From positions 124,001 through 188,000 of the forward strand of contig JAOTVB010000005.1 of the NCBI GenBank assembly GCA_029863605.1: a stretch of DNA of 64,000 bases, given 5' to 3'. Below are positions 1 through 64,000 of the stretch, in pieces. Origin of the DNA: Myxococcales bacterium (GTDB lineage Bacteria > Myxococcota_A > Polyangia > Polyangiales > Houyiibacteriaceae). The first letter of the stretch is position 1, and each line of letters begins with the position of its first letter. The notes under the pieces were generated by a model. The model had not been told where the DNA came from and searched no databases. It was given only the letters and a program-made list of their open reading frames with translations. The translations under genes and the position numbers were made by a program.

Positions 1-8
1 TTCTCACG

Positions 9-209
9 ATGTCGACGACTGATAAGCGCAAGCAAAGCCTCTACTTTCCTGAATCGATGCTACACGACATCAAGCACGAATCGGCAAGGCTCGACCGCTC
101 GCTCTCATGGATCGTCCAGCGCTGCGTGAAGATCGCCCTTCCCGAGATTCGCAAGCTGCCCTCGGTCAACGATATCCCGGACTCGCCCGAGGACGTAGCA
201 AAGAAGTAA
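9..209 (+). CDS. TIGR04563-like small ribbon-helix-helix-type protein
   Basis: This 66-residue protein has the pattern I associate with the small myxobacterial TIGR04563 family: a start rich in Lys/Arg/Gln, then LYFPESMLHDIKHE and a second helix around RSLSWIVQRC. A short beta strand followed by two helices is the usual layout of a ribbon-helix-helix DNA-binding fold, so a regulatory role is possible but inferred. The ATG lies 8 bases from the window edge, so upstream signals are cut off. The next gene on the same strand starts 10 bases after its stop, suggesting co-transcription. Confidence 0.75.
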   Translation: MSTTDKRKQSLYFPESMLHDIKHESARLDRSLSWIVQRCVKIALPEIRKLPSVNDIPDSPEDVAKK

Positions 210-219
210 GCTCCCAGGC

Positions 220-1104
220 GTGGAGTACGACAGCGAGTGCTTCGTCGAGGCGGCAGACGGGACGCGTTTGTTCGTCGAGACGCTTGGAACGGGCACACCG
301 GCCATCATCCTGATCGATGGAATCGGTTGTGAAGGCTTCGCCTGGCGCTATCTGCGACCCAGGCTCGCGGCCCGCCACCGGGTCGTTCACTCGCATTTTC
401 GCGGGCATGGGCGAAGTGGGCCTCCCGTCGACCGCGATCAGCTTTCGATTGAGGACCTTGCTCGCGATCTTCGCGACGTCTGCGACCACCTAGGGATCGA
501 GAGCGCCGTCCTCGCTGCGCATTCGATGGGCGTCCAGGTAGCCCTCGAGCTCTACCGTCAGCACCCGGATCGCGTCGTCGGGCTGGTGCTGATGTGCGGG
601 ACGTTCGGGCGCATCACAACGACGTTTCACGGCACAGACCTACTCGACCAAGTGCTCCCTAGCCTCGTCCGTGCTGCGCAATCCTTTCCAGGAATGGCGC
701 GTGCGGTCTGGGGACGCATACCGGCGGCGATTGCCTTTAGGGTCGCGTGCGCCGGTCGTGAGCTCGATGCCGAACGCATTCAAGAAGAGGACTTTCAGCG
801 CTACTGGGAGCATGCCGCGCTGATGGATCCAGACATCTTTCTCCGGATGCTGCAACTGGCGGGTGAGCACGATGCTCGAGGTTTTCTCGAAGAGGTACGA
901 GCTCCGACGCTGGTCATCGCTGCGGAGCACGACACCTTCACGCCGATGGCCCTCGCTGAGGAAATGGCGGGCGCCATTCCGTACGCCGAGCTCGAGGTCA
1001 TTCCCGAAGCCAGTCACGCGGCACCTGTCGAGCAGCCGGATCGAATCGCCGAGCGGATCGAGGAATTCGTCAGTAGTCGGCTCGAAATAACTGCTGACCC
1101 ATGA
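220..1104 (+). CDS. Alpha/beta hydrolase
   Basis: A 294-residue alpha/beta-hydrolase-fold protein starting at a GTG 10 bases after the previous stop. The nucleophile elbow AHSMGVQ places the catalytic Ser at about residue 102. The likely acid is Asp238 (AAEHDTFTP) and the likely His is 266 (EASHAAPVEQP). The segment usually reading HG reads DG (DGIGCEGFAW, about 33-42). No signal peptide is seen, so it should be cytoplasmic. The substrate cannot be read from sequence; the length fits lactonase, esterase and haloperoxidase-like members. Its 3' end overlaps the convergent FHA gene by 35 bases. Confidence 0.85.
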   Translation: MEYDSECFVEAADGTRLFVETLGTGTPAIILIDGIGCEGFAWRYLRPRLAARHRVVHSHFRGHGRSGPPVDRDQLSIEDLARDLRDVCDHLGIESAVLAAHSMGVQVALELYRQHPDRVVGLVLMCGTFGRITTTFHGTDLLDQVLPSLVRAAQSFPGMARAVWGRIPAAIAFRVACAGRELDAERIQEEDFQRYWEHAALMDPDIFLRMLQLAGEHDARGFLEEVRAPTLVIAAEHDTFTPMALAEEMAGAIPYAELEVIPEASHAAPVEQPDRIAERIEEFVSSRLEITADP

Positions 1105-2176
1105 GCACGAACGTGCTCTTCGGGACGAACGATTCGTTGAGAACCCGCACGAATGTACCGTTGGAGCTGCCGAGGTCGGTGAGAAACACGTGGCCAACCT
1201 CTGAGTGAATCCGACAGTGAAGACCCGACACGTAGCCGTCCTCCGGGAAGACGACGTCGCCGCGCTCTCTTCCGAGATGAATACCCGCGGGCGGAATCGG
1301 AAAGCAGTTACCCGTCGTCTCGCGGCCAATCACGAGACAGATGCGGCCCAAAAAGCCCTGGTGCGGGCTCCCCATCAGCTGGGTGCCATCGGGTGAAGCA
1401 TCGGGGGCGGTCGGCGCTTCGAAGCGAAGAATCTCCTGGCCCACCCGAAACACACTCCCGTCGAATAGCTCGATCGGGACCTCGGCCTCGACCCTGATAT
1501 AGATCCCATTCAGGCTCTCCATGTCTCTGACCACCAGCTGGTCGCCCTCGAATCGGAACTCGCTGTGTTCAGGCGACAGATAAGCATCGTTGGCGAAGAT
1601 GCCGCCGGTGCCCCGTCCGATGAGCGTAGGCCCATCCCCGAGCGGAAACGCCTCGCCCTCGGAGCCATCTGGCTGGATGAGAATGAGCTTGGCCCGCGCG
1701 GCGCTCCGTCGTGGCGCAGCAGCCACGGCCGGGGCTGAAACTCGCTCCTCAGGAATGTCGGACCGGCGGTTGGGCGCAGGCGCAGCATCGAGATCATGGC
1801 CGCACACGTGACAGAACCGGAAGTTCTCAGGCACCTGGGCGCCGCAGTTGATGCATGGCGCCGCCGCCTCTGCGAGCGGAGCAAGCTCCTGCGGAAGTGG
1901 AGCCGCCGCCGCGGCTGGCTCGGACCGGACGGCCTGAACCGGACTAGGATCTACGTCTACCGCTCGCGCAACCGGCTCAGCTGCCGCCAGCGCCTCGGCC
2001 GCCTGCATGCGTCGCGGAGGCTTCGTGCCGGTGCCGACCTTTGGGCTCCCTCCGGGCGGCGTAGGCGCCGAAAACGATCTCGGCTTCGACGATTCACGCG
2101 GTAGCTCCGCGCCGCACCCCAGACAGAACTTGTAGTGATCCTGATTCTCTTTACTGCACCGGGAGCAGACGATCAT
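1070..2176 (-). CDS. Zinc-ribbon/FHA protein (two ribbons, two FHA domains)
   Basis: This 368-residue protein begins with a CxxC-CxxC zinc ribbon (CSRCSKE and FCLGCGAEL, residues 4-22). A Pro/Ala-rich linker leads to a second ribbon (CINCGAQV, CHVCGHDL, about 109-127). Two FHA domains follow, about 165-255 (SPEHSEF, SLNGIYI) and 280-365 (SGLHCRI, LGSSNGTF). FHA domains bind phosphothreonine peptides, so a scaffold in Ser/Thr-kinase signalling is likely. Its ATG overlaps the upstream gene's stop as ATGA, so the two are translationally coupled. A longer reading through upstream sequence in this frame is only a shadow of the partner gene. Confidence 0.85.
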   Translation of the reverse strand: MIVCSRCSKENQDHYKFCLGCGAELPRESSKPRSFSAPTPPGGSPKVGTGTKPPRRMQAAEALAAAEPVARAVDVDPSPVQAVRSEPAAAAAPLPQELAPLAEAAAPCINCGAQVPENFRFCHVCGHDLDAAPAPNRRSDIPEERVSAPAVAAAPRRSAARAKLILIQPDGSEGEAFPLGDGPTLIGRGTGGIFANDAYLSPEHSEFRFEGDQLVVRDMESLNGIYIRVEAEVPIELFDGSVFRVGQEILRFEAPTAPDASPDGTQLMGSPHQGFLGRICLVIGRETTGNCFPIPPAGIHLGRERGDVVFPEDGYVSGLHCRIHSEVGHVFLTDLGSSNGTFVRVLNESFVPKSTFVLMGQQLFRADY

Positions 2177-2961
2177 GCGGTCACCTCCACCCGAAGCAAG
2201 TTCCTTCCCAGAAACAGGTAGTCCCCGTGGCTGAGCTCGCGCTCGCCCCGGATTCGCAAGTAGGTGCCGTTCTGTGAGCCAGCATCGACCAGCTCGAGCG
2301 TGTCGCCAGACATTTCTACCCTGGCGTGACGCGGAGACATGTGCACGTCGTCCGGGAAGTTGATGTCGCAGTCTTCTCGACCGATTTCGACCGTACGCTC
2401 GTGCGCACAGCAGACGATTCCGTCCATCCCGCCCTCCAAAATCTGTGTGACTCGGAACGCACTCGGGCGCCGCGGAGACGAATAGAAGTACGTTTGGTCG
2501 GCTTCTGGCCCCGAGGAGTCTTTGGGGGTTGCGTCGACTCGAAAGAGTTGCTGGCCGCACATGAAATGGTCGCCGATCTGAATCGGTGTCGCACCACGCG
2601 TGCGGATGTATACGCCGTTCAAGCTGCCCTCGTCTCGCACGACCAGTCTGTCGCCGCGGTAGTGGAAGTTGGCGTGGTTCGGGCTGAGCCAGTTGTCGCT
2701 CGGGAAAGGAATCTGGTCGGCCTCCCGACCAGCCACGTGCTCGGTGGCCTGCAGCAGGTAGCTCAGCCCTTCTCCCATCGCCTCGTCGCCTCGAACCACG
2801 ATCAGCCTCGCCTTGCCCGGCATTTGCATGGCGCCGAAATATCTCGTTTCGAGCGTCTGTGCCTCGCTCGGTACCCCTGCGCCGCATGCTCCGCAGAACT
2901 TGTGTCCGGACGGAACTGCGCTTGCGCACTCCGTGCAGACGTAATTGCGAGCTTGCTCCAT
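2173..2961 (-). CDS. Zinc-ribbon/FHA protein, first gene of a coupled pair
   Basis: A 262-residue protein with one N-terminal zinc ribbon (CTECASAV, CGACGAGV) and two FHA-type domains. The first carries SPNHANFHYRGD and GSLNGVYIR. The second carries the clearest phosphopeptide-site pattern, IGREDCDINFP, SPRHARVEM and GSQNGTYLRI. The ATG at 2961 is preceded by a purine-rich GAGGGG stretch. Architecture and order match the downstream gene, so the pair probably arose by duplication. The partner kinase is not next door; the only kinase gene seen is near 55-57 kb. Confidence 0.85.
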   Translation of the reverse strand: MEQARNYVCTECASAVPSGHKFCGACGAGVPSEAQTLETRYFGAMQMPGKARLIVVRGDEAMGEGLSYLLQATEHVAGREADQIPFPSDNWLSPNHANFHYRGDRLVVRDEGSLNGVYIRTRGATPIQIGDHFMCGQQLFRVDATPKDSSGPEADQTYFYSSPRRPSAFRVTQILEGGMDGIVCCAHERTVEIGREDCDINFPDDVHMSPRHARVEMSGDTLELVDAGSQNGTYLRIRGERELSHGDYLFLGRNLLRVEVTA

Positions 2962-3060
2962 GCCCTAATTCCCCTCTTGGCTCGACCTTACAGTCGCAAA
3001 CCTAGAGGCAGTTGTAGGCCATCGAAACACCCCTCGTCAATGCGCACAGCCTGACTGGAA

Positions 3061-3855
3061 TCACAGCGTCGAAGGCCTGCGAGGCCTCCACTCCCGGCTG
3101 AGCGACCCATAGGCCTGTTCCAACGATTTGTGGAGGAAAAGCTCGACCAAAGTCGCTTGTGCATCGACATCGCTCTTTGCCGCAACCTCGCGCATCGCCA
3201 GCCGGAGATCAGATGGCTCGCCATCGCCTGGCTCCGTGCGGACGAAGATTTCCCCCTGCTCGCCCTCGGGCGAGAACCCCAGCACGATCAGCCTCGCCGA
3301 CTCACCCTCCCGGCTCGCCAAGCGAATCACCATGATCGTCTCGAGTGTCTGCGGGTCGGTATGCACAGGGCTCGACCCATGGGTCAAGCCGGCGATACGG
3401 CCGATGGTCTCATGTACGTTGCTGATCGTCCGGTCGAGATTCGAGAGCGCGGCATGACTCAGTGACGACGGCAGATCGGTTTTCCACGCCGTGTTGAAGC
3501 CTTGTTTGGAAAGCCACGAGCCGACCTCTTCGGCAGATGTTCCAGCAAGCGGCAAGGTCTTGAGAAGTTGTCCGTCCCGGTCGAAGAGAACCAGAGTGTA
3601 GGCACCCAGGCGAATCCCGAGGCTCTTCTCCGGGGCGCGGTGCGCGACGGCGAGCGCGCATGGCTCATCCAGCCAGACCAGGAGCTCGCCCGGCTTGGCG
3701 ATGAGGCGCGCGGCCAAGATCACCGCGTCGGTCGCGGCACGCCACTCCGTCGGCGTCACGACGCCAAGTCGATTCCAACGTTCTCCGCAGCCCGCAATCT
3801 GCACCATCGAGCAACGCTCCTCCAGCGCGACCCGAGCGTACACCGGCAATGCCAA
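3061..3855 (-). CDS. Hypothetical protein upstream of the FHA pair
   Basis: I do not recognise the family of this 264-residue protein. It has no signal peptide or membrane segment and looks like a soluble alpha/beta protein; the stretches GELLVWLDEPCALAV and IRLGAYTLVLFDRDG resemble strands of a mixed sheet. It ends 100 bases before the zinc-ribbon/FHA pair on the same strand, so it may belong to the same signalling unit. An alternative ATG lies at 3807 (MVQIAGCGERW). Its start is close to the divergent DUF72-like gene, so the two promoters share a short interval. Confidence 0.65.
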   Translation of the reverse strand: MALPVYARVALEERCSMVQIAGCGERWNRLGVVTPTEWRAATDAVILAARLIAKPGELLVWLDEPCALAVAHRAPEKSLGIRLGAYTLVLFDRDGQLLKTLPLAGTSAEEVGSWLSKQGFNTAWKTDLPSSLSHAALSNLDRTISNVHETIGRIAGLTHGSSPVHTDPQTLETIMVIRLASREGESARLIVLGFSPEGEQGEIFVRTEPGDGEPSDLRLAMREVAAKSDVDAQATLVELFLHKSLEQAYGSLSREWRPRRPSTL

Positions 3856-3929
3856 CGCTTCAATCGAGGTCTCAGTTCGCCGCTGACCACACCTTTGCTT
3901 GTAATCGCGCTGCGACTACCCTCTCGTCG

Positions 3930-4595
3930 ATGGACCTTCTTGCAGGCGCCCTTCTCGAACGACCGCCCGGCCCAAAGTACGTCTCGGCGCTTCGCTACGC
4001 AGAGCTCGCCCCGATGGCGCCACTGCCCAAGCCGACGACCCTGGCGCGCTGGCGCCGCGAGCTGCCCTCCGATTTTCAGCTCGGCCTTCGAGCACCCGAG
4101 AGCTGCTGGCGATCTTCGGACGGCCCGCTCCGACTGAGCGACGAGCTCGAACGAGGGCTCGGCTGGCTGGCGGAAGCAGCACATGCCCTCGAGGCGTCGG
4201 TCTTGGTAATCGCTACCGGCCCGGCGGTGACTACGGGAGCCCGCGATCGCCAGCGGCTTCGAGAGTACTTCGCGCGGGTGCCGAGAGCGGAAGACCGGGT
4301 GGTAGTCTGGCGGCCTTCGGGCCTTTGGGAGCCAGAATTGCGGCAAGGGATGGCGGATTCGCTTTCGGCGATCGGAGGGTTTGACGCGATCGACGACCCG
4401 GCCCCTCGCGAGGACGTTCTCTACGCCTCCCTTCGTGCCGAGGGCCTTCGACGTTCGTTTTCGCATGCTCTGCTGCTCGAGGTGCTCGAAAAGCTCGAGC
4501 ACTCCGGCGCATCACGGGCCTTCGTCTCGATCGAGTCCCGGCAGTCGTTTCGAGAGGCACAGCTGCTGCAGTCGTTGTCCGAAGGGCAGGTGTGA
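3930..4595 (+). CDS. DUF72-like protein
   Basis: A 221-residue soluble protein with features I associate with divergent DUF72 (YecE-like) proteins of myxobacteria: SALRYAELAPM near the start, VVVWRPSGLWEPEL in the middle and IESRQSFREAQLLQ near the end. DUF72 proteins fold as TIM barrels of unknown biochemical function. I start it at the ATG at 3930; an upstream ATG at 3849 would overlap the divergent gene and adds residues that do not look like the family. Its stop overlaps the GTG start of the NFACT gene (GTGA), so the two are coupled. Confidence 0.75.
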   Translation: MDLLAGALLERPPGPKYVSALRYAELAPMAPLPKPTTLARWRRELPSDFQLGLRAPESCWRSSDGPLRLSDELERGLGWLAEAAHALEASVLVIATGPAVTTGARDRQRLREYFARVPRAEDRVVVWRPSGLWEPELRQGMADSLSAIGGFDAIDDPAPREDVLYASLRAEGLRRSFSHALLLEVLEKLEHSGASRAFVSIESRQSFREAQLLQSLSEGQV

Positions 4596-5905
4596 GGGCA
4601 AAGATCGACCGTGTGGACCAACCGGAGCCTGGGCTCCTGTGCGTCACGATCAGGGTAGACGAGGCGAAAGCCGTGCTCTTACTGTCGACTCATCCGGGTG
4701 CGCTTGGGGCCGGCATCGTCGACGACCGGCCTCGCGGAGAACGCGCTGGCCAAGCGGTTTCTCAGCTTCGACGCCATGCTAAGGGCGCCGTCATCGATCG
4801 CATCGAGCAGAGCAATCGCTTCATCCGCCTCTCGCTCTCGCGCGCCGGGATCGCGCGCTTCTTGGTCTGCGCCCCCCGCAAACCACACGGGGGCTGGTGG
4901 CTCGCGGAGGCGGACGGGTCGATCGTCGTACGCTCCCCTGGTGCACGCCCCGTCAGCCTCGACGAAGACGATCACTTCCGAGAGCGGGATCTGGCGTCGC
5001 TCAGAGAGTCGGGGCAGATCGTCTTCGGCGCCCACCGGGCAGCTCGGAAGAGCCAGCTCCGCGGTCTCCTCGACAAATATCACAAGCGCCTGTCGAATAA
5101 GCGCGACGCGATCCTTCAAGACCTCGAGCGCGCAGCCCAAGCGAACGAGCTCCACGAGCGGGCGACACTCATTCTCGCGTATTCATCGGAAATTCCAGCG
5201 AATTCGACCTCATTTGAAGCCAAGACCTGGGAGGAGAATCCGCGAGCCGTCCGCATCGAGCTCGACCCTACGAAGAGCCCAACCGAGCTTGCCCAGGAGC
5301 TCTTTCAGAAGTCCAAACGCCTGAAACGAGGCCTCAACATCGCGCCCCACCGACTCGAAGCGGTCGACTCTGAGCTCGATGCGGTTGAGCGTCTCCAACA
5401 GCAGTTCGATCAAGAGGGACCGGACACCTTGGCCACCAGGCTTGCCGAGCTTGGCGTTACGACCACCTCCCCGAGGGAAGAGGCCCGTAAGCGACGACAG
5501 GCGGGCGGCCGCAATCCCTATCGCGAGTTCGTCGCGACCAACGGCGCCCAGGTCCTGGTGGGTCGGAGCGCCGCTGACAATGACCGCCTCACCCTCCGTG
5601 TCGCGAGGCCCCACGACCTTTGGCTGCACGCGCGTGGAGTCACCGGGGCACACGTGGTGGTACCGCTCGCCAAAGGAAAGTCCTGCTCGCCCGAAGCTCT
5701 GGTAGACGCTGCCACGCTGGCGGCTCACTTTAGCGATCTACGCGGCGAGCTCCTCGTGGACGTGCTCTACACGCCGCGTCGCTTTGTCCACAAGCGAAAA
5801 GGGAGCGCGATCGGATCGGTCTCGCTGGATCGCGAAAAAGTGATCGCAGTGCGCATCGAAGCCGAGCGCGTCGCCCGGTTGTTGCGAAACGAGAAGAAAG
5901 CTTAA
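4592..5905 (+). CDS. rqcH: RqcH/NFACT-family protein, divergent
   Basis: A 437-residue protein of the NFACT (FbpA/Rqc2/RqcH) family. RqcH proteins bind stalled 50S-peptidyl-tRNA complexes and add C-terminal Ala tails for quality control. The C-terminal NFACT-R domain is clear (about 313-437; DLWLHARGVTGAHVVV) and a long charged helical region (about 150-300) fits the coiled-coil arms. Two oddities: it starts directly at the strand VRAKIDRVDQPEP, without the usual first helix, and where the family carries an Asp-Arg pair this protein reads IEQSNRF (Asn75-Arg76) with a shortened loop. Usual members exceed 500 residues. The GTG start overlaps the DUF72-like stop. Confidence 0.8.
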   Translation: MRAKIDRVDQPEPGLLCVTIRVDEAKAVLLLSTHPGALGAGIVDDRPRGERAGQAVSQLRRHAKGAVIDRIEQSNRFIRLSLSRAGIARFLVCAPRKPHGGWWLAEADGSIVVRSPGARPVSLDEDDHFRERDLASLRESGQIVFGAHRAARKSQLRGLLDKYHKRLSNKRDAILQDLERAAQANELHERATLILAYSSEIPANSTSFEAKTWEENPRAVRIELDPTKSPTELAQELFQKSKRLKRGLNIAPHRLEAVDSELDAVERLQQQFDQEGPDTLATRLAELGVTTTSPREEARKRRQAGGRNPYREFVATNGAQVLVGRSAADNDRLTLRVARPHDLWLHARGVTGAHVVVPLAKGKSCSPEALVDAATLAAHFSDLRGELLVDVLYTPRRFVHKRKGSAIGSVSLDREKVIAVRIEAERVARLLRNEKKA

Positions 5906-6021
5906 ACGCCAACGCCCCAGCCAAGAGACCGGAGCGTCAGCAGACGAGTACCCCCCAAAAAGCAAGAGGGATCGCCACGACAGACTGCGCGAAGGCCCAG
6001 AAAAACCTAGGCCTTAGGCCA

Positions 6022-6066
6022 GGGGCCACCCGGAGGTGACCCCTGGGTCGACCCGAAGGTCGACCC
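6022..6066. terminator. Two tandem hairpins between convergent genes
   Basis: Two adjacent GC-rich hairpins lie between the convergent rqcH and histone-like genes. The first pairs GGGGCCACC with GGTGACCCC around CGGA (6022-6043, one mismatch). The second pairs GGGTCGACC with GGTCGACCC around CGAA (6045-6066, perfect 9 bp). Neither is followed by a clear run of T on either strand, so a bidirectional terminator is inferred from position and structure. Confidence 0.5.
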
Positions 6067-6077
6067 AACGAAGTACG

Positions 6078-6425
6078 CTATTTCTTTTTGCGCGTTGAGC
6101 GCTTCTTCGTTGCGCGCTTCTTCGTCGTGCGGCGCTTCTTGGCTGGACGGCGCTTCTTGGTTGCGCGCTTCTTCGTTGCGCGCTTCTTGGTCGTACGCCG
6201 CTTCTTGGTCGTGCGCCGCTTCTTGGTTGCGCGCTTCTTGGTCGTGCGCCGCTTCTTCGCTGGGCGGCGCTTCTTGGTTGAGCGCTTCTTCGTTGCGCGC
6301 TTCTTGGTGGTGCGCCGCTTCTTCGCTGGGCGGCGCTTTTTGGTTGCACGCTTTTTGGTCGTGCGCTTCTTTGCAGGCCGTCTCTTTTTTGCGGCCTTTT
6401 TGGTTCGTCTCTTTGCAGTCGCCAT
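6078..6425 (-). CDS. Histone H1-like Lys/Arg-rich repeat protein
   Basis: A 115-residue, extremely basic protein built from short repeats such as TTKKRATKKR and RRPAKKRR, without acidic residues after the first few codons. Such proteins resemble the C-terminal tail of eukaryotic H1 and bacterial HctB/AlgP-like proteins, and are expected to bind and compact DNA without sequence specificity. I start at the ATG at 6425 because a strong GGAGGAGG Shine-Dalgarno lies just upstream; an ATG five codons earlier would overlap that site. The tandem DNA repeats could give length variation between strains. Confidence 0.85.
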   Translation of the reverse strand: MATAKRRTKKAAKKRRPAKKRTTKKRATKKRRPAKKRRTTKKRATKKRSTKKRRPAKKRRTTKKRATKKRRTTKKRRTTKKRATKKRATKKRRPAKKRRTTKKRATKKRSTRKKK

Positions 6426-6466
6426 TTCGACCTCCTCCAAGGTGGGTCAAGATTGCAGGTGCAGGT

Positions 6467-6496
6467 ACCGTATTGTCACGTCACTTCACGTGTCAA
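6467..6496 (-). promoter_or_regulatory. Candidate sigma-70-type promoter of the histone-like gene
   Basis: On the minus strand a perfect TTGACA (6491-6496) is followed after 18 bases by TACGGT (6467-6472), about 40 bases before the ATG. A second possible -10, TATAAT, lies at 6513-6518 without a clear -35. Assignment is by eye. Confidence 0.45.
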
Positions 6497-6887
6497 GCGG
6501 AACCGCACATGAATTATACATAACTATGATGTATTTGAGCGAAAAGTTTTGCAACTACGAAGCTCAACACCTTGGAATCGTTGATGAACGTTGATCTGTC
6601 AGGCCACACTGAAAAGCTGAAGAAAGTTCGCAAAGGGGGATCACGGTTGCGATCGGTTCGGGCACTCGCGTGGAGTTTGGGGCGCTTGCACGGCCCCAAT
6701 CGCATTGCGTCGTATGCGTCCTCGGACTACATTTCCGACCGGCTGGGGAACACCCAGCTCCACTGAGAGGCGGGGACGCGCGAAGTGCGACGCTGAGGCT
6801 GGAAACAAACACTGCGCAGCGCCCGTTCAAAACCTGACGCCTGCGAGAGCAGGCGTAAGGGGACATTTTTGGCGATAAGGAGTCCCG
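6497..6887. other. Intergenic region upstream of cdnL
   Basis: I see no convincing gene here. It separates the divergent histone-like and cdnL genes and must hold the cdnL promoter, which I cannot place. A perfect 8-bp hairpin, ACGCCTGC/GCAGGCGT with a GAGA (GNRA) loop, lies at 6837-6856, 31 bases before the cdnL ATG and so probably in its leader. A short open frame at 6572-6766 has no family signal. Confidence 0.5.
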
Positions 6888-7397
6888 ATGCAGGCGGGAA
6901 CACACGAATTCAAGGTTGGCGATAAGGCCATCTACCCAAAACAAGGCGTGACCGAGGTTATCTCGATCGAGGAGCGGAAGATCGGCACCGCGAAGATGGA
7001 GTTCTACGTGCTGAGGCCACTCGACGGAAAGAACAACGACACCATCATGGTGGCGGTTGGGCAGGCTCGGAAGGTTGGGCTCAGACCCCCGATCTCAGAG
7101 ACCGACATCAAGGAGATTTTCGCGCTGCTCGAAGAGCAGCCGGTCGTGTTCGACAACCAGACCTGGAATCGTCGGTACCGCGGTTTCATGGACAAAATCA
7201 AGACGGGCTCGGTGTTCGACGTGGCCGAGGTCATGCGTGACCTCTACCGGCTGCAGGCAGAGAAGTCTCTGTCCTTCGGCGAAAAGAAAATGCTGGAGAC
7301 TGCGCGCAACCTAGTCGTGAAGGAGATCGCCGTCGCGCGATCGAGGACCGAGGAAAGCACGCAGGCCGAAATCGAGCAGATCTTCGAGAAGAACTAG
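6888..7397 (+). CDS. cdnL: CarD/CdnL-family RNA polymerase-binding regulator
   Basis: A 169-residue CarD_CdnL_TRCF-type protein. The N-terminal RNA-polymerase-interaction domain is recognisable (FKVGDKAIYPKQGVTEVISIEE, about 7-28), followed by an alpha-helical C-terminal domain with the conserved WNRRYR segment and the end FGEKKMLETARNLV. CdnL binds the polymerase beta subunit and stabilises open complexes at rRNA and other growth promoters; it is essential in Myxococcus. The length matches CdnL and there is no AT-hook extension as in CarD itself. A good Shine-Dalgarno (AAGGAG) precedes the ATG. Confidence 0.93.
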   Translation: MQAGTHEFKVGDKAIYPKQGVTEVISIEERKIGTAKMEFYVLRPLDGKNNDTIMVAVGQARKVGLRPPISETDIKEIFALLEEQPVVFDNQTWNRRYRGFMDKIKTGSVFDVAEVMRDLYRLQAEKSLSFGEKKMLETARNLVVKEIAVARSRTEESTQAEIEQIFEKN

Positions 7398-7536
7398 CTC
7401 TTCCGAGGACGCCCTGGTGTCCCTGCATGCTCTTGGATCGAGCAGCGAGGGACAGCCGCTTCCCACAGACTCGACCGAGGCCCCCCAGCCCGGCCGACCG
7501 CGCCTGATCACCGCGAACGCTAAAACGGAAACACGA

Positions 7537-9048
7537 ATGGCGAAAAACACTCTTCTGATCAACGTTGACATCGGGGAAACCCGCGTTGGTCTCATTGCGG
7601 ACGGGGTCCTCCGCGAGCTCTACGTAGAGAGAAGGCATCACAGATCCCCCGTAGGTAACATTTATCTCGGCCGGGTGACCCGGGTCCTTCCAGGGATGCA
7701 AGCAGCGTTCATCGATGTGGGGCTGGACAGGGCTGCTTTCCTGCACGTGGAGGACCTACAGGCCGAGCCGGGCACGGAGGAAGAGGCCGAGAAACCCGAC
7801 AAGCCTCCTACCAGGGGGCGAAGGAACCGAGTCTCGAGAAAGACGCCGATCGGTGATCTCTTGAACGAAGGGCAAGAGCTCATGGTGCAGGTGTCCAAGG
7901 GGCCGATCGGTACCAAGGGCGCCAGGGTGAGCAGTCACGTATCGCTCCCTGGGCGTTATGTCGTGTTCATGCCGACAGTCGACCACGTGGGCGTGTCGAA
8001 GCGGATCGGAAACGATCGCGAACGCCGCCGGCTCAAAGAGGTCATCGACTCGGTGAAGCCGCCGCAGGGGGGCGTCGTGGTCCGGACCCTGGCCCAGGGC
8101 CTCACCAAAAAGAAACTCAAGGCCGACATCGGTTACCTCGTGAAGCTCTGGGAGCAAACCCAAACGGCCCGCGAGGCCGTCAAGAGAATCCCCGCGCTCG
8201 TTCACGAGGAACCCGACATCGTGATCCAGTCTGCGCGTGACCTTTTCACCGAAGAAGTCAACGAAATCGTCATCGACGACCGTGATGAGTACAATCGGCT
8301 GAAGGAGTTCTTGACGCTTTTCCTTCCGGAGCGGGCCAATGACGTGCGCCTCTACGAGGGGGCGGAGCCCTTGTTCGATGAGTACGGCATCGAGGAGGAG
8401 ATCACCCGGGCGTTATCGCACAAAGTTCAACTACCCTCGGGGGGCCACCTGGTGATCGATCATGCAGAAGCGTTGACGGCGATCGACGTCAACACAGGCC
8501 GATTCACGGGCAAGGGGCGTGACGTCGAGCAGACGATTCTGCAGACTAACCTCGAAGCGGTGCGTGAGATCGCCTACCAGCTCCGATTCCGGAACATTGG
8601 TGGGCTGATCGTGCTCGACTTCATCGACATGGAGCGGCACGCGCACCGAGAAAAAGTCTTCAAGGCGCTGCTCGCCGTCCTCAAAGACGATAAGTCGAGG
8701 ACGACTGCGATTCGAATCAGCGATCTCGGGCTCGTCGAAATGACGAGAAAGCGAACCCGTCAATCCCTCGGGAGGACTCTCTACGAGCCTTGCTTCTTCT
8801 GCGATGGGACCGGACTACTGCAGTCGAAAGAAACCGTATGCCACGAGATCTTTCGACAAATGCGGAGAGAGCGCGATTCTCTTCCGGGTTACAAGATCGT
8901 CATCAGCGCGCATCCGGCGGTTTGTGACATGCTCGAGCGCGGGGAAAGAGCGTCCGTCGAAGAGGCCGCCCGGCGTTTTCAGCGGCGCATCGAGTTGAAA
9001 CCCCGAAACGACTATCATCTCGAACAGTTCGATTTGACCGGAGCTTGA
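7537..9048 (+). CDS. rng: Ribonuclease G/E family endoribonuclease
   Basis: A 503-residue RNase E/G protein. The start MAKNTLLINVDIGETRVG is typical of RNase G, and the S1 domain follows (GNIYLGRVTRVLPGMQAAFIDVG), interrupted by a charged insertion at about 85-115. The catalytic DNase-I-like part carries the metal-binding motif AIDVNTGRFTGKG, and the zinc-link motif CFFCDGTG is present near residue 435. The enzyme cleaves single-stranded, 5'-monophosphorylated RNA in rRNA maturation and mRNA decay. I use the ATG at 7537; an upstream GTG would add 40 unrelated residues. No long C-terminal degradosome scaffold is present, so it is G-like. Confidence 0.92.
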   Translation: MAKNTLLINVDIGETRVGLIADGVLRELYVERRHHRSPVGNIYLGRVTRVLPGMQAAFIDVGLDRAAFLHVEDLQAEPGTEEEAEKPDKPPTRGRRNRVSRKTPIGDLLNEGQELMVQVSKGPIGTKGARVSSHVSLPGRYVVFMPTVDHVGVSKRIGNDRERRRLKEVIDSVKPPQGGVVVRTLAQGLTKKKLKADIGYLVKLWEQTQTAREAVKRIPALVHEEPDIVIQSARDLFTEEVNEIVIDDRDEYNRLKEFLTLFLPERANDVRLYEGAEPLFDEYGIEEEITRALSHKVQLPSGGHLVIDHAEALTAIDVNTGRFTGKGRDVEQTILQTNLEAVREIAYQLRFRNIGGLIVLDFIDMERHAHREKVFKALLAVLKDDKSRTTAIRISDLGLVEMTRKRTRQSLGRTLYEPCFFCDGTGLLQSKETVCHEIFRQMRRERDSLPGYKIVISAHPAVCDMLERGERASVEEAARRFQRRIELKPRNDYHLEQFDLTGA

Positions 9049-9057
9049 AGCGAATCG

Positions 9058-9375
9058 ATGGCCAACCACCGGGACGACCAACGGACGGATCGACGGCTCA
9101 CGATCAACAAGGAATTCGAGTCGTTCGACGCGTTCGTTCACGAGTACGTCACCAACGTGTCCCGCTCGGGTGTGTTCATTCGCTCGAAGGACCTGTTGCC
9201 GATCGGAACGAAGGTCACCCTCACCTTCACGGTCATCATGGATGATGTGGTTACAATCGAAGGCTCGGGCGAGGTGGTCCGCATCCAGGATGAACCTCCC
9301 GGCATGGGTGTCGTCTTCACCGAGCTAACCGATTACTCTGAAGGCCTGCTAGCAAGGCTATTGACGAAGCGGTGA
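9058..9375 (+). CDS. PilZ-domain protein
   Basis: A 105-residue single-domain protein of PilZ type. It carries an Arg-rich start (RTDRRL), the NVSRSGVFI segment matching the (D/N)xSxxG motif, and the barrel strands VTLTFTVIMDDVVTIEGSGEVVRI and GMGVVFTEL. PilZ domains bind cyclic di-GMP through the two motifs; in this myxobacterial type binding is not certain because the RxxxR motif is compressed. It starts 9 bases after the RNase gene, suggesting one transcript. Confidence 0.82.
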   Translation: MANHRDDQRTDRRLTINKEFESFDAFVHEYVTNVSRSGVFIRSKDLLPIGTKVTLTFTVIMDDVVTIEGSGEVVRIQDEPPGMGVVFTELTDYSEGLLARLLTKR

Positions 9376-9426
9376 AAAGGGGGCCTAGCGCCTACCCATT
9401 TATCCGGGAGCTAGGTAGCCTTTTTC
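9376..9426. terminator. Possible bidirectional terminator
   Basis: Between the convergent PilZ and FHA/DUF4388 genes, AAAAGGGGGCCTAGC on the left can pair in part with GCTAGGTAGCCTTTTT on the right. The right arm lies in the last codons of the FHA gene. It has A-rich and T-rich flanks on both strands, but the pairing is imperfect. Confidence 0.35.
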
Positions 9427-10350
9427 CAGCAGCGCGACCACGATCTCTGCGACTTCGGGGTCGGGTCTACCACTGTGGTTCATCATGTCAGCCAACGTCT
9501 CTTGGTTGAGCGCGAGTTGAAGAACGTCTAGCTCTTCGGGAGTCGCTTCGCGGAGCGGCTGTTCGAGCGGCAACGAGATCGAAACGCGGGTTTGAAGCGG
9601 TGGAAGCGCGTCGCCGAGGCGACGCATCTCGTCGAGCTGACGCATACCTTCCATCAGGAGACCCTCGATGCTCATCTGAATCGTCGTGGGGAATTCGCGC
9701 TCTACTTTCGGAAGCAGGTCGAAAGTCCCCTTGTCCCAAACGAGGATGCGGTAGAACGCCTTGTCTGGAGGAACCGACTCGTCCCCGTTCACGGCTGCGA
9801 ACTGAACTTTGCCGTCATCGAGGTATATCGAGCCGACGTCGGTCTCGGTGGTGATCTGGAGGACCCCCGTCTTCTTCGAGGCGCTGAAAAGCTGCAGCAG
9901 GTCAGGTAGCGCGACTTCGGCGATCGAACCCGTCATCGTGCTGGCCGAGGCCGCGGGCTTCGCGCTCGCCACGTCTTGCATCAGCGCCTTTGCATCTTGA
10001 AGAGAGCTGGAGCCGTCCGAAGCGACGACTTTGATGATGCTCGTCCCGATCAGGATGCGATCACCTTCCGCGAGCTTGGTGCGGGTCACCTTCTCGCCGT
10101 TGACGAAGCTGCCATTCGTGGACCCGAGATCCTCGAGGAAGATATCCCCAGCCTCGACGAAGATCTTCGCGTGACGGCGTGACACCATGTCCTCGACGAG
10201 GACCATGTCGAGCTCGCTCGAGCGTCCGATGACGATCTCTCCCTCGTCGGGCAGAGGAAACTCCCCACCCTGATACTTGCCAGAGATGAAACGCAGCGCC
10301 AACGGCAACGTCAAACCTTCGATATCCAACTCCCCTAGCCCTGACCCCAT
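9400..10350 (-). CDS. FHA and DUF4388 (PATAN-like) protein
   Basis: A 316-residue cytoplasmic protein. The FHA domain (about 18-110) has a complete phosphothreonine-site pattern: IGRSSELD, SRRHAKIF and LGSTNGSFVNG. A DUF4388 domain follows (about 140-250; MTGSIAEVALPDLLQLFSAS, then GVLQITTE and GSIYLDDGKVQFA). DUF4388 is common in Myxococcota next to response-regulator or FHA modules, so a signalling adaptor is likely. The tail about 265-316 is helical and may bind a partner. It is transcribed divergently from the large exported protein gene. Confidence 0.88.
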   Translation of the reverse strand: MGSGLGELDIEGLTLPLALRFISGKYQGGEFPLPDEGEIVIGRSSELDMVLVEDMVSRRHAKIFVEAGDIFLEDLGSTNGSFVNGEKVTRTKLAEGDRILIGTSIIKVVASDGSSSLQDAKALMQDVASAKPAASASTMTGSIAEVALPDLLQLFSASKKTGVLQITTETDVGSIYLDDGKVQFAAVNGDESVPPDKAFYRILVWDKGTFDLLPKVEREFPTTIQMSIEGLLMEGMRQLDEMRRLGDALPPLQTRVSISLPLEQPLREATPEELDVLQLALNQETLADMMNHSGRPDPEVAEIVVALLEKGYLAPG

Positions 10351-10481
10351 TTTATCGGAACTTCACTCCAATCACCGTTAAGGCTAGGAGCTGGCCATGC
10401 AAGCGGTCAAGCCTTTGGCTTAGGAAGGAAGAATCACGCGCGGCTATGGGGAGCCTGGAGGCCCATGTTAGAAAGAAAGAG

Positions 10482-13364
10482 ATGGCCCGAGCAGCGGCTG
10501 TAGTGGCTTGTCTGCTGGTGCTTTTGGGGGCGAATCCGGCTGGGGCCCAGACCAAGGACCTCACCAAACGCTGGCGGACGGTCCAAAGCGAGCACTTCGA
10601 GGTCAACTACCCCGAGCCGCTTGGGCTCTTGGCGCGGCGGGTCCTCGAAATAGCCGAACGGGCCAATCAACGGTTGGTGCCTCTTCTCGGCGATCAGCCC
10701 AAGAAGCGGGTCCAAATTACCCTCACCGACGAGTCGGGTTTCGCCAACGGCTCTGCGGCTGCGCTCCACTACAACCAGATACGGCTCTTCGCGAGCGCGC
10801 CCGACGACCTCTCGATCCTCGGTGACTTCGATGACTGGATGACCGTGCTCGTGACCCATGAGCACACCCACATCGTCCACCAAGACAACGTCGGTGGGAT
10901 TCCGCGCATCATCAACGAGATCTTCGGAAAGGTGTGGACGCCGAACCTGCTCCAACCGCGATGGTTGATCGAAGGGATCGCAACCTATTACGAGTCGGCT
11001 CTGACCTCCGGCGGACGACTGCGTTCGACACAGTTCGAGATGTACATGCGCATGGCGGTGCTCGAGGACAATATCCTGCATTTCGATACGCTCAACAACC
11101 GCACGGACTACTGGCCGCAAGCCAACATCTGGTACCTGTACGGATCACGCTTCGTGAACTGGCTCGTGCGGAATTACGGGGAAGGCTTCATCGAGGACAT
11201 GGCGTATTGGTATGGAAGTCGCGCGATTCCCTACAGCGTCAACCGGATGGCCAAACGACTGACCGGCAAGACATTCACCGATCTCTACGGCATGTGGATC
11301 GATGATATGAAGGCTTACTATGGGGAAGTCGCTCGGGAAGTCATGAAGGGAGGGATCGTTCAGGGGACGCGGTTGACCTTCGGGGGGCAGGTAGTCCGAG
11401 GGCTCCGTTTCGCGGACGATCATCGCCTGCTCTACTTCGTCGCCGATGGCCGGAGCGACCCGCAAGTCCGCCGGATGGATCTAGCCGATGGCAATCGCGT
11501 CGAGAGGCTCGTGCGGAGCGCAGGCGAAAGTTATCCGACCGTGCATCCGGACGGAAGCTACTACTTCGAGTCAGCTGATGCGTACAAGACCAACATCTAC
11601 TTCTTCTATGATCTGTTTCGGTACGAGCCGCGCAAACCGTCGAAACGGGTGCGGCTCACGCACGGTCTTCGCGCGCGCTACCCGGACATCTCGCCGAACG
11701 GCGAACAGATCACCTACGTTCGAAACTCGGCAGGAACGCAGAGCCTGTGGATCGCGGACCTCGCGGACATCGAAGGAACCCAGGAGCCCCTCGTGCAAAG
11801 CGAGCGCTTCGAGCAAGTGTATACACCGCGCTTTTCGCCGGATGGGACGAAGATTGCCTACAGCGTTTGGCTCAAAGGGGGATACCGCGACATCCACGTG
11901 ATCGATCTCGAAACTCAAGAGGTCACGAGAGTCACCCGCGACCGCGCGATGGATACGGGTCCTGCATGGTCTCCAGACGGAAGACGCCTTTATTTTTCGA
12001 GCGATCGCACCGGCATCGCCAACATCTACGCCTGGGAGCCTGGCACCGGCCGGCTCGTGCAAGTCACCAACCTGGTTTCGGGTGCTTATACTCCCGCGCC
12101 GTCCCCGGATGGCACCAAGCTCGCCTACATCGGGTACACGAGCACTGGATACGACGTGTTCCTGATGGACCTCGACCCAGATTTGGACCGACTGGCGCCC
12201 GCTTATGCCGATGACCGGCCAGCCCCGGACGTCGCCGAGGGGATCGTCCCCGACATCGGAACCCGCTACGTGGCCGCGCGGAGCTTTTATCCGCGTTTCT
12301 GGGGTATCGATCTCGAGGAAGACGCCTTTGGGCGCCAGTTGGGCATATTCACCGAGGGTGAGGATGCCGCGGGCTTTCACTCGTTCTTCGCACGACTCGG
12401 CATCAGTCTGACCGAGCGCTACCTCAACGCCGACTTCAGCTACACGCTCAGGCGCTTGCCCCCGAATCTGACGTTGTCGTTGTTCCGACGCGTCGTGCCC
12501 CGAGGTGGATTCGTCGTGAACGGTGAGGCGCTGCCCTACGTCGAAGACCTATACGGTGGCCGTTTGTCGGTGAGCTACCTCATCCCGCGCTCGTTCTATA
12601 GCAACCGCGTCGGGGCGAGCTACGGGCTCACCTGGACACGCTCGCTCACCGACTTCGATGAGCCGTTCGACCCCAACTTCGCGCCACCGACTTTCCCCGC
12701 GACGGGGCTCAACGCGGACATCACGCTCTCTTGGAGCTACACCGACGTCCGTCGACACGAATTCGACTACACGCCGTCGGAAGGTCGTACGTTGGGGGTC
12801 AATCTTTCGTTCGCGCACCCTGGCTTCGGGAGCCGGTTTCGGAGCATCGCCGCGTCATGGTTCATTCGGCGCTTCCTCGAGATGCCGTGGGCCCAGCACC
12901 ACGTGGTCGCGTTCCGATACGGCGGGGGACGGGGAGAAGACAGCCGCGTCGAACGAGGGATCTTTGCCCTCGGAGGTTTTCCTGACACGTCGCTGATCGA
13001 GATCCTCAACTTCGAAGAGCTCGGGGGAGTTGCCCTCCGCGGTTATCCCGAGTTCTCGGTCATCGGTGACCGGTTTCAACTCGTGCAGACCGAATATCGG
13101 TTCCCGCTTACCCGGGTACTCCGCGGCCCCGAGACCGTGCCGGCGTTCTTCGACCGCATGTATGCGCTGGTCTTCTTCGACTACGGGAACGCGTATTTTG
13201 GACCTCTGGATCTGAACGACTTCCGCAAGGGCACCGGGCTCGAGCTGTTGATGAACTTTACACTCGGCTACGTGCAGCCTTACTCCCTGCGCGTGGGGTT
13301 CGCGTACGGTCTCGACCGGGGGGGCGGCACGCAGGTCTACGTGAACTTCGGGCGCCCGTTCTAA
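10482..13364 (+). CDS. Exported HExxH protease-like / TolB-like propeller / beta-barrel protein
   Basis: A 960-residue exported protein with three parts. After a signal peptide (about 1-22, ending AGAQ) comes a peptidase-MA-like domain with HEHTH at 126-130 and WLIEGIATYYES at 161-172, fitting an HExxH zinc site with downstream Glu164. A TolB/WD-like propeller follows (about 295-590; repeated FSPDGTKIAYS and WSPDGRRLYFSSD). The C-terminal about 350 residues look like an Omp85/BamA-like outer-membrane barrel (RSIAASWFIRRFLEM, ALRGYPEF, and a final Phe in VYVNFGRPF). I prefer the ATG at 10482 for the signal peptide; 10446 is possible. A surface-anchored peptidase is inferred. Confidence 0.83.
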   Translation: MARAAAVVACLLVLLGANPAGAQTKDLTKRWRTVQSEHFEVNYPEPLGLLARRVLEIAERANQRLVPLLGDQPKKRVQITLTDESGFANGSAAALHYNQIRLFASAPDDLSILGDFDDWMTVLVTHEHTHIVHQDNVGGIPRIINEIFGKVWTPNLLQPRWLIEGIATYYESALTSGGRLRSTQFEMYMRMAVLEDNILHFDTLNNRTDYWPQANIWYLYGSRFVNWLVRNYGEGFIEDMAYWYGSRAIPYSVNRMAKRLTGKTFTDLYGMWIDDMKAYYGEVAREVMKGGIVQGTRLTFGGQVVRGLRFADDHRLLYFVADGRSDPQVRRMDLADGNRVERLVRSAGESYPTVHPDGSYYFESADAYKTNIYFFYDLFRYEPRKPSKRVRLTHGLRARYPDISPNGEQITYVRNSAGTQSLWIADLADIEGTQEPLVQSERFEQVYTPRFSPDGTKIAYSVWLKGGYRDIHVIDLETQEVTRVTRDRAMDTGPAWSPDGRRLYFSSDRTGIANIYAWEPGTGRLVQVTNLVSGAYTPAPSPDGTKLAYIGYTSTGYDVFLMDLDPDLDRLAPAYADDRPAPDVAEGIVPDIGTRYVAARSFYPRFWGIDLEEDAFGRQLGIFTEGEDAAGFHSFFARLGISLTERYLNADFSYTLRRLPPNLTLSLFRRVVPRGGFVVNGEALPYVEDLYGGRLSVSYLIPRSFYSNRVGASYGLTWTRSLTDFDEPFDPNFAPPTFPATGLNADITLSWSYTDVRRHEFDYTPSEGRTLGVNLSFAHPGFGSRFRSIAASWFIRRFLEMPWAQHHVVAFRYGGGRGEDSRVERGIFALGGFPDTSLIEILNFEELGGVALRGYPEFSVIGDRFQLVQTEYRFPLTRVLRGPETVPAFFDRMYALVFFDYGNAYFGPLDLNDFRKGTGLELLMNFTLGYVQPYSLRVGFAYGLDRGGGTQVYVNFGRPF

Positions 13365-14797
13365 TGCGCGGCTTTGGCGAAGTCGCGACAATCGGTCGCG
13401 GCGAGCTCCCGCGGCCGGAGCACCCCACCGAGCTCTGGCTTGTAGTTGAGCTCCTGGACGAAGACGACGCTCACCGCCTGCACTTGGAAGGGGGGCTCGG
13501 CGTCACGGTTCCACCACCGACAAAAGTACCGCCCCATCCACGGGCGAAACGGTGCGTAGTGATCGCGCGAGATGTTCGCCCAATAGGTGCGCCACGCCAT
13601 GTTCGGCATCTCTCGGTAGTACCGCTCCGGGCGCTCGAGACTCACCTCGGGAGTGCCGTGTAAAAGGTCGATATCGGTACCGTTGTCGAGCTTTCCGATG
13701 ACGACCCACCATCCTTGAATCGTTACGTCGGTATTGGCGAACATCCGCCACCGCTGATCGAGACGAAGAACCTGACCCACGGTTTGCAATGGTTCGGGCA
13801 TCGTATTCATGCCTGAACCGAGGGCCAGCGTGTTGGATGCGATCGTGTACGCGAGAAGAAAGCCACCGAGCGCTTCAGGCCAACGACGTGGGCGCCACTC
13901 AACCGTGCTGCCCTGGCCGACGCGCCACCCGAGGCGGTCCCAGAACGAGGCTGGGAGTGCCGGAAAGAGCGCCAGAGACGTGATCGGCTGGAAAGTACCG
14001 ACGTCCACGACCAAGAAGATACCCACATGCAATCCGATCCCGAGCAGCACGGCAAGCACACGACACAGGTCACGCCGCCATGGACTGAACAGCAGGATCG
14101 GGATCGCGCCCTCGGTGAAGAGTGTCGCGTGAGTAAAGAGCTCGAGGACCTCGGGAAACTGCGCAACATACTCGCCAAGTGGCCGCGCGTAGCTCGCCTT
14201 GTTGACGACGGCGTACAGCGCTCGGCCTTCCCACCATGCATCGTACTGAAGCTTCGAGATCGTCGCGATGAGATAGACGAAAAAGCCCTGCAGCAAAAGC
14301 GCAGCGCTTCCGATCGACAGCACCGGCGACGCGAGCGAAGGAGCCAAACGCCGCTTTGCATCGATCGAGAAGACGGCCCCGAGCGGTAAAAACATGCCCC
14401 ACATCAAAAGGAAGCGAATGAGAGAGTCCCCGTGATGAAGGAGGAGCGGGTTTCGCGAGTGAAGTGACAAGAGCAGGACGAACGAGACGATGGTCGCCAC
14501 TCTGGTTCTCCAGCCAATGAGGAGCATGAACGCGGCAACCAGGGCGATCGCGAAGAGGAAAACCTGAAAGGCCAGCGTATCGCTGAGGAGGTGCGCCGAA
14601 TAGACGGGGTGCGCCGCCAGCGACTCGAGAACGGAGCCAGGCACCAAGCCGTCGCGGGTGTAGTGCTCCTCGATTCCTTTCATCCGATCGAGGAGCTCCC
14701 ACAACAGCACTGCGCCGAGGCCCATGCGAAATGCGGCCAGGGAACGCAGATCGATCCCGAAGAGTTCCTTCGTCAGCCCTGGCCGCCCCCACGACAT
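13361..14797 (-). CDS. HTTM-domain membrane protein (VKG carboxylase-like)
   Basis: A 478-residue multi-pass membrane protein with the HTTM (horizontally transferred transmembrane) domain shared with vitamin-K-dependent gamma-carboxylases. It shows about eight hydrophobic segments and characteristic stretches near IDLRSLAAFRMGLGAVLLWELL, RNPLLLHHGDSLIRFLLMWGMFLPLG and LHVGIFLVVDVGTFQPI. The soluble C-terminal part (about 330-478) probably faces the periplasm. Bacterial HTTM proteins are mostly uncharacterised and carboxylase activity should not be assumed. It follows frr with a 12-base gap and probably shares its transcript. Its stop overlaps the end of the convergent upstream gene by 4 bases. 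Confidence 0.83.
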   Translation of the reverse strand: MSWGRPGLTKELFGIDLRSLAAFRMGLGAVLLWELLDRMKGIEEHYTRDGLVPGSVLESLAAHPVYSAHLLSDTLAFQVFLFAIALVAAFMLLIGWRTRVATIVSFVLLLSLHSRNPLLLHHGDSLIRFLLMWGMFLPLGAVFSIDAKRRLAPSLASPVLSIGSAALLLQGFFVYLIATISKLQYDAWWEGRALYAVVNKASYARPLGEYVAQFPEVLELFTHATLFTEGAIPILLFSPWRRDLCRVLAVLLGIGLHVGIFLVVDVGTFQPITSLALFPALPASFWDRLGWRVGQGSTVEWRPRRWPEALGGFLLAYTIASNTLALGSGMNTMPEPLQTVGQVLRLDQRWRMFANTDVTIQGWWVVIGKLDNGTDIDLLHGTPEVSLERPERYYREMPNMAWRTYWANISRDHYAPFRPWMGRYFCRWWNRDAEPPFQVQAVSVVFVQELNYKPELGGVLRPRELAATDCRDFAKAAH

Positions 14798-14809
14798 ACG
14801 GTCAGGGTA

Positions 14810-15367
14810 TTATACCTCGATGATGTCGGCTTCCTTCTTGCCCACGATCTCGTCGACGCGCGCCGTGCCGGTCTTGACGATTTCCTCGAGCTCTTTGCGG
14901 GCGCGATCGGCGTCGTCTTCACCGACCTCGCCCTCTTTTCGAAGGCTGTCGATCATGTCCTTGGCATCGTGACGTGCCTTGCGGATCGCGACTTTGCTAT
15001 CCTCGCCCGACTTTCGGGCGAGTTTGACCAAGTCCTTGCGACGCTCCTCGGTGAGCGGAGGCATGGGGATGCGGATGATCTCACCGTCGTTGGACGGGTT
15101 GAGGCCGAGCTGCGTCTCCATGATCGCCTTCTCGATTGCCTGCATCTGTGAGCGATCGAATGGCTTGAGCACGATGAGGCGAGCTTCGGGCACCGAGATC
15201 GACGCGAGCTGCTTGAGCGGTGTCGGCGAACCGTAATAGTCGACCCGCACGGAGTCGAGGATGTCGGGGTTAGCGCGACCAGCGCGGATTTTGGCGAGAT
15301 CGCGCTTCAACGCCTCGTGTGCTTTCGCGATGCCGTCTTTGAGCTCGTTCAAGGTTTCAGCAAGCAT
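14810..15367 (-). CDS. frr: Ribosome recycling factor
   Basis: A 185-residue protein of standard RRF length, recognisable throughout: the start EALKRDLAKIRAGRAN, then YGSPTPLKQLASISVPEAR and IRIPMPPLTEERRKDLVKLARK. RRF splits post-termination ribosomes together with EF-G. It is the last of the conserved rpsB-tsf-pyrH-frr block, 21 bases after pyrH. Confidence 0.97.
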   Translation of the reverse strand: MLAETLNELKDGIAKAHEALKRDLAKIRAGRANPDILDSVRVDYYGSPTPLKQLASISVPEARLIVLKPFDRSQMQAIEKAIMETQLGLNPSNDGEIIRIPMPPLTEERRKDLVKLARKSGEDSKVAIRKARHDAKDMIDSLRKEGEVGEDDADRARKELEEIVKTGTARVDEIVGKKEADIIEV

Positions 15368-15388
15368 CTGTCCCTCAATTTGTGGGGC

Positions 15389-16117
15389 TCAGCCCTCAGC
15401 TGTCACTAGGCTACCGACGTCAGCGCCCATGACAACCCGTTTAATGTTGCCTCGCTGGGTCAGCTGGAACACCCGGATCGGCAGGTTGTTGTCGCGGCAG
15501 AGTGCCACCGCGGTCGCATCCATGACGCCGACCCGGTCCATCAGAAAGCGATCATAGCTCAGCCGCGGGACCATCGTGGCGTCATCGTGCTTGGTCGGGT
15601 CTTTGTCATAGATCCCGTCGACCTTGGTCGCCTTGCAGAGCGCATCGGCGCGGATCTCCATGGCTCGAAGCGCCGCAGCGGTGTCGGTCGAGAAATACGG
15701 GTTGCCCGTCCCGGCAACGAAGATCACCACCCTACCCTTTTCGAGGTGCCGGACGGCGCGGCGCCGAATGTAGGGCTCGCACACGGCCTTGATTTCGAGG
15801 GCGCTCATGACGCGCGTATCGACGCCGGCCTTCTCGAGGGCATCTTGAAGTGCGATACCGTTGATGATGGTCGCGAGCATGCCCATGTGATCGGCGGCGG
15901 TGCGATCCATCCCGCTTGCGCTGCCTTTGAGGCCTCGGAAGATGTTGCCGCCGCCGATGACGATACCGATCTGGCAACCAAGAGTTTGGACGTCAGCCAG
16001 TTCTTCGCTGATCGCAGTGAGGGTGCTGGGCTCGATGCTCTTGCCATCGGGGCCACCGGAGAGCGCCTCGCCCGACAGTTTGAGTAGCACCCGTGTGAGC
16101 TTGGCCCCTGCAGACAT
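15389..16117 (-). CDS. pyrH: UMP kinase
   Basis: A 242-residue amino-acid-kinase-fold UMP kinase converting UMP to UDP with ATP in pyrimidine nucleotide synthesis. Family motifs include [34 protein letters not shown] and [11 protein letters not shown]. It starts immediately after the tsf stop: GTG at 16120 and ATG at 16117 are both possible; I use the ATG. The bacterial enzyme is hexameric and typically GTP-activated and UTP-inhibited, but this is family knowledge. Confidence 0.97.
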
Positions 16118-16120
16118 CAC

Positions 16121-16795
16121 TCAAGAGCCTCTTAGCGCTTCGGTCACCTCCGCGGCCAGGTCCGACTTCTTTTTTTCGATTCCTTCACCCAGCTCATACC
16201 TGGCAAAGCGGCGAATGCTTATCTTTTCTCCGATCTTGGCGGAGAGCTCATCGGCTCGCTGCCGAATCGTCTTTTCGTCCCCCATGATCGATAGCTGGTC
16301 GAGGAGGCAGGCCTCCTTTTGCCATTTGGCGAGCTTGCCCTCGATGATTTGTTCGATGGCGGCAGCCGGCTTTTCCCTTCCGGTCTGCTTGGCTTCCTCT
16401 TCTAGCTGACCGCGGAAGATCGCCTTGCGGGCGAGGATTTCATTCTCCGGGATGTCTTGCTCGCTCACGAATAGCGGCGCCTCTGCCGCTACTTGCATGG
16501 CCGTCTCTTCGACGAACTGCCGAAAGTCCTCGTTACGAGCCACAAAATCGGTCTGGCAGTTGACCTCGATCAAAACGCCAACCCGGCCCGCGCCATGGAT
16601 ATACGCATGTACCAGGCCATCCCCCGCGATGGCACCGGCCTTCTTTGCGACCTTGCTGAGGCCCTTTTTTTGAATGACCTCGATCGCCTTTTCTTCGTCG
16701 CCTGCGGTTTCGCGAAGCGCGTCGCGGCACGCCATCATGCCCGCGCCTGTGCGATCGCGAAGTGACTTCACCATGGATGCTGTGATTTCAGACAT
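16121..16795 (-). CDS. tsf: Elongation factor Ts, short form
   Basis: A 224-residue EF-Ts, the guanine-nucleotide exchange factor for EF-Tu. The N-terminal UBA-like domain (VKSLRDRTGAGMMACRDALRE) and the TDFVARNEDF motif, which contacts EF-Tu, are clear. It is shorter than the roughly 280-residue E. coli form and corresponds to the compact one-repeat type. It lies between rpsB (21 bases upstream) and pyrH (adjacent) in the classical order. Confidence 0.96.
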   Translation of the reverse strand: MSEITASMVKSLRDRTGAGMMACRDALRETAGDEEKAIEVIQKKGLSKVAKKAGAIAGDGLVHAYIHGAGRVGVLIEVNCQTDFVARNEDFRQFVEETAMQVAAEAPLFVSEQDIPENEILARKAIFRGQLEEEAKQTGREKPAAAIEQIIEGKLAKWQKEACLLDQLSIMGDEKTIRQRADELSAKIGEKISIRRFARYELGEGIEKKKSDLAAEVTEALRGS

Positions 16796-16816
16796 GTACC
16801 TACCTGTCCTGGGACT

Positions 16817-17695
16817 TCACGCCTCGGAGCCTTGTGGAGTCGAGGGTGCTGAGCCGCGCTTGCGAGCGAACTCGACCTGGACTCCTTCGTCTGACGCGTC
16901 CGGGGCTTGTGCACCTTCGTGCTGAACGAACTCTCGGTGGCGTTGCTGCCCTTCGATGCAGGCATCGGCGATGCGAGAGGTGATCAGTTTGATCGAACGG
17001 ATGGCGTCGTCGTTGCCGGGAATGACGAAGTCGATGAGGTCTGGGTCACAATTGGTGTCGGTCAGGGCGATGATGGGAATGTGAAGCTTTCGAGCCTCGC
17101 TAACGGCGATGTGCTCGTTTTGCGGGTCGATGACGAACAGCGCAGCCGGCAGGCCGTTCATCATCTTGATGCCGCCGAGGTATTTCTCGAGCTTCTCGGC
17201 CTCACGACGGAGTGAAAGCGCCTCTTTCTTGCGCAGAGAGTTGATAGTGCCGTCTTCGATCTGTTGCTCGATGTCGCGCAAGCGGTCGATGCCGCCCTTC
17301 ATGGTGCGATAGTTGGTGAGCGTCCCGCCGAGCCATCGACCGGTCGAGTAGAACTGCCCGGCGCGGGTCGCCTCCTCGTAGATGACCTCGGCGGCTTGCC
17401 GCTTGGTGCCGATGAACAGGATGTGACCGCCGCGCGCGACCGCATCGACCACGAACGCGAAGGCGCGCTTGAAAAGCTCCGCCGTCTGGTCGAGGTCGAT
17501 GATGTGAATCCCGTTGCGGGCGCCGTAGATGTAGGGTTGCATCCTCGGGTTCCAGCGCTTGGTCTGATGGCCGAAGTGGACTCCGGCGTCGATCAGGGCG
17601 CGAAGGCCGATCGGTAGGTCACCCGAAGCGACGTCCGGGCTGCCCAGGGCCGCCAGCTCGGGCGCTTCCTGGATCTCGTGAGTTGGTTCTGCCAT
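16817..17695 (-). CDS. rpsB: 30S ribosomal protein S2
   Basis: A 292-residue S2 protein. Family motifs are [32 protein letters not shown] and [17 protein letters not shown] place the start at the ATG at 17695 because an AGGAG Shine-Dalgarno lies 10-14 bases upstream; the frame is open further but the extra residues are unrelated. Both ends carry low-complexity extensions (an acidic/Ala-rich N-terminus and a C-terminal tail of about 35 residues), making it longer than the usual 240-260. Confidence 0.96.
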
Positions 17696-17904
17696 CGCTC
17701 GTTTCTCCTTTCGGTTGCGCTGCCATCCCCCCAGTCGAACAACCCAAGCGCGTAGCCAGGGCACCGGAACGACTGTCGAGCCGGGAGATGTGTGTGATTT
17801 CGGGAACCAAGGCCCCGGCCTCCGAAGAGGCGGCGGCGGTATACCACGGGGGCCCGGAGGCGCCAATTGGCAGAGTCAGCGCCAGAGCCGGTGCCCGTGG
17901 CCTT

Positions 17905-18489
17905 CTAGGGCTTCCTTGACGCCCAAATTGGAGGCTTTTTGGCGGCGGGATCGTGGGCGCCTAGCTCGCGAGCGGCTTCGACCACTTTGGCGGTGGCGTT
18001 CAGGCCTTCCTCGATGTGCGGGGCCCAGGGCGACTGGGTAGCCCGGTCCGCGCCTCGGCGGGCGGCGGTTGCCGACGGCTCGTCTCCCTCGAGCGGGTTC
18101 TTGGGGAGCTCGTCGTAGTAGCCCCGGAAGCTCGTTGTCGGCCCAAGGACACGTCGGAGGCCGTACTTGCCGGTCAGCCACGCCTGCAGTCGCAAGCACG
18201 CATGCTCGCGCACCGCGTCTACGCTCGTTTCATTGTCGAGCCCGAAGTCCGGCACACGAAGGCTCTCTGCGCCTTCGATCATCGAGTGGCAGAGCTCGTG
18301 GAGAATCAGCTGTGCGAGGCAGTCGTCGGGGTCGAGGGTATCTGGCGCTCCGACCACCATCGTGCCTTGTCCGTCGGTCGAGGCGTAGACCTCATTCGAC
18401 CTTTCGACCCGAAACCCGACGCGTTCGGCAACCGTCAGCCAAATGGCGTCGAGCGGGTCCAGATAGATTTGCTCAGCCTTGCGTTCCAC
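17905..18489 (-). CDS. Hypothetical protein with HELCH metalloprotease-like motif
   Basis: A 194-residue soluble protein. The segment DCLAQLILHELCHSMIEG contains HExxH (HELCH, about 65-69), as in zinc metalloproteases, and further acidic and Cys residues follow (NETSVDAVREHACLRL). The family is not known to me. It follows the cardiolipin-synthase-like gene with a single-base gap and is very likely co-transcribed. The C-terminal 50 residues are Ala-rich and look flexible. Confidence 0.72.
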   Translation of the reverse strand: MERKAEQIYLDPLDAIWLTVAERVGFRVERSNEVYASTDGQGTMVVGAPDTLDPDDCLAQLILHELCHSMIEGAESLRVPDFGLDNETSVDAVREHACLRLQAWLTGKYGLRRVLGPTTSFRGYYDELPKNPLEGDEPSATAARRGADRATQSPWAPHIEEGLNATAKVVEAARELGAHDPAAKKPPIWASRKP

Positions 18490-18490
18490 G

Positions 18491-19684
18491 TCACAGCATC
18501 TTGCGAAACAGATAGAAAAAACTGTCTAGCATTCGGACGAGCAGTGGGCGACGCCTCCACTCCTCGTAAGAGATCGGCTTGGCCTGCTCGAGGTCTTCGT
18601 TGAAGCGCTGCTCCATCGCGCCGGCGACCGCAGCATCTTCGATTGCCGCCACGACCTCCAGATTGAAACGCCAAGAGCGATAGTCGAGGTTGTAAGTGCC
18701 CACCGTGCACCACTCGCCGTCGACGATTGCCGTCTTCGAGTGGAGGATCGAGCGTTGCCACTCGAAGAGCTTGATTCCCCCCCGCAAGAGACGTCCGTAG
18801 AGCCGTCGGCCAGCGTACTGTGCCGGAAAGGAGTCGCTCTTCCCGGGGATCATCACCCGAACGTCGACCCCGCGTTCCGCGGCTTGCCGGAGGACCCGGC
18901 GGATGCGCAAGTCGGGAATGAAATAGCTGTTCGTGATGCAGACCGATCGTTTCGCGCTGGCAATGCGGTTCAGGTACGCCCGTCGAATCGCGCGACGCTC
19001 ACCGAAGTAGTGGTTGGCGAGCACCCGCACCCGGCTACCTTCCTCTTCCGGAATTTCGGCGACGGGTGGGATCGAGGGCTTTCCGCCAGGCCTTGGCTCG
19101 ACGATACGTTGCCACGCGTGAACGAAGATATTTCGCATCTGTTCCACGGCTAGACCTTCGATGCGAATCGTGTCGTCGCGCCAGCCTCCGCCGCCTGCGT
19201 CTTCCGGGGCCCATTCGTCGCCGAGATTGATGCCACCGGTGAAGCCGATCCGACGATCGATGATGAGGAGCTTGCGGTGGTCCCGGTGATTGACGACGCC
19301 GATCCGAAAGCGGGCCCGCCAGGGCGCTATAGGATTGTACTGCTCGACCTCGCAGCCTGCGGCACGCATGCGCGCAAACATCCGACCGTCGCTCTGAATG
19401 CTTCCCACCGCATCGTAGATCACCCGTACACGAAGACCCGCCTTCGCCCGCGAAGAAAGCGCCTCTGCAAACTGACGGCCGACCTTGTCCGAGCCAAACC
19501 AGTACATTTCGAGCAAGATTTCACGCTCGGCGGCCTCGATCGCCTCCAGCATCGCCGGAAAGGCCTGCTCACCGTCGTGGAGTAATGTCACACGGTTGCC
19601 CGAAACCAACGTTTCGAAACCCGCCGTCGAGCCGAGAACATTGCGTAACTGACCGTATGACTCCCCCAGCGGACCTATTCCCAC
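18491..19684 (-). CDS. Phospholipase D-family / cardiolipin-synthase-like protein
   Basis: A 397-residue protein with two HKD (PLD) motifs: HRDHRKLLIIDRRIGFTGGIN (about 133-153) and ILHSKTAIVDGEWCTVGTYN (about 310-330). The spacing and the motif IYDAVGSIQSD match bacterial cardiolipin synthases of the ClsB type, which join two phosphatidylglycerols or PG and PE. No N-terminal membrane anchor is seen, as in ClsB. It starts with GTG at 19684. The HELCH-motif gene follows directly. Confidence 0.88.
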   Translation of the reverse strand: MGIGPLGESYGQLRNVLGSTAGFETLVSGNRVTLLHDGEQAFPAMLEAIEAAEREILLEMYWFGSDKVGRQFAEALSSRAKAGLRVRVIYDAVGSIQSDGRMFARMRAAGCEVEQYNPIAPWRARFRIGVVNHRDHRKLLIIDRRIGFTGGINLGDEWAPEDAGGGGWRDDTIRIEGLAVEQMRNIFVHAWQRIVEPRPGGKPSIPPVAEIPEEEGSRVRVLANHYFGERRAIRRAYLNRIASAKRSVCITNSYFIPDLRIRRVLRQAAERGVDVRVMIPGKSDSFPAQYAGRRLYGRLLRGGIKLFEWQRSILHSKTAIVDGEWCTVGTYNLDYRSWRFNLEVVAAIEDAAVAGAMEQRFNEDLEQAKPISYEEWRRRPLLVRMLDSFFYLFRKML

Positions 19685-19758
19685 GTCACCTCGTCTCTGT
19701 TATCGTCGGCCCCGATGAAAACCGTACGCTGTCCGATTTGCAAGGCGGAGTCGAACTG

Positions 19759-20463
19759 ATGAAATATCTTCTCTCCATCGTGGCAGTCGTCGTGATCTTC
19801 GACGCAAGCGCGATGGCACAGGAGGAAGCAGCTGTCGGCACGGTCACCACTCCGGAAGCTTCCGGCGAGTCGCCGGCCGCCGAAGATCCACCCGCGGAGG
19901 ACGACGAGAAGAGCCCCTACTCCAAAAAGGTCGGCGGCTTGCTTCGGATCGAATTTGGCGCGGGTCCATCGGCCTACGACATAGGACAGTTTCGCAACGG
20001 CTTGAACCTCGCCGCGCCGAGCGTCAATGGGCCCGAGTACAGCCTCTCGGCCGGCGTGGGGCTTGGAGGTTTCGTCATTGGGGCGGGCTTTCGCTGGGCG
20101 AACTACAGCGCCTACAACCTCATGAAGTTCGGGCTCGACATCCAGGGAATTCTTCGGTTCATCCCCTACGTTCACCCGATGTTGCGAATCAATTTGTACT
20201 ACGCCGGCACGCGCAACGGCAGCCCGGTCATCGGGTTGACCGACGTCAAATCGAACGGGGGCGGCGTTACGCTCGGCGCGGGGCTTCGAATCCCGATCGT
20301 CCGATGGATATCCTTCGCTTTCACCTTCGATTGGTCGCTGATCGGGCTCGGCGTGTCGGGCGACACCACGGGTGGTCGCGAAAAAGGGAGCTTGATCGGA
20401 CAACAGCTAACGGGGTTGTTCGCAGTGACGTTCCAATTCATCGGAGTGCGAAGGGGGGACTGA
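19759..20463 (+). CDS. Putative outer-membrane beta-barrel protein
   Basis: A 234-residue exported protein. MKYLLSIVAVVVIFDASAMAQ is a signal peptide ending at AMA, an acidic Pro/Glu/Ala linker follows (about 22-52), and the rest alternates hydrophobic and Gly/aromatic residues as in small outer-membrane barrels (GLGGFVIGAGFRWANYSAY, VTLGAGLRIPIVRWISFAFTFDWS). I use the ATG at 19759 because of the signal peptide and the purine-rich GGCGGAG upstream; a longer frame exists. No specific family is recognised. It converges with hemE across a 20-base gap. Confidence 0.7.
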   Translation: MKYLLSIVAVVVIFDASAMAQEEAAVGTVTTPEASGESPAAEDPPAEDDEKSPYSKKVGGLLRIEFGAGPSAYDIGQFRNGLNLAAPSVNGPEYSLSAGVGLGGFVIGAGFRWANYSAYNLMKFGLDIQGILRFIPYVHPMLRINLYYAGTRNGSPVIGLTDVKSNGGGVTLGAGLRIPIVRWISFAFTFDWSLIGLGVSGDTTGGREKGSLIGQQLTGLFAVTFQFIGVRRGD

Positions 20464-20483
20464 TCGATCTCGGCCAGGGCGAT

Positions 20484-21509
20484 TCAGGACTCGCGCTGGC
20501 TAGCGTCGTGGACGTGCTCGACGAGGGCGCGCGCTCGCGCGACTGACGCTTCGGGCATGATCCCGTGCCCCAGATTGAAGATGTGGCCCGGGCGGCCCGC
20601 AGCGCTCGCGAGCACCTCGGAAGCGCTGGCTCGCAGCACCTCGGTGGGCGTAAGAAGCGCCGCCGGGTCCATGTTCCCCTGAAGCCCCACGTCGTCGCCG
20701 AGAACCGACCACGCCTCGTCGATCGAGATGCGCCAGTCGATCCCGATGACGTCCCCGCCTGCTTCCTTCATCCCCGGATACAGTGCCGGATTCCCGGTGC
20801 CGAAGTGGATCGTAGGAACGCTCTTCGGGAGCGCATCGAAGACCGCTTTCGTATGTGGTAGTACGTACCGGCGGTAGTCGGACGGAGAGAGACACCCTAC
20901 CCAGCTATCGAAGAGCTGCACGGCTTGGGCGCCCGCATCGATTTGGGCGATGAGGTAGTCGGCAATCGCGCCGGAGAGTTTCGTCATAAAAGCGTCCCAC
21001 AAGCCCTCATCTGCGTACATCAGCTTTTTCGTTTCGTGGTAGTTCTTCGAACCGCCACCTTCGATCGCATACGATGCGAGCGTGAACGGAGCACCCGCAA
21101 ATCCGATGAGGGGCACCTCGAGCTCTTTTCGCGTCGCTCGGATAGCATCCATGACGTACGAGAGCGAGCCCGCGGCATCGATGCTCTCAGCGACCCCATC
21201 GACCTGCCGGGCGGTGCGGATCGGGCTCAAGATCTTGGGGCCGGCATCGTCGGTGAACTCGAAGCCGATATGCAGCGGCTCGAGCACGAGAAGAATATCC
21301 GCGAAAATGATCCCCGCATCGACACCTAGCTGATCGACCGCGCGGACGGTCACCTCACACGCGAGCTCCGGCGTCTTGCAGAGCTCGATGAAGCTCACCT
21401 TCTCACGAAGCGCACGATATTCCGGCTGATAGCGCCCTGCCTGCCGCATGATCCAAATTGGCGTGTACTCGGTCGGCTCCCGACGGCAGGCCTGCAAAAA
21501 GACGCTCAT
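20484..21509 (-). CDS. hemE: Uroporphyrinogen decarboxylase
   Basis: A 341-residue HemE catalysing the four decarboxylations of uroporphyrinogen III to coproporphyrinogen III in haem synthesis. The signature PIWIMRQAGRYQPEYR (about 15-30) is complete, and FADILLVLEPLHIGFEF and LQGNMDPAALL are typical. The start is the ATG at 21509; a longer open frame upstream reads through the folC terminator hairpin. It is last in the run pgeF-accD-folC-hemE and probably has some independent transcription because of that hairpin. Confidence 0.96.
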   Translation of the reverse strand: MSVFLQACRREPTEYTPIWIMRQAGRYQPEYRALREKVSFIELCKTPELACEVTVRAVDQLGVDAGIIFADILLVLEPLHIGFEFTDDAGPKILSPIRTARQVDGVAESIDAAGSLSYVMDAIRATRKELEVPLIGFAGAPFTLASYAIEGGGSKNYHETKKLMYADEGLWDAFMTKLSGAIADYLIAQIDAGAQAVQLFDSWVGCLSPSDYRRYVLPHTKAVFDALPKSVPTIHFGTGNPALYPGMKEAGGDVIGIDWRISIDEAWSVLGDDVGLQGNMDPAALLTPTEVLRASASEVLASAAGRPGHIFNLGHGIMPEASVARARALVEHVHDASQRES

Positions 21510-21527
21510 CGCAACCGGTTGTAGCGC

Positions 21528-21551
21528 AAAAAAGGGGACAGTCCCCTTTTT
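21528..21551 (-). terminator. Palindromic hairpin at the folC stop
   Basis: GGGGAC and GTCCCC around a central A, flanked by five A on one side and five T on the other, form a near-perfect palindrome overlapping the folC stop codon. On the minus strand it reads as a stem followed by T residues, so it fits a Rho-independent terminator for folC; by symmetry it could act in both directions. Confidence 0.65.
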
Positions 21552-22821
21552 ACATCGCAATGGGCGGATCGGTGCGGGCGCCCTTGACGAGCCCCCGGGC
21601 TTCGGCGACTAGAAAAATCGAGCCGGCTACGACGACCAGGCCATCGGGGCCCGCCGCTCGTGTTGCGCGGGCCAAGCCATCGCGAACACTCCGCGCGACC
21701 GTGCCCTTCGTGATTTGAGAGAAGCGGTCCGGGCTCTCGGCGCGTCGCACAGTGGGCGCGGTAAACACGACGCGGTTCACTTCATCGTCGAATGCGCGGA
21801 GCATGCCGCGATGGTCCTTATCCTTCATCGCACCGAACAAGAGGACGACGCGTCCTGGAAACACGAGCTCCTCGAGGTAGCGCGCGAGGGTTCGACAACC
21901 GGCAGCGTTGTGAGCAGCGTCAAAGAGGAATGCGGGTCGGCCCGGGTGCCACTCGAGTCGGCCGGGCCATTTCGCGCGGCGAAGACCCCGACGCACGCTC
22001 GCCTCGGAGATTTCGAAGCCGCGATCGCTAAGCTCTTCGATCGCAGCCAACGCGCAGGCTGCATTGTCGCCTTGGTAACGGCCGCGCAAGCCGAGTTGCA
22101 ACCGACTCCAGTGGCGATCGCCGACCCGGGCCGAGAGGGTCCCGTCGTCCCAGTGGGCATCGAAGTCACGCCCGATGTATCGGAGAGGTGCACCAACGGC
22201 GTTTGCTCGGCGACCAAGGGTACGGCGTACGGTGCTATTCCGCGCGCCAACCACACAAGGGACTCCCGCTTTGAGAACACCTGCCTTCTCGCGAGCGATC
22301 TTCGAGAGAGTGTCACCTAGAATGCGCTGGTGCTCGAGGCTGACGTTGGTGATGACCGAAACCGCGGGGGTCACGATGTTGGTTGCGTCGAGCCGCCCAC
22401 CAAGACCGACCTCGAGAACGACCACATCGCACTCGGCATCCCGAAACACCTCGAAGGCGAGCAGAGCCGTGTATTCGAAGAAGCTGAGGGTCGGAAGCCT
22501 GGAATCGGCGCGAAGGTCCTCGAGTCGTTCCGCGGCCTCGCGCTCGCGGATCGGTCTGCCGTCGATGCGAACTCGCTCGACGAATCGCTGCAGGTGAGGC
22601 GATGTGAACTGCCCGGTACGATAGCCCGCCGCTCGAAGCACCGCTTCGATCATGGTCGTAACGCTACCTTTTCCGTTCGAGCCGGCAACGTGCACATGGC
22701 ATAGGCCCCGCTCTGGGTTTCCACGGATCTTTGCGGCCTTGGCCATGCGATCGAGCCCAAGCTTGATGCCGCGTGACTCCAAGCCATAGAGCCAAGACAG
22801 CGCTTCCTGGTAGCGAGTCAC
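21550..22821 (-). CDS. folC: Folylpolyglutamate synthase / dihydrofolate synthase
   Basis: A 423-residue Mur-ligase-family protein. The ATP-binding P-loop is HVAGSNGKGSVTTMIEAVL (about 44-62), and FTSPHLQRFVERVRIDG, LGGRLDATNIV and FDAAHNAAG are FolC signatures. It adds glutamate to dihydropteroate and folates. It overlaps the upstream accD by four bases (ATGA), an arrangement often seen in bacteria for accD-folC. Confidence 0.95.
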   Translation of the reverse strand: MTRYQEALSWLYGLESRGIKLGLDRMAKAAKIRGNPERGLCHVHVAGSNGKGSVTTMIEAVLRAAGYRTGQFTSPHLQRFVERVRIDGRPIREREAAERLEDLRADSRLPTLSFFEYTALLAFEVFRDAECDVVVLEVGLGGRLDATNIVTPAVSVITNVSLEHQRILGDTLSKIAREKAGVLKAGVPCVVGARNSTVRRTLGRRANAVGAPLRYIGRDFDAHWDDGTLSARVGDRHWSRLQLGLRGRYQGDNAACALAAIEELSDRGFEISEASVRRGLRRAKWPGRLEWHPGRPAFLFDAAHNAAGCRTLARYLEELVFPGRVVLLFGAMKDKDHRGMLRAFDDEVNRVVFTAPTVRRAESPDRFSQITKGTVARSVRDGLARATRAAGPDGLVVVAGSIFLVAEARGLVKGARTDPPIAM

Positions 22822-23657
22822 GCTGACAGATACTCGACGAGATGGGCGATGTTGCCGCGCATCTCGTGGCGCGTGGAGATCATGTCAATCATGCCGTGCT
22901 CGAGCAGAAACTCGGCACGCTGAAACCCTTCGGGTAACTTCTGACCGATGGTGTCTTCGATGACCCGCGGCCCGGCAAAGCCGATGAGCGCGCCGGGCTC
23001 TGCGATGTTGACGTCGCCTTGAAGAGCAAAGCTCGCCGCAACGCCACCGGTCGTCGGGTTGAGCAAGACACTGATGAACGGAGCCCCCGCGGCACGGACT
23101 TTGCTTCGTGCAGCTAGCGTCTTGGCCATCTGCATGAGGGAAAGCGAACCCTCTTGCATCCGCGCGCCCCCCGAGCAGGACAGAAGCACGACCGGCTGCC
23201 TCTTTTGTGCTCCGCGCTCCATCATTCGCGTGACCACCTCGCCCACCACCGAACCCATCGAGCCCCCCATGAAGCGGAACACGAAGACCCCCAGCTGCAC
23301 TGGCCGCCCCTCGATCTTAGCTTCTCCCGCAAGAATCGCGTCGTTCACCCCCGTCTCGCGACGTGCCGCTTCGATGCGCGCTCGGTAGGGCTTGGTGTCG
23401 ACAAATGAGAGCGGATCGCTGGCGGTGAGCTCGGTGTCATGCGGAGTCCACGTGCCTTCGTCTGCGAGCAGCTCGATCCACTGCTCGGCTCGGAGATGAA
23501 AGTGAAAGCCACAAACGGGGCAGACCTCGAGGTTCCGCTCGAAGTCCTCTTTCTTCGCCGCATCGCCGCACGCGTCGCACTTCCGAAATAGACCTTCACC
23601 AAGCGTCTTCTTCTCGGACGCATCGACGCCGGCCTTGGTCTTGACGAACTCTGCCAT
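22818..23657 (-). CDS. accD: Acetyl-CoA carboxylase carboxyltransferase beta subunit
   Basis: A 279-residue AccD. The N-terminal four-Cys zinc finger is present (KCDACGDA and CPVCGFHF), followed by the crotonase-fold carboxyltransferase with GGSMGSVVGEVV, SCSGGARMQEG and LNPTTGGVAAS. With AccA it transfers CO2 from biotin to acetyl-CoA to form malonyl-CoA. The start is the ATG at 23657; upstream residues in the same frame are not family-like. No accA is in this window. Confidence 0.96.
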   Translation of the reverse strand: MAEFVKTKAGVDASEKKTLGEGLFRKCDACGDAAKKEDFERNLEVCPVCGFHFHLRAEQWIELLADEGTWTPHDTELTASDPLSFVDTKPYRARIEAARRETGVNDAILAGEAKIEGRPVQLGVFVFRFMGGSMGSVVGEVVTRMMERGAQKRQPVVLLSCSGGARMQEGSLSLMQMAKTLAARSKVRAAGAPFISVLLNPTTGGVAASFALQGDVNIAEPGALIGFAGPRVIEDTIGQKLPEGFQRAEFLLEHGMIDMISTRHEMRGNIAHLVEYLSA

Positions 23658-23707
23658 TCGCGTGTGGCTAGCATGAAGCCTTGGGCCGAGCGACCCGTAG
23701 AGCAGAG

Positions 23708-24469
23708 TCACGCGGGCTTGCGCGCAATGATTACCGAAAGATGACGCCCCGTCTCCCCGTGGTCACGACGATGCGAGAAGAAGCGGCCCACGTCGGTGTG
23801 CGTACATCCCCCGAGGTCGTCGATCGCTCGATCGGGGACGCCGCTGCGACGAAGTTGAATGCGGATCAGTGCCGCGAGGTCGCCGTGTGGTTTCGGGCCT
23901 GCGCGTTCGATGACTGAGTCGTCACCAGCCGCGTTTTCCATTTCAGCAGCGACCTCTTCGCCGATCTCGAAGGCGCCGACGCGGATGTGCGGGCCGATCG
24001 CTACGACGAGCTCGGCTGGGTCGTGGGCAAGCGCCTCGATCCCCGCGGACACGACCCCAGCGACTGCACCGCGCCAACCTGCATGCACCGCAGCGACATG
24101 TCCGCTTGGCGGGTGCCCGATCAGGATTGGGACGCAATCCGCAGTACGTGCCGCAACTCCGTGCTCAGCAACGCGGACGATCAGCCCGTCCCCCTCGATG
24201 TCGGCGATCGCTTCAGGACGATCGCGGGGGAGGATCTCGCGAATCGCGGTTGCATGCACCTGTCGTTGTTCGAAAAGGCGATCGCGTGTGAGACCGACTG
24301 CTCGCAGGAAGCGTTCGCGGTTCTCGCGGACGGCGTTCTCGTCGTCGCCAAGATGATACCCGAGGTTCAGCGTATCGCGGGGCGCTTGACTCACTCCTCC
24401 GAGGCGCGTTGCGAAACCGTGACGAAAGCCATGTCGATCCAGCAGGGTCGAACGCAAAGCGCGCACCAT
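23708..24469 (-). CDS. pgeF: Purine nucleoside phosphorylase YfiH / PgeF family
   Basis: A 253-residue protein of the laccase-domain YfiH/PgeF family. The metal ligands sit in the motifs FEQRQVHA, RTADCVPI and VHAGWRG, and CTHTDVGRFFSHRRD closes the protein. Members have been described as multicopper polyphenol oxidases, as purine nucleoside phosphorylases/adenosine deaminases, and as a peptidoglycan editing factor that removes misincorporated L-Ser. Starts at 24469 or 24505 are both possible. It lies 50 bases upstream of accD on the same strand. Confidence 0.88.
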   Translation of the reverse strand: MVRALRSTLLDRHGFRHGFATRLGGVSQAPRDTLNLGYHLGDDENAVRENRERFLRAVGLTRDRLFEQRQVHATAIREILPRDRPEAIADIEGDGLIVRVAEHGVAARTADCVPILIGHPPSGHVAAVHAGWRGAVAGVVSAGIEALAHDPAELVVAIGPHIRVGAFEIGEEVAAEMENAAGDDSVIERAGPKPHGDLAALIRIQLRRSGVPDRAIDDLGGCTHTDVGRFFSHRRDHGETGRHLSVIIARKPA

Positions 24470-24552
24470 GGGGTCTATACCACGACGGATTTGCGAGAGC
24501 CGCAACTCCGCGCTAAGAGGCGCTTCTTAGCGACTTAACTTGGAGATAACTT

Positions 24553-24975
24553 ATGCATCGATTTCCTTCCAAGGGATGGACGAAGGCGTATAAGAGCGCC
24601 ATCAATTACAACCTCGCGTTTCGCAAAGCGGCAGAGCCGTGGACATTTGGATCCGTGGCTTTGATCGTCCAATGCGATCTGTCGTTGGGACTCGAGCAAG
24701 ACACAGGGGTGATCCTCGACGTGCATGAAGGCAAGTGCCGTGACGCGCGATTCGTCGAGGGGCACGCGCGACCCCCGGAGGCGGAGTTCGTGACCGTAGG
24801 CTCGTACCAGCAATGGAAAGACATCATCGAAGGAAGGCAGGACCCGACGAAGGCGATGATCGAGGGCAGGCTCGAGCTTGCCAGGGGACACCTGCCGACG
24901 TTGATCAGATTCCGGGAAGCCTCCCGCGAGCTCGTTGCGAGCGCGAGCAGGGTTCCTACGGAATTCCTGGTCTAG
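24553..24975 (+). CDS. SCP2 sterol-carrier-like protein
   Basis: A 140-residue soluble protein whose second half resembles an SCP2 lipid-binding domain: FVTVGSYQQWKDIIEGRQDPTKAMIEGRLELARGHLPTL follows the usual pattern of a Trp, an Asp-Pro and a Gly-rich turn before the last helix. A purine-rich TTGGAG lies upstream of the ATG. It is divergent from pgeF and lies just before the tRNA-Leu locus; its role is unknown beyond likely lipid or acyl-CoA binding. Confidence 0.68.
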   Translation: MHRFPSKGWTKAYKSAINYNLAFRKAAEPWTFGSVALIVQCDLSLGLEQDTGVILDVHEGKCRDARFVEGHARPPEAEFVTVGSYQQWKDIIEGRQDPTKAMIEGRLELARGHLPTLIRFREASRELVASASRVPTEFLV

Positions 24976-24999
24976 GCGCTTACCGAACAGCGAACCACC

Positions 25000-25027
25000 T
25001 TGACACTGGGCGTCGCTTGATTACTTT
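25000..25027 (+). promoter_or_regulatory. Promoter of the truncated tRNA-Leu copy
   Basis: TTGACA at 25000-25005 and TACTTT at 25022-25027 are separated by 16 bases, just upstream of the tRNA-Leu 5' fragment. The arrangement mirrors that of the intact gene 158 bases downstream. Confidence 0.5.
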
Positions 25028-25044
25028 CCGCTCCCTGCATTCCT

Positions 25045-25082
25045 GCGGAAGTGGCGGAACTGGCAGACGCGCTAGACTAAGG
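25045..25082 (+). pseudogene. Truncated tRNA-Leu (5' half duplicate)
   Basis: This 38-base stretch is identical to the first 38 bases of the intact tRNA-Leu at 25204, ending inside the anticodon loop. The 18 bases before it also match, apart from one extra T in the intact copy. After 25082 the sequence diverges completely, so no tRNA can fold. It is a partial duplication that kept its own promoter-like signals. Confidence 0.85.
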
Positions 25083-25157
25083 CGCTCGCGTGGGGGCGGC
25101 GGGGTGGGGATGATGGGCCCACACTCCCGCATCTACACTGCCGAACATTGAGCCAAC

Positions 25158-25185
25158 TTGACACACGACGCCACGCGGGTAGCTT
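25158..25185 (+). promoter_or_regulatory. Promoter of tRNA-Leu
   Basis: TTGACA (25158-25163) and TAGCTT (25180-25185) are separated by 16 bases and lie 18 bases before the tRNA-Leu 5' end. The strong -35 fits a stable-RNA promoter. Confidence 0.5.
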
Positions 25186-25203
25186 CCGCTCCCTGCATTC
25201 CTT

Positions 25204-25287
25204 GCGGAAGTGGCGGAACTGGCAGACGCGCTAGACTAAGGATCTAGTGAGGTAACACTCGTGGAGGTTCGAGTCCTCTCTTCCGCA
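25204..25287 (+). tRNA. tRNA-Leu (anticodon AAG as read)
   Basis: A complete class II tRNA. The acceptor GCGGAAG pairs with CTTCCGC, the D arm contains AACTGGCAGA, the anticodon stem is CTAGA/TCTAG, the long variable arm is GAG-GTAACA-CTC, and the T arm is GGAGG-TTCGAGT-CCTCT. The anticodon loop CTAAGGA gives AAG, which reads leucine CUU. An A at the wobble position is unusual for bacterial Leu tRNAs. The discriminator is A and CCA is not encoded. Confidence 0.9.
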
Positions 25288-25291
25288 CTGC

Positions 25292-25311
25292 ACGCCGCCT
25301 CCGGGCGGCGT
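25292..25311 (+). terminator. Hairpin after tRNA-Leu
   Basis: A perfect 8-bp stem (ACGCCGCC/GGCGGCGT) with a TCCG loop begins 4 bases after the tRNA end. It lacks a strong T run but sits where a tRNA terminator is expected. Confidence 0.5.
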
Positions 25312-25434
25312 TCGTGCTTCGAGAGGCCTCTCACCTACGGTGTACTCGGCCCCTTCGGGACCTGCGTACTGCGCCTGGAATCCGACAACTCCGTGGACCT
25401 TGTCCACTCCGTCTCGTCGTATTCCAGTCACACA

Positions 25435-25466
25435 CGAGTCCTCTCTTCCGCACCCAATCATTTCGG
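25435..25466 (+). repeat. Second copy of the tRNA-Leu 3' end (attachment-site-like)
   Basis: CGAGTCCTCTCTTCCGCAC at 25435-25453 is identical to the T-arm/acceptor 3' end of the tRNA at 25270-25288. From 25443 it also matches the sequence at 32431-32454: 13 identical bases, a 4-base gap of the same length, then ATTTCGG. Direct repeats of a tRNA 3' end are the usual footprint of site-specific integration, but no integrase gene is seen nearby. Confidence 0.6.
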
Positions 25467-25504
25467 CAGCTTGCGCGATCAACTCCGCCGTCGTGGGGGC
25501 GGCC

Positions 25505-25985
25505 TGCTTTGGAGAAGGCATGCGACACCTCGGCGCAATCGTCGAAGGCGGGGCATTGGATGACGATGTTGCAACCGGATGCAGCCCCGAAAACGACGCG
25601 GCCTTTTCGCTCACGCTGGAGACCGAGGCAACGTCGGTCACATTGACGGCCACTCGAAGGGGCCAAACCTCCGAATTCTCTTCTGTTCAATTTCGAGCCA
25701 GGCGAGGATCCCGATCCCGGCTGTGACACCGATGCAACCTGCCAAGCTCCGACGCCCATCTGTAGCTCCGTGCGCTCCGGCGCTGCGAGGTCTGCATCGA
25801 CGATGCGTATGCGGGTCAGGTCGATTCGGGCTGCAGCGAAGCGAGGCCGCTTTGCGTCACGCTGGCAGGTCAGGAGCGCGCGTGCTTGCTCGCCGGGGAG
25901 TCTGAGTCCGAGCGCGGCACGGCTGACAGCGGTGGCTGCTCGCTCACCCAAGGGGGGCCTCGCGCTGCAATTAGTCAGGGAGCCT
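25505..25985 (+). pseudogene. Relic of a Cys-rich surface protein gene
   Basis: Pieces of coding sequence can be read only by switching frame. One frame reads an acidic stretch (GCSPENDAAFSLTLETEA). From about 25690 another reads EDPDPGCDTDATCQAPTPIC. A third then reads CEVCIDDAYAGQVDSGCS. The last two resemble the repeats of the adjacent giant protein ([17 protein letters not shown]). I read this as a decayed paralogue or detached fragment; exact limits are uncertain. Confidence 0.5.
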
Positions 25986-26136
25986 GCTTAATCCTTGTGG
26001 GCTCTATTCTGGCCCGGGAGCGCAAAAATTTGGGCGCGTAGCAACATAAATACTTGATTTGTGCACTAACACACGATTAACTGAACCCGACAGCGTTCCG
26101 GCAAGGGCTGGAGTGCTGCGTTCTTGAGGGGGAATC

Positions 26137-29100
26137 ATGGGTCGTCGTGCTTGGGAGAATCGCTTTGCCGCACTGGTGACGTTGCTGGCCATCTGGGGCT
26201 GGTCCGCCACCGCCGATGCTTCGCATTTTCGTCATGGAACGATCCAATGGCGGATTCCAGACCCGCTTGGCGCTCCGCTCACCGTCGAGTTCACGGTCAC
26301 CTCAAGTTGGCGCAGCTCATTCATTGGCTCCACCGACCTGAACTTTGGCGATGGAACGAGCAACGGCAGCCAGACCGGCACCACGATCGGAACCGGCGTC
26401 GACTCCGTCGGCAACCCCTATTCGACGCAACAGTACGTGGTGACCCACACCTATGCTTCGGCCGGGTACTACAAGGCTTTCTACGACAGCTGCTGTCGCG
26501 TCGCAGGTCTGGAAAACGGCGCAAACGCGTCCTTCCGCGTCGAAACCAACATCATTATCGAAGCAGACGGAAGCAACCTGTCGCCTCCAGGAACCGCAAG
26601 CCCCGCGATCATTCAAATGCAGGCGGGTGGCATACGGACACATGATTTCTTCTTCTTCGACCCGGACGGCGATCCCGTGACTTGTCGCTTCGCGACCTCT
26701 GCCGAGACCGGCATTCCAGCCAGCGAGGTCATTCCTAGCGTGCCGGCCAGCGGTGCGCAGCCGGCGATCACCGAATCGATGGGCGCCTGTCAGATCCAGT
26801 GGGACCTCACGGCTGCGGTAGTGGGACAGCAATATGTGCTTCATTTCACGCTCGAATCGCCGAGCGCAGGCGGCACGAGCTCGACGGCGATCGACCTCAT
26901 CGTCGAGATGGTTTCAACGCCCATTCCGAGCTGCCCAGATAGTGATTCGTTCACCGTGCCCGTCGGCACGCCATTTTCGCAGGTCGTGGGAGCGACCGAT
27001 ACCGGCGACCTCACGATCGATGTCATCGGCCTTCCTCCAGGGGCGACTCTGACGCCACCTGCAGGCACGACGGGACCGAGCCCGGTTTCGACGACACTCG
27101 ATTGGACGCCCGCATTCTCAGACAACGGAACGACGAACTACACCGTCATCACCTTTACCAATCCGGCAGATATCACCGGTAGCTGCACGCTCACGATCAA
27201 TGTGCCGGCGGTATGCGGGAACGGGCTGACCGAGCAGGGCGAAGCCTGCGACGACGGAAACATGATCCCCGGCGACGGCTGCAACGCCGACTGCTTGAAG
27301 GAGAACGGGCAAACCTGCACGGATCGCAACCAGTGCGAAAGCGGGGTGTGCGACGCCGCCGAAAATCCGGACGTCTGCGAGCCCGCCAATAGCTGTGGCA
27401 ACAGCGACCTCGAAGGCAGCGAAGTCTGTGACGATGGCAATCCCGACGCCGGGGACGGATGTAGCGACTCGTGCGCCGTCGAACCAGGGTGGACCTGTCC
27501 GGCCCCAGGGATGCCGTGTCAGGAGATCTGCGGCGACAGCATGGTCGTCGGTGGTGAAACCTGCGATGACGGCGACGCCAACCTCAACGATGCCTGCCCG
27601 GATGGCGCGACCGGAAGCTGCCTCGTGGCGAGCTGTGGCGACGGATTCCTCTGGAATACCGATGGCGGATCCGAGGCCTGCGACGACGGCAACATTGCAA
27701 CCGGCGATGGATGCGACGACAGTTGCTTGAAAGAGCTGGGCGAGAGCTGTACGGCGGGCGCGGAATGTGCAAGTACGATCTGCGATACCGTTGGGAGCAA
27801 TACGTGTGAGCCCGCGGATACCTGTGGAAACGGGACCGTCGAAACGGGGGAGAGCTGCGACGACGGAAACACCGCCGACGCGGACGGGTGCGACAGCGTC
27901 TGTCTGCGAGAAGAGGGTGCCGGTTGCAGCATGGGCTCCGAGTGCGCGTCCGGACAGTGTGACGCCGGGGGGCTCGGCTGCGTGGCCTGCTTCGACGACC
28001 AAACCGGCACCACAACCGACTCGGGCTGCAGCGGGATTGCCCCATACTGTGACACGAGCGGCATGTTCCCATTCTGCATCGCGGCGTGCTCGGATAGTGG
28101 CGCTGGTGCGACGGACGTCGGTTGCTCTGGGACGGATAACGCCTGTGAAGAGACCGGCAGCAATCCGGTTTGCGTGGACTGCACCGACGCGTTGGATTGC
28201 TCGCTGAGTGATGCGTGTGACGTAGCTACCAATACCTGCGTGGAAGGCTGCTTCGCAGACACAGATTGCCGAGTCGCCACCGAGCCCGTCTGCGACACGT
28301 CGGCCTCAACGCCAGGCCTCTGTGTGACCTGTATCAACGATCAGGCAGGGGTGATGCCGGACGAAGGCTGCACCAATCCGGCGCTTCCGCTCTGCAACGG
28401 GGCGTCGGGCGTGGCCGGGACCGAATGCGCTTTTTGTCTAGACGACATGAGCGGAACCGCGATGGACAGCGGCTGTACGAGCTCCGATGCGGCACTGTGC
28501 GACACCTCCGTCGAGGGCGGAGCCTGTGTGGAATGCATTGCAGATAACGACTGCCCGGGGCTCCAGATCTGCACCACAAGCCAAACCTGTGAATATCCCG
28601 ACACGGACGGGGATGGGCTAACCGACCAATTCGACACGGACGACGATGGGGACGGCGTTCCTGACAATCAAGAAGGCGGCGGAACCGACGTTTCGGTCGA
28701 CACCGACGGGGATGGCGTCCCCGACTACGCAGATCCCGACGAGATGAGCTGCACCGACGACGACTCCAACGGTATCTGCGATGCGCTCCCGAGCAGTGTC
28801 GACCAGGATGGAGACGGGATTCCAAACCATCTCGACCTCGATAGCGACGGGGATGGAGTTCCGGATGCGACCGAGGGCCACGATGCCGACGGAGACGGTC
28901 TGGCTGACGCCATAGCTTCGGGCAACGACGACGACGGCGATGGCTTGGACGACGGGTTCGATCCGGATTGTTCGGGGATGCCCGTGGGTTGCGCTGCCGA
29001 CGGCCTGCCCGCAGCGGCGCACGACCGGGATGGCGACGGAGCGCCGGACTACCTCGACGCCGACAGCGACAATGACGGCCTCCTCGATCGGGTGGAGGCG

Positions 29101-31302
29101 TTCGATGGAAACGGCGATGGGGTTCCCGAAGCGGTTCCAAGTGGCGTCGACGCCGACGGCAATGGCCTCGACGATGCCTTCGACGTTGCTCAGGGCGGGA
29201 TCGGCACGACGGGTCAAGACACGGACAGCGACAGTCGCCCCGACTATCTCGATCAGGACAGCGACGGCGACGGCATCACCGACCGAGTCGAGTGTCCTGA
29301 CCCAACCGCTTGTCCCGACGCCGATGGCGATGGCGCGCCAGATGCGCTCGACGCCGATTCGGACGACGATGGAATTTCGGATACCATCGAAGGACACGAC
29401 GGCGATGCCGATGGCTTACCCGACTTCGCGCCGCTCGGAGCGGATGACGACGAGGATGGGCTCGACGATGCCTACGACCTCGATATGGCCGGAGGGGTTC
29501 CAGCTCCGCTTCCCGATCGGGATGGGGATGGAACGCCGGACTACCGAGACCCGGACGATGATGGCGACGGCGTGGGCTCTGCGTTCGAGTGCACGGACCC
29601 GGTGGCTGGATGCCCCGATGGCGATGGCGACGGGGTACCGGATTACCTCGATGCAGACCAAAGCCCAGTTGACAGCGACGGGGACGGGATTCCCGATGTC
29701 GTGGAATGCGAAGGAGATGTATCGAGCTGCCGGGATACCGATGGCAACGGAACCCCGGATCACCAGGATCCCGACGACGATGGCGACGGGGTCCTGACCT
29801 CGGTGGAGTGCACTACGAGTCCCGACCTTTGCGACATGGATGGTGATGGCCTTCCTGACCATCGGGACATCGACAGCGACGGAGACGGCATCGACGACTC
29901 GGTCGAATGCGTGGACGGGGCGAGCTGTGCCGACTCAGACGGTGACGGCGTACCCGACTACCTCGATCTCGACAGCGACGACGATGGCATTGCCGACGCG
30001 ATCGAAGGACACGATGCGAACATGGACGGAGTGCCGGACGCGGTTGCGCTCGCGATGGACACCGATATGGACGGCCTCGATGATGCGTTCGACCCGGATG
30101 ACGGAGGTGTATTTGCCCCGACGCAGGACACCAACGACGATGGCACGCCAGATTACCAGGACGCGGACGATGATGGAGACCGCATCGACACGTCCTTCGA
30201 GTGCACCGATCCGGGCGCAGGGTGTCCGAACGGCGACGGTGACGGAATGCCGGACTACCTCGATGCCGACGACGGATTGAGCGACACCGATGGGGACGGG
30301 ATTCCCGATGTCGTCGAATGCCCGCCGCCAGGCGATCCGGTGGGCGATCCATTCAACTGTCCCGACACGGACGGCGACGGGATGCCGGATTTCAACGATC
30401 CCGATGACGACGACGACGGGATCGACACCGCAAACGAGAACTACGATGGCGACTCCGACCCGACCGACCAGGATAGCGACGGTGATGGCGCGCCGGACTA
30501 CCTCGACGACGACGACGACGACGACGGCACGTCGACCGCGGGCGAGTGCCCCGATTTCGCAGCCGGCTGTGCCGACAGCGACGGCGACGGAACTCCGGAT
30601 TACCTCGATGTCTGCGGCGACGACATGGTGAGCGTCATCGATGTCGGCTCGGGCTGGGAGGAGTGCGACGACGGGAACGCGATCGACGGCGACGGATGCG
30701 ACGCCGCTTGCCGTCTCGAATCGGATGTCCCGGACACCGACGGCGATGGGATTATCGACGATGTCGAATGCCCACCGCCCGGAAGCCCGCTTCAGCCGTC
30801 GAGCTGCCCAGACACCGATGGGGATGGGATGTTTGACTTCGAAGATCCGGACGATGACGGAGACGGCGTCAATACGGCAGACGAAAGCTACGATGGCGAC
30901 TCGGATCCGACCGATGACGACACCGATGGCGACGACATTCCGAACTATCTCGATTCAGATGACGACGATGACGGCATCGATACGATGGACGAAGTTGCTG
31001 CGTCGGGCGAGCTTGGCAATGACGACGTCGACGGGGATGGAGACGTCAACTGGCTCGATACCGACAGCGATGGCGACGGCATTGCAGATGGTGACGAACC
31101 CACGGATGCCGACTCGAATGGGGTTCCTGACTACCTCGAGGCGCCTATGGATGTACCCGACTTCGGGGGATTGACTCTGGAAGGCGGCGGCGGTCGCGAA
31201 AATTGTCACGTGCAGATGACAGGCGGCCAAAGTCCTGCGGGTGCTCTATTCTTCCTGTTGGCGGCCTTGTCCTTGGTGGCTCGTCGCTCCCGTCGCCTCT
31301 AA
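26137..31302 (+). CDS. Giant secreted Cys-rich / thrombospondin-3-repeat protein with myxosortase-type C-terminus
   Basis: A 1721-residue exported protein. A signal peptide (about 1-29, ending ADA) precedes a PKD-like domain starting [14 protein letters not shown] and a second beta-rich domain (about 270-365). Then come DUF4215-type myxobacterial Cys-rich repeats (about 365-620; CGNG, CDDGN, GDGC patterns), further Cys-rich modules (about 620-820), and a very long run of Asp-rich thrombospondin type-3-like calcium-binding repeats (about 825-1675; DTDGDGIPD types). The end has a Cys, a hydrophobic segment ([14 protein letters not shown]) and RRSRRL, as expected for myxosortase surface anchoring. 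Probably a long, Ca2+-stiffened surface adhesin or matrix protein. A purine-rich GAGGGGGA precedes the ATG. Confidence 0.88.
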
Positions 31303-31939
31303 CGTAGGAAGACATAGGCTTTCGCCGATCGCTCGGACACCGCATCAAAATCGGACTCCGCCCTTCTTGTAAGGGAGTAGCCACGCAGCCTTACGTACGA
31401 CCTGGTCACCACCTGCGAAAAGATCTTAGAGATGGCGGGCCTCATCCTGGTCATCCGCGCGCAGTTGAATGGGGTCAGCCACCTTTGGGTCGAATCGAAG
31501 AAGTTCCCCGCTCCGGTCAAAGAGAACTTTAAACCGACATCGACGTAGACGCGCGCGCCCGCTTTGATTCCGATGCGGGCATAGCGAATTCAAAGATCCT
31601 GTCTGCGCTGTGAGTCACGCGACATAACATCTAGTACCGCGCAATTCGGTCGGTTGCCTCAGGTGAACGAGCGCAAGGGCAATCAGCTCCGTCGCTCCTG
31701 TGCCTCTGCGACGTGTTCGGTTGCGCCGTCATCGGCGCTAAGCACCATCGAAGCAAGCTCCAACGCTCTACGGACGGCAAACTCAGGACAGACGTTGTGC
31801 AAGATTTCTTGAGCGAGCTGGAATGCCGGCGCCTGGATGACTGCGCTTGCCAAGTCGTGAACTTGCGCGATCGGCGCATGCTCTTGATCGATTCCGACCG
31901 CCTTCCACCACGATTGACCACCGGAGGTGCTCGAAATAC
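31303..31939. other. Gene-poor interval with decayed sequence
   Basis: No intact gene is convincing. On the minus strand a frame without a start, from inside the neighbouring CocE relic down to a stop at 31683, reads smoothly (WWKAVGIDQEHAPIAQVHDL ... RRALELASMVLSADDG) and could be the tail of a lost gene; I do not recognise it. The left direct repeat of a pair (31621-31649) also lies here. Confidence 0.4.
31621..31649 (+). repeat. Left copy of a direct repeat pair flanking the CocE relic
   Basis: GACATAAC, a 2-base spacer, CTAGTACCGCG, one variable base, AATTCGG. The partner at 32757-32786 has the same blocks in the same order with a 3-base spacer. The two copies enclose about 1.1 kb. Confidence 0.65.
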
Positions 31940-32512
31940 TCAGCGCACGACGGGCACCAGCAAGTGCGAGTCGTACTGCGCGCCGGTGTGGATCGAGTGG
32001 GTGCCAAGGTTGACGTCGTCCGAGTGGTCGTGGGCGAGCGATGGATGCTCAAAGAGATCCTGCCCTTGAACGACGACCCGGAGCGACTCTCCTGCGCGGA
32101 AGAGCGTGCTGCTGGGGAGAATCTCGACCTCCACGGGAACGATCTCGTCCGGGGTGAGCGGCTGGGGGTCGCTATGGGAGAGCCACGGCTGCCACGGGGT
32201 CGAGCGCTCTTCGTCGAGCGCTCGCTCCGACACGCGTAGCCAACCAAGAGCCACCGGAGTCTCCGCGAAGCCAGCCTTCCCGTGGAAGTGGACGACCTCG
32301 CCCTGCGCGTTGAGCTTCTCGATGCCGACGAAGAGGTCCATGTCGGTCCCCTCGGTCGTGGAGACCCAGAGCTTCAGCTTCATGTTTCCGGTCAGCTCGG
32401 TGTCCTCGTCGAAGGTGATCGTGAAGGTCGCTCTTCCGCACCCTTGGATTTCGGGTAGTTGCGTTACACCACTAGACTCTTCGGCAGGTCGCCACCGTTT
32501 CGCCACTTCCAT
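31940..32512 (-). pseudogene. C-terminal remnant of a CocE/NonD-family hydrolase
   Basis: The 190-residue frame carries only the jelly-roll C-terminal domain of X-Pro dipeptidyl-peptidase/CocE-type hydrolases (FDEDTELTGNMKLKLWVSTT, GWLRVSERALDEERS, DEIVPVEVEILPSS, RAGESLRVVVQGQDL, ending YDSHLLVPVV). The catalytic alpha/beta-hydrolase domain, normally upstream, is absent. Family similarity begins near ATFTITFDEDTEL; the preceding residues look unrelated, and the join coincides with the tRNA-Leu-like motif at 32431-32443. I regard it as a truncated relic. Confidence 0.75.
32431..32454 (+). repeat. Third tRNA-Leu-3'-end-like copy (right boundary candidate)
   Basis: CTCTTCCGCACCC at 32431-32443 and ATTTCGG at 32448-32454 match 25443-25466 at 20 of 24 positions with the same spacing. 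It lies exactly at the 5' breakpoint of the CocE relic, so it may be the right end of a 7-kb inserted segment. Confidence 0.5.
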
Positions 32513-32602
32513 ACGCGCTACTAGTCACAAACACGCCCGAATCGTGTGGACTAACAACGGCACAGGTCTTGATGGCGTTCCGTACTCGTGCGGGTTCACG
32601 CT

Positions 32603-32686
32603 GCTCACTCAGGCTCCTGAATTGCGCAGAACGCCTTATGAGTAAACTCTGCGAGACTAAGACAGGGCCTTTGTAGTGACTATCAG
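32603..32686 (-). repeat. Dispersed 83-84 bp repeat, copy A (inverted)
   Basis: Inverted relative to copies B and C. Nearly identical to 41751-41833 and 48301-48383: shared blocks include GTCTTAGTCTCGCAGAGTTT, AAGGCGTTCTGCGCAATTCA and the end CTGAGTGAGC. Copy A has one extra base in the last block. It contains no gene. Confidence 0.85.
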
Positions 32687-32756
32687 CGAGATTCAGCGAG
32701 ATGGAGTGGAGATGCAGTACGGCGATCCAAACGCGAAACGAAGTGCGCCGCAAGTC

Positions 32757-32786
32757 GACATAACGAGCTAGTACCGCGAAATTCGG
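32757..32786 (+). repeat. Right copy of the direct repeat pair
   Basis: GACATAAC, GAG, CTAGTACCGCG, A, AATTCGG; the partner is at 31621-31649. Between the copies lie the CocE relic and repeat copy A. Confidence 0.65.
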
Positions 32787-32864
32787 CTCTCAGATTGAGC
32801 CCGATTGGCCAATAGAGCTTTTTGCGGCGATCGGGTGACCAGTGGCTCATCCTCGAAGCAGGAG

Positions 32865-32893
32865 GCCCGCCCCCGCAGAGGCGGGCTCTTCTT
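32865..32893 (+). terminator. Hairpin with T-rich tail
   Basis: GCCCGCC (32865-32871) pairs with GGCGGGC (32880-32886) and TCTTCTT follows on the plus strand. It lies just beyond the lysyl oxidase stop on the other strand; it may block transcription in either direction. Confidence 0.45.
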
Positions 32894-32925
32894 GCTGCCG
32901 GAAGGGCCCGGCTCCTGCTGTGTGG

Positions 32926-34014
32926 CTACCTTGGTGGGCCTCCCCGACCTTTGCCCTTTTTCGCCTTGCAGCTTACGTCGAGGGTGCCGTTGCCTTGAGC
33001 TCCTCCAAACCCGCCGATGCGTACGAGGAACGTATCGCCGGCATTTGCCTGCACCTTGATTTCCGACTGGAGGTCGCAGCTGTCGTCGTTACACGCCAGG
33101 ACGGACCCGCTTTGCGACGGACAGCTTGTTCCTGGATAGAGGGCTAGCTTCGTGTCGTAGGAGCTTCCGCACAGACTCGCGGTGACCGTGCCCGTGCAAG
33201 AAGCCGTGTATCGGTACCAAACATCACTTTCGACGCCGGAATCGCCGAAGAAAGTGCAACTCAGAGGCTCGGAGGGTCCGTCCGTCGTCGCGAACACGTT
33301 GCTAAACGAGGTGGCGCCGTCCGAAACTGCGATGGCGTTGCTGCAGTTGTCGTTCGGTGGTGGCACTTGCTCGGGGATCACGACCGCCACAGAGGCGACA
33401 TTGTTGGAGTAATCCGATTCGACCAAGAGGCCTGACGGATTGACCTCGATCTCGAGCACATAGTTCCCGGGAGGAACGTCGGTGACATCGACGTACTGGC
33501 AGTCGAGGTGAGGACCATAGACGTCGGCCCAGCCAGCTTGAATCCCTTGATCGGAGCAGGTGAATCGCGCCTTGCCTCGGCCGGAGCCGAACCGGTAGGT
33601 GTCCTGAAGGCAGAAGCTGGCCTTGTTGCCCGTCGCGACGATGCCATTCGGGCCGACGAGACGGTAGTCGGCAAATTCCTCGAAATGGTAGTGCCCGTGG
33701 CACTCGTGAAAATGAAACAGTGGGTTTCCAACGGGGTCGCCCATCACGAGGTCGGCGTTGCCAATGTTACGGCTCTCCGTGGTGAACCGGAGCAAGGTCC
33801 GGACACCGGGTAGCGCGCAGCCTTCGGCCACCGCGCAATGTGAGTCGGAAAACTCTTCGATCGACACGTAGGGATCGATCACATCGGGATTGATGATGAG
33901 ATCGGGCTGCGAGGGTGCGCTCGCAGCTCCGGGGATAAACGCCACCGTGGCCAAAAATACGACCGCGGGGGCTCCTAGAACGAAACCGATTCGGCGATTG
34001 CCGCGTCGAGCCAT
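32926..34014 (-). CDS. Secreted bacterial lysyl oxidase
   Basis: A 362-residue exported protein with a lysyl oxidase domain. After a signal peptide (about 1-33), the copper site FHFHECHGHYHFEEFADY (about 100-117) matches the animal motif, with His106, 108 and 110 as likely ligands. Lys131 (GNKASFCLQDT) and Tyr166 (GWADVYGPHLDCQY) are where the lysyl-tyrosyl-quinone cofactor forms, and DVTDVPPGNYVLEIEVNP and ESDYSNNV are signature stretches. The C-terminal 150 residues (NDNCSNAIAVSDG, DVWYRYTASCTG) form a second beta-rich domain ending in a basic tail. It would oxidise lysine or other primary amines outside the cell. I prefer the ATG at 34014, spaced 7 bases from AAAGGA. Confidence 0.9.
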   Translation of the reverse strand: MARRGNRRIGFVLGAPAVVFLATVAFIPGAASAPSQPDLIINPDVIDPYVSIEEFSDSHCAVAEGCALPGVRTLLRFTTESRNIGNADLVMGDPVGNPLFHFHECHGHYHFEEFADYRLVGPNGIVATGNKASFCLQDTYRFGSGRGKARFTCSDQGIQAGWADVYGPHLDCQYVDVTDVPPGNYVLEIEVNPSGLLVESDYSNNVASVAVVIPEQVPPPNDNCSNAIAVSDGATSFSNVFATTDGPSEPLSCTFFGDSGVESDVWYRYTASCTGTVTASLCGSSYDTKLALYPGTSCPSQSGSVLACNDDSCDLQSEIKVQANAGDTFLVRIGGFGGAQGNGTLDVSCKAKKGKGRGGPPR

Positions 34015-34079
34015 TGTCATGTCCTTTACGGAAAGGGCGAGGAAGACCTTCTGCAGGGTCTTCCCCACCCGATCACAAA

Positions 34080-34469
34080 CTACTCATTACAAGGTTGGCC
34101 GACACACATCTCCAGGAAGGCCGCAGCCGCTGCTCGGATGGCGCTGCTGCCCGGGCCCTTTGCTCGCAGCGCACCGTCGATGCCGTCGCAGTCCGTATCG
34201 TATGGTTCAGTAGTGTCGCAGCAAATGCCGACCCACTCTTCTGGATGGTTCTTCCAGTAGCCTGGTGAGCAGGGCTCCCCGCCGTCACAGGAGGGATCTT
34301 TCGAGCAGTCGGGATCATCGCAATCGACGGCCTTGTCGCCGTCGTTGTCTTTGCCGTCGTCACAGATTTCGACCTTCTTCTGTGCCAGGGAATCCATCGG
34401 GCCACCGCTACCTATGACGAGAAGTCCGAAGCAGCCAAAGACGAGGAGTAATAGAGAGAGTGTTCGCAT
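34080..34469 (-). CDS. Small secreted Cys/Asp-rich protein
   Basis: A 129-residue exported protein. The ATG at 34469 has AGGAAA upstream and begins a hydrophobic signal sequence (MRTLSLLLLVFGCFGLLVIG). A short EICDDGKDNDGDKAVDCDDPDC stretch, typical of myxobacterial MopE-like and surface proteins, is followed by SPGYWKNHPEEW, a motif seen in many secreted proteins of unknown role. It lies 65 bases upstream of the lysyl oxidase gene on the same strand and may be co-transcribed. Confidence 0.75.
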   Translation of the reverse strand: MRTLSLLLLVFGCFGLLVIGSGGPMDSLAQKKVEICDDGKDNDGDKAVDCDDPDCSKDPSCDGGEPCSPGYWKNHPEEWVGICCDTTEPYDTDCDGIDGALRAKGPGSSAIRAAAAAFLEMCVGQPCNE

Positions 34470-34732
34470 GACGTTTTCCTTTCTTCGTGTGAAGTGCACC
34501 GACAGCTGGGGGACGGGTGCACACCTGCAGATCCTCCGTTCAGGGAGATTCAGCGAGGTGCGTAGGTGACCACGCCGATGCGAAGGTCGTCAAGCACTTG
34601 CGACCCCCCGCGAGTGGCAAGTGGGTCGCGCGGGTGGGCGCGCCTCGATGACACGGTTGGCCCGTCTCCGTAGGCAACCCTGAAAGTTCATCGCCTTTGT
34701 GAGCAGCCTCACATTTCGTCACTGCCGTCTCG
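34470..34732. other. Short intergenic interval
   Basis: I see no gene here. It separates the small secreted protein from the transposase relic; no repeat, RNA or clear promoter could be supported. Confidence 0.4.
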
Positions 34733-34891
34733 TCAGACGGGCCGCCGCCTCGAACTTCCTTGCCGGCGCAAGCTGCGATGAGCGTTCGGGGCGAGCACGC
34801 CGTGATAGACGATGAGGTTCACGTAGGGGCGCGGAATCAGCGCAGCGAGCTTTTCGAGTAGCTCCAGCGGCTGAAGGGCGAACGCCTGTAA
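34733..34891 (-). pseudogene. C-terminal remnant of an IS91/IS801-type (Y2) transposase
   Basis: The stretch FALQPLELLEKLAALIPRP followed by VNLIVYHGVLAPNAH is the characteristic end of Y2 rolling-circle transposases of the IS801/IS91 group. Only about 40 residues of it remain, so it is non-functional. Upstream in the same frame (34892-35059) is an unrelated Cys-rich piece (GGCNPPCNEEELCAADGQCV), itself a relic of a myxobacterial surface protein. Confidence 0.75.
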
Positions 34892-35075
34892 GAAACCTCC
34901 CGCGCCGAGGCGGAAAATCGTATGCAGCCGGTTGGCCATGCGAAGGTCTGCGTTTTCCTCCGACGAGCTCCCTTCCTCGTTGCTGACAGGCTGCGTTCCC
35001 GCCACGCATTGGCCGTCAGCGGCACACAGCTCTTCCTCGTTGCACGGTGGATTGCAACCTCCTCTCAGAAGACCG

Positions 35076-36689
35076 CTATTCCAGATCGGCCCACCAAACC
35101 GTCCATCCGAATGGATCATCGTCGTTCTGGTCGTTGAGCCAAACCCTGACCTCACCCGGCACGAGCCGTACGCCGAACTCGTCTATGTGGTGGTCACCAT
35201 TGCTGAACCCGAGGTTGAACCCCTCTAGAATCGGCTGCTGTGCATCGATCGGTTCCGCGTCAGCGCCACCCGCACTGGTCGAACTGGAGTGACCCCGAGC
35301 TCGAATGCGATGGAGAGGAACGAAAGCGTAGCTCACGCTGTAGCAAATCGGATCGGTGCTGCTGGCGTCCGTGAAATACACGCTGAGGTAGAGGATACCT
35401 GTCAGCTCGAACAACCGGACCTGGATCTGCTCTACGTTATGGTCGGTTTCCCGATCGAGGTTGAAGCCGAGCAGAACAGGCTTGTACCCGGACGGGGCTG
35501 ATCCGACTTCCTTGTTGAACACTGCAGAGTTGTCCATGCAGTCCCCGAGCTGATGCTGGGTCGATCCAACCGGAAGCCTCTGGGCGTCGATTTCCCAGTT
35601 GTAGGGGTCGTCCCCGTTTTGGTCTTCGTAGAGAGCCCAGCCGGCGGTTTCCATGCCAGGAATACCGGGCAGATATTCATCCAAGTAGAACCCCGACTGG
35701 ATCTGTTCGAGCTCGTGGTCTACCCCGCCAGGCGTGAAGTTGAAGTAGAACGCCGCGAGCCCGTACGGATAGAACTCGTACCTCGACCAATCTCGTGCGG
35801 GCCACCAGTTCCAGATACCGCTGGGGATGGTCCCACTGCTCCCACTAAAGATGTCGCGATCTAGGGGATCGGCCTGACACTGACCGTCGATACAGGCGGT
35901 GCCAGCCCCCTCACAGTTCGAGCCGTCCTCGATGGACAAAATGAGGCACTGAGGGATGATGCCGGTGACGCACGTATCCGAGGTGCACGCGTTGCCATCA
36001 TCGCACTGCTCATTCTCGTTGCACGCGACGCACTTTCCGGCGCCGTCGCAGTAGCCGATGCCGCTCCCAAGACATCGAGTATTGATCGGCCGGTTTGCGT
36101 AGCTGCACGTGCCGTTGGCGGGGTTGCACTCATCTACGACGCAGGCACCGCGATTTTGGCAAGGGTACGGATCGCACAGGTTTGCACTGACGCACGTCTC
36201 ATTCTGACAGACCCCTGGGCCACCCATGTACGTACAGGATCCACCCGTTGTGATGTTCACACAGGCGCCGCCGTCGCAGAATGGGTTGGTGCATTCATTG
36301 CCATCATCGGGGCAGTCATCGCTCGTAATGCATGCAACGCATCGGCCGAAGGAATCACAGAAATGGCTTCCGTCCCCGCAGGGTGTTTCGACCGGTTCGA
36401 GACCTCCGCCCTCGCATTCGCCGGTTGCGGGGTTGCAAGTGGAATCGATGGTGCAGTCGTCGGCATCACTACAGTCGACGCCCGCGCAGAGATCAACGCC
36501 CCCGCCCACGCCGGCCGTGCCGCCGACGCCAGCGATTCCACCGGTTCCAGCCGTCCCGGCCGTGCCGCCGGTCCCAGCTGTCCCGCCGCTACCACCAGTG
36601 CCGGGCGGTGTTTCGTTCGTCTCACCACATCCCATCGCCACAAATACGAACAAGGTGCTCACAAAGGCGGCTCTGGACCAGTAGTGCAT
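35076..36689 (-). CDS. Lipoprotein with Gly/Thr linker, Cys-rich modules and repeated C-terminal domain
   Basis: A 537-residue lipoprotein. The signal peptide ends in a lipobox (FVAMGCGE), then a low-complexity linker of GGT/AGT units (about 30-65) leads to EGF-like Cys-rich modules (about 68-270). The C-terminal 260 residues contain repeated units with similar phrases: GGVDHELEQIQSGFYL, DRETDHNVEQIQVRLFEL and GDHHIDEFGVRLVPG, each with an Asp-rich partner (DQNGDDPYNWE, DQNDDDPFGWT). I know no family for this domain. The ATG at 36689 has AGGAG seven bases upstream; a TTG one codon earlier is less likely. Expected on the outer membrane. Confidence 0.8.
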   Translation of the reverse strand: MHYWSRAAFVSTLFVFVAMGCGETNETPPGTGGSGGTAGTGGTAGTAGTGGIAGVGGTAGVGGGVDLCAGVDCSDADDCTIDSTCNPATGECEGGGLEPVETPCGDGSHFCDSFGRCVACITSDDCPDDGNECTNPFCDGGACVNITTGGSCTYMGGPGVCQNETCVSANLCDPYPCQNRGACVVDECNPANGTCSYANRPINTRCLGSGIGYCDGAGKCVACNENEQCDDGNACTSDTCVTGIIPQCLILSIEDGSNCEGAGTACIDGQCQADPLDRDIFSGSSGTIPSGIWNWWPARDWSRYEFYPYGLAAFYFNFTPGGVDHELEQIQSGFYLDEYLPGIPGMETAGWALYEDQNGDDPYNWEIDAQRLPVGSTQHQLGDCMDNSAVFNKEVGSAPSGYKPVLLGFNLDRETDHNVEQIQVRLFELTGILYLSVYFTDASSTDPICYSVSYAFVPLHRIRARGHSSSTSAGGADAEPIDAQQPILEGFNLGFSNGDHHIDEFGVRLVPGEVRVWLNDQNDDDPFGWTVWWADLE

Positions 36690-36704
36690 CAATGACTCCT
36701 GCGG

Positions 36705-36926
36705 TTAGGGCTGAAAACTCTCGGGGGCGCAGAATGCGCAGCGCAAGGTTGGGTCGTCGAAGTAGCCGAAGGCCCCACAGAACTCCACATCGGGCGGCTG
36801 GCAATCGATATTGCAATCGCCGGATCCACCGCAATCACTGCAAACGAGGCCCGGACAACCCCCACTGCCACCGCAGGCAATCCCCCCGAGAGCCGAGATA
36901 CAGAAGACGATCAACAATTTCTTCAT
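36705..36926 (-). CDS. Small Cys-rich lipoprotein
   Basis: A 73-residue protein starting at the ATG at 36926, preceded by a strong AAGGAGG. MKKLLIVFCISALGGIACGG is a lipoprotein signal peptide with a lipobox ending at Cys18 or so, and the mature part has about ten Cys in short CxxC-like spacings. It lies 15 bases upstream of the larger lipoprotein gene on the same strand, so the two are probably co-expressed. Function unknown. Confidence 0.75.
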   Translation of the reverse strand: MKKLLIVFCISALGGIACGGSGGCPGLVCSDCGGSGDCNIDCQPPDVEFCGAFGYFDDPTLRCAFCAPESFQP

Positions 36927-36950
36927 GACAACCTCCTTGGTCAAGTCTTC

Positions 36951-38375
36951 TCAGTCGTTCCTGATCGGCACATTCATGTCGACGATCGAAATCCCCGCAT
37001 CAAAGTGAGTCACGTTGTCACCGGACACCTCGCTGATGTATCCGGAAGCGTTGCCGATGAACCATCCCTCCTCGGACGCGGTCGGCAGGCTGTAAGTTCC
37101 GTTGACGGACGGAGCAGGCGGAACCTGGTTGTGCAACGCGATACCGGGGAAAATCCCCCAAGGTTTCATGTCGCCACCCCACATATTGACGACCGAGGCC
37201 GATGTAGGACTCGCGTCCATGTGGATCGCGATGTAGTTCTCGTGGTCGCCCGTGGTCCACGTGTCGAACTTGAAGTACATCACCAAAGTCGCGCTGCCCT
37301 GATAGGCTCGCCCCGCCTCGAGATGCCAGGTGGTGCAGGTGGGGCAGTCGAGCACGTTGATCCTGGGGAACACCCACACGTTGTTGCCGGGTGCGAAATC
37401 ATAGAGGTGACTGTCGTCGATGACGTCGTTGCCGTCGTCGTCGTAGACGCCGATTCCCCCTTGCTCCGAAAACGAATCCCAACAGCCGATGCCGTACCGA
37501 CCTGGAATGAATGGTGAGTTCAGGGATGGGGTCGTGATATCGATGATGGCGGTGAGGTCGGTGGTCAACGGACCGGAACCGTAGTAGCTGGAGGAGCCTG
37601 CAGCGTTCTTCGCCCTCAAGCGGAGGTAGATCGTCGTGCAGGGGGGCAAAGTATTGATCTCCCAGCGGGTCTCGTTGGGCGGAATCGTCGTGAGCAGTTG
37701 GTAACTGACGTCGTCAAACGAGTACTCGAGCTCATACGACGTCTCGGTGTCCGAGTCGTTCCACCGCAGCTCCACCGTGCTGAGATTCAGGAAGCTCGAC
37801 GAGGTGATCACGGGAATCGCGGGTACGCCCGGCCTCGTCACCGTGACGCAGGCGGGTGCGCTGAAAGGCCCGCTCGGACTCCGCCCGACGCGGTAGCAGT
37901 AAAGCCCGTCTGCTTTTCCAGAAAAGGAATGGCTGTAGGGGGGGGTCGAGTCCTGAGACGTGTAGCTCGTCGGACTCGGGAAGTTGATGTCGTCGTCTTC
38001 TTGAATGGTCCAACTGGTGCTGGCGAGGTTTGTGACGGACCAGACTAGGGTGTAGCTTCCGTCGTCGTCGGTGGCTGGGAGATCGGTGATCGTGATGCTG
38101 GTACTGAGACCGCCGCCGGCACCTCCAGCACCACCGGATCCACCGCTGCCACCCGAGCCTCCGCTACCGCCGGCACCCGCAGCGCCCCCGGTACCGCCTT
38201 CTCCGGCAGTTCCACCATTACCGCCAGCGCTGCTACCGCCACTGCCACCGTCTCCGCCAGCAGCCGTGCTCCCACCACCGCCGTCGTCTGTGGTGCCGCC
38301 ACCGCATCCACCGAGGAGCACCCCCGAAGACGCGATTAGTATGATAGCGCACAATACGAACGAAAACCTCACCAC
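36951..38375 (-). CDS. Lipoprotein with Gly-rich linker and fibronectin-III-like domain
   Basis: A 474-residue lipoprotein. The signal peptide is VRFSFVLCAIILIASSGVLL with a lipobox at GGCGGG, followed by a Gly/Ser/Ala-rich linker of about 60 residues. Two immunoglobulin-like modules follow (ITDLPATDDDGSYTLVWSV and the fibronectin-III-like VELRWNDSDTETSYELEYS), then a C-terminal domain of about 200 residues that resembles a carbohydrate-binding or jelly-roll fold (HLEAGRAYQGSATLVMYFKF), which I cannot name. Start chosen at GTG 38375 because AAAGGA lies six bases upstream; GTG 38372 is equivalent. It is 24 bases upstream of the small lipoprotein. Confidence 0.78.
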   Translation of the reverse strand: MVRFSFVLCAIILIASSGVLLGGCGGGTTDDGGGGSTAAGGDGGSGGSSAGGNGGTAGEGGTGGAAGAGGSGGSGGSGGSGGAGGAGGGLSTSITITDLPATDDDGSYTLVWSVTNLASTSWTIQEDDDINFPSPTSYTSQDSTPPYSHSFSGKADGLYCYRVGRSPSGPFSAPACVTVTRPGVPAIPVITSSSFLNLSTVELRWNDSDTETSYELEYSFDDVSYQLLTTIPPNETRWEINTLPPCTTIYLRLRAKNAAGSSSYYGSGPLTTDLTAIIDITTPSLNSPFIPGRYGIGCWDSFSEQGGIGVYDDDGNDVIDDSHLYDFAPGNNVWVFPRINVLDCPTCTTWHLEAGRAYQGSATLVMYFKFDTWTTGDHENYIAIHMDASPTSASVVNMWGGDMKPWGIFPGIALHNQVPPAPSVNGTYSLPTASEEGWFIGNASGYISEVSGDNVTHFDAGISIVDMNVPIRND

Positions 38376-38651
38376 AACTTGTCCTTTGGAGTGGGTTGAT
38401 AAGCACGCTTGCGACAGCCACATCACATACCGCCGAGATGCAACTCGCGTACCACCGAATCGCGTTGTTGCTTTGCGGGGTGTTACGCAGCAAACCGGCG
38501 CAGTGGTTACACTCTTAGGCGTTCAAGCGAAAAAGATGCACGAAAGCTGGTGAGACCCAGGGCTGATTCTCCAGCGCCAAGTGGGGTAAACGCACCGAAC
38601 CCGGAGTTGGTATGCGCGTTGCAGTTCAGGCTTTGACATGAAGGAGCTTAT
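38376..38651. other. Divergent promoter interval
   Basis: Separates two divergent lipoprotein genes and must hold their promoters. I see no gene. The right-hand gene has an AAGGAG before its ATG. I looked for a cyclic-di-GMP riboswitch pattern and could not support one. Confidence 0.4.
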
Positions 38652-39224
38652 ATGGCGCGATTCAAACTCGAAGGTTGGTTAGTTTGCGCGCTTGTGGCGT
38701 TGGTCGTTAGCGGATGCAGTGGAGCAGGCGGCTCCCCGGGTTCTGGGCCAGGAGCGCTACAGAGCCAATGCGTAATCGATCAGCTCAATCTCGACCGTTA
38801 CATTCCCGACCGCAACCTCTGCGACAACTTCGGGTACAGCGACTGCATCGGTTTCGGAAGCGAATGCATCAACTACTGCGCCTTTGCTTTCTGTCAGCCT
38901 GGGGAGTGTGAATCCGCCGACGATTGCGTCACGGCCTTCGGCGAGCTTCCGGTCGGGGTGAAGTGGCTGTGCCACGAATACATCGTCAGCAGCAAGAGCT
39001 ACGGGAAGTGGTGCGAGTTCGTCAGGGACTGCCCGGAAGGAACGGTCAATTGTCCTTGCCTGCCGGACAGCACCTGCGGACCGGATCCCTGGGGCGATGG
39101 CGACATGAGTTGCGTTGGCGGGACCTGCGAGTCGCAGTGTCCGTCGGCTTGCATCGTCGGCTCGGTGTGTTGCGGTGGTGCGTTGTGCGGTGGGGACTGC
39201 ATCGGCACTCCGTGTTGCTCCTGA
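38652..39224 (+). CDS. Cys-rich lipoprotein
   Basis: A 190-residue lipoprotein. The signal peptide ends in a lipobox (VALVVSGCSGAG) and the mature part has about 24 Cys in small clusters (CINYCAFAFCQPGEC, CPCLPDSTC, SACIVGSVCCGGALCGG, ending CCS), so a disulfide-stabilised surface protein is likely. AAGGAG precedes the ATG. I do not recognise the family. It is convergent with the M19-like lipoprotein gene. Confidence 0.75.
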   Translation: MARFKLEGWLVCALVALVVSGCSGAGGSPGSGPGALQSQCVIDQLNLDRYIPDRNLCDNFGYSDCIGFGSECINYCAFAFCQPGECESADDCVTAFGELPVGVKWLCHEYIVSSKSYGKWCEFVRDCPEGTVNCPCLPDSTCGPDPWGDGDMSCVGGTCESQCPSACIVGSVCCGGALCGGDCIGTPCCS

Positions 39225-39292
39225 GCCTGTGAGCAGCCCAGGTCACCGGTCGGTCGCCGGTGTCGCGGCTGTCGAAGGTTCAGACAGGCGCC

Positions 39293-41596
39293 CTACTCAG
39301 CGCTGATCTCTTGGCCACGACGCTCGGACTTTTCCCACATGCGAAGGTAGCCCTCGGCCGACTTGAACAGCGGCTCCAGTTCCTCATCCGTCACGCCGTC
39401 GCGTCGGACGTCTTCGATGAGCTCGGCCACCAGGCCGAGGTGGGCCATCCCTTCGGTGTTGAAGTCGATCGTGCGGTTGCCGACGACCGGCTCCGTGAAG
39501 GTGACGTCGCCCGCATAGGATGTGAAAGGATACGTGATCGGATCGGTTTGTGGATCCCCGCAGTTCGCGTTTTCCCCGAACCTTGGACGCGGCGCGCCAG
39601 CAAATCCGTTGAAGTCGAACCCGAAGCCCTCGGCGGGGAACGCGCCTCTATCTCGCATGAGCTGGATGCGGTTTTGATAGCCGTTATCCATGGTGGCGGG
39701 CTCGGTCGCAGACCGGCACCGCCCGAGGTTGGACTTCGACACGCCGCCGAGTTCGTAGAGAAGCCCATCGTGGTTGTTCCCGTGCGTCCCCACGGCGGGA
39801 TACTCGTTCGCGATCATGATCTCGAACGCGCGCTGGCGCGATAGTCGCGGCATGTGGTCGACTTCGAGGATCATCCCCCGCCGCATCATCTGATCGATCA
39901 AGAACTCGCCGAGGTTCGTAAGCCCGGTCCGCTGGCAGTAGTCACCTACCAAGGGAGGCGCTCCTAGGAGCTCGATGAGATTAGGGACACCGCCAAGGAG
40001 GGAAGTGAGTGGATTGCTGGCAAAGCCCGAAAAGCTCAGCGGCGGATCCGAATCGAACGCTGCGCGTGGCATGTTCAGTGCGCCGAACGGCACGTCTCCA
40101 CCGTCGAAGTTGCGTGGCACGTCGGCCACGCCAAGCTCATCGCAGAGGGCGTAGTTGGTCCAGTATCCGCTCTGGATGATGTTGCCCAGATCGAGGATGC
40201 CGCGGTCTCCGTCACCTGCGGAAAAGGCGTTGTCGAACTTGTGAACCGGAAACAGAACGCGAACACCTTTTGCGTGGTATTCGTCGAGCTTTGCGACGAC
40301 ATCGGCCTCTGTGCATTTGGCGAAGCCCTCGGGTGGCACAAGGAAGCAGTCGAAGAGCACCGACGTCTCGATTCCAAGTACGATCGCGAGCTTTCCATCC
40401 TTGATGACTTCGCGCGCCTCCTCGGGCGACGTAACGATCCGAAACCAGCCTTCCCCGGGCCCGCCGTTCAGCGCGTCGACGTACCGTTCGAGCCCGTAGG
40501 TCTGGTCGATGATCCGATCGACTGCCACCATGTCGTTGCAGGAGTATCGCGCCGGCTGTGCTCCAAGGCCCACCAAGAGCTCGCACAAGACGTGATTCGT
40601 CGTCGCATGTTGAACCATCAGCCGAAGGCCGCTGAGGTACGCGCGCTCCAGCCATTTGTAGTACTGCACCTGATGCGTGGCGCTCTGGAATGCGTCCGGC
40701 CACGCCGAGAAATCGGGGTATCCGGCGGTTTCATGGGTCACGGGTGCCGTTACGGTCACGAACAAGCTCAGCAGATCGCTTGGAGCCACACCGTCGAGGT
40801 CGCCGAATGTGAAGCCGAGGAGGTCCTGTTGGCCGTTTTCGCCGTGGAAGGGTTCGCAGCTGGGCAAGGCGTGCTCGACGCCGAGCCGGTGATAGGGCGC
40901 GCCGTGAAAGATGCCGCCACCCCCAAAGGCAAAGTTGGTGAACAAGTGTGCGTGCGTCTCCACGAATCCAAACACCGAGCCGTCGTCGAACTCGATGGGC
41001 GTGACCTCGCCTTCGGCGTCGACGGTGAGCTCCGAAAAGGTCGCGCAGTCGGATTGCTCGAAGAGCAATATGTCGGCTGCATCGGCAGCATCGGCGATGG
41101 AGCCCTCCGCCGTGAGGTACTCACCGGAACGACGATGTCGTAACCGAAAGTGATCTGAATCGTCGCCCGACACCTCGAGATCCCATTCACCCTCAGACTC
41201 GAAGCTATCGTCGATGCTGACGTCGTCGCCGATCACGGTCGTGTCGGAGAGGAGCTCTGAGCGGCGGTGCAGACGGTCGCCGTCTTCAGAGACGAGGTAC
41301 TGCTCGCTCTCATCCAAGAGCAGATAGGTCCCCAAGTCGGCTGGCCTCATGCGGAAGCGCGCGGCACCGTCGAGGGAAGACGCCGAGATCTGGAACTCGT
41401 CGCCTGAGTCGGAAGCCGCGAGATACCGAGACGTGCCCACGACGCCGATCGAGAAGCACCCGGTCGCGTAGCTGTAGATCGTCCCGGGCGTAGCGGGTGG
41501 AAACGTATCCCTCGGCTGGCTAGGCGTGTCATCGCCGCAGGCACAGAGGAAGGATGCTGCGAAGAGCAGCGCGAAGGTCAACAAGGGGTAACGCAT
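39293..41596 (-). CDS. Large lipoprotein with amidohydrolase / membrane-dipeptidase (M19)-like domain
   Basis: A 767-residue lipoprotein (lipobox FLCACGDD). The first about 200 residues form a beta-rich domain with a repeated pattern (YLAASDSGDEFQISA, YLLLDESEQYLVSE, YLTAEGSIADAAD). The rest resembles a metal-dependent hydrolase of the M19/amidohydrolase type: FVETHAHLFTNFAFGGG near its start, VLGIETSVLFDC, EYHAKGVRVLFPVHKFDN and ILEVDHMPRLSRQRAFEI. The metal ligands are plausibly HAH, Glu and His in these motifs, but I have not verified all. Secreted peptidase or amidase activity is inferred. AGGTG six bases before the ATG at 41596 supports this start. Confidence 0.75.
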   Translation of the reverse strand: MRYPLLTFALLFAASFLCACGDDTPSQPRDTFPPATPGTIYSYATGCFSIGVVGTSRYLAASDSGDEFQISASSLDGAARFRMRPADLGTYLLLDESEQYLVSEDGDRLHRRSELLSDTTVIGDDVSIDDSFESEGEWDLEVSGDDSDHFRLRHRRSGEYLTAEGSIADAADAADILLFEQSDCATFSELTVDAEGEVTPIEFDDGSVFGFVETHAHLFTNFAFGGGGIFHGAPYHRLGVEHALPSCEPFHGENGQQDLLGFTFGDLDGVAPSDLLSLFVTVTAPVTHETAGYPDFSAWPDAFQSATHQVQYYKWLERAYLSGLRLMVQHATTNHVLCELLVGLGAQPARYSCNDMVAVDRIIDQTYGLERYVDALNGGPGEGWFRIVTSPEEAREVIKDGKLAIVLGIETSVLFDCFLVPPEGFAKCTEADVVAKLDEYHAKGVRVLFPVHKFDNAFSAGDGDRGILDLGNIIQSGYWTNYALCDELGVADVPRNFDGGDVPFGALNMPRAAFDSDPPLSFSGFASNPLTSLLGGVPNLIELLGAPPLVGDYCQRTGLTNLGEFLIDQMMRRGMILEVDHMPRLSRQRAFEIMIANEYPAVGTHGNNHDGLLYELGGVSKSNLGRCRSATEPATMDNGYQNRIQLMRDRGAFPAEGFGFDFNGFAGAPRPRFGENANCGDPQTDPITYPFTSYAGDVTFTEPVVGNRTIDFNTEGMAHLGLVAELIEDVRRDGVTDEELEPLFKSAEGYLRMWEKSERRGQEISAE

Positions 41597-41750
41597 GATC
41601 AACACCTATGGAGCGGGCAAGGTTCCATTGGTATCGCAGTTTCCGGGAATGTCCCACCCGAAAAAAGGCGTAGCCGAAACAAAGACGCTCTTGTTGGCGG
41701 CAAAAGGCCACTGGCGCGGACGCTGGCGCTGGCGCGGAGCTGGCGCGGAG

Positions 41751-41833
41751 CTGGTAGTCACTACAAACGCCCTGTCTTAGTCTCGCAGAGTTTACTCATA
41801 AGGCGTTCTGCGCAATTCAGGAGCTGAGTGAGC
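41751..41833 (+). repeat. Dispersed 83-84 bp repeat, copy B
   Basis: Copy B differs from copy C at only a few positions. It begins GCTGGTAGTCACTAC-like and ends CTGAGTGAGC. It lies between the M19-like gene and a tRNA-Glu relic. Confidence 0.85.
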
Positions 41834-41850
41834 CGGGCGTAGATGCTCGC

Positions 41851-41917
41851 GGAGGCCATCGTGCAGGAGCCGCCTCTCACGCCGGTAACGCGAGTTCGAA
41901 CCTCGCTGGGGTCACCA
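41851..41917 (+). pseudogene. tRNA-Glu relic (CTC)
   Basis: The 3' half is nearly intact: anticodon-loop-like CTCTCAC, T arm GCGAG-TTCGAAC-CTCGC, acceptor strand TGGGGTC and ACCA. The 5' half is degenerate: GAGGCCATCG recalls the GGCCCCATCG start of tRNA-Glu, but the acceptor does not pair, the D arm is shortened and the anticodon stem has mismatches. I read it as a decayed tRNA-Glu lying 17 bases after repeat copy B. Confidence 0.6.
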
Positions 41918-41920
41918 GCA

Positions 41921-41949
41921 AGAAGCCCGGCTTCGGGCGGGCTTTCTCT
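41921..41949 (+). terminator. Rho-independent-type terminator after tRNA-Glu relic
   Basis: AAGCCCG and CGGGCGGGCTT pair around GCTT and are followed by TCT. This is a typical tRNA terminator and supports the relic being the end of a former tRNA gene. Confidence 0.65.
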
Positions 41950-42090
41950 ACCGAAATCGCGGCACCCCGGAGCCTCCGGGGATTCCGGCGCGGTTCATTG
42001 CGCGGTTTGAGCCGCTGTCTGCTTTGTTACCCGCAACGTCGATAACGCTGTGCAAGGTCGGTTGCCTGGCTTTGCGATCCGGAGATCTGC

Positions 42091-43683
42091 GTGCCAGCTT
42101 CGTCGTCGATGTCTCACGTTCGCTCTATGCCGTGGCTCGGTTACTTGTTTGCCGCGGCCGCCGCCACATTGGCCGTATGGCGATGGAGTCAACGAGTCGT
42201 CGCCTATGACGACGCGTACATCTCGTTTCGCTATGCGAAGAATCTCATCGAAGGTGTTGGCTTGGTCTTCAACGAAGGAGTGAGAGTCGAGGGATACACG
42301 AATTTCGCGTGGACCATGCTATCCGCCGCTGCGATTGCCCTAGGCATCGACCCGCTCCTAGCGACACGTATGGTGGGCGTGTTCTGCTACGCTGCAGTTG
42401 CTGCGACACTGACCTTCTTCTGGTTTCGCTGGACAAAAGACGGCATCTTTCGTTGGCTCGGGCTCCCCGTGTTGTGGCTGGTGTTCGCTCGCACGGGCTT
42501 CTCCGCCCATGCGGGAACGGGCCTAGAGACGATGGCCGTCGCGTTGATGATCATGATGGTGGGCGTTCTAGCGTTCGCCCTCGAAGCCCGCTGGTGGGGC
42601 TCGGCCCTTCTTGCCGGATTGCTCTGCATTACGCGAACCGATGGCGGCCTCGTGGTGCCAGCCGTCACGTTGCTGTTGCTCCTGCAAGGGGGGTTGGGCA
42701 ACACCGGCTGGACGGCAGGCTTCAGGGCCGCCGTGCGGTGGGCGTCGATTCCGTGCGCCATCGTCACGGCGCACATCGTCTTTCGACTCGCGTACTACGG
42801 ACAAGTGGTACCCAACACGTACTATGCGAAGGGGGGAGACTTGTTTGCGTGGATCAAGGGTGGTTCCTACCTCGGCACAGTGGTCTATGCAGTCCCAGAA
42901 ACGGGTGCGTTGTTGTTGACGGCATTGGTCGGCTTGACGCTATCCAAGGGCCGTGCGCGTGCGCTCATCGGATACGGTGTGCTCTACGTCACGCTCTACG
43001 CGCTCTACCTTCTGAAGGTCGGTGGCGATTTCATGGAGTATCGCTTCATGTGGACGATCTACCCGGTGCTCATGTTGGCCGGGTTTCGCGCGCTTGTTGT
43101 GATTGCGGATCGCCGGCGCGTGGCAGGGGCTGTTGGTGCTGCGCTGCTGGTGGGACTCACATTCACGCAGCGACCAACCGGCACCGACGGCTTTGGTTTT
43201 CCAAACATCATCCGCGACGGGCATGTGATTCTCGGCCACGAGGTAATCAATCTCATGGTCGAAGAAGGCACCTTGGTGGGCAAGACACTGAAAGATGTCT
43301 TGCCTCCCGATACGACCATCGCCACGACGTTGGCGGGCACCGTGCCCTATTTCTCCGAGCTTCGCAGTATCGACCAGTGGGGTTTGAACGAGCCTTACGT
43401 CCGGCATCAGCCACCTCACCCCAATTACGCTCGGGGACACGTCAAACGCGCAACTGACGAATATCTCAGAGAAACTGGCGTCCAGCTCTACGTCGACCAT
43501 CCACGCATCTGCTCATGTGCGCGCCCCTGTCGCGAAAGAAGACCGAACGTCTTCGTTCGGCTTGGCGACGACCAGTGTCTACGGACCTGGTACTTTCAGC
43601 AATCGCCAGAGCTAACCGCCCACTTCTGCGAGCATCCGGAGTGGTTCCTATTGAACCGCGTCCGCTGCGAGGCGCCCCGATAG
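42091..43683 (+). CDS. Polytopic GT-C-type glycosyltransferase-like membrane protein
   Basis: A 530-residue protein with about nine or ten hydrophobic segments. The periplasmic-loop motif near the start, YDDAYISFRYAKNLIEGVGL followed by FNEGVRVEGYTNF, is typical of GT-C glycosyltransferases using polyprenyl-linked donors; the conserved Asp pair would be catalytic. The C-terminal about 150 residues are soluble and Cys/Arg-rich (RICSCARPCRERRP). It resembles the arabinofuranosyltransferase-like proteins of many bacteria. Start: GTG at 42091 with GGAG six bases upstream, or ATG at 42109. Transferred sugar unknown. Confidence 0.8.
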   Translation: MPASSSMSHVRSMPWLGYLFAAAAATLAVWRWSQRVVAYDDAYISFRYAKNLIEGVGLVFNEGVRVEGYTNFAWTMLSAAAIALGIDPLLATRMVGVFCYAAVAATLTFFWFRWTKDGIFRWLGLPVLWLVFARTGFSAHAGTGLETMAVALMIMMVGVLAFALEARWWGSALLAGLLCITRTDGGLVVPAVTLLLLLQGGLGNTGWTAGFRAAVRWASIPCAIVTAHIVFRLAYYGQVVPNTYYAKGGDLFAWIKGGSYLGTVVYAVPETGALLLTALVGLTLSKGRARALIGYGVLYVTLYALYLLKVGGDFMEYRFMWTIYPVLMLAGFRALVVIADRRRVAGAVGAALLVGLTFTQRPTGTDGFGFPNIIRDGHVILGHEVINLMVEEGTLVGKTLKDVLPPDTTIATTLAGTVPYFSELRSIDQWGLNEPYVRHQPPHPNYARGHVKRATDEYLRETGVQLYVDHPRICSCARPCRERRPNVFVRLGDDQCLRTWYFQQSPELTAHFCEHPEWFLLNRVRCEAPR

Positions 43684-44183
43684 CTTCCTAAGTCGCCGGA
43701 GAAGTTCCGAGACTGCGCCGATGAGCCCCTTGAGAAGCACCCCCACGTTCTGTTGTTTCTCCTAAACCTGTCGTTCCTCAGAACGTTATCCGTCGCGAGA
43801 TGTGAGCCGTGCTGACCACGGAGGTGACCAGGCGGACAAAACTCGGACCCCTAGGTGCGTTGCTGACGGTTCGATATGCGCCAGTCGAGTACGGGATCCG
43901 CCGTAGCCCCGCGCAGTACGCGCAGGTGTACATGGATTGCCGTCGTCGAAGCTCATCATTCGGCCATCCGAAGCTCGTCCCACTCTTCAATGAAAGCGGA
44001 AAATTGGTTCCAACTTCGCTTTGGACGAGTGGTCCTAGCGACCCGTCATGTAGCTCTGCTCTTCCGTCATTCACAGGAAGTCGTCGCTTGTAAGCCTGTC
44101 GTTCATGACTAGGTGTCTGATTACGGCGGCGGTCGAAGTACCGCGCTTTGCGAGGAAACTCACTAGAGACGATGCATCGTATC
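43684..44183. other. Interval without a supported gene
   Basis: About 500 bases between the GT-C gene and the convergent hybrid kinase gene. An open frame at 43809-44093 exists but has no recognisable family, no clear ribosome binding site and odd composition. I see no repeat or RNA gene. Confidence 0.4.
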
Positions 44184-47135
44184 CTATGATAAGCAACCGT
44201 TAAGCTCCACAAACAATTCGCGAACCTTGTTCCAGTTCATGTCTTTCGCACTTGCCTCAATCTCAAGCGTGAGGCTTTTGATGCGCTCCGTGGCGAGGGT
44301 CCCAATCGATCCCCGAAGGCTGTGCGCGGCGCGGATCGTTTGTTCCTGGTCCGTCTCCTGGATTCGTTCTCGTAGCTCGGCGATCAGCCTGTGCGCGGCT
44401 GCTTTGAATCTCTGCTCGAAAACTTGCTTAAGCTCGGCAACATCCACCCGGGGTGCAGCGGCCAGCCCGTCCGTCTGAATCCGTTTGTCCGGGCAGTGCT
44501 TTGCCAGCATCCGACTCAAATCGGAAGCGATGATGGGTTTGCTCAAAAAATCGTCCATGCCGGCCCTGGAAGTGCGCTCGTGTTCCTCCGCCAGGACCCC
44601 GGCAGTGACAGCGATGATCGGAACACGCGAGCCTTCTTCGCCTTCCCGCGCTCGAATACGTTGTGTCGCTTGGTACCCATCAAGTCGAGGCATATTGCAA
44701 TCCATCAGAATCACATCGTGCTCGAACTGCTCCGACAAGGCGATCGCTTCGACCCCGTCCGACGCGGTACGCACCTCGCAGGACATCGTCTCCAAAAGAT
44801 CCCGACAAACCTCCAGGTTGGTTGGGACGTCGTCGACTACCAGAACACGCAGCCCAGGAAACGCGCCGATCGGGTCCGTAGCCTCTATTGCCGCATCGGC
44901 ATCGATCCCGCGCGCGCGCCCAAGCGCCAGCCGGAGCTCTTCGATTCGAATCGGTTTGGGCGCGAACGCATCAAACAATTTCGCTGCATCGGGCGGAAGG
45001 GACGCATCTCCCGCTGAACTCGACAGGATGAGGGTCAGATCTTGTAGCGCGGAGTCGGCACGAATTTTCTGGGCCAAGGTCACGCCATCCATGCCCGGCA
45101 TGAAATAATCCACAACAACCGCTTCATAGGGATTGCCTGCGCGATGTGCGAGACGGATCTTCTCCATTGCACGCTGCCCATCGGAGCAGTCCTCCGCCAC
45201 AGTACCCCAGCTCTCGAGCCACTCAGAAAGCATGGCGCGATTCGGCTCCATGTCGTCGACGATAAGCACGCGCATTCCAGCGAGTGAAGACGTATCGACG
45301 CCGCGACTTGCTTGCTCACGACTCGCCGGTAGCGGAACCACAACAGTAAAGGTGGTTCCTTCGCCCTCGCGGCTCCTTAGATTGATGCTGCCACCCATCA
45401 ATTCAATGAGGCGTCGGGTAATCGTAAGTCCGAGCCCACTGCCACCAAACTTTCGTGTGGTCGTGGCGTCTGCCTGAGTAAACGCCTGAAAGATGGTCTT
45501 CTGTTTGTCCTCGGGTATGCCAATCCCAGTATCTTGAACAGAAATTTCAACGTTTGTGGTCGGTTCGGACGACGGCTGCGGACGAACCGAGATGATGACG
45601 TAGCCTTCCAAGGTGAACTTAATGGCGTTTCCCACGAGATTGACCAGGACTTGCTGCAGCCTTCCCGCGTCCCCAACCAAGTGATCAGGCAACGCTGGGT
45701 CAACTCTCAGAATCAATTCGATGTTTTTTTCTTGGGCCGAGAACGCAAGCGTTTGCGCAAGCGTCTCAAAGAGCTCCAAAGCGTTGAAGGTGTGCGGCGC
45801 CAGCTCAAGCTTGCCTTCTTCGATCTTGGAGAAGTCGAGGATATCGTTGATCAGGGCTAGCAACCGGTCAGCGGCGGCGCTGAGAATTCGCGCCCGCCGT
45901 TTTTGCTTATCGGAGAGATCCGCTCGGAGCAGGAGGCCTGCCATGCCGATAACGGCATTCATGGGCGTGCGTATCTCGTGGCTCATCGTCGCAAGAAACT
46001 CTGCCTTGGCGCGCGCGGCCCGCACTGCCTTGTCGCGTGCTTCGACGAGAGCTTGTTCACTCGCCTTGCGCTCTGTGATATCGCGGAGAACGCCGACGTA
46101 GCCCTCGCCAGGCGCAGCGATTAACCCGACGGCAAGCTCTAGGGGGAAGACTGAGCCATCTTTTCTTTGGCCCTGCACCTCGCGACCAATCCCGATGACC
46201 TTTGCCCTGCCAGTGGCATGATAGTTCGCGAGGTAGCCGTCGTGCTCGCCCCGGTAAGGCTCGGGCATGAGCAAGCGCACGTTCTGACCCAAGAGCTCGT
46301 CGACGCTGAAGCCGAACAACTTTTGGGCTCCAGGATTGACTGACTGTATGATGCCAGCACGGTCGATTACGACGATACCTTCAACGACCGCATCGACGAT
46401 TGCATTCATGTTCGCGCGCGTGCGTTGTTCAACCCGCCGGACTTGATCATTAAGACGCTTCTGATTCGTTGCAAACGCACGGACACCGACAAGACCCAAG
46501 AGGCCAAAGAGGCCCAGCATTCCGATCATGCGCCGGAGCGGTGGGGACGCCAGAATCCCAGCTTTGACGGGGACAACGACTTCCACAACACCCCTCACGT
46601 CCCCAACTTTCCAGTCAGCCTTCGGTGTATCGGGGTGCGTGTTATGGCAAGAAACGCACGCATCATGCATGACGTCCGCGCGTGCGTAGCGCAGAACGGG
46701 GGATCCTTCCAAGTCTTCCAACGAGACCACTGGGTCTTGAGGATCGCGCGCGAGGCGCTCCCAAACTTGGATTTGCGCTGGATCGTCGCGCTCGCTTCGT
46801 CGCCACGGAAACGGATAGGGACTGTGCAGACTGACACGCATACCTGTCGCCTGCCCCAAGGCAGCTCCGAGCTCCATACTCAGCGTTGCGGGCAGCGGGA
46901 TGGTACCGGGGCGGCTGCGAAAGTCGTGCGTTGCCGTGACGCCAGCATCCGCGGCACGCGCGACAACCTCTTCTGTGTAGAGCTTGCGAAAGCTGAGCAA
47001 TGAGGTAGCGACATGCTCCGCCTCACGCCGGGCTGCTTCTTCGGCGAGGTGACGGGCTTCATTCCACACGAACAAGACAGCGAGCACGACGCCCCCGCCA
47101 AAAACCACCATCACCCATACTGTCGCTCGATTCAT
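44184..47135 (-). CDS. Hybrid histidine kinase with CxxCH sensor, PAS, two receivers and Hpt
   Basis: A 983-residue membrane sensor kinase. Order: TM1 (about 5-25); periplasmic DUF3365/Tll0287-like domain with haem-type CVSCH (Cys160, Cys163, His164); TM2 (about 202-222); PAS (about 240-355; VVIDRAGIIQSVNPGAQKLF); HisKA with His386 (FLATMSHEIRTPMN); HATPase_c (about 490-610; DTGIGIPEDKQ, GGSGLGLTITRR); two receiver domains (VLIVDDMEPN ... VVVDYFMPGMDG, and VLVVDDVPTN ... ILMDCNMPRLDG); and a C-terminal Hpt (AAHSLRGSIG). It can run a complete phosphorelay alone, probably in response to redox or gas. I use the ATG at 47135; a TTG at 47192 is weaker. Confidence 0.9.
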   Translation of the reverse strand: MNRATVWVMVVFGGGVVLAVLFVWNEARHLAEEAARREAEHVATSLLSFRKLYTEEVVARAADAGVTATHDFRSRPGTIPLPATLSMELGAALGQATGMRVSLHSPYPFPWRRSERDDPAQIQVWERLARDPQDPVVSLEDLEGSPVLRYARADVMHDACVSCHNTHPDTPKADWKVGDVRGVVEVVVPVKAGILASPPLRRMIGMLGLFGLLGLVGVRAFATNQKRLNDQVRRVEQRTRANMNAIVDAVVEGIVVIDRAGIIQSVNPGAQKLFGFSVDELLGQNVRLLMPEPYRGEHDGYLANYHATGRAKVIGIGREVQGQRKDGSVFPLELAVGLIAAPGEGYVGVLRDITERKASEQALVEARDKAVRAARAKAEFLATMSHEIRTPMNAVIGMAGLLLRADLSDKQKRRARILSAAADRLLALINDILDFSKIEEGKLELAPHTFNALELFETLAQTLAFSAQEKNIELILRVDPALPDHLVGDAGRLQQVLVNLVGNAIKFTLEGYVIISVRPQPSSEPTTNVEISVQDTGIGIPEDKQKTIFQAFTQADATTTRKFGGSGLGLTITRRLIELMGGSINLRSREGEGTTFTVVVPLPASREQASRGVDTSSLAGMRVLIVDDMEPNRAMLSEWLESWGTVAEDCSDGQRAMEKIRLAHRAGNPYEAVVVDYFMPGMDGVTLAQKIRADSALQDLTLILSSSAGDASLPPDAAKLFDAFAPKPIRIEELRLALGRARGIDADAAIEATDPIGAFPGLRVLVVDDVPTNLEVCRDLLETMSCEVRTASDGVEAIALSEQFEHDVILMDCNMPRLDGYQATQRIRAREGEEGSRVPIIAVTAGVLAEEHERTSRAGMDDFLSKPIIASDLSRMLAKHCPDKRIQTDGLAAAPRVDVAELKQVFEQRFKAAAHRLIAELRERIQETDQEQTIRAAHSLRGSIGTLATERIKSLTLEIEASAKDMNWNKVRELFVELNGCLS

Positions 47136-47560
47136 GGTTCTTTGGAGATCACGTCGATATCCGGATGCACGGTGGGGCTTCGATTCCAACAAGCAAAAGA
47201 TGAGTTTCGTGTTCGACGATCTTCAAATCGCTTTATGTCTCCGCTACATTGGCGTGAAACAGATTTGCACAACGGACACGATTTTCGCAAGTTTACTTCC
47301 TTGAAGTTAGATCATGCGCCGCTGTCGCCTGGAACAAGCTCTTGCGGATCACACGCTCGATGACCGGCCAGGCGATGTTTCGCCACTATTTACACATCGA
47401 GCGACACGAAACGCAGGCCACCGTCGATGGCGGCGCTTAGCTTCGGTGATATTCATGCCGCTGCAGTTCCGATGCCACGCGCAGAACGTCGCATTGCTCA
47501 TGCTGAGCTTCTATCCGATTAACGACCGCCGCTCTATCGACGGAACCTTTCAGCGACCGG
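47136..47560. other. Interval upstream of the hybrid kinase
   Basis: About 425 bases holding the kinase promoter and the 3' flank of the truncated Cys-rich gene. I see no supported gene, RNA or repeat. Confidence 0.4.
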
Positions 47561-48304
47561 TCAGCGGCCCGTGGCCGGCCCTCGTTCCCGTCTACGTGCG
47601 TAGAGCACGAGTGCGCAGAGACACGACAGGACCAGGCTTGCCGGTGCGCCATTCGAGGCTCCGCGGCGAAGACTGCACGCGCCCGTCAGGATGTCAAAGC
47701 TTCGGGCTGCGTCTCTTGGTGCCGACTGCCCGACCCCGGTGCTACAGGCGCCGAGCACATCTCCGTGACGCAGGTGGGCGCGCGTCGCATTAGAGTTGAC
47801 AGTAATCGTTCGAGCATTTTCCGGGTTGCCTCTCGGGATGTGACAGAGCGTCACCTTGTTGTCCCCGTCGCAGCTGTCCGTGTCCTCATTGCAGGTCGTC
47901 TCGGATGGACACGGATCTCCCGTGCTCACACAGCCCTCGACGAGAGCACAGATCTCCTGCCCGGTGCAAAAGAGTCCGTCGTCTGGACAGAGGTTGTCGT
48001 TAGGCGTGTTCACGCAGAGTTGCTCGACCTCGTCGCAGGCGTCGAGAGTGCAGTCGATGCCGTCACTGCAGTCGACCGGCGTGCCGGCCTCGCAGGTCCC
48101 CGCGCCGTCGCAGGTCTCGTCGCCATTGCAGAACTCTCCATCCGGACAGGGACTACCCGCCGGCTCGAACTGGCAGCTCGCGCTGCAGCAGTCGCTATCC
48201 AGGATGTTCCCGTCGTCACACTCCTCGCCGGGGTCGACAATGCCATCTCCGCAGCCCCCAAGCGGATCGCAGGTGTCTGTCGCCTCGTTGCAGACCGTGG
48301 CTGA
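47561..48304 (-). pseudogene. 5'-truncated Cys-rich surface protein with myxosortase-type end
   Basis: The open frame runs from the edge of repeat copy C to 47561. The first readable residues are already DUF4215-like (TVCNEATDTCDPLGGCGDGI, then CDDGNILDSDCCSASC and CNGDETCDGAGTC) and continue to NKVTLCHIPRGNPENARTIT and a C-terminus with a Cys, a hydrophobic segment (PASLVLSCLCALVLYA) and RRRERG, as for myxosortase substrates. There is no signal peptide: the frame meets a stop inside the repeat at 48310. A GTG at 48013 is the only normal in-frame start, in mid-domain. Repeat copy C therefore appears to have replaced the 5' end. Confidence 0.8.
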
Positions 48305-48383
48305 TAGTCACTACCAAGGCCCTGTCTTAGTCTCGCAAAGTTAACTTATAAGGCGTTCTGCGCAATTCAGGAGCTGAGTGAGC
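48301..48383 (+). repeat. Dispersed 83-84 bp repeat, copy C
   Basis: Same sense as copy B, with a few substitutions (AAAGTTAACTTATAAGG in the middle). Its left edge coincides with the 5' break of the Cys-rich gene above. Confidence 0.85.
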
Positions 48384-48639
48384 GGTCGCGTTGTGGGGGT
48401 CGAGCTATTATTCAAGGGCACAGACACGTGCCGAGGCGGTAAGTACAAGGCCGAACAGATGGGCTTGCATCGCGCCAAGGTGAGGGAATACGAGGAAACC
48501 GAAGAACAGGATGAAGGCTGCGGCCTGGTCTTCGGGAAAGTCCCGCACTGACAGGGCAGCGGGTGCGCGGCTACGGCTGTGGAGCTTTGGAAAGCGAAGC
48601 TCGACGTTGCACCTCAAACGCGCCGACGTTGCACAGCAC
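48384..48639. other. Intergenic interval
   Basis: No supported gene. Minus-strand open stretches in this interval have no start or family signal. Confidence 0.35.
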
Positions 48640-49194
48640 TCAGAACACGATTCGCGAGGTTTCCAGGTCCCATTGGACCCGTGGCGGTCTCCCGTAGTGC
48701 GCTGCCCTCAAGCTGTCCCGCTTTCGCTTTCGCTTCCGCGCCGCAATGCCGGAGGCGATCGTCCCGGCGGCGCCACCGAGGATCAGAGCCACGCCGGTCC
48801 CCAGAACCGGAGCGGCCCAAGCTGGCGGGCAGCCGCTGTCCTCGAAGATGCAGATCTGCTGAGCAGCTCCGACCCCCACCATCGCAAATCCACCCATGAA
48901 AGAAACAACAGAGACGCCAAGCCCGATTGCTGCTCGCCGCACACGAAGGTCCGACTCCTCAATCGTGTATCCATCGGTTGTCCGTGGCGTGCTTGGCACG
49001 ACTTCAACACCGGCAAGGCCTACTTTGAGCTGCAACGCGGGCTCTTCGGGGGCTGGTTCGGACGAAGGCGCGGGCTCCTCATCGACCGCCTGCTCTGTCT
49101 CTGTAGCTTCGGACTGCTCAGCAGCCTGCGCGCTCGCGCTCTTGGGCAACGCCGCCAACGCGCAGACACATAGAAATCCGAATAAGTAACGCAT
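48640..49194 (-). CDS. Exported membrane-anchored protein with acidic linker
   Basis: A 184-residue protein. A signal peptide (about 1-23, ending ASA) is followed by an acidic Glu/Pro/Ala linker, a small domain (LQLKVGLAGVEVVPSTP), two hydrophobic segments (VSVVSFMGGFAMVGVGAA and APVLGTGVALILGGAAGTIA) with a Cys pair between them, and a basic tail (ARKRKRKRD). This layout recurs in the protein at 50144-50707, and I see such proteins as common in Myxococcota. Function unknown. Confidence 0.7.
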   Translation of the reverse strand: MRYLFGFLCVCALAALPKSASAQAAEQSEATETEQAVDEEPAPSSEPAPEEPALQLKVGLAGVEVVPSTPRTTDGYTIEESDLRVRRAAIGLGVSVVSFMGGFAMVGVGAAQQICIFEDSGCPPAWAAPVLGTGVALILGGAAGTIASGIAARKRKRKRDSLRAAHYGRPPRVQWDLETSRIVF

Positions 49195-49252
49195 GGCCCA
49201 CCTCCCGGTTGCGACCTAACTTCAAGCCGTTCACACACCGCAAACTATGTCG

Positions 49253-49666
49253 TCACGGCAGCCCGCACCAACACGCCCACGGCGCGGAGCAGACACACTC
49301 GCCGTCGCGGCAGATCATGTTGGTGCAGTTCGGGCTGCACGGCCTACCCTCGTTGATTGGCCTGAGGGTGCCGCATGGCTCTTCCGCGTCCGGGTTGCAT
49401 TCTATGAACTCGACCCTCCGACACCCGAAATTCGTCATGTACTTATTTTGGCAGTCTAGCGACTGAAACAAACAAACTTGACGGTCGGTGCACCAAACGG
49501 CAGTGCAGCGGTCATCTGCAAGAACATAGTAACCCTCTACTTTAACCAGTTCACCGCAATCCATGCGCTCCTCGCACGGTATTTCCTGTATTTCTTCCCC
49601 GCACCCCACGACACGCAAGGTGCCTAGCGCGAGCAGAAGCAACACGAGGCCGAGTAACCATCGCAT
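49253..49666 (-). CDS. Small Cys-rich lipoprotein
   Basis: A 137-residue lipoprotein. Signal peptide MRWLLGLVLLLLALGTLRVV with a lipobox at GC; mature part with about 17 Cys (CEERMDCGEL, CTAVWCTDRQVC, CSPNCTNMICRDGECVCSAP, WACWCGLP). GGGGAGG lies upstream of the ATG at 49666. The family is not known to me. Probably a disulfide-rich surface protein like its neighbours. Confidence 0.75.
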   Translation of the reverse strand: MRWLLGLVLLLLALGTLRVVGCGEEIQEIPCEERMDCGELVKVEGYYVLADDRCTAVWCTDRQVCLFQSLDCQNKYMTNFGCRRVEFIECNPDAEEPCGTLRPINEGRPCSPNCTNMICRDGECVCSAPWACWCGLP

Positions 49667-50143
49667 AAGCACCTCCCCGGTTCATTAGGCGCTGATCTAG
49701 TCGCATCAGCCGTGCCAAGCGGGAGCCCGGTTTTACTGAGGAATCGCGGCTATCTGGGCGCGCATTCTGCGTTTGGAACCTGGGGCGCAGCGGGTGCGTC
49801 ACGCCGGATCGTGAACCGTGATGGACACCAGGTCGGAACGAGTGTCATTCACGATGTTGCCGCTGTCGTCGCGCGGTAAAGCCGCGCGCGCTCCTGTCTT
49901 GGATGAGTCGTTTGTCTTGATTGCGGGAGCCGGACTTAGACCGACGACTTTACCCTCAGGTCACCGAGCAAAAAAACTGCCTACGCCAATGAAACCATCA
50001 AGCCCGTGCTGGCCGGCACTCTGTTGTCCAACAGGTCCAGCCAGGTTTTCTGCAAAGTTTTCGCATCGTTGATCCATTCGATACTCATCAGCTTCTTGAT
50101 GTCGGCGGCGACGGCAAAGAACGCGCGCTGAAAATCGGACGGC
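49667..50143. other. Gene-poor interval with a possible relic
   Basis: About 475 bases. On the minus strand, 49981-50130 reads smoothly in one frame (FFAVAADIKKLMSIEWINDA then TLQKTWLDLLDN) but has no start and is preceded by unrelated sequence. It may be the end of a decayed gene. I could not assign it. Confidence 0.35.
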
Positions 50144-50707
50144 CTATGACGAGTAACAGCCGATCGAGCCGCCAATGAAGCCCACCAGAAACACACTGGT
50201 CGAAAGCAAGCCCGATGCGACGCCGACCGGGATCGCCCAACGGCGAAAGCGTCGCTGCGTTCGGTCATGCCGAGCCTTCTTTCCTGCCCGTACCAGCTGG
50301 GCAATGCCTGCGGACGTGAGCACGAAGCCGGCCCCGGCCATCACGCTTCCCGCAATCACCCAACCCCTCAAGTCGTCGCTTGGCACGTAGCAATCCGCGG
50401 TCGCGGCCCAAACGGCCAACGGCGTTCCAAACACGAACATCGGCACGCCGGCTGCCAACAAGATTCGGCCGCGGCCGGCACGCCTGACGTTTCTGTCGTA
50501 GTCAGTTGGCAACGTTTGAGTTGGGATAGCAGTTGGGATAGCTTCTTCAGGCTCGGGAACGCTCTGCGGGACCGCGTGAAGTTGCAGGAGCGTAGGGAGA
50601 ACCAATCGAGGTGTCTCAAGGGAAACCGTCACATCGACGGCACTGGTCGCTGCTGGTGAGGCGAAGCAGATTGCAAGGCAAACCAAGGATGTTCGTAGGA
50701 GCGTCAT
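50144..50707 (-). CDS. Exported protein with two C-terminal membrane segments
   Basis: A 187-residue protein with a signal peptide (MTLLRTSLVCLAICFASPAATSA), a linker, and two hydrophobic segments (ILLAAGVPMFVFGTPLAVWAA; GWVIAGSVMAGAGFVLTSAGIAQ) with a Cys between them, then a basic stretch and a third hydrophobic segment (GVASGLLSTSVFLVGFIGG). Its layout resembles the protein at 48640-49194, so the two may be distant paralogues. I use the ATG at 50707; 50716 is possible. Confidence 0.65.
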   Translation of the reverse strand: MTLLRTSLVCLAICFASPAATSAVDVTVSLETPRLVLPTLLQLHAVPQSVPEPEEAIPTAIPTQTLPTDYDRNVRRAGRGRILLAAGVPMFVFGTPLAVWAATADCYVPSDDLRGWVIAGSVMAGAGFVLTSAGIAQLVRAGKKARHDRTQRRFRRWAIPVGVASGLLSTSVFLVGFIGGSIGCYSS

Positions 50708-50854
50708 GTCGGACAACCGTGCAACCGGTATGCCAGACGCGATGGCCCCGTTCGAGGTGTTTTCCGAGGGGAGTGATCCATGCTCGACGTGTTCCGGTCA
50801 ACCGTCCGATTTGGGTTTGTGAGAGTCAAGCTGGGAGAGTAGAAACGACTCGCG

Positions 50855-51289
50855 ATGCAGATCTTTTTGGGAATCGTTGTCGTGGCATTGTCGCTTCTGT
50901 GCTGGGGAGGGCAAACGTTGGTGTGCTTCGCTCCGGCAACTGGCGCCAAGTTGGGCCTCTCGGAAAGGGAGGCCGATGTGGAACCGACCTTCTGGGCCGA
51001 TGTTCGCGGTGAAGCACTGTGGGACGTCCTCACGCTGTGGACGTTGGTGGTGGCCGGAGTGCTGCTGATCATCGGCCATCGTGCGTGGCCATACTTCGGG
51101 CTCGTCGGGGGCGGCATGTACGTCTACTTTGCCGGCAGAGGGATCTTCACCCGAGTCACGATGATGCGGCGCGGCTTGCGGATCGGCACTCCGCAGGGCG
51201 CGAAGGTAGCCCTCGCCTTCTTGGCCATCTCGGGTGTCACAGGGTTGGTCACGATCGTCGCCGCGATTGCGGCACTTCCGGTTTCGTGA
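50855..51289 (+). CDS. Small membrane protein
   Basis: A 144-residue protein with four hydrophobic segments (about 1-20, 55-78, 82-98 and 118-142). A purine-rich GGGAGAG lies before the ATG. It shows no known catalytic motif. It begins a run of four same-strand genes with short gaps (37, 50 and -4 bases), so it is probably the first gene of an operon with the ATC-hydrolase-like fusion and the dehalogenase-like hydrolase. Confidence 0.7.
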   Translation: MQIFLGIVVVALSLLCWGGQTLVCFAPATGAKLGLSEREADVEPTFWADVRGEALWDVLTLWTLVVAGVLLIIGHRAWPYFGLVGGGMYVYFAGRGIFTRVTMMRRGLRIGTPQGAKVALAFLAISGVTGLVTIVAAIAALPVS

Positions 51290-51325
51290 GGAATGCGGAC
51301 TGGGTGTTGTGGGGAGGAGGGACTC

Positions 51326-51766
51326 ATGGAGGTGACAATTCTGACGTGGACGGTGGCAGTCGCGGGCTTGCTCCTGATCGGGCTCCTCTCCGCGCTGCAA
51401 CTCGTGGCGGTCATCAACCCTCGCGAACGATGGACGATCGACAACGTCTACGGTGGCAATCCTGACGCAACGGACCCCACTGCCTACTTCGCGTTCAACC
51501 AGGGCCAAGCTTGGGCGGACCCATTCTTCTGGGCGCCCCTCCAGATCGCAGGCAGCATCGGAATGCTACTCGGGCAGCAGTGGGGCTTTTTGCTCGCCCT
51601 CGCTGCGTCCGTACCGTTCTGGTACAGCGCGATCCTTATCTTCATCTGGGACCGCGACATGGGGGTCCGCCAGAACACCCTTGGCTACTGGGTGGTCGTG
51701 TGGGGCATGTGGCCCGCTTTCGGCGTTCTCGAAGGCGTATACTGCTTCGTCCGGCTTTTGGAATGA
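51326..51766 (+). CDS. Small membrane protein
   Basis: A 146-residue protein with about four hydrophobic segments, the first starting MEVTILTWTVAVAGLLLIGL. The middle contains aromatic-rich stretches (YFAFNQGQAWADPFFWAPLQ). The ATG at 51326 follows a good GGAGGAGG; an upstream ATG at 51293 in the same frame is less likely. Function unknown; the neighbours suggest a shared membrane-linked process. Confidence 0.7.
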   Translation: MEVTILTWTVAVAGLLLIGLLSALQLVAVINPRERWTIDNVYGGNPDATDPTAYFAFNQGQAWADPFFWAPLQIAGSIGMLLGQQWGFLLALAASVPFWYSAILIFIWDRDMGVRQNTLGYWVVVWGMWPAFGVLEGVYCFVRLLE

Positions 51767-51815
51767 GCGGGTAGTAGAACTAGTGAAGACCAAACCCGCA
51801 AGCTCGATCGCGGCC

Positions 51816-52931
51816 ATGACGACGCCAGGGCTGGCTCAGGAGCCGCGCGAGTACGCCGTGAATCGAGACCCGCGGCTACGCCGCCACCTTCTGCGACAAT
51901 TCGATCGCGGTGTGACGACATTGCGGGATCTGCTAGTGCACCGGTTCGGCGAAGAGGGGCTCGACGTGTCGATAGCCGAGGCTCGCGCGGAATACGAAGC
52001 GGTCATCGATCGCTTGCCGTGGATCGGCGGCTCGGCGAACCCGCGTTCATTCAATCTATACGGATCGGCACTGTGGCTTGCGCTCTGGAGAGTTCTCGAA
52101 CCACGAGGGTTGACACTCGATGAGGCGGAGGGGTTGTTTTGCGAGATGTTCAAGGCCTACTGGTCGCGCTACCCGCGCGTCCTCGCGCGCCTCTACGGAC
52201 GTGTCCGCATGGGCCCGGCGAACCAGAAGAAGGTGCGCCGGCTCGCCATTGCATCTCAGCAACGCACGAACCCGGATGACTATGTCTCCCGATTTGTGCC
52301 GGGCGAGCCGGGACGCTTCGACTTCGGCATCGACTTCGTCGAGTGCGCAATCATCAAGTTCCTGCACGCCGAAGGGGCCGAAGAGCTCGCGCCCGTGTTG
52401 TGCGAGCTCGACTGGCCGCTCACCGAGGTGATCGGCATCGAGCTCGTACGCACGACCACGCTTGCACAAGGTGGGGAGCGCTGTGACTTTCGCTTCAGGC
52501 GGCCAGGTGCTTCCGATGTCGGCATCCCACGCGCATCGCTCGCCGCTTTGTTCGCGCACGGTTTCGTCGGCTGGGCAGCTTGTGCGGCGCTCATGGGCGG
52601 GCTGCTCGCCACGGTGTCGCTCACGACAGCGCTCACGGCGCACGCCGTTGGGGCTCCGATCATCTTCGCGGCTGTCACCGCGCATCTGTTTCTCCGGAGC
52701 GGCGCTCACCCTCCGATCGTCGTCGCCACCATCTTTACTGCGATCGTGATCACGCTTGACGCGCTGGTCGTCGCGTGGCTGATCCAGCGCAGCTTCGCGA
52801 TGTTCTCGAGCGTGCTTGGCACTTGGTTGCCCTTCGCTTTGATCTTTGTTTCGGCGTTCGTGACGGGCACCCTGCTTAAACACCGTCGTTCGTCGCGATC
52901 AGGAAGCCCGGCTCGTAATCCTGGACTGTGA
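51816..52931 (+). CDS. ATC-hydrolase-like domain fused to a membrane domain
   Basis: A 371-residue protein. Residues about 15-240 resemble the L-2-amino-thiazoline-4-carboxylic-acid-hydrolase-like family: FDFGIDFVECAIIKFLHAEG, LCELDWPLTEVIGIELVRT and the closing GGERCDFRFRR, where Cys is a candidate active-site residue. Residues about 250-350 have about four hydrophobic segments (AALFAHGFVGWAACAALMGG onward), then a basic tail. The domain usually occurs alone, so the fusion is notable. Start at ATG 51816; a GTG at 51783 is possible. Its stop overlaps the next gene's GTG (GTGA), so the two are translationally coupled. Confidence 0.72.
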   Translation: MTTPGLAQEPREYAVNRDPRLRRHLLRQFDRGVTTLRDLLVHRFGEEGLDVSIAEARAEYEAVIDRLPWIGGSANPRSFNLYGSALWLALWRVLEPRGLTLDEAEGLFCEMFKAYWSRYPRVLARLYGRVRMGPANQKKVRRLAIASQQRTNPDDYVSRFVPGEPGRFDFGIDFVECAIIKFLHAEGAEELAPVLCELDWPLTEVIGIELVRTTTLAQGGERCDFRFRRPGASDVGIPRASLAALFAHGFVGWAACAALMGGLLATVSLTTALTAHAVGAPIIFAAVTAHLFLRSGAHPPIVVATIFTAIVITLDALVVAWLIQRSFAMFSSVLGTWLPFALIFVSAFVTGTLLKHRRSSRSGSPARNPGL

Positions 52932-53770
52932 CAGTGCCAAACCGTTTGTCGATCGCCGAGTATGAGCGGCTGAATCACCGTGACGTGACGGTCGGCGACA
53001 ACCGGATCCACTACGTTGATGAAGGTGAGGGTTCTCCTTTGGTGCTCGTGCACGGAAGCCCGACTACCTCTGCCCTTTGGCGGCACCAGATCCCAACTCT
53101 ATCGAAGCGGTTCCGGGTGATCGCGCCGGATGTAGTGGGCTTCGGCAAATCCGTCGCGCCAGATGCCGGCGTTTCGTTTGCGCAACAGGCAAACGCCCTA
53201 CGCGCGCTTCTCGATCATCTGCGTATCGAGCGTTACGGCTTGGTCGGCCACGATTGGGGCGGACCGATCGGCGCTGCCTGTGCCGCGCAACGTCCGGAGC
53301 AGGTTCATCGCTGGGCATTGATCAATTCGACAGTCCGCCCCACCTATCGGCCGCCTTGGTACTGGAAACCATTCACGGCGCCGCTCACCGGGCCCTTGCT
53401 GCTCGTTAGAGCCAACCTCTGGGGACGAAATCTCCGGCAAATGATGAAAGCAGCGTCCGACCCTGAAATCGCTGCGCACTACCTCGCGGCCAGTCAGCAC
53501 ATCGGCAATCGGCGCACCTTTCTTCGGCTCGAACGCTTAGAAGGCTACAGCGCGCTCATGCAGGGAGTGGTCGACGCGCTGCCGTCGATGCCAAAAGACC
53601 CGTTGATCCTCTGGGGCACGCCCGACGCCTATTTTCGAAACGACTACCGAGAGCTGAGAGCGCTACTGCCCGACAGCCGCCTCGTCATGCTCGAAGGTGG
53701 AGGTCACTTCCCTCAGGAAGACGCACCCGACGCCGTCGCCCACGAGCTGAACGCTTTCTTTTTGCCTTAA
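52928..53770 (+). CDS. Alpha/beta hydrolase, haloalkane-dehalogenase / epoxide-hydrolase-like
   Basis: A 280-residue alpha/beta hydrolase with an Asp nucleophile in VGHDWGGPIG. The oxyanion segment reads HGSPTTSALWRHQIP; LinB-type dehalogenases have HGNPT, so the halide-binding Asn is Ser here. The acid is probably Asp in ILWGTPDAYF and the His lies in EGGGHFPQEDAP. Haloalkane dehalogenases and epoxide hydrolases cannot be told apart safely. It starts with GTG inside the stop of the ATC-hydrolase fusion. Confidence 0.83.
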   Translation: MTVPNRLSIAEYERLNHRDVTVGDNRIHYVDEGEGSPLVLVHGSPTTSALWRHQIPTLSKRFRVIAPDVVGFGKSVAPDAGVSFAQQANALRALLDHLRIERYGLVGHDWGGPIGAACAAQRPEQVHRWALINSTVRPTYRPPWYWKPFTAPLTGPLLLVRANLWGRNLRQMMKAASDPEIAAHYLAASQHIGNRRTFLRLERLEGYSALMQGVVDALPSMPKDPLILWGTPDAYFRNDYRELRALLPDSRLVMLEGGGHFPQEDAPDAVAHELNAFFLP

Positions 53771-53864
53771 TCCAACTGCGACTCCCCGACGTAGGGGTCT
53801 TTGAAGGGCGGATGTGAGCCGCTCGGACCGGACCCCAAACGTGACGAAATGAGGAGAGTACATC

Positions 53865-54437
53865 ATGACGAAGCACACACTTAACGCGATTAGCCTTACC
53901 TTCCTTGCAATGATCGCCGCCGCCTGCGGCGATGCCGGCATGGATCCCTTCGACGAGGAGCTCAACTTCGAAGAGCCCCCCGTGGACGAGCCGATCGTCG
54001 ACGACGTGGTGGACAATGAGGAAGAGCTGATCGCTCCGTTCGACAACGACAGCGCGGCCAACCCCGCGGTCGACGAGTTCCTGAGTATCACGAATACGCG
54101 CGAGATCGTCTATACCGACCAGATTTCGGCTCAAGACGGCGACAACGAGGACTTCGTCCAGTTCGAGCTTCCAAACGCCAGCAATCCCAACCAAAGGATC
54201 GAGGTGTCCATCGACTGTGATGTGTTCGGCGACCAAAACGTGTTCGCCCGCGTCGAGCTGCTCAACGTTGACCGGAACGGCGCGACCCGAATCAATGGCG
54301 GCCCCATCGATTGCAACGAAGGTGTGTTCTTCGTCACGGTGCAGAATGACCAGGTGCAGTTGGCTCGCATCCATGTGCAGGGAGTTCCCGAGCAGCAGAC
54401 GCTGATCGAGTACACCATCGTGGTGGCCCCTTTCTAA
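53865..54437 (+). CDS. Acidic lipoprotein
   Basis: A 190-residue lipoprotein. The signal peptide ends in a lipobox (LAMIAAACGDAG), then a strongly acidic linker (about 25-65, rich in Asp/Glu/Pro) and a compact beta-rich domain (IEVSIDCDVFGDQNVFARVELLN). A good GAGGAGA lies upstream of the ATG. I do not recognise the domain; it may be a pre-peptidase-type beta-sandwich. A strong terminator follows. Confidence 0.75.
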   Translation: MTKHTLNAISLTFLAMIAAACGDAGMDPFDEELNFEEPPVDEPIVDDVVDNEEELIAPFDNDSAANPAVDEFLSITNTREIVYTDQISAQDGDNEDFVQFELPNASNPNQRIEVSIDCDVFGDQNVFARVELLNVDRNGATRINGGPIDCNEGVFFVTVQNDQVQLARIHVQGVPEQQTLIEYTIVVAPF

Positions 54438-54487
54438 CCTCCGAGCGCGTTCGCCACGCCCATCCATCTTTGGCCACTATCCTCAAC

Positions 54488-54518
54488 GCCGGCCCTCTTC
54501 GGAGGGCCGGCTCTGTTG
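54488..54518 (+). terminator. Rho-independent-type terminator
   Basis: A perfect 10-bp stem GCCGGCCCTC/GAGGGCCGGC with a TTCG tetraloop, followed by TCTGTTGT, 50 bases after the lipoprotein stop and 24 before the end of the convergent anti-sigma-like gene. Confidence 0.8.
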
Positions 54519-54541
54519 TGTCGCGGCGCACCAAGCACGAA

Positions 54542-54817
54542 TCAGGACTTCGAGAGCCAGCTCCGCAGACGGACGAGGAAGCCACCCCGTTCTCTGGCAA
54601 TTTCTTTTTGGATCTTCCCGAGAGTCCTGGGCGGTGTTTCGAGCGGGTCAAAGCTCGAAGCGAGCGCCGTGATCGAATCTTGGAAGTCCCTGACGACGTC
54701 TCGCAGGCCTGGGTCCGTCTCGAGCAACGCTTGAAGCTCCGCCTCGTCCTCTTCCGACGCTGCGCCAGCCGCGTGCAAGGCAGCGAGAAGCTCGGCCCGT
54801 TCTTTTTGGTCGCTCAT
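54542..54817 (-). CDS. Small anti-sigma-like protein
   Basis: A 91-residue, highly charged helical protein beginning MSDQKERAELLAALHAAGAA with EEDEAELQALLETDPGLRDVVRDF. The latter resembles the N-terminal anti-sigma domain of RskA/ChrR-type regulators, but there is no HxxxCxxC zinc motif and no membrane segment; the C-terminus ends in SWLSKS after an amphipathic stretch. The ATG overlaps the ECF sigma stop (ATGA). By position and composition it is probably a soluble regulator of that sigma factor, but this is inference. Confidence 0.65.
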   Translation of the reverse strand: MSDQKERAELLAALHAAGAASEEDEAELQALLETDPGLRDVVRDFQDSITALASSFDPLETPPRTLGKIQKEIARERGGFLVRLRSWLSKS

Positions 54818-55401
54818 GCGCGCATGCTCCGGTGAATGATGGGGAGCATCGTGCGCAAGGCACGCATGCCCGCAAGAATTCGCGACTTCACCGTCCCGAC
54901 CGGGAGGTTGAGCGCCTCGGCGATCTGGCCGTGCGACATGCCTACGAAATACGAGAGCTCGAGGACGGCACGCTGATCTTCGTCGAGTCGTTGAAACGCT
55001 TGTCTCAGAGCCTGGTGCCATCGCGTGGACGAGACGAGCACATCGGGTCGCCCCCCGTCGGTCCCAAGCGCATGCCTCTCGCTAAACTGCAGCTGTCTAT
55101 CCCCGTGCCGTCGGGTGCGCGCACGCAACGCGTCGAGAGCTCGACTTCGCGCGACGGTAACCACCCAGGCGACCACGCTGCCTCTCGAGCTGTCGTACTC
55201 GGGAGCGCGTCGCCAAAGCTCGACGAAGACCTCTTGCAAGATCTCCTCGGCCTCCGCGCGGGAGCCGAGCATCTTCGTCAGCAGGGCCAGGACGGTGCTG
55301 CCATACTGGCCGTAAAATGCGCTCAGCGGCTGGCCCGAGTCGCCGGCCGCCATCGCGGCAACGAGATCGGCGGGGTCATTCGGTCGTGCCTCAGCCATCA
55401 T
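54814..55401 (-). CDS. ECF-type RNA polymerase sigma factor
   Basis: A 195-residue ECF sigma factor. Region 2 is LYGSTVLALLTKMLGSRAEAEEILQEVFVELW in outline (about 30-65; PEYDSSRGSVVAWVVTVARSRALDALR) and region 4 is LDEDQRAVLELSYFVGMSHGQIAEALNLPVGTVKSRI (about 135-175). It lies between the kinase upstream and the anti-sigma-like gene downstream, coupled to both by ATGA overlaps, so the three are one operon. Confidence 0.92.
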   Translation of the reverse strand: MMAEARPNDPADLVAAMAAGDSGQPLSAFYGQYGSTVLALLTKMLGSRAEAEEILQEVFVELWRRAPEYDSSRGSVVAWVVTVARSRALDALRARTRRHGDRQLQFSERHALGTDGGRPDVLVSSTRWHQALRQAFQRLDEDQRAVLELSYFVGMSHGQIAEALNLPVGTVKSRILAGMRALRTMLPIIHRSMRA

Positions 55402-57074
55402 GACTCCGTGAACATTGGCTCAGCTTGAATGGTCGCGAGGCTGCCGACTGCGGCGTCCCTGTCTCGGTGCATCATGATTCCCACGCCAACCGCGTCCCAC
55501 CATCGAGCCGCATGTTGCTGCGACCACCTTTCGACCGGCAACGCTCGAAGTTGCTCGGCGATCTCTACGCCCGAGGTTGGCCGATCGTCACGCTTTTTCT
55601 CGAGGCACTGCATGATGATGCGCTCGAGATCGGGGTGCACATTGCACCCGTCTACAGTCGATGGGGATTCAGGTATCGCGCTCAAGTGCTGGGCGCAGAT
55701 CTCGACGGGGTTGGTCCCCGGGAATACAAAGCGTCCCGTGAGCAAGTAGTAGCCCACTGCTCCCAACGCGTAGAGATCGGACCGCGCGTCGATCGACGGA
55801 GGGTCCAGGATTTGCTCGGGGCTCATGAAGCGAGGGGTTCCGATGATCGCCTCGGACCACGTCTTGGTGGCGTCGGCCCCCGAATCCACGTTCTTGACCA
55901 AGCCAAAGTCGAGCACCTTCGTGACGTCGTGTGCGCCGCCCTGTTGAGTCATCATGATGTTGTTGGGTTTGATGTCGCGGTGCACGAGACCCATGGCGTG
56001 CGCTTCATGCAATGCCATCGCGCACTGCCGCATGATGTGGATCACTCGAGACTCGGGGACCTGGCCCTCGGCCTGCACGATCTCTAGCAGCGTGACGCCG
56101 TCGAGCAGCTCCATGGCGTAATAGAACGTGCCTTCTTCGGTGCGTCCATAGTCGTAGATCGTGACGGTGTTGGGGTGCTTTAGCTTCGCCGTCATCTGTA
56201 CTTCGCGTCGAAACCGATCGATATCGTCCGGCGTGTTCCGGTCGGGGCTCAAGAGCTTGATCGCCGTAGGACGCTTGAGCAACCCATGTTGCGCGCGATA
56301 GACGGTGCCCATGCCGCCCTCGCCGAGCTTTTCTTCGACTACGTATTGGCCGAGCTTCTTGGCGTCGCGCGCATCTTTGCGCAGCCCATAGATCACACGC
56401 GTCGCCCATGCCGCGAGCAGGGTGGTGAGCGACCACGCAAATCCGATCTGAATCGACTGACTCCGCGCCAACGACCGTTTCTCTTCGATTCTGCGGAAGA
56501 ACCCGAGATTGTTCCACACCTCCAGATCTACAGTCAGAAAGTTCTGATAGACGGCGGCGACGAGCGGCACTCCGATCGCCAGCCCAAGCCAAGCCGTGTG
56601 CTTGGCCGTGCTGGGAACGAAGATGGCTCGGGCGATGAGCCCGAAGGACAATGCGTAGGCCGTGCTCGTCGCCGCACCGGCGGCTGCGGGGATGTTGGAG
56701 CCCATCACGACTAGACCCACACTCGTCAGTACCAATCCAATCCCTTCGATGATCTGAATGGTCCGCGTATCGAGCGGGCGCGAGCGGCAGATCAACCACA
56801 CACAGGCGATGGGAACCACGGCCGCCGCGTGCGCCCAAAACGAGGGATGCGCGAGCTCCCCTTGCAGATAACCAAAAGCCGCACCCAATATCACACGACT
56901 GACCAGAGAGAGGCTGAGGATCACCGCCACTGCCAATCCGAACGCCGCCACACGTTGCTGCAGGAACTCCCGGCTGTTGGTGGACTGACCTGCTCCCGTG
57001 CTCACGAATCCTCGAACGCAGTTTGTGGTAACATGCCTGATTCCGCCACCCGCTGAACCCCTTGCCACGCGCAT
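55398..57074 (-). CDS. Ser/Thr protein kinase with N-terminal polytopic membrane domain
   Basis: A 558-residue protein whose first about 230 residues hold six hydrophobic segments; the kinase domain follows (about 242-510). Kinase motifs: GEGGMGTVYRAQ (251-262), the ATP-binding Lys273, HRDIKPNN (365-372), DFGLVK (389-394) and GTPRFMSPEQ. Most PknB-like kinases have the kinase domain N-terminal to a single TM segment, so this is the reverse order, seen in some Myxococcota. It may sense a membrane signal and control the ECF sigma factor encoded next in the operon. Confidence 0.9.
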   Translation of the reverse strand: MRVARGSAGGGIRHVTTNCVRGFVSTGAGQSTNSREFLQQRVAAFGLAVAVILSLSLVSRVILGAAFGYLQGELAHPSFWAHAAAVVPIACVWLICRSRPLDTRTIQIIEGIGLVLTSVGLVVMGSNIPAAAGAATSTAYALSFGLIARAIFVPSTAKHTAWLGLAIGVPLVAAVYQNFLTVDLEVWNNLGFFRRIEEKRSLARSQSIQIGFAWSLTTLLAAWATRVIYGLRKDARDAKKLGQYVVEEKLGEGGMGTVYRAQHGLLKRPTAIKLLSPDRNTPDDIDRFRREVQMTAKLKHPNTVTIYDYGRTEEGTFYYAMELLDGVTLLEIVQAEGQVPESRVIHIMRQCAMALHEAHAMGLVHRDIKPNNIMMTQQGGAHDVTKVLDFGLVKNVDSGADATKTWSEAIIGTPRFMSPEQILDPPSIDARSDLYALGAVGYYLLTGRFVFPGTNPVEICAQHLSAIPESPSTVDGCNVHPDLERIIMQCLEKKRDDRPTSGVEIAEQLRALPVERWSQQHAARWWDAVGVGIMMHRDRDAAVGSLATIQAEPMFTES

Positions 57075-57188
57075 CGTCCTACGAAATGCGAGTTTGCACG
57101 TTGAGCACGAGTTCGCCCAAGACCCATTGGGTCGATAGTATCTTCGAACGCTCGGCTACGGCCAACCTCACCAGACTTTTTCGCAAGT

Positions 57189-58442
57189 CTAGAGCCCGAA
57201 GTAGTTGATGTAGTCTTCGAAAGGCGCCCGGTCGCGTTTGGGGTCAATGCCGAAATCTTGGGGCGTGTAGGTGTGTGAGCCGTGCTTGTCACGAGGGTTG
57301 GCTTCCATGAAGGCAACCATCTCGGCCTCGACCTCCTCCGTGAGTGGATAGCCGAAGTGCCCGTACATGCGGCGCACGACGCTGATCGGATCGGCAACTG
57401 TCTCGCTCATCTTCACGTCGAAGAACTGGTCGGCCCTGTCGGAAAGGCGTTTTCGCTGCTCGAGTGATTTCTCGATGAGCTTTGCCCACCAGTCGAGCTG
57501 CTGGCGTCCGATCGCGCTGAGGTCGATCGCATCGGTCGAGGCGCCACGGAGAGTCGCCGTGAGACTGGCCACCGATGCGCAGACTTTGATCGGGTCGCGA
57601 TGTGTGTGAACGATGCGGGCGTCGGGATACACTTCGAGGAGCGTGTCGATCGAATGGAGGTGCGCCGGGGACTTCAGCACCCAACGCCCACCGCGGACGC
57701 CACCTGACTGCGCATGTTGCAGAAACCGCCGGTGGAACTCGTAGGTGGGGCGCATATCCTGCTCGTCGAGCCACGCCTGGTAAGAGGGCACGTTGAATTG
57801 CACCTGAAGCTGCTCGGACATGAAGCACATGGTGAACACCGCGACGCACTCCTGCGGCATGGTGGCGCCCATCGGGTGCATCGCGGCAAAGTCCGGAACC
57901 AATTCGAACAGCTGATCGAGGATCTTTTGGTGCTCCGCAATTCGTGGATCGTTGTCCCAGGTCTCGGGCGTCGCGGGAGGCACCGGAAATTGAACCTCCC
58001 AAAAAAGAGGGGATCGATTTACAGGGTCTTGCTCGAGCAACGAATGGAGAATCGTCGTACCCGTCCGAGGGAGACCGACGATGAAGAGCGGAGCGATGAT
58101 CTCTTCATTCTCGATCTCCGGGTGCCGTTTGCGCCACTCTACGAGGCGAAGGCGATTGGCGAGATTTCCCGTGACATATCCCTGAACCATCAAACGGCCA
58201 AGGAGGGTGAGCTCGGCTTCGCTCTCGGCGCTGGCCAAAAAGCGCCGAAGCCCTTCTCTGAAATCGTCGCCTCCAAAGTCCGAGCTTTCGGCCTGCCTGA
58301 TCGCCTTCTTGATCAAGCGTTCCTCGTTGAGCGACACGGGGTGCATTCCGATCGCATTCGCAACCCGACCGGCGAGGTTGATCCACTTCACCGCAAACGG
58401 CCGATGCGGCTGCCCGACCTGCACTAGCTTGGAATGGCTCAT
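57189..58442 (-). CDS. Sulfotransferase-family protein
   Basis: A 417-residue protein with the PAPS-binding P-loop LFIVGLPRTGTTILHSLLEQDP (about 120-140) and the second PAPS-binding element IVHTHRDPIKVCAS (about 275-290). The size and segment FQVEVQFPVPP-like spacing fit large bacterial sulfotransferase_3-type enzymes that transfer sulfate from PAPS to an alcohol or amine. The acceptor is unknown. It is not clearly linked to neighbours; the upstream TPR gene is 41 bases away on the same strand. Confidence 0.85.
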   Translation of the reverse strand: MSHSKLVQVGQPHRPFAVKWINLAGRVANAIGMHPVSLNEERLIKKAIRQAESSDFGGDDFREGLRRFLASAESEAELTLLGRLMVQGYVTGNLANRLRLVEWRKRHPEIENEEIIAPLFIVGLPRTGTTILHSLLEQDPVNRSPLFWEVQFPVPPATPETWDNDPRIAEHQKILDQLFELVPDFAAMHPMGATMPQECVAVFTMCFMSEQLQVQFNVPSYQAWLDEQDMRPTYEFHRRFLQHAQSGGVRGGRWVLKSPAHLHSIDTLLEVYPDARIVHTHRDPIKVCASVASLTATLRGASTDAIDLSAIGRQQLDWWAKLIEKSLEQRKRLSDRADQFFDVKMSETVADPISVVRRMYGHFGYPLTEEVEAEMVAFMEANPRDKHGSHTYTPQDFGIDPKRDRAPFEDYINYFGL

Positions 58443-58483
58443 GCCTGTTGCAGGCTACCACCAGCGGAGGCAACTCCCGGCAA

Positions 58484-58807
58484 TCAATGGCTAGGGCGAT
58501 CTGTGCGAGGCAACTCGCCCCTGCGGTCGGGGGCGATCGCCAGCATCACTTTCGTCGTAGCAGCGGCGCGGGCTGCAAAGCCCTTGGCCACATAGAGCTC
58601 CACGGCGCGCTCGTAAGCGAGCACCGCGTCGGCCTTGCGTCCCATCCGCTGCAACAGGTCGCCCTTGCGATGCGACCACCGGGGCTCATCGGGTCTTTGT
58701 TTCTCGATCAACTCATAGAGCTCGAGCGCTTGGTTAGCCCGTCCGGTCTGGAGTGCCTTGCTGAGCTGGGTACGAAGATTCGTGGGTTTGGTATCGCGTC
58801 GAAGCAT
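58484..58807 (-). CDS. Short TPR-like protein
   Basis: A 107-residue protein starting at the ATG at 58807 with two helical hairpins (LSKALQTGRANQALELYELIEKQ and RKGDLLQRMGRKADAVLAYERAVELY), TPR-type, then a third helix (FAARAAATTKVMLAIAPD). The pattern matches the start of larger Myxococcota proteins with TPR followed by other domains; here the frame stops early (GELPRTDRPSH), so it may be truncated. A longer frame from 58969 is possible but looks unrelated. Confidence 0.6.
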   Translation of the reverse strand: MLRRDTKPTNLRTQLSKALQTGRANQALELYELIEKQRPDEPRWSHRKGDLLQRMGRKADAVLAYERAVELYVAKGFAARAAATTKVMLAIAPDRRGELPRTDRPSH

Positions 58808-58901
58808 CTGTTTGCTTTGGGGTTGGTTGGCAAACCGTATCACGTGCGGGACACGTGGCGTTAGAGAGAACATCAATTCAGGATCTAGTTCGCATCGGGG
58901 A

Positions 58902-59543
58902 TCAACCAGCAAGCCTGGCGAGCATTGGTTTTCGCCATTCGTCACCAAGCGTCGGGATTTCGAGGGCAAGCTTCATGCGCTCGCGGTCGGTGCCACCTCC
59001 GTAACTCAGCTCCCAGACTTCATGAACCGTCACACCGGTCGAGCCTCGGTCGATCCGTGTAGCCTCGTCGCCAACCCCGAGCTCACCCGACTCGACGATA
59101 CAAAAATAGAACCCAGGACGTCCGCCTCGAAGAAACGTCCTCACGAAGCTCGGGTCGCCCATTCGAATCCCGAGCTTGAAGCACGGGGCGCGCGGCTGGC
59201 TGACTTGCAACACCGTGGACCCGACCGAGAATACGTCCCCGATGCAGACCTCGTGCTCGAGCAGCCCCCGTGTCGTGAGGTTCTCTCCGAACTGCCCGTG
59301 TTCGAGATCACCCCTCCCGAGCTCGTGGGACCAAACTGGGTAGTGTTCGGCTGGATAGCCATAGACGGCCTTGTTTTCACCGCCGTGAACCGAGAGGTCT
59401 GCCTGGCGGTCGCCCTCGAGGTTGTGGGGCTCGACTCGGAGGCGCCGGTCGGTGGGCGACTTGAAGATCGCGGTCATCACGGGCCCACGCGATGTGTCGA
59501 CACGACGCGGAAGGCCAACATTGACGGAAACCAGCACTGCCAT
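58902..59543 (-). CDS. MOSC-domain protein (YiiM-like)
   Basis: A 213-residue YiiM/MOSC protein: MAVLVSVNVGLPRRVDT, DRQADLSVHGGENKAVYGYP, FGENLTTRGLLEHEVCIGDVF and QPRAPCFKLGIRMG. The Cys in the last motif is the usual sulfur-carrying residue. MOSC proteins use molybdenum cofactor or sulfur to reduce N-hydroxylated compounds, as in YiiM and YcbX. I start it at the ATG at 59543; an in-frame ATG at 59627 adds unrelated residues. It lies 94 bases upstream of the TPR gene. Confidence 0.87.
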   Translation of the reverse strand: MAVLVSVNVGLPRRVDTSRGPVMTAIFKSPTDRRLRVEPHNLEGDRQADLSVHGGENKAVYGYPAEHYPVWSHELGRGDLEHGQFGENLTTRGLLEHEVCIGDVFSVGSTVLQVSQPRAPCFKLGIRMGDPSFVRTFLRGGRPGFYFCIVESGELGVGDEATRIDRGSTGVTVHEVWELSYGGGTDRERMKLALEIPTLGDEWRKPMLARLAG

Positions 59544-59674
59544 TCTTCTACTCACCGAGACCAGCTGCCCGAGGAACGCCATCCCGCCCACGACTTTGCA
59601 GAAATGGTAGGTTAATCGGGGAGGCATTCAAACGCTATCTGGGGCCGACCCCACGTGTCGAGGCGATCGTTCAC

Positions 59675-60427
59675 ATGAGCTCTGTGTTGGCAACGCTACT
59701 GACGGTTCTGGTATTGGCGGTCGTCCATCTATACGCGGGTACAACGGCAGCCCTAGGGCACCAATGGCGGCCACGAGCGCTCTCCGCCGCATCAGGCGTC
59801 AGCGTCGCCTATGTGTTTCTGGATCTGATGCCCGGACTGGCCGACCAGCAGAATCTAATCGACCAAAGCGGTTTGTTCCCCGGCCTCGACAGACACATCT
59901 ATATCCTGGCCCTCGTGGGTCTGACCGTGTCTTTCTGGGTGGAGACGGCCTCCCGAGAGTCGCGTCGGCGTCGCCGTGCCGCCGGAGGCCCGGATCAGAC
60001 GGGGACCGCGACCTTTTGGCTCGGTACCGTCTCGTTCATGGTGCTAAATGGCGCGATCGGGTACGCCGTCGCCAGTCCGGGGGACGAGGCGGTCGAGCCA
60101 TTGTGGACGTTCGCCCTCGCAATGGGACTACACTTTCTGACGAACGATCATTCGCTGGTGGAGCATCACGGGGAGCGCTACCGCACTATCGGACGGTGGT
60201 TGCTCGTCGTCGGGCTGATGACGGGTTGGGCGATCGGAATCCTACCCGAGCTGGAGATCCGAACGGAGGTGCTGGCACTCGTGCTCGCCTACATCGCGGG
60301 CGGCACGATCCTCAACATCCTGCGCCACGAGCTTCCTGATACCGACCGCTCGGGTGACGTGGTCGCATTTGTTGCGGGAGCCGGGGTCTACGGAGTGCTC
60401 CTGCTTTCCCTATCGCCAGCAGGCTGA
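59675..60427 (+). CDS. Polytopic membrane protein
   Basis: A 250-residue protein with about seven hydrophobic segments. Histidines occur at HLYAGTTAALGHQW and FLTNDHSLVEHHGERY, and Asp in AYVFLDLMPGLAD, a pattern reminiscent of ZIP-type metal transporters but not enough to assign it. It is convergent with the desaturase gene (24-base gap). Confidence 0.65.
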   Translation: MSSVLATLLTVLVLAVVHLYAGTTAALGHQWRPRALSAASGVSVAYVFLDLMPGLADQQNLIDQSGLFPGLDRHIYILALVGLTVSFWVETASRESRRRRRAAGGPDQTGTATFWLGTVSFMVLNGAIGYAVASPGDEAVEPLWTFALAMGLHFLTNDHSLVEHHGERYRTIGRWLLVVGLMTGWAIGILPELEIRTEVLALVLAYIAGGTILNILRHELPDTDRSGDVVAFVAGAGVYGVLLLSLSPAG

Positions 60428-60451
60428 CCCCAATGCCACTCGCTCCCTGCT

Positions 60452-61345
60452 TCAGTGAGACGCCGACGTGCTCCGCTTGACGAATGGGCGCGGAATCGTG
60501 TGGTTACGCTCGAAGCCTTCGATCGGTGCACCCTTGGCCTCGAGCTCGCTTCGAAGGTCTCGGAAACACGCAGCATACCGATAGAAGGGGACTCGGGGGT
60601 AGAGGTGATGAATCAGGTGGTAGTTCTGCCACAACATCGGCAACGTGAGGCCAGGCACGAGCAGGATACGCGTGTCGTGGAAGCGTTCCTGGACGTTGTG
60701 CGGGTGGTGCGGCACCCAATCGAAGGAAAAGGCAAGCACGCCTGCAGCCGTCAGAGCGGGCACGAGCCACAGCCACAAAGCCTCCCACCCAAAACCGGTC
60801 GCGATGAGCACGGTGAGGATCGCGAGCATGCCCAACAGAGTGAGCACGACGAGCCGACGTTGGGTTTGGGCCGCGCGGGTCTTGCTCGCGGTGCCCCAGA
60901 AGAAGTTGTACTCGTAGGCGAGAAGGATTGAGAAGCTGCGCAGGACGATCGAAATCGGGTTGTGGCCGCGGACCCAATAGTCGGGGTCTTTTTTCGGGTG
61001 GTTGGTGTTGGCGTGATGTTGGAGATGCAAGACGCGGAACGATGCATACGGTGCCAACAGAGTCAGGGCGCTCAACCACCCGGCGATTTCCCCGACCCAC
61101 TGCAGCCGAGCGTGCCCGCCATGGATGTTCCCATGCGTCGCCTCGTGCATGACCGTAAAGGCCGCGTAGGCGAGGAGGGTTGCGCTGATCGTGCCGGCCC
61201 ACATCGGCATGTGGCCTGAAAGAACGCCCCACCAGACCGCGACCTCTCCTGCCACCACGAGGAAGAAAAGGCCGAGGGTGAACCAAGCGAACTCACCTGC
61301 GTGGGCACGCCAACCGGGTCGAGCCTCGTCGTCGGAACGAGTCAT
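60452..61345 (-). CDS. Fatty acid desaturase / carotenoid-hydroxylase-like enzyme
   Basis: A 297-residue integral membrane enzyme with the three His boxes of the desaturase superfamily: HEATH (67-71), HLQHHANTNH (107-116) and NYHLIHHLYP (about 243-252), plus WVPHHPHN. About four membrane segments lie between the boxes. Di-iron-dependent desaturation or hydroxylation of a fatty acid or carotenoid is expected. It follows the TetR gene by 19 bases on the same strand. Confidence 0.85.
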   Translation of the reverse strand: MTRSDDEARPGWRAHAGEFAWFTLGLFFLVVAGEVAVWWGVLSGHMPMWAGTISATLLAYAAFTVMHEATHGNIHGGHARLQWVGEIAGWLSALTLLAPYASFRVLHLQHHANTNHPKKDPDYWVRGHNPISIVLRSFSILLAYEYNFFWGTASKTRAAQTQRRLVVLTLLGMLAILTVLIATGFGWEALWLWLVPALTAAGVLAFSFDWVPHHPHNVQERFHDTRILLVPGLTLPMLWQNYHLIHHLYPRVPFYRYAACFRDLRSELEAKGAPIEGFERNHTIPRPFVKRSTSASH

Positions 61346-61364
61346 GATGTTCTCCCATTTTGTA

Positions 61365-61958
61365 TCACTGGCATTGTCCTTTCTGGAGAGTCGAGAGTAC
61401 CGGGCCGAATGCGGAGACGAAGAGGTCGATCAGTACCTCGGCAGACACGTCCTGACACTCTACCCATTCGGCCGCGCCATTTTCGACGAAGCTCACCCAC
61501 CCGTAGATCGCGATTTGCGTGAGGGATGACGGGTACACGATGCCGAGCCGTTCGACGATGATGTCGTGCGCCCGGACCCGAACGCGATCGAGAAGCGCAT
61601 TGACCTCCGTGTCCGAACCAAGGCCCCCGCGCACCAGCGCTTGATAGATCGGCCCGTTGTCTTGCACGTAGCCCGCGAAGCTCCTCACCATCGCGCGGAA
61701 CGCCTCCTCGAACGAAACGCCGGTGGGAGGCTCGATCACCGCGATCACCTCGTCGGTCACGGCGCGGACGGTCTCCATGTAGAAGCCGCGCTGACCGCCG
61801 AAGTAGTGGTACAGCAAACCCTTCGAGACGCCGGCCCGCTCGGCGATCGCATCCATCGACATCGCGTCGTATGCGTGCGCGGCGAAATGAGCCCGACCGA
61901 AGGCGAGCAAGTGGTCGCGTCGGGCTTCGGTCGTCATGCGCTTGGGTGCCGCGTCCAT
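61365..61958 (-). CDS. TetR-family regulator
   Basis: A 197-residue TetR repressor. The HTH is clear (RRDHLLAFGRAHFAAHAYDAMSMDAIAERAGVSKGLLYHYFG, about 14-55); the C-terminal ligand-binding domain is not identifiable further. It is the first gene of the TetR-desaturase pair and probably autoregulates from the palindrome on its promoter. The start ATG is at 61958; the predicted transcription start lies almost at the ATG, so the mRNA may be leaderless. Confidence 0.85.
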   Translation of the reverse strand: MDAAPKRMTTEARRDHLLAFGRAHFAAHAYDAMSMDAIAERAGVSKGLLYHYFGGQRGFYMETVRAVTDEVIAVIEPPTGVSFEEAFRAMVRSFAGYVQDNGPIYQALVRGGLGSDTEVNALLDRVRVRAHDIIVERLGIVYPSSLTQIAIYGWVSFVENGAAEWVECQDVSAEVLIDLFVSAFGPVLSTLQKGQCQ

Positions 61959-61965
61959 GGAGAGA

Positions 61966-61993
61966 AGGATAAGCTCTCTTGACGTTTCGTCAA
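61966..61993 (-). promoter_or_regulatory. TetR promoter with operator palindrome
   Basis: On the minus strand TTGACG (61988-61993) and TATCCT (61966-61971) are separated by 16 bases. The perfect 15-bp palindrome TTGACG-TTT-CGTCAA (61979-61993) covers the -35, a good candidate TetR operator for autorepression. Confidence 0.6.
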
Positions 61994-62063
61994 TAGCAAA
62001 AAGACGAATCTGCTGAATCGTCGCAACTAGCTGAAATTGTTGTCTTCATAGCCGCCGGTACGG

Positions 62064-62954
62064 CTACCAGCTGCTGGAAGAGCCCCCGCCGCCGAAGCTT
62101 CCCCCGCCGCCCGAAAAACCCCCACCGCTGGAGAACCCTCCCCCGCCCGAAGACCACGAGCCGCCCGACCAATGCGGGAACCGTCCCCCCTTGCCTCGCT
62201 TCTGCTTTTTGCGGCGCCGACCGAACAAGGACCAGACGATCGGGGCGCCGATCAGCCAGAGGGCGACCGACAGGGGGCCTGCCCAAGCGCCGATCGCGGT
62301 GACGCCGCCGATGAGCATGAACGGGATCAGGAAGAAATACAGAAACCACTGAAATGGATTGGTGCCGATCACCACGAACACGAAAGGGATCAAGAACAGG
62401 AACCAAAGCACACCGAAGAATCGCGGCGGCATATCGGTCTGCAAGTTGCTTGAGCTCGGCGGGGGAAGTGTGCTCGTGCCCCGGATCAGGCCGTCGATCG
62501 CGTCGATCGCGCGCTCCACACCGCCATCGAAGTCACCGGCGCGAAAGCTCGGCCGCAGGATCTGGTCCAGGATCCGCTTCGACATCACGTCGCTCAGTAC
62601 GGGCTCGAGCCCATAACCGACCTCGAGGCGCATCTTGCGATCATTCTTCGCAATGAGAAGGAGCGCGCCGTCGTCCTGTTCGGCTCGGCCGAGCTCCCAG
62701 GTTTCGGCGACCCGCAGGCTGTACTCCTCGAGCTGCTCGCCCTCGAGCGTGTCGATCGTGAGCACCACGACTTGGGCTCCCGTCTCTTCCTCGAGCTTCG
62801 CCAGTCGTTCGTCGATGCGCCCTTCTGCCGCCGGCGAGAGCAGCCCCGCGTAGTCGTTGATTCGACCCGAGAGATCGGGGACAGCGAGAGCGAGAGCGGT
62901 GAGCGAGACCGACCACCAGACGAGCAAGGCGAGGGCCGGTCGGGCTCTAGTCAC
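62064..62954 (-). CDS. TPM-domain protein (YgcG-like), Gly/Ser-rich tail
   Basis: A 296-residue membrane protein. A signal peptide-like start (ALLVWWSVSLTALALA) precedes a TPM domain (about 27-160; LSGRINDYAGLLSPAAEGRI, EEETGAQVVVLTIDTLEGE, NDRKMRLEVGYGLE). Then two membrane segments follow (about 180-245) and a Gly/Ser-rich tail. TPM proteins (TLP18.3/Psb32/MOLO-1) are often encoded with lemA, as here. Molecular role not established. Confidence 0.85.
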   Translation of the reverse strand: MTRARPALALLVWWSVSLTALALAVPDLSGRINDYAGLLSPAAEGRIDERLAKLEEETGAQVVVLTIDTLEGEQLEEYSLRVAETWELGRAEQDDGALLLIAKNDRKMRLEVGYGLEPVLSDVMSKRILDQILRPSFRAGDFDGGVERAIDAIDGLIRGTSTLPPPSSSNLQTDMPPRFFGVLWFLFLIPFVFVVIGTNPFQWFLYFFLIPFMLIGGVTAIGAWAGPLSVALWLIGAPIVWSLFGRRRKKQKRGKGGRFPHWSGGSWSSGGGGFSSGGGFSGGGGSFGGGGSSSSW

Positions 62955-63600
62955 GGCGAAACCTCGGCTCGTTGGACAACTGGTTCGCAGCGTCGACGGC
63001 TACACCATGCTCGCTCAAGAGATCGGCGCACCGCTCCACTGCATGGATCAACGCCGGCGCTGGCGTCGCCCGACGGATCCCCAATGCCAGCTCATCAGAG
63101 ACTTCGACCCAGGCCGTGTCGTCGACCCGCTCGTTGATCCCTTGATCTGCAAGGATCACGACCTGATGTTCGAACAGCGCGACAAAGATCAGGACGCCAG
63201 TGCGTTCACGAGTCGCGAAGACCTGCTCTTCCAGGAATGCCTCGGCCGCGCGGCCTTCCACCCGGCTGTTGACCGCTTCGTCATCGATCAACCGGCGAGC
63301 GATATTGTCGAAACGGCTTGCGATCCATCCAACCAGCAAGCCGAGCTGCAGCCCGATCAACATCCACGCGTAGTCGGGCGCCCCCCAGCCACCGAAGCGC
63401 CAAATCGCAGCAGCTGCACACAACGCGCCCACGGCTCCCCCGATCAGCGCTGCTTTCCATGCCACCTCGGGATGGGGATCACAGCGCTCGGCCACATAGA
63501 CGACGAGCTCTCCGGAGGTCCTGCGCTCCGCGGCCGCTGTGGCCTCACGGATCGCGTCGCGGTCGGCCTCCGAAAAAAAGCTTTCGATTCGCCGGGGCAC
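62947..63600 (-). CDS. TPM-domain membrane protein
   Basis: A 217-residue protein with a TPM-like domain interrupted by two membrane segments: FFSEADRDAIREATAAAERRTSGELVVYV at the start, hydrophobic segments at about 45-85, then RTGVLIFVALFEHQVVILADQGIN and DLLSEHGV. It overlaps the next TPM gene by 8 bases and lies 8 bases after lemA on the same strand. It is a typical lemA-TPM-TPM set. Confidence 0.83.
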   Translation of the reverse strand: MPRRIESFFSEADRDAIREATAAAERRTSGELVVYVAERCDPHPEVAWKAALIGGAVGALCAAAAIWRFGGWGAPDYAWMLIGLQLGLLVGWIASRFDNIARRLIDDEAVNSRVEGRAAEAFLEEQVFATRERTGVLIFVALFEHQVVILADQGINERVDDTAWVEVSDELALGIRRATPAPALIHAVERCADLLSEHGVAVDAANQLSNEPRFRRD

Positions 63601-63608
63601 GGCGCGCG

Positions 63609-64000
63609 CTAGAACTCGACCTTTGGTGGCTCTTCTGCCCCCGGGATCGCCTCGAAGTACGGCTTGTCGCCAAAGCCCATGATGTTCGCGAGAAGAATGG
63701 TGGGGAACCGACGCCGGGTCTTGTTGTAATCCAGGGTCGCATCGTTGAAGCGCTTTCGCTCCACGCTGATTCGATTCTCGGTGCCTTCGAGCTGCGCCTG
63801 AAGGTCTCGGAAGGCCTCGGTCGCCTTGAGCTCGGGGTACTTTTCCACCACGACGAGCAACCTCGACAGTGCCGAAGACAGCTGAGATTGCGCCGCCTCG
63901 AACTGCTGGAGTTGGGCGGCATCCGGCGCCGACTCGAAGTTGATCTGCCCAACCTTCGCTCGGGCTTCTACGACTTGCGTAAACGTGTCTTTCTCGAACT
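63609..64000 (-). CDS. lemA: LemA-family protein, N-terminus beyond window
   Basis: The readable 130 residues show the LemA helical bundle: AQLQQFEAAQSQLSSALSRLLVVVEKYPELKATEAFRDLQAQLEGTENRI and KRFNDATLDYNKTRRRFPT in outline. The N-terminal membrane helix and start lie beyond base 64000. LemA proteins are membrane-anchored helical proteins of unclear function. The C-terminus ends EEPPKVEF. Confidence 0.9.
   Translation of the reverse strand, partial: FEKDTFTQVVEARAKVGQINFESAPDAAQLQQFEAAQSQLSSALSRLLVVVEKYPELKATEAFRDLQAQLEGTENRISVERKRFNDATLDYNKTRRRFPTILLANIMGFGDKPYFEAIPGAEEPPKVEF

Follow-up and report, generated by a model that had tools for sequence, protein, structure and literature searches.

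The lysyl oxidase gene and its product

The window, that is the whole stretch of 64,000 nucleotides analysed here, is part of contig C17 of genome G000, a member of the order that contains Sorangium and Sandaracinus. On its minus strand, an intact open reading frame runs from ATG at 34014 to the stop codon at 32926 (32926-34014) and encodes a protein of 362 aa. In the profile search, residues 70-211 matched PF01186 (Lysyl_oxidase) with 124 bits (E 8.4e-36), about six times the cut-off of 20.4 bits, and the sole significant PDB sequence match was human LOXL2 (5ze3; E 1.9e-32), with an amine oxidase domain 37-38% identical to the window protein. Based on these two E-values, the identification as lysyl oxidase (LOX) is far beyond chance. 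The protein was divided into three parts: a putative Sec signal peptide of residues 1-33, ending in GAASA before a proline (33916-34014, minus strand); the LOX catalytic domain of residues 37-216 (33367-33906, minus strand); and a C-terminal domain of residues 218-350 (32965-33363, minus strand). The putative signal peptide, read by eye, has the basic n-region, the hydrophobic core and the ASA-proline junction typical of Sec signals, consistent with the export proposed in the sequence-only reading.

The protein is predicted to be a copper amine oxidase of the LOX family that is exported and whose gene is accessory cargo on a genomic island (probability roughly 0.75). This value covers the enzymatic identity; confidence in the biological use is much lower. 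Comparison with the orthologue in G012, a genome of the same genus, in which the LOX domain is 79% identical, gave a dN/dS of 0.19 for the whole gene (LOX domain 0.17, C-terminal domain 0.15), indicating that both domains are under purifying selection; the domain ratios are rough because dS is high (0.85 and 1.6). The lysyl oxidase is genuine and probably active.

The predicted copper-binding histidines, H103, H106, H108 and H110, are located in HECHGHYH (33685-33708, minus strand), and the HxHxH site is complete, with H106/H108/H110 aligned on LOXL2 H626/H628/H630. The putative lysyl-tyrosyl-quinone (LTQ) cofactor would be formed from Lys131 (33622-33624, minus strand), aligned with LOX K320 and LOXL2 K653, and Tyr166 (33517-33519, minus strand), aligned with LOX Y355 and LOXL2 Y689. 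In LOXL2, the function of the equivalent residues is established, HxHxH for copper binding and K653/Y689 for the LTQ cofactor (PMC9180022, PMC9694262). A bacterial LOX with both cofactor residues, as first proposed from the letters alone, was therefore borne out, and the residue numbers given then (FHECHGHYH from 102, Lys131, Tyr166, and DVTDVPPGNY at 176) are correct.

His103, the fourth, animal-type histidine, aligns with human LOX His289 and LOXL2 H623. This first histidine was reported to be absent from bacterial LOX sequences (PMC4448552) and from myxobacterial LOX sequences (PMC6508830). In our alignment it was present in 12 of the 64 non-redundant prokaryotic LOX domains, the carriers being the window protein, its genus-mate L031, Planctomycetota (L032, L134, L139, L140 and others) and a few members of other phyla; the remaining Myxococcota LOX have Ser, Gly, Asp or Ala at this position in nearly all cases. 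Against the two published comparisons, bacteria can thus have the animal-type copper motif with four histidines, which is unusual among Myxococcota. Since mutation of H623 in LOXL2 lowers LTQ below 50%, His103 may matter for the window protein. Mutation of LOXL2 His652 likewise leaves LTQ below 50%; this position is occupied by Asn130 in the window protein and is variable in about half of the prokaryotic homologues aligned.

Six cysteines (60, 66, 105, 135, 153 and 172) match the LOXL2 pairs C573-C625, C579-C695 and C657-C673, making three complete putative disulfides (C60-C105, C66-C172 and C135-C153 by prediction), and both partners of LOXL2 C663-C685 are missing, as in most prokaryotic LOX. 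For as many as 63 non-redundant prokaryotic LOX domains, each cysteine was scored as present or absent. The pairs seen in the LOXL2 crystal were concordant, with 0, 1, 0 and 1 discordant rows, and the alternative pairs proposed for LOX were discordant in 8, 14, 56 and 39 rows. This prokaryotic pattern supports the disulfides of the LOXL2 crystal, and not the proposal for bovine LOX. Covariation of cysteine pairs was also considered as proof of pairing and was set aside: the counts are strong, but they fall short of formal proof because they reflect only a handful of independent changes on the tree.

An AlphaFold2 model was built with 32 sequences, and pLDDT was mostly 89-97 in the LOX domain and mixed, in part low, in the C-terminal domain. 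Residues 33-216 of the predicted model superpose on LOXL2 (5ze3) with Z 20.8 and 2.2 Å over 179 residues. Such a model cannot reveal cofactor formation; in the crystal of the LOXL2 precursor, K653 and Y689 are 16.6 Å apart. Altogether the window protein shares with LOXL2 the fold, HxHxH, the first histidine (H623), the K653/Y689 pair and three of the five disulfides, but lacks SRCR domains, C663-C685, C732-C746 and His652, and adds the C-terminal domain.

This C-terminal domain, noticed previously as an extra beta domain, was recovered as a predicted beta-sandwich. The match to PF23759 is weak in the window protein (8e-4) and stands at 1.8e-15 in the G012 orthologue, which has two copies of the domain; within G000, the LOX protein is its sole carrier. 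The best Foldseek/VIA matches of residues 218-350 were PPC folds and the collagen-binding folds of ColG/ColH, with Z about 10 (ColG CBD 10.6), nearly tied with PliG and SIDT1 (Z 9-10) for a domain of which part has low pLDDT. The PPC fold is a generic one. The domain is described here as PPC-like, with no ligand assigned.

Genomic island at tRNA-Leu

The LOX gene is located within a hypervariable island (25455-51840). The flanks, 10415-25455 and 51840-64000, are syntenic with contig C12 of the sister species G017, at 85-90% identity; between them lie 26.4 kb here versus 33.7 kb of unrelated DNA in G017, with short repeats alone in common. A tRNA-Leu(AAG) gene (25204-25288, plus strand) forms the left edge of the island, and a repeat of the tRNA 3' end lies at 25435-25453. 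Repeat comparison identified a further, partial att-like copy of this 3' end (CTCTTCCGCACCC) at 32431-32443 on the plus strand. The remnant of a CocE/PepX_C hydrolase gene (PF08530; 31940-32431, minus strand) is truncated on its 5' side at this repeat, and is 88-90% identical in DNA to the ends of genes of 620-627 aa with open frames in G010 and G013. The tRNA-Leu 3'-end repeats and the hydrolase cut exactly at 32431 are signs of integration at the tRNA gene.

Directly downstream of LOX lies a dispersed repeat of about 130 bp (32688-32819, plus strand), and the same repeat directly follows the G012 orthologue. Next to it is a dispersed 85-bp intergenic repeat (32603-32687, plus strand), found again at 41750-41833 and 48300-48383. 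Throughout the island, here as well as in G017, copies of the 85-bp repeat occur at 92-98% identity, without clear fold or known type, those on C12 of G017 being at 95024, 98291, 100840, 114712 and 125107. An integron cassette was considered and rejected, for the 85-bp and 130-bp repeats fold no better than shuffled sequences (z -1.5 to +0.8) and, by eye, the repeats beside LOX do not fit the core-site consensus of attC. Repeats of another kind occur at 6088-6594 of the window, where internal tandem repeats within 6093-6404, with 75-88% identity among the copies, encode ARFFVVRRFL-like repeats in one frame.

The G012 orthologue is located on an 8.1-kb contig, flanked by a MobA/VirD2-like relaxase and by an integrase of the phage type. 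A binning error is possible for this contig because the G012 assembly is fragmented, but is less likely because the same repeat of about 130 bp follows LOX in both genomes. The LOX gene is accessory, and it was probably acquired; gain by transfer is supported by this genomic setting, which shows that such a gene can be moved with an island.

Distribution and relatives

LOX genes were detected in 54 of the 193 related genomes. Within the genus, they are present in 3 of 19 genomes, namely G000, G012 and G017, but G012 is the only other one with LOX of the window type, the three copies of G017 belonging to a different, distant subfamily. A search of plasmids gave distant matches only, from Streptomyces and Gemmatirosa, with up to 33% identity. 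As early as 2015, LOX genes had been described in bacteria, myxobacteria included, and the window protein is an added member of a known family with bacterial precedent; what is new here is mainly the retention of the animal-like first histidine and the location of the gene on a probably acquired island.

The myxobacterial LOX (Sorangium, Polyangium, Sandaracinus, Plesiocystis and Stigmatella) share with the window protein the family, the phylum, the LTQ pair and the copper site (PMC4448552, PMC6508830), at mostly 36-52% identity. Unlike the window protein, those aligned lack the first histidine, having Ser, Gly, Asp or Ala in its place, and those examined at full length carry other accessory domains. 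The closest relative outside the genus is L032 (55% identity), in a Planctomycetota/Verrucomicrobiota set with L134 and L034. The first histidine is kept in L032 and L134, as in the window protein; C579 and C695 are lacking from L032 and L034, of which the extra regions are N-terminal, versus C-terminal in the window protein. Two trees placed the window protein, together with its orthologue, near Planctomycetota/Verrucomicrobiota sequences and apart from the main cluster of Myxococcota LOX, but the AU test did not reject a single Myxococcota LOX clade (p 0.35), and for this reason no donor is named.

HTU-LOX of Haloterrigena turkmenica, the one prokaryotic LOX for which a biochemical characterization was found, is active; it shares the copper and LTQ residues with the window protein and, unlike it, is archaeal and has no PPC-like domain described (PMC6452851). 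HTU-LOX is a BAPN-sensitive, broad-specificity amine oxidase in vitro, oxidizing taurine, histamine, polymyxin and aminoglycosides, and its activity was undetectable in its host (PMC6452851). In the open literature, no established function was found for any bacterial lysyl oxidase.

Neighbouring proteins and possible use of the enzyme

The sequence-only reading had placed the gene in a cluster of Cys-rich and Lys-poor surface proteins, a description that holds for most of the exported neighbours, with two small Lys-containing exceptions (34080-34466 and 36705-36938). Cys makes up 1.7-14% of the exported neighbours (backbone median 0.7%), and Lys in most of them 0.2-2.1% (backbone median 3.5%). 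Lysine accounts for 3 of 1721, 3 of 537 and 4 of 473 residues in the large Cys-rich neighbours, which would thus be poor LOX substrates, being almost lysine-free. The largest, an exported acidic protein of 1721 aa (26137-31302) with 24% Asp+Glu, 3 Lys and 95 Cys, has myxo_disulf_rpt (TIGR02232) and long DxDxDG repeats.

About 65 bases upstream of the LOX ATG, and possibly co-transcribed with LOX, is the gene for a small exported protein that is rich in Cys and has the motif CSPGYWKNH (34080-34466, minus strand). This protein has 7 Lys among its 128 residues and a sub-threshold match to the NF033662 acidic double-disulfide repeat. No orthologue was found, including beside other LOX genes, where matches were to the short acidic repeat only; it was therefore rejected as a conserved partner, since this repeat is generic. 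When the open reading frames of 45 LOX loci were compared all against all, no conserved partner gene was detected, a single kinase-like cluster alone being present in more than three loci, close relatives aside. A conserved operon was likewise rejected, the island being hypervariable and no neighbour recurring as a partner in the 45 loci.

For the mature enzyme, we propose that primary amines, including exposed lysines, would be oxidized to aldehydes, yielding NH3 and H2O2 as well, and that the PPC-like domain may hold the enzyme on a surface or a polymer. By analogy with the archaeal enzyme, the most likely use would be that of a broad-specificity extracellular amine oxidase, and not of a dedicated cross-linker of neighbouring proteins. 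This reading is favoured because the neighbours are mostly Lys-poor, no conserved partner gene or collagen domain was found, and HTU-LOX oxidizes a wide range of amines. Such an enzyme could conceivably alter surface proteins, whether of the producing cell or of other cells, scavenge amines or produce H2O2.

Scavenging or detoxification as the specific purpose, with free amines or amine antibiotics oxidized outside the cell for nitrogen or for protection, is a tentative possibility: the substrates of HTU-LOX listed above agree with it and an island suits a conditionally useful gene, but no gene for amine uptake or catabolism was seen beside LOX, and the whole case for it is the analogy with the archaeal enzyme. 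Extracellular cross-linking of matrix or prey material, the idea raised originally, appears doubtful. On this view, a dedicated enzyme would oxidize lysines so that the proteins carrying them cross-link, be they surface or matrix proteins of the cell itself or bound prey material, and the PPC-like domain would serve as its anchor. An exported LOX fold with the full set of catalytic residues, the ColG/ColH collagen-binding domains among the best fold matches (Z 10.6) and the small Lys-containing Cys-rich protein just upstream all agree with this. Against it, the large neighbouring surface proteins have next to no lysine, the comparison of LOX loci gave no conserved partner, PliG and SIDT1 score nearly as high for the generic PPC fold, and a search of the genome for the collagen domain PF01391 gave no match, so that neither a Lys-rich partner nearby nor a collagen-like protein in the genome was found. 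A wider proposal is improbable: in it, animal-like bacterial LOX (four-His motif, KASFCLxDT, ESDYSNN) fused to PPC-like binding domains would form a mobile class that passes between Planctomycetota and Myxococcota on islands targeting tRNA genes and carries out true protein cross-linking at the surface. Most unlikely is a non-catalytic protein in which the LOX domain is kept as a binding module without LTQ, a state suggested by the degenerate LOX domains of the order that lack His, Lys and Tyr (for example the first domain of L028) and by the replacement of His652 by Asn in the window protein, but opposed by the retention of HxHxH, Lys, Tyr and three disulfide pairs under purifying selection.

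As a predicted broad-specificity amine oxidase, the window LOX represents a compact Myxococcota enzyme for testing the bacterial use of LTQ chemistry.

Other architectures were observed among the related genomes. Tandem-LOX proteins, with one strong and one weak domain, are encoded in G133, G149, G150, G157, G168 and G172 and at L028 (G179:C279), in which the weak first domain, without His, Lys and Tyr, makes a pseudoenzyme-enzyme pair with the second. At L076 (3314-10429; G017:C18), the LOX domain is included within a protein of 2372 aa with Cys-rich repeats, and belongs to a divergent subfamily with a copper motif of the GHGHPH/GHGHGH type.
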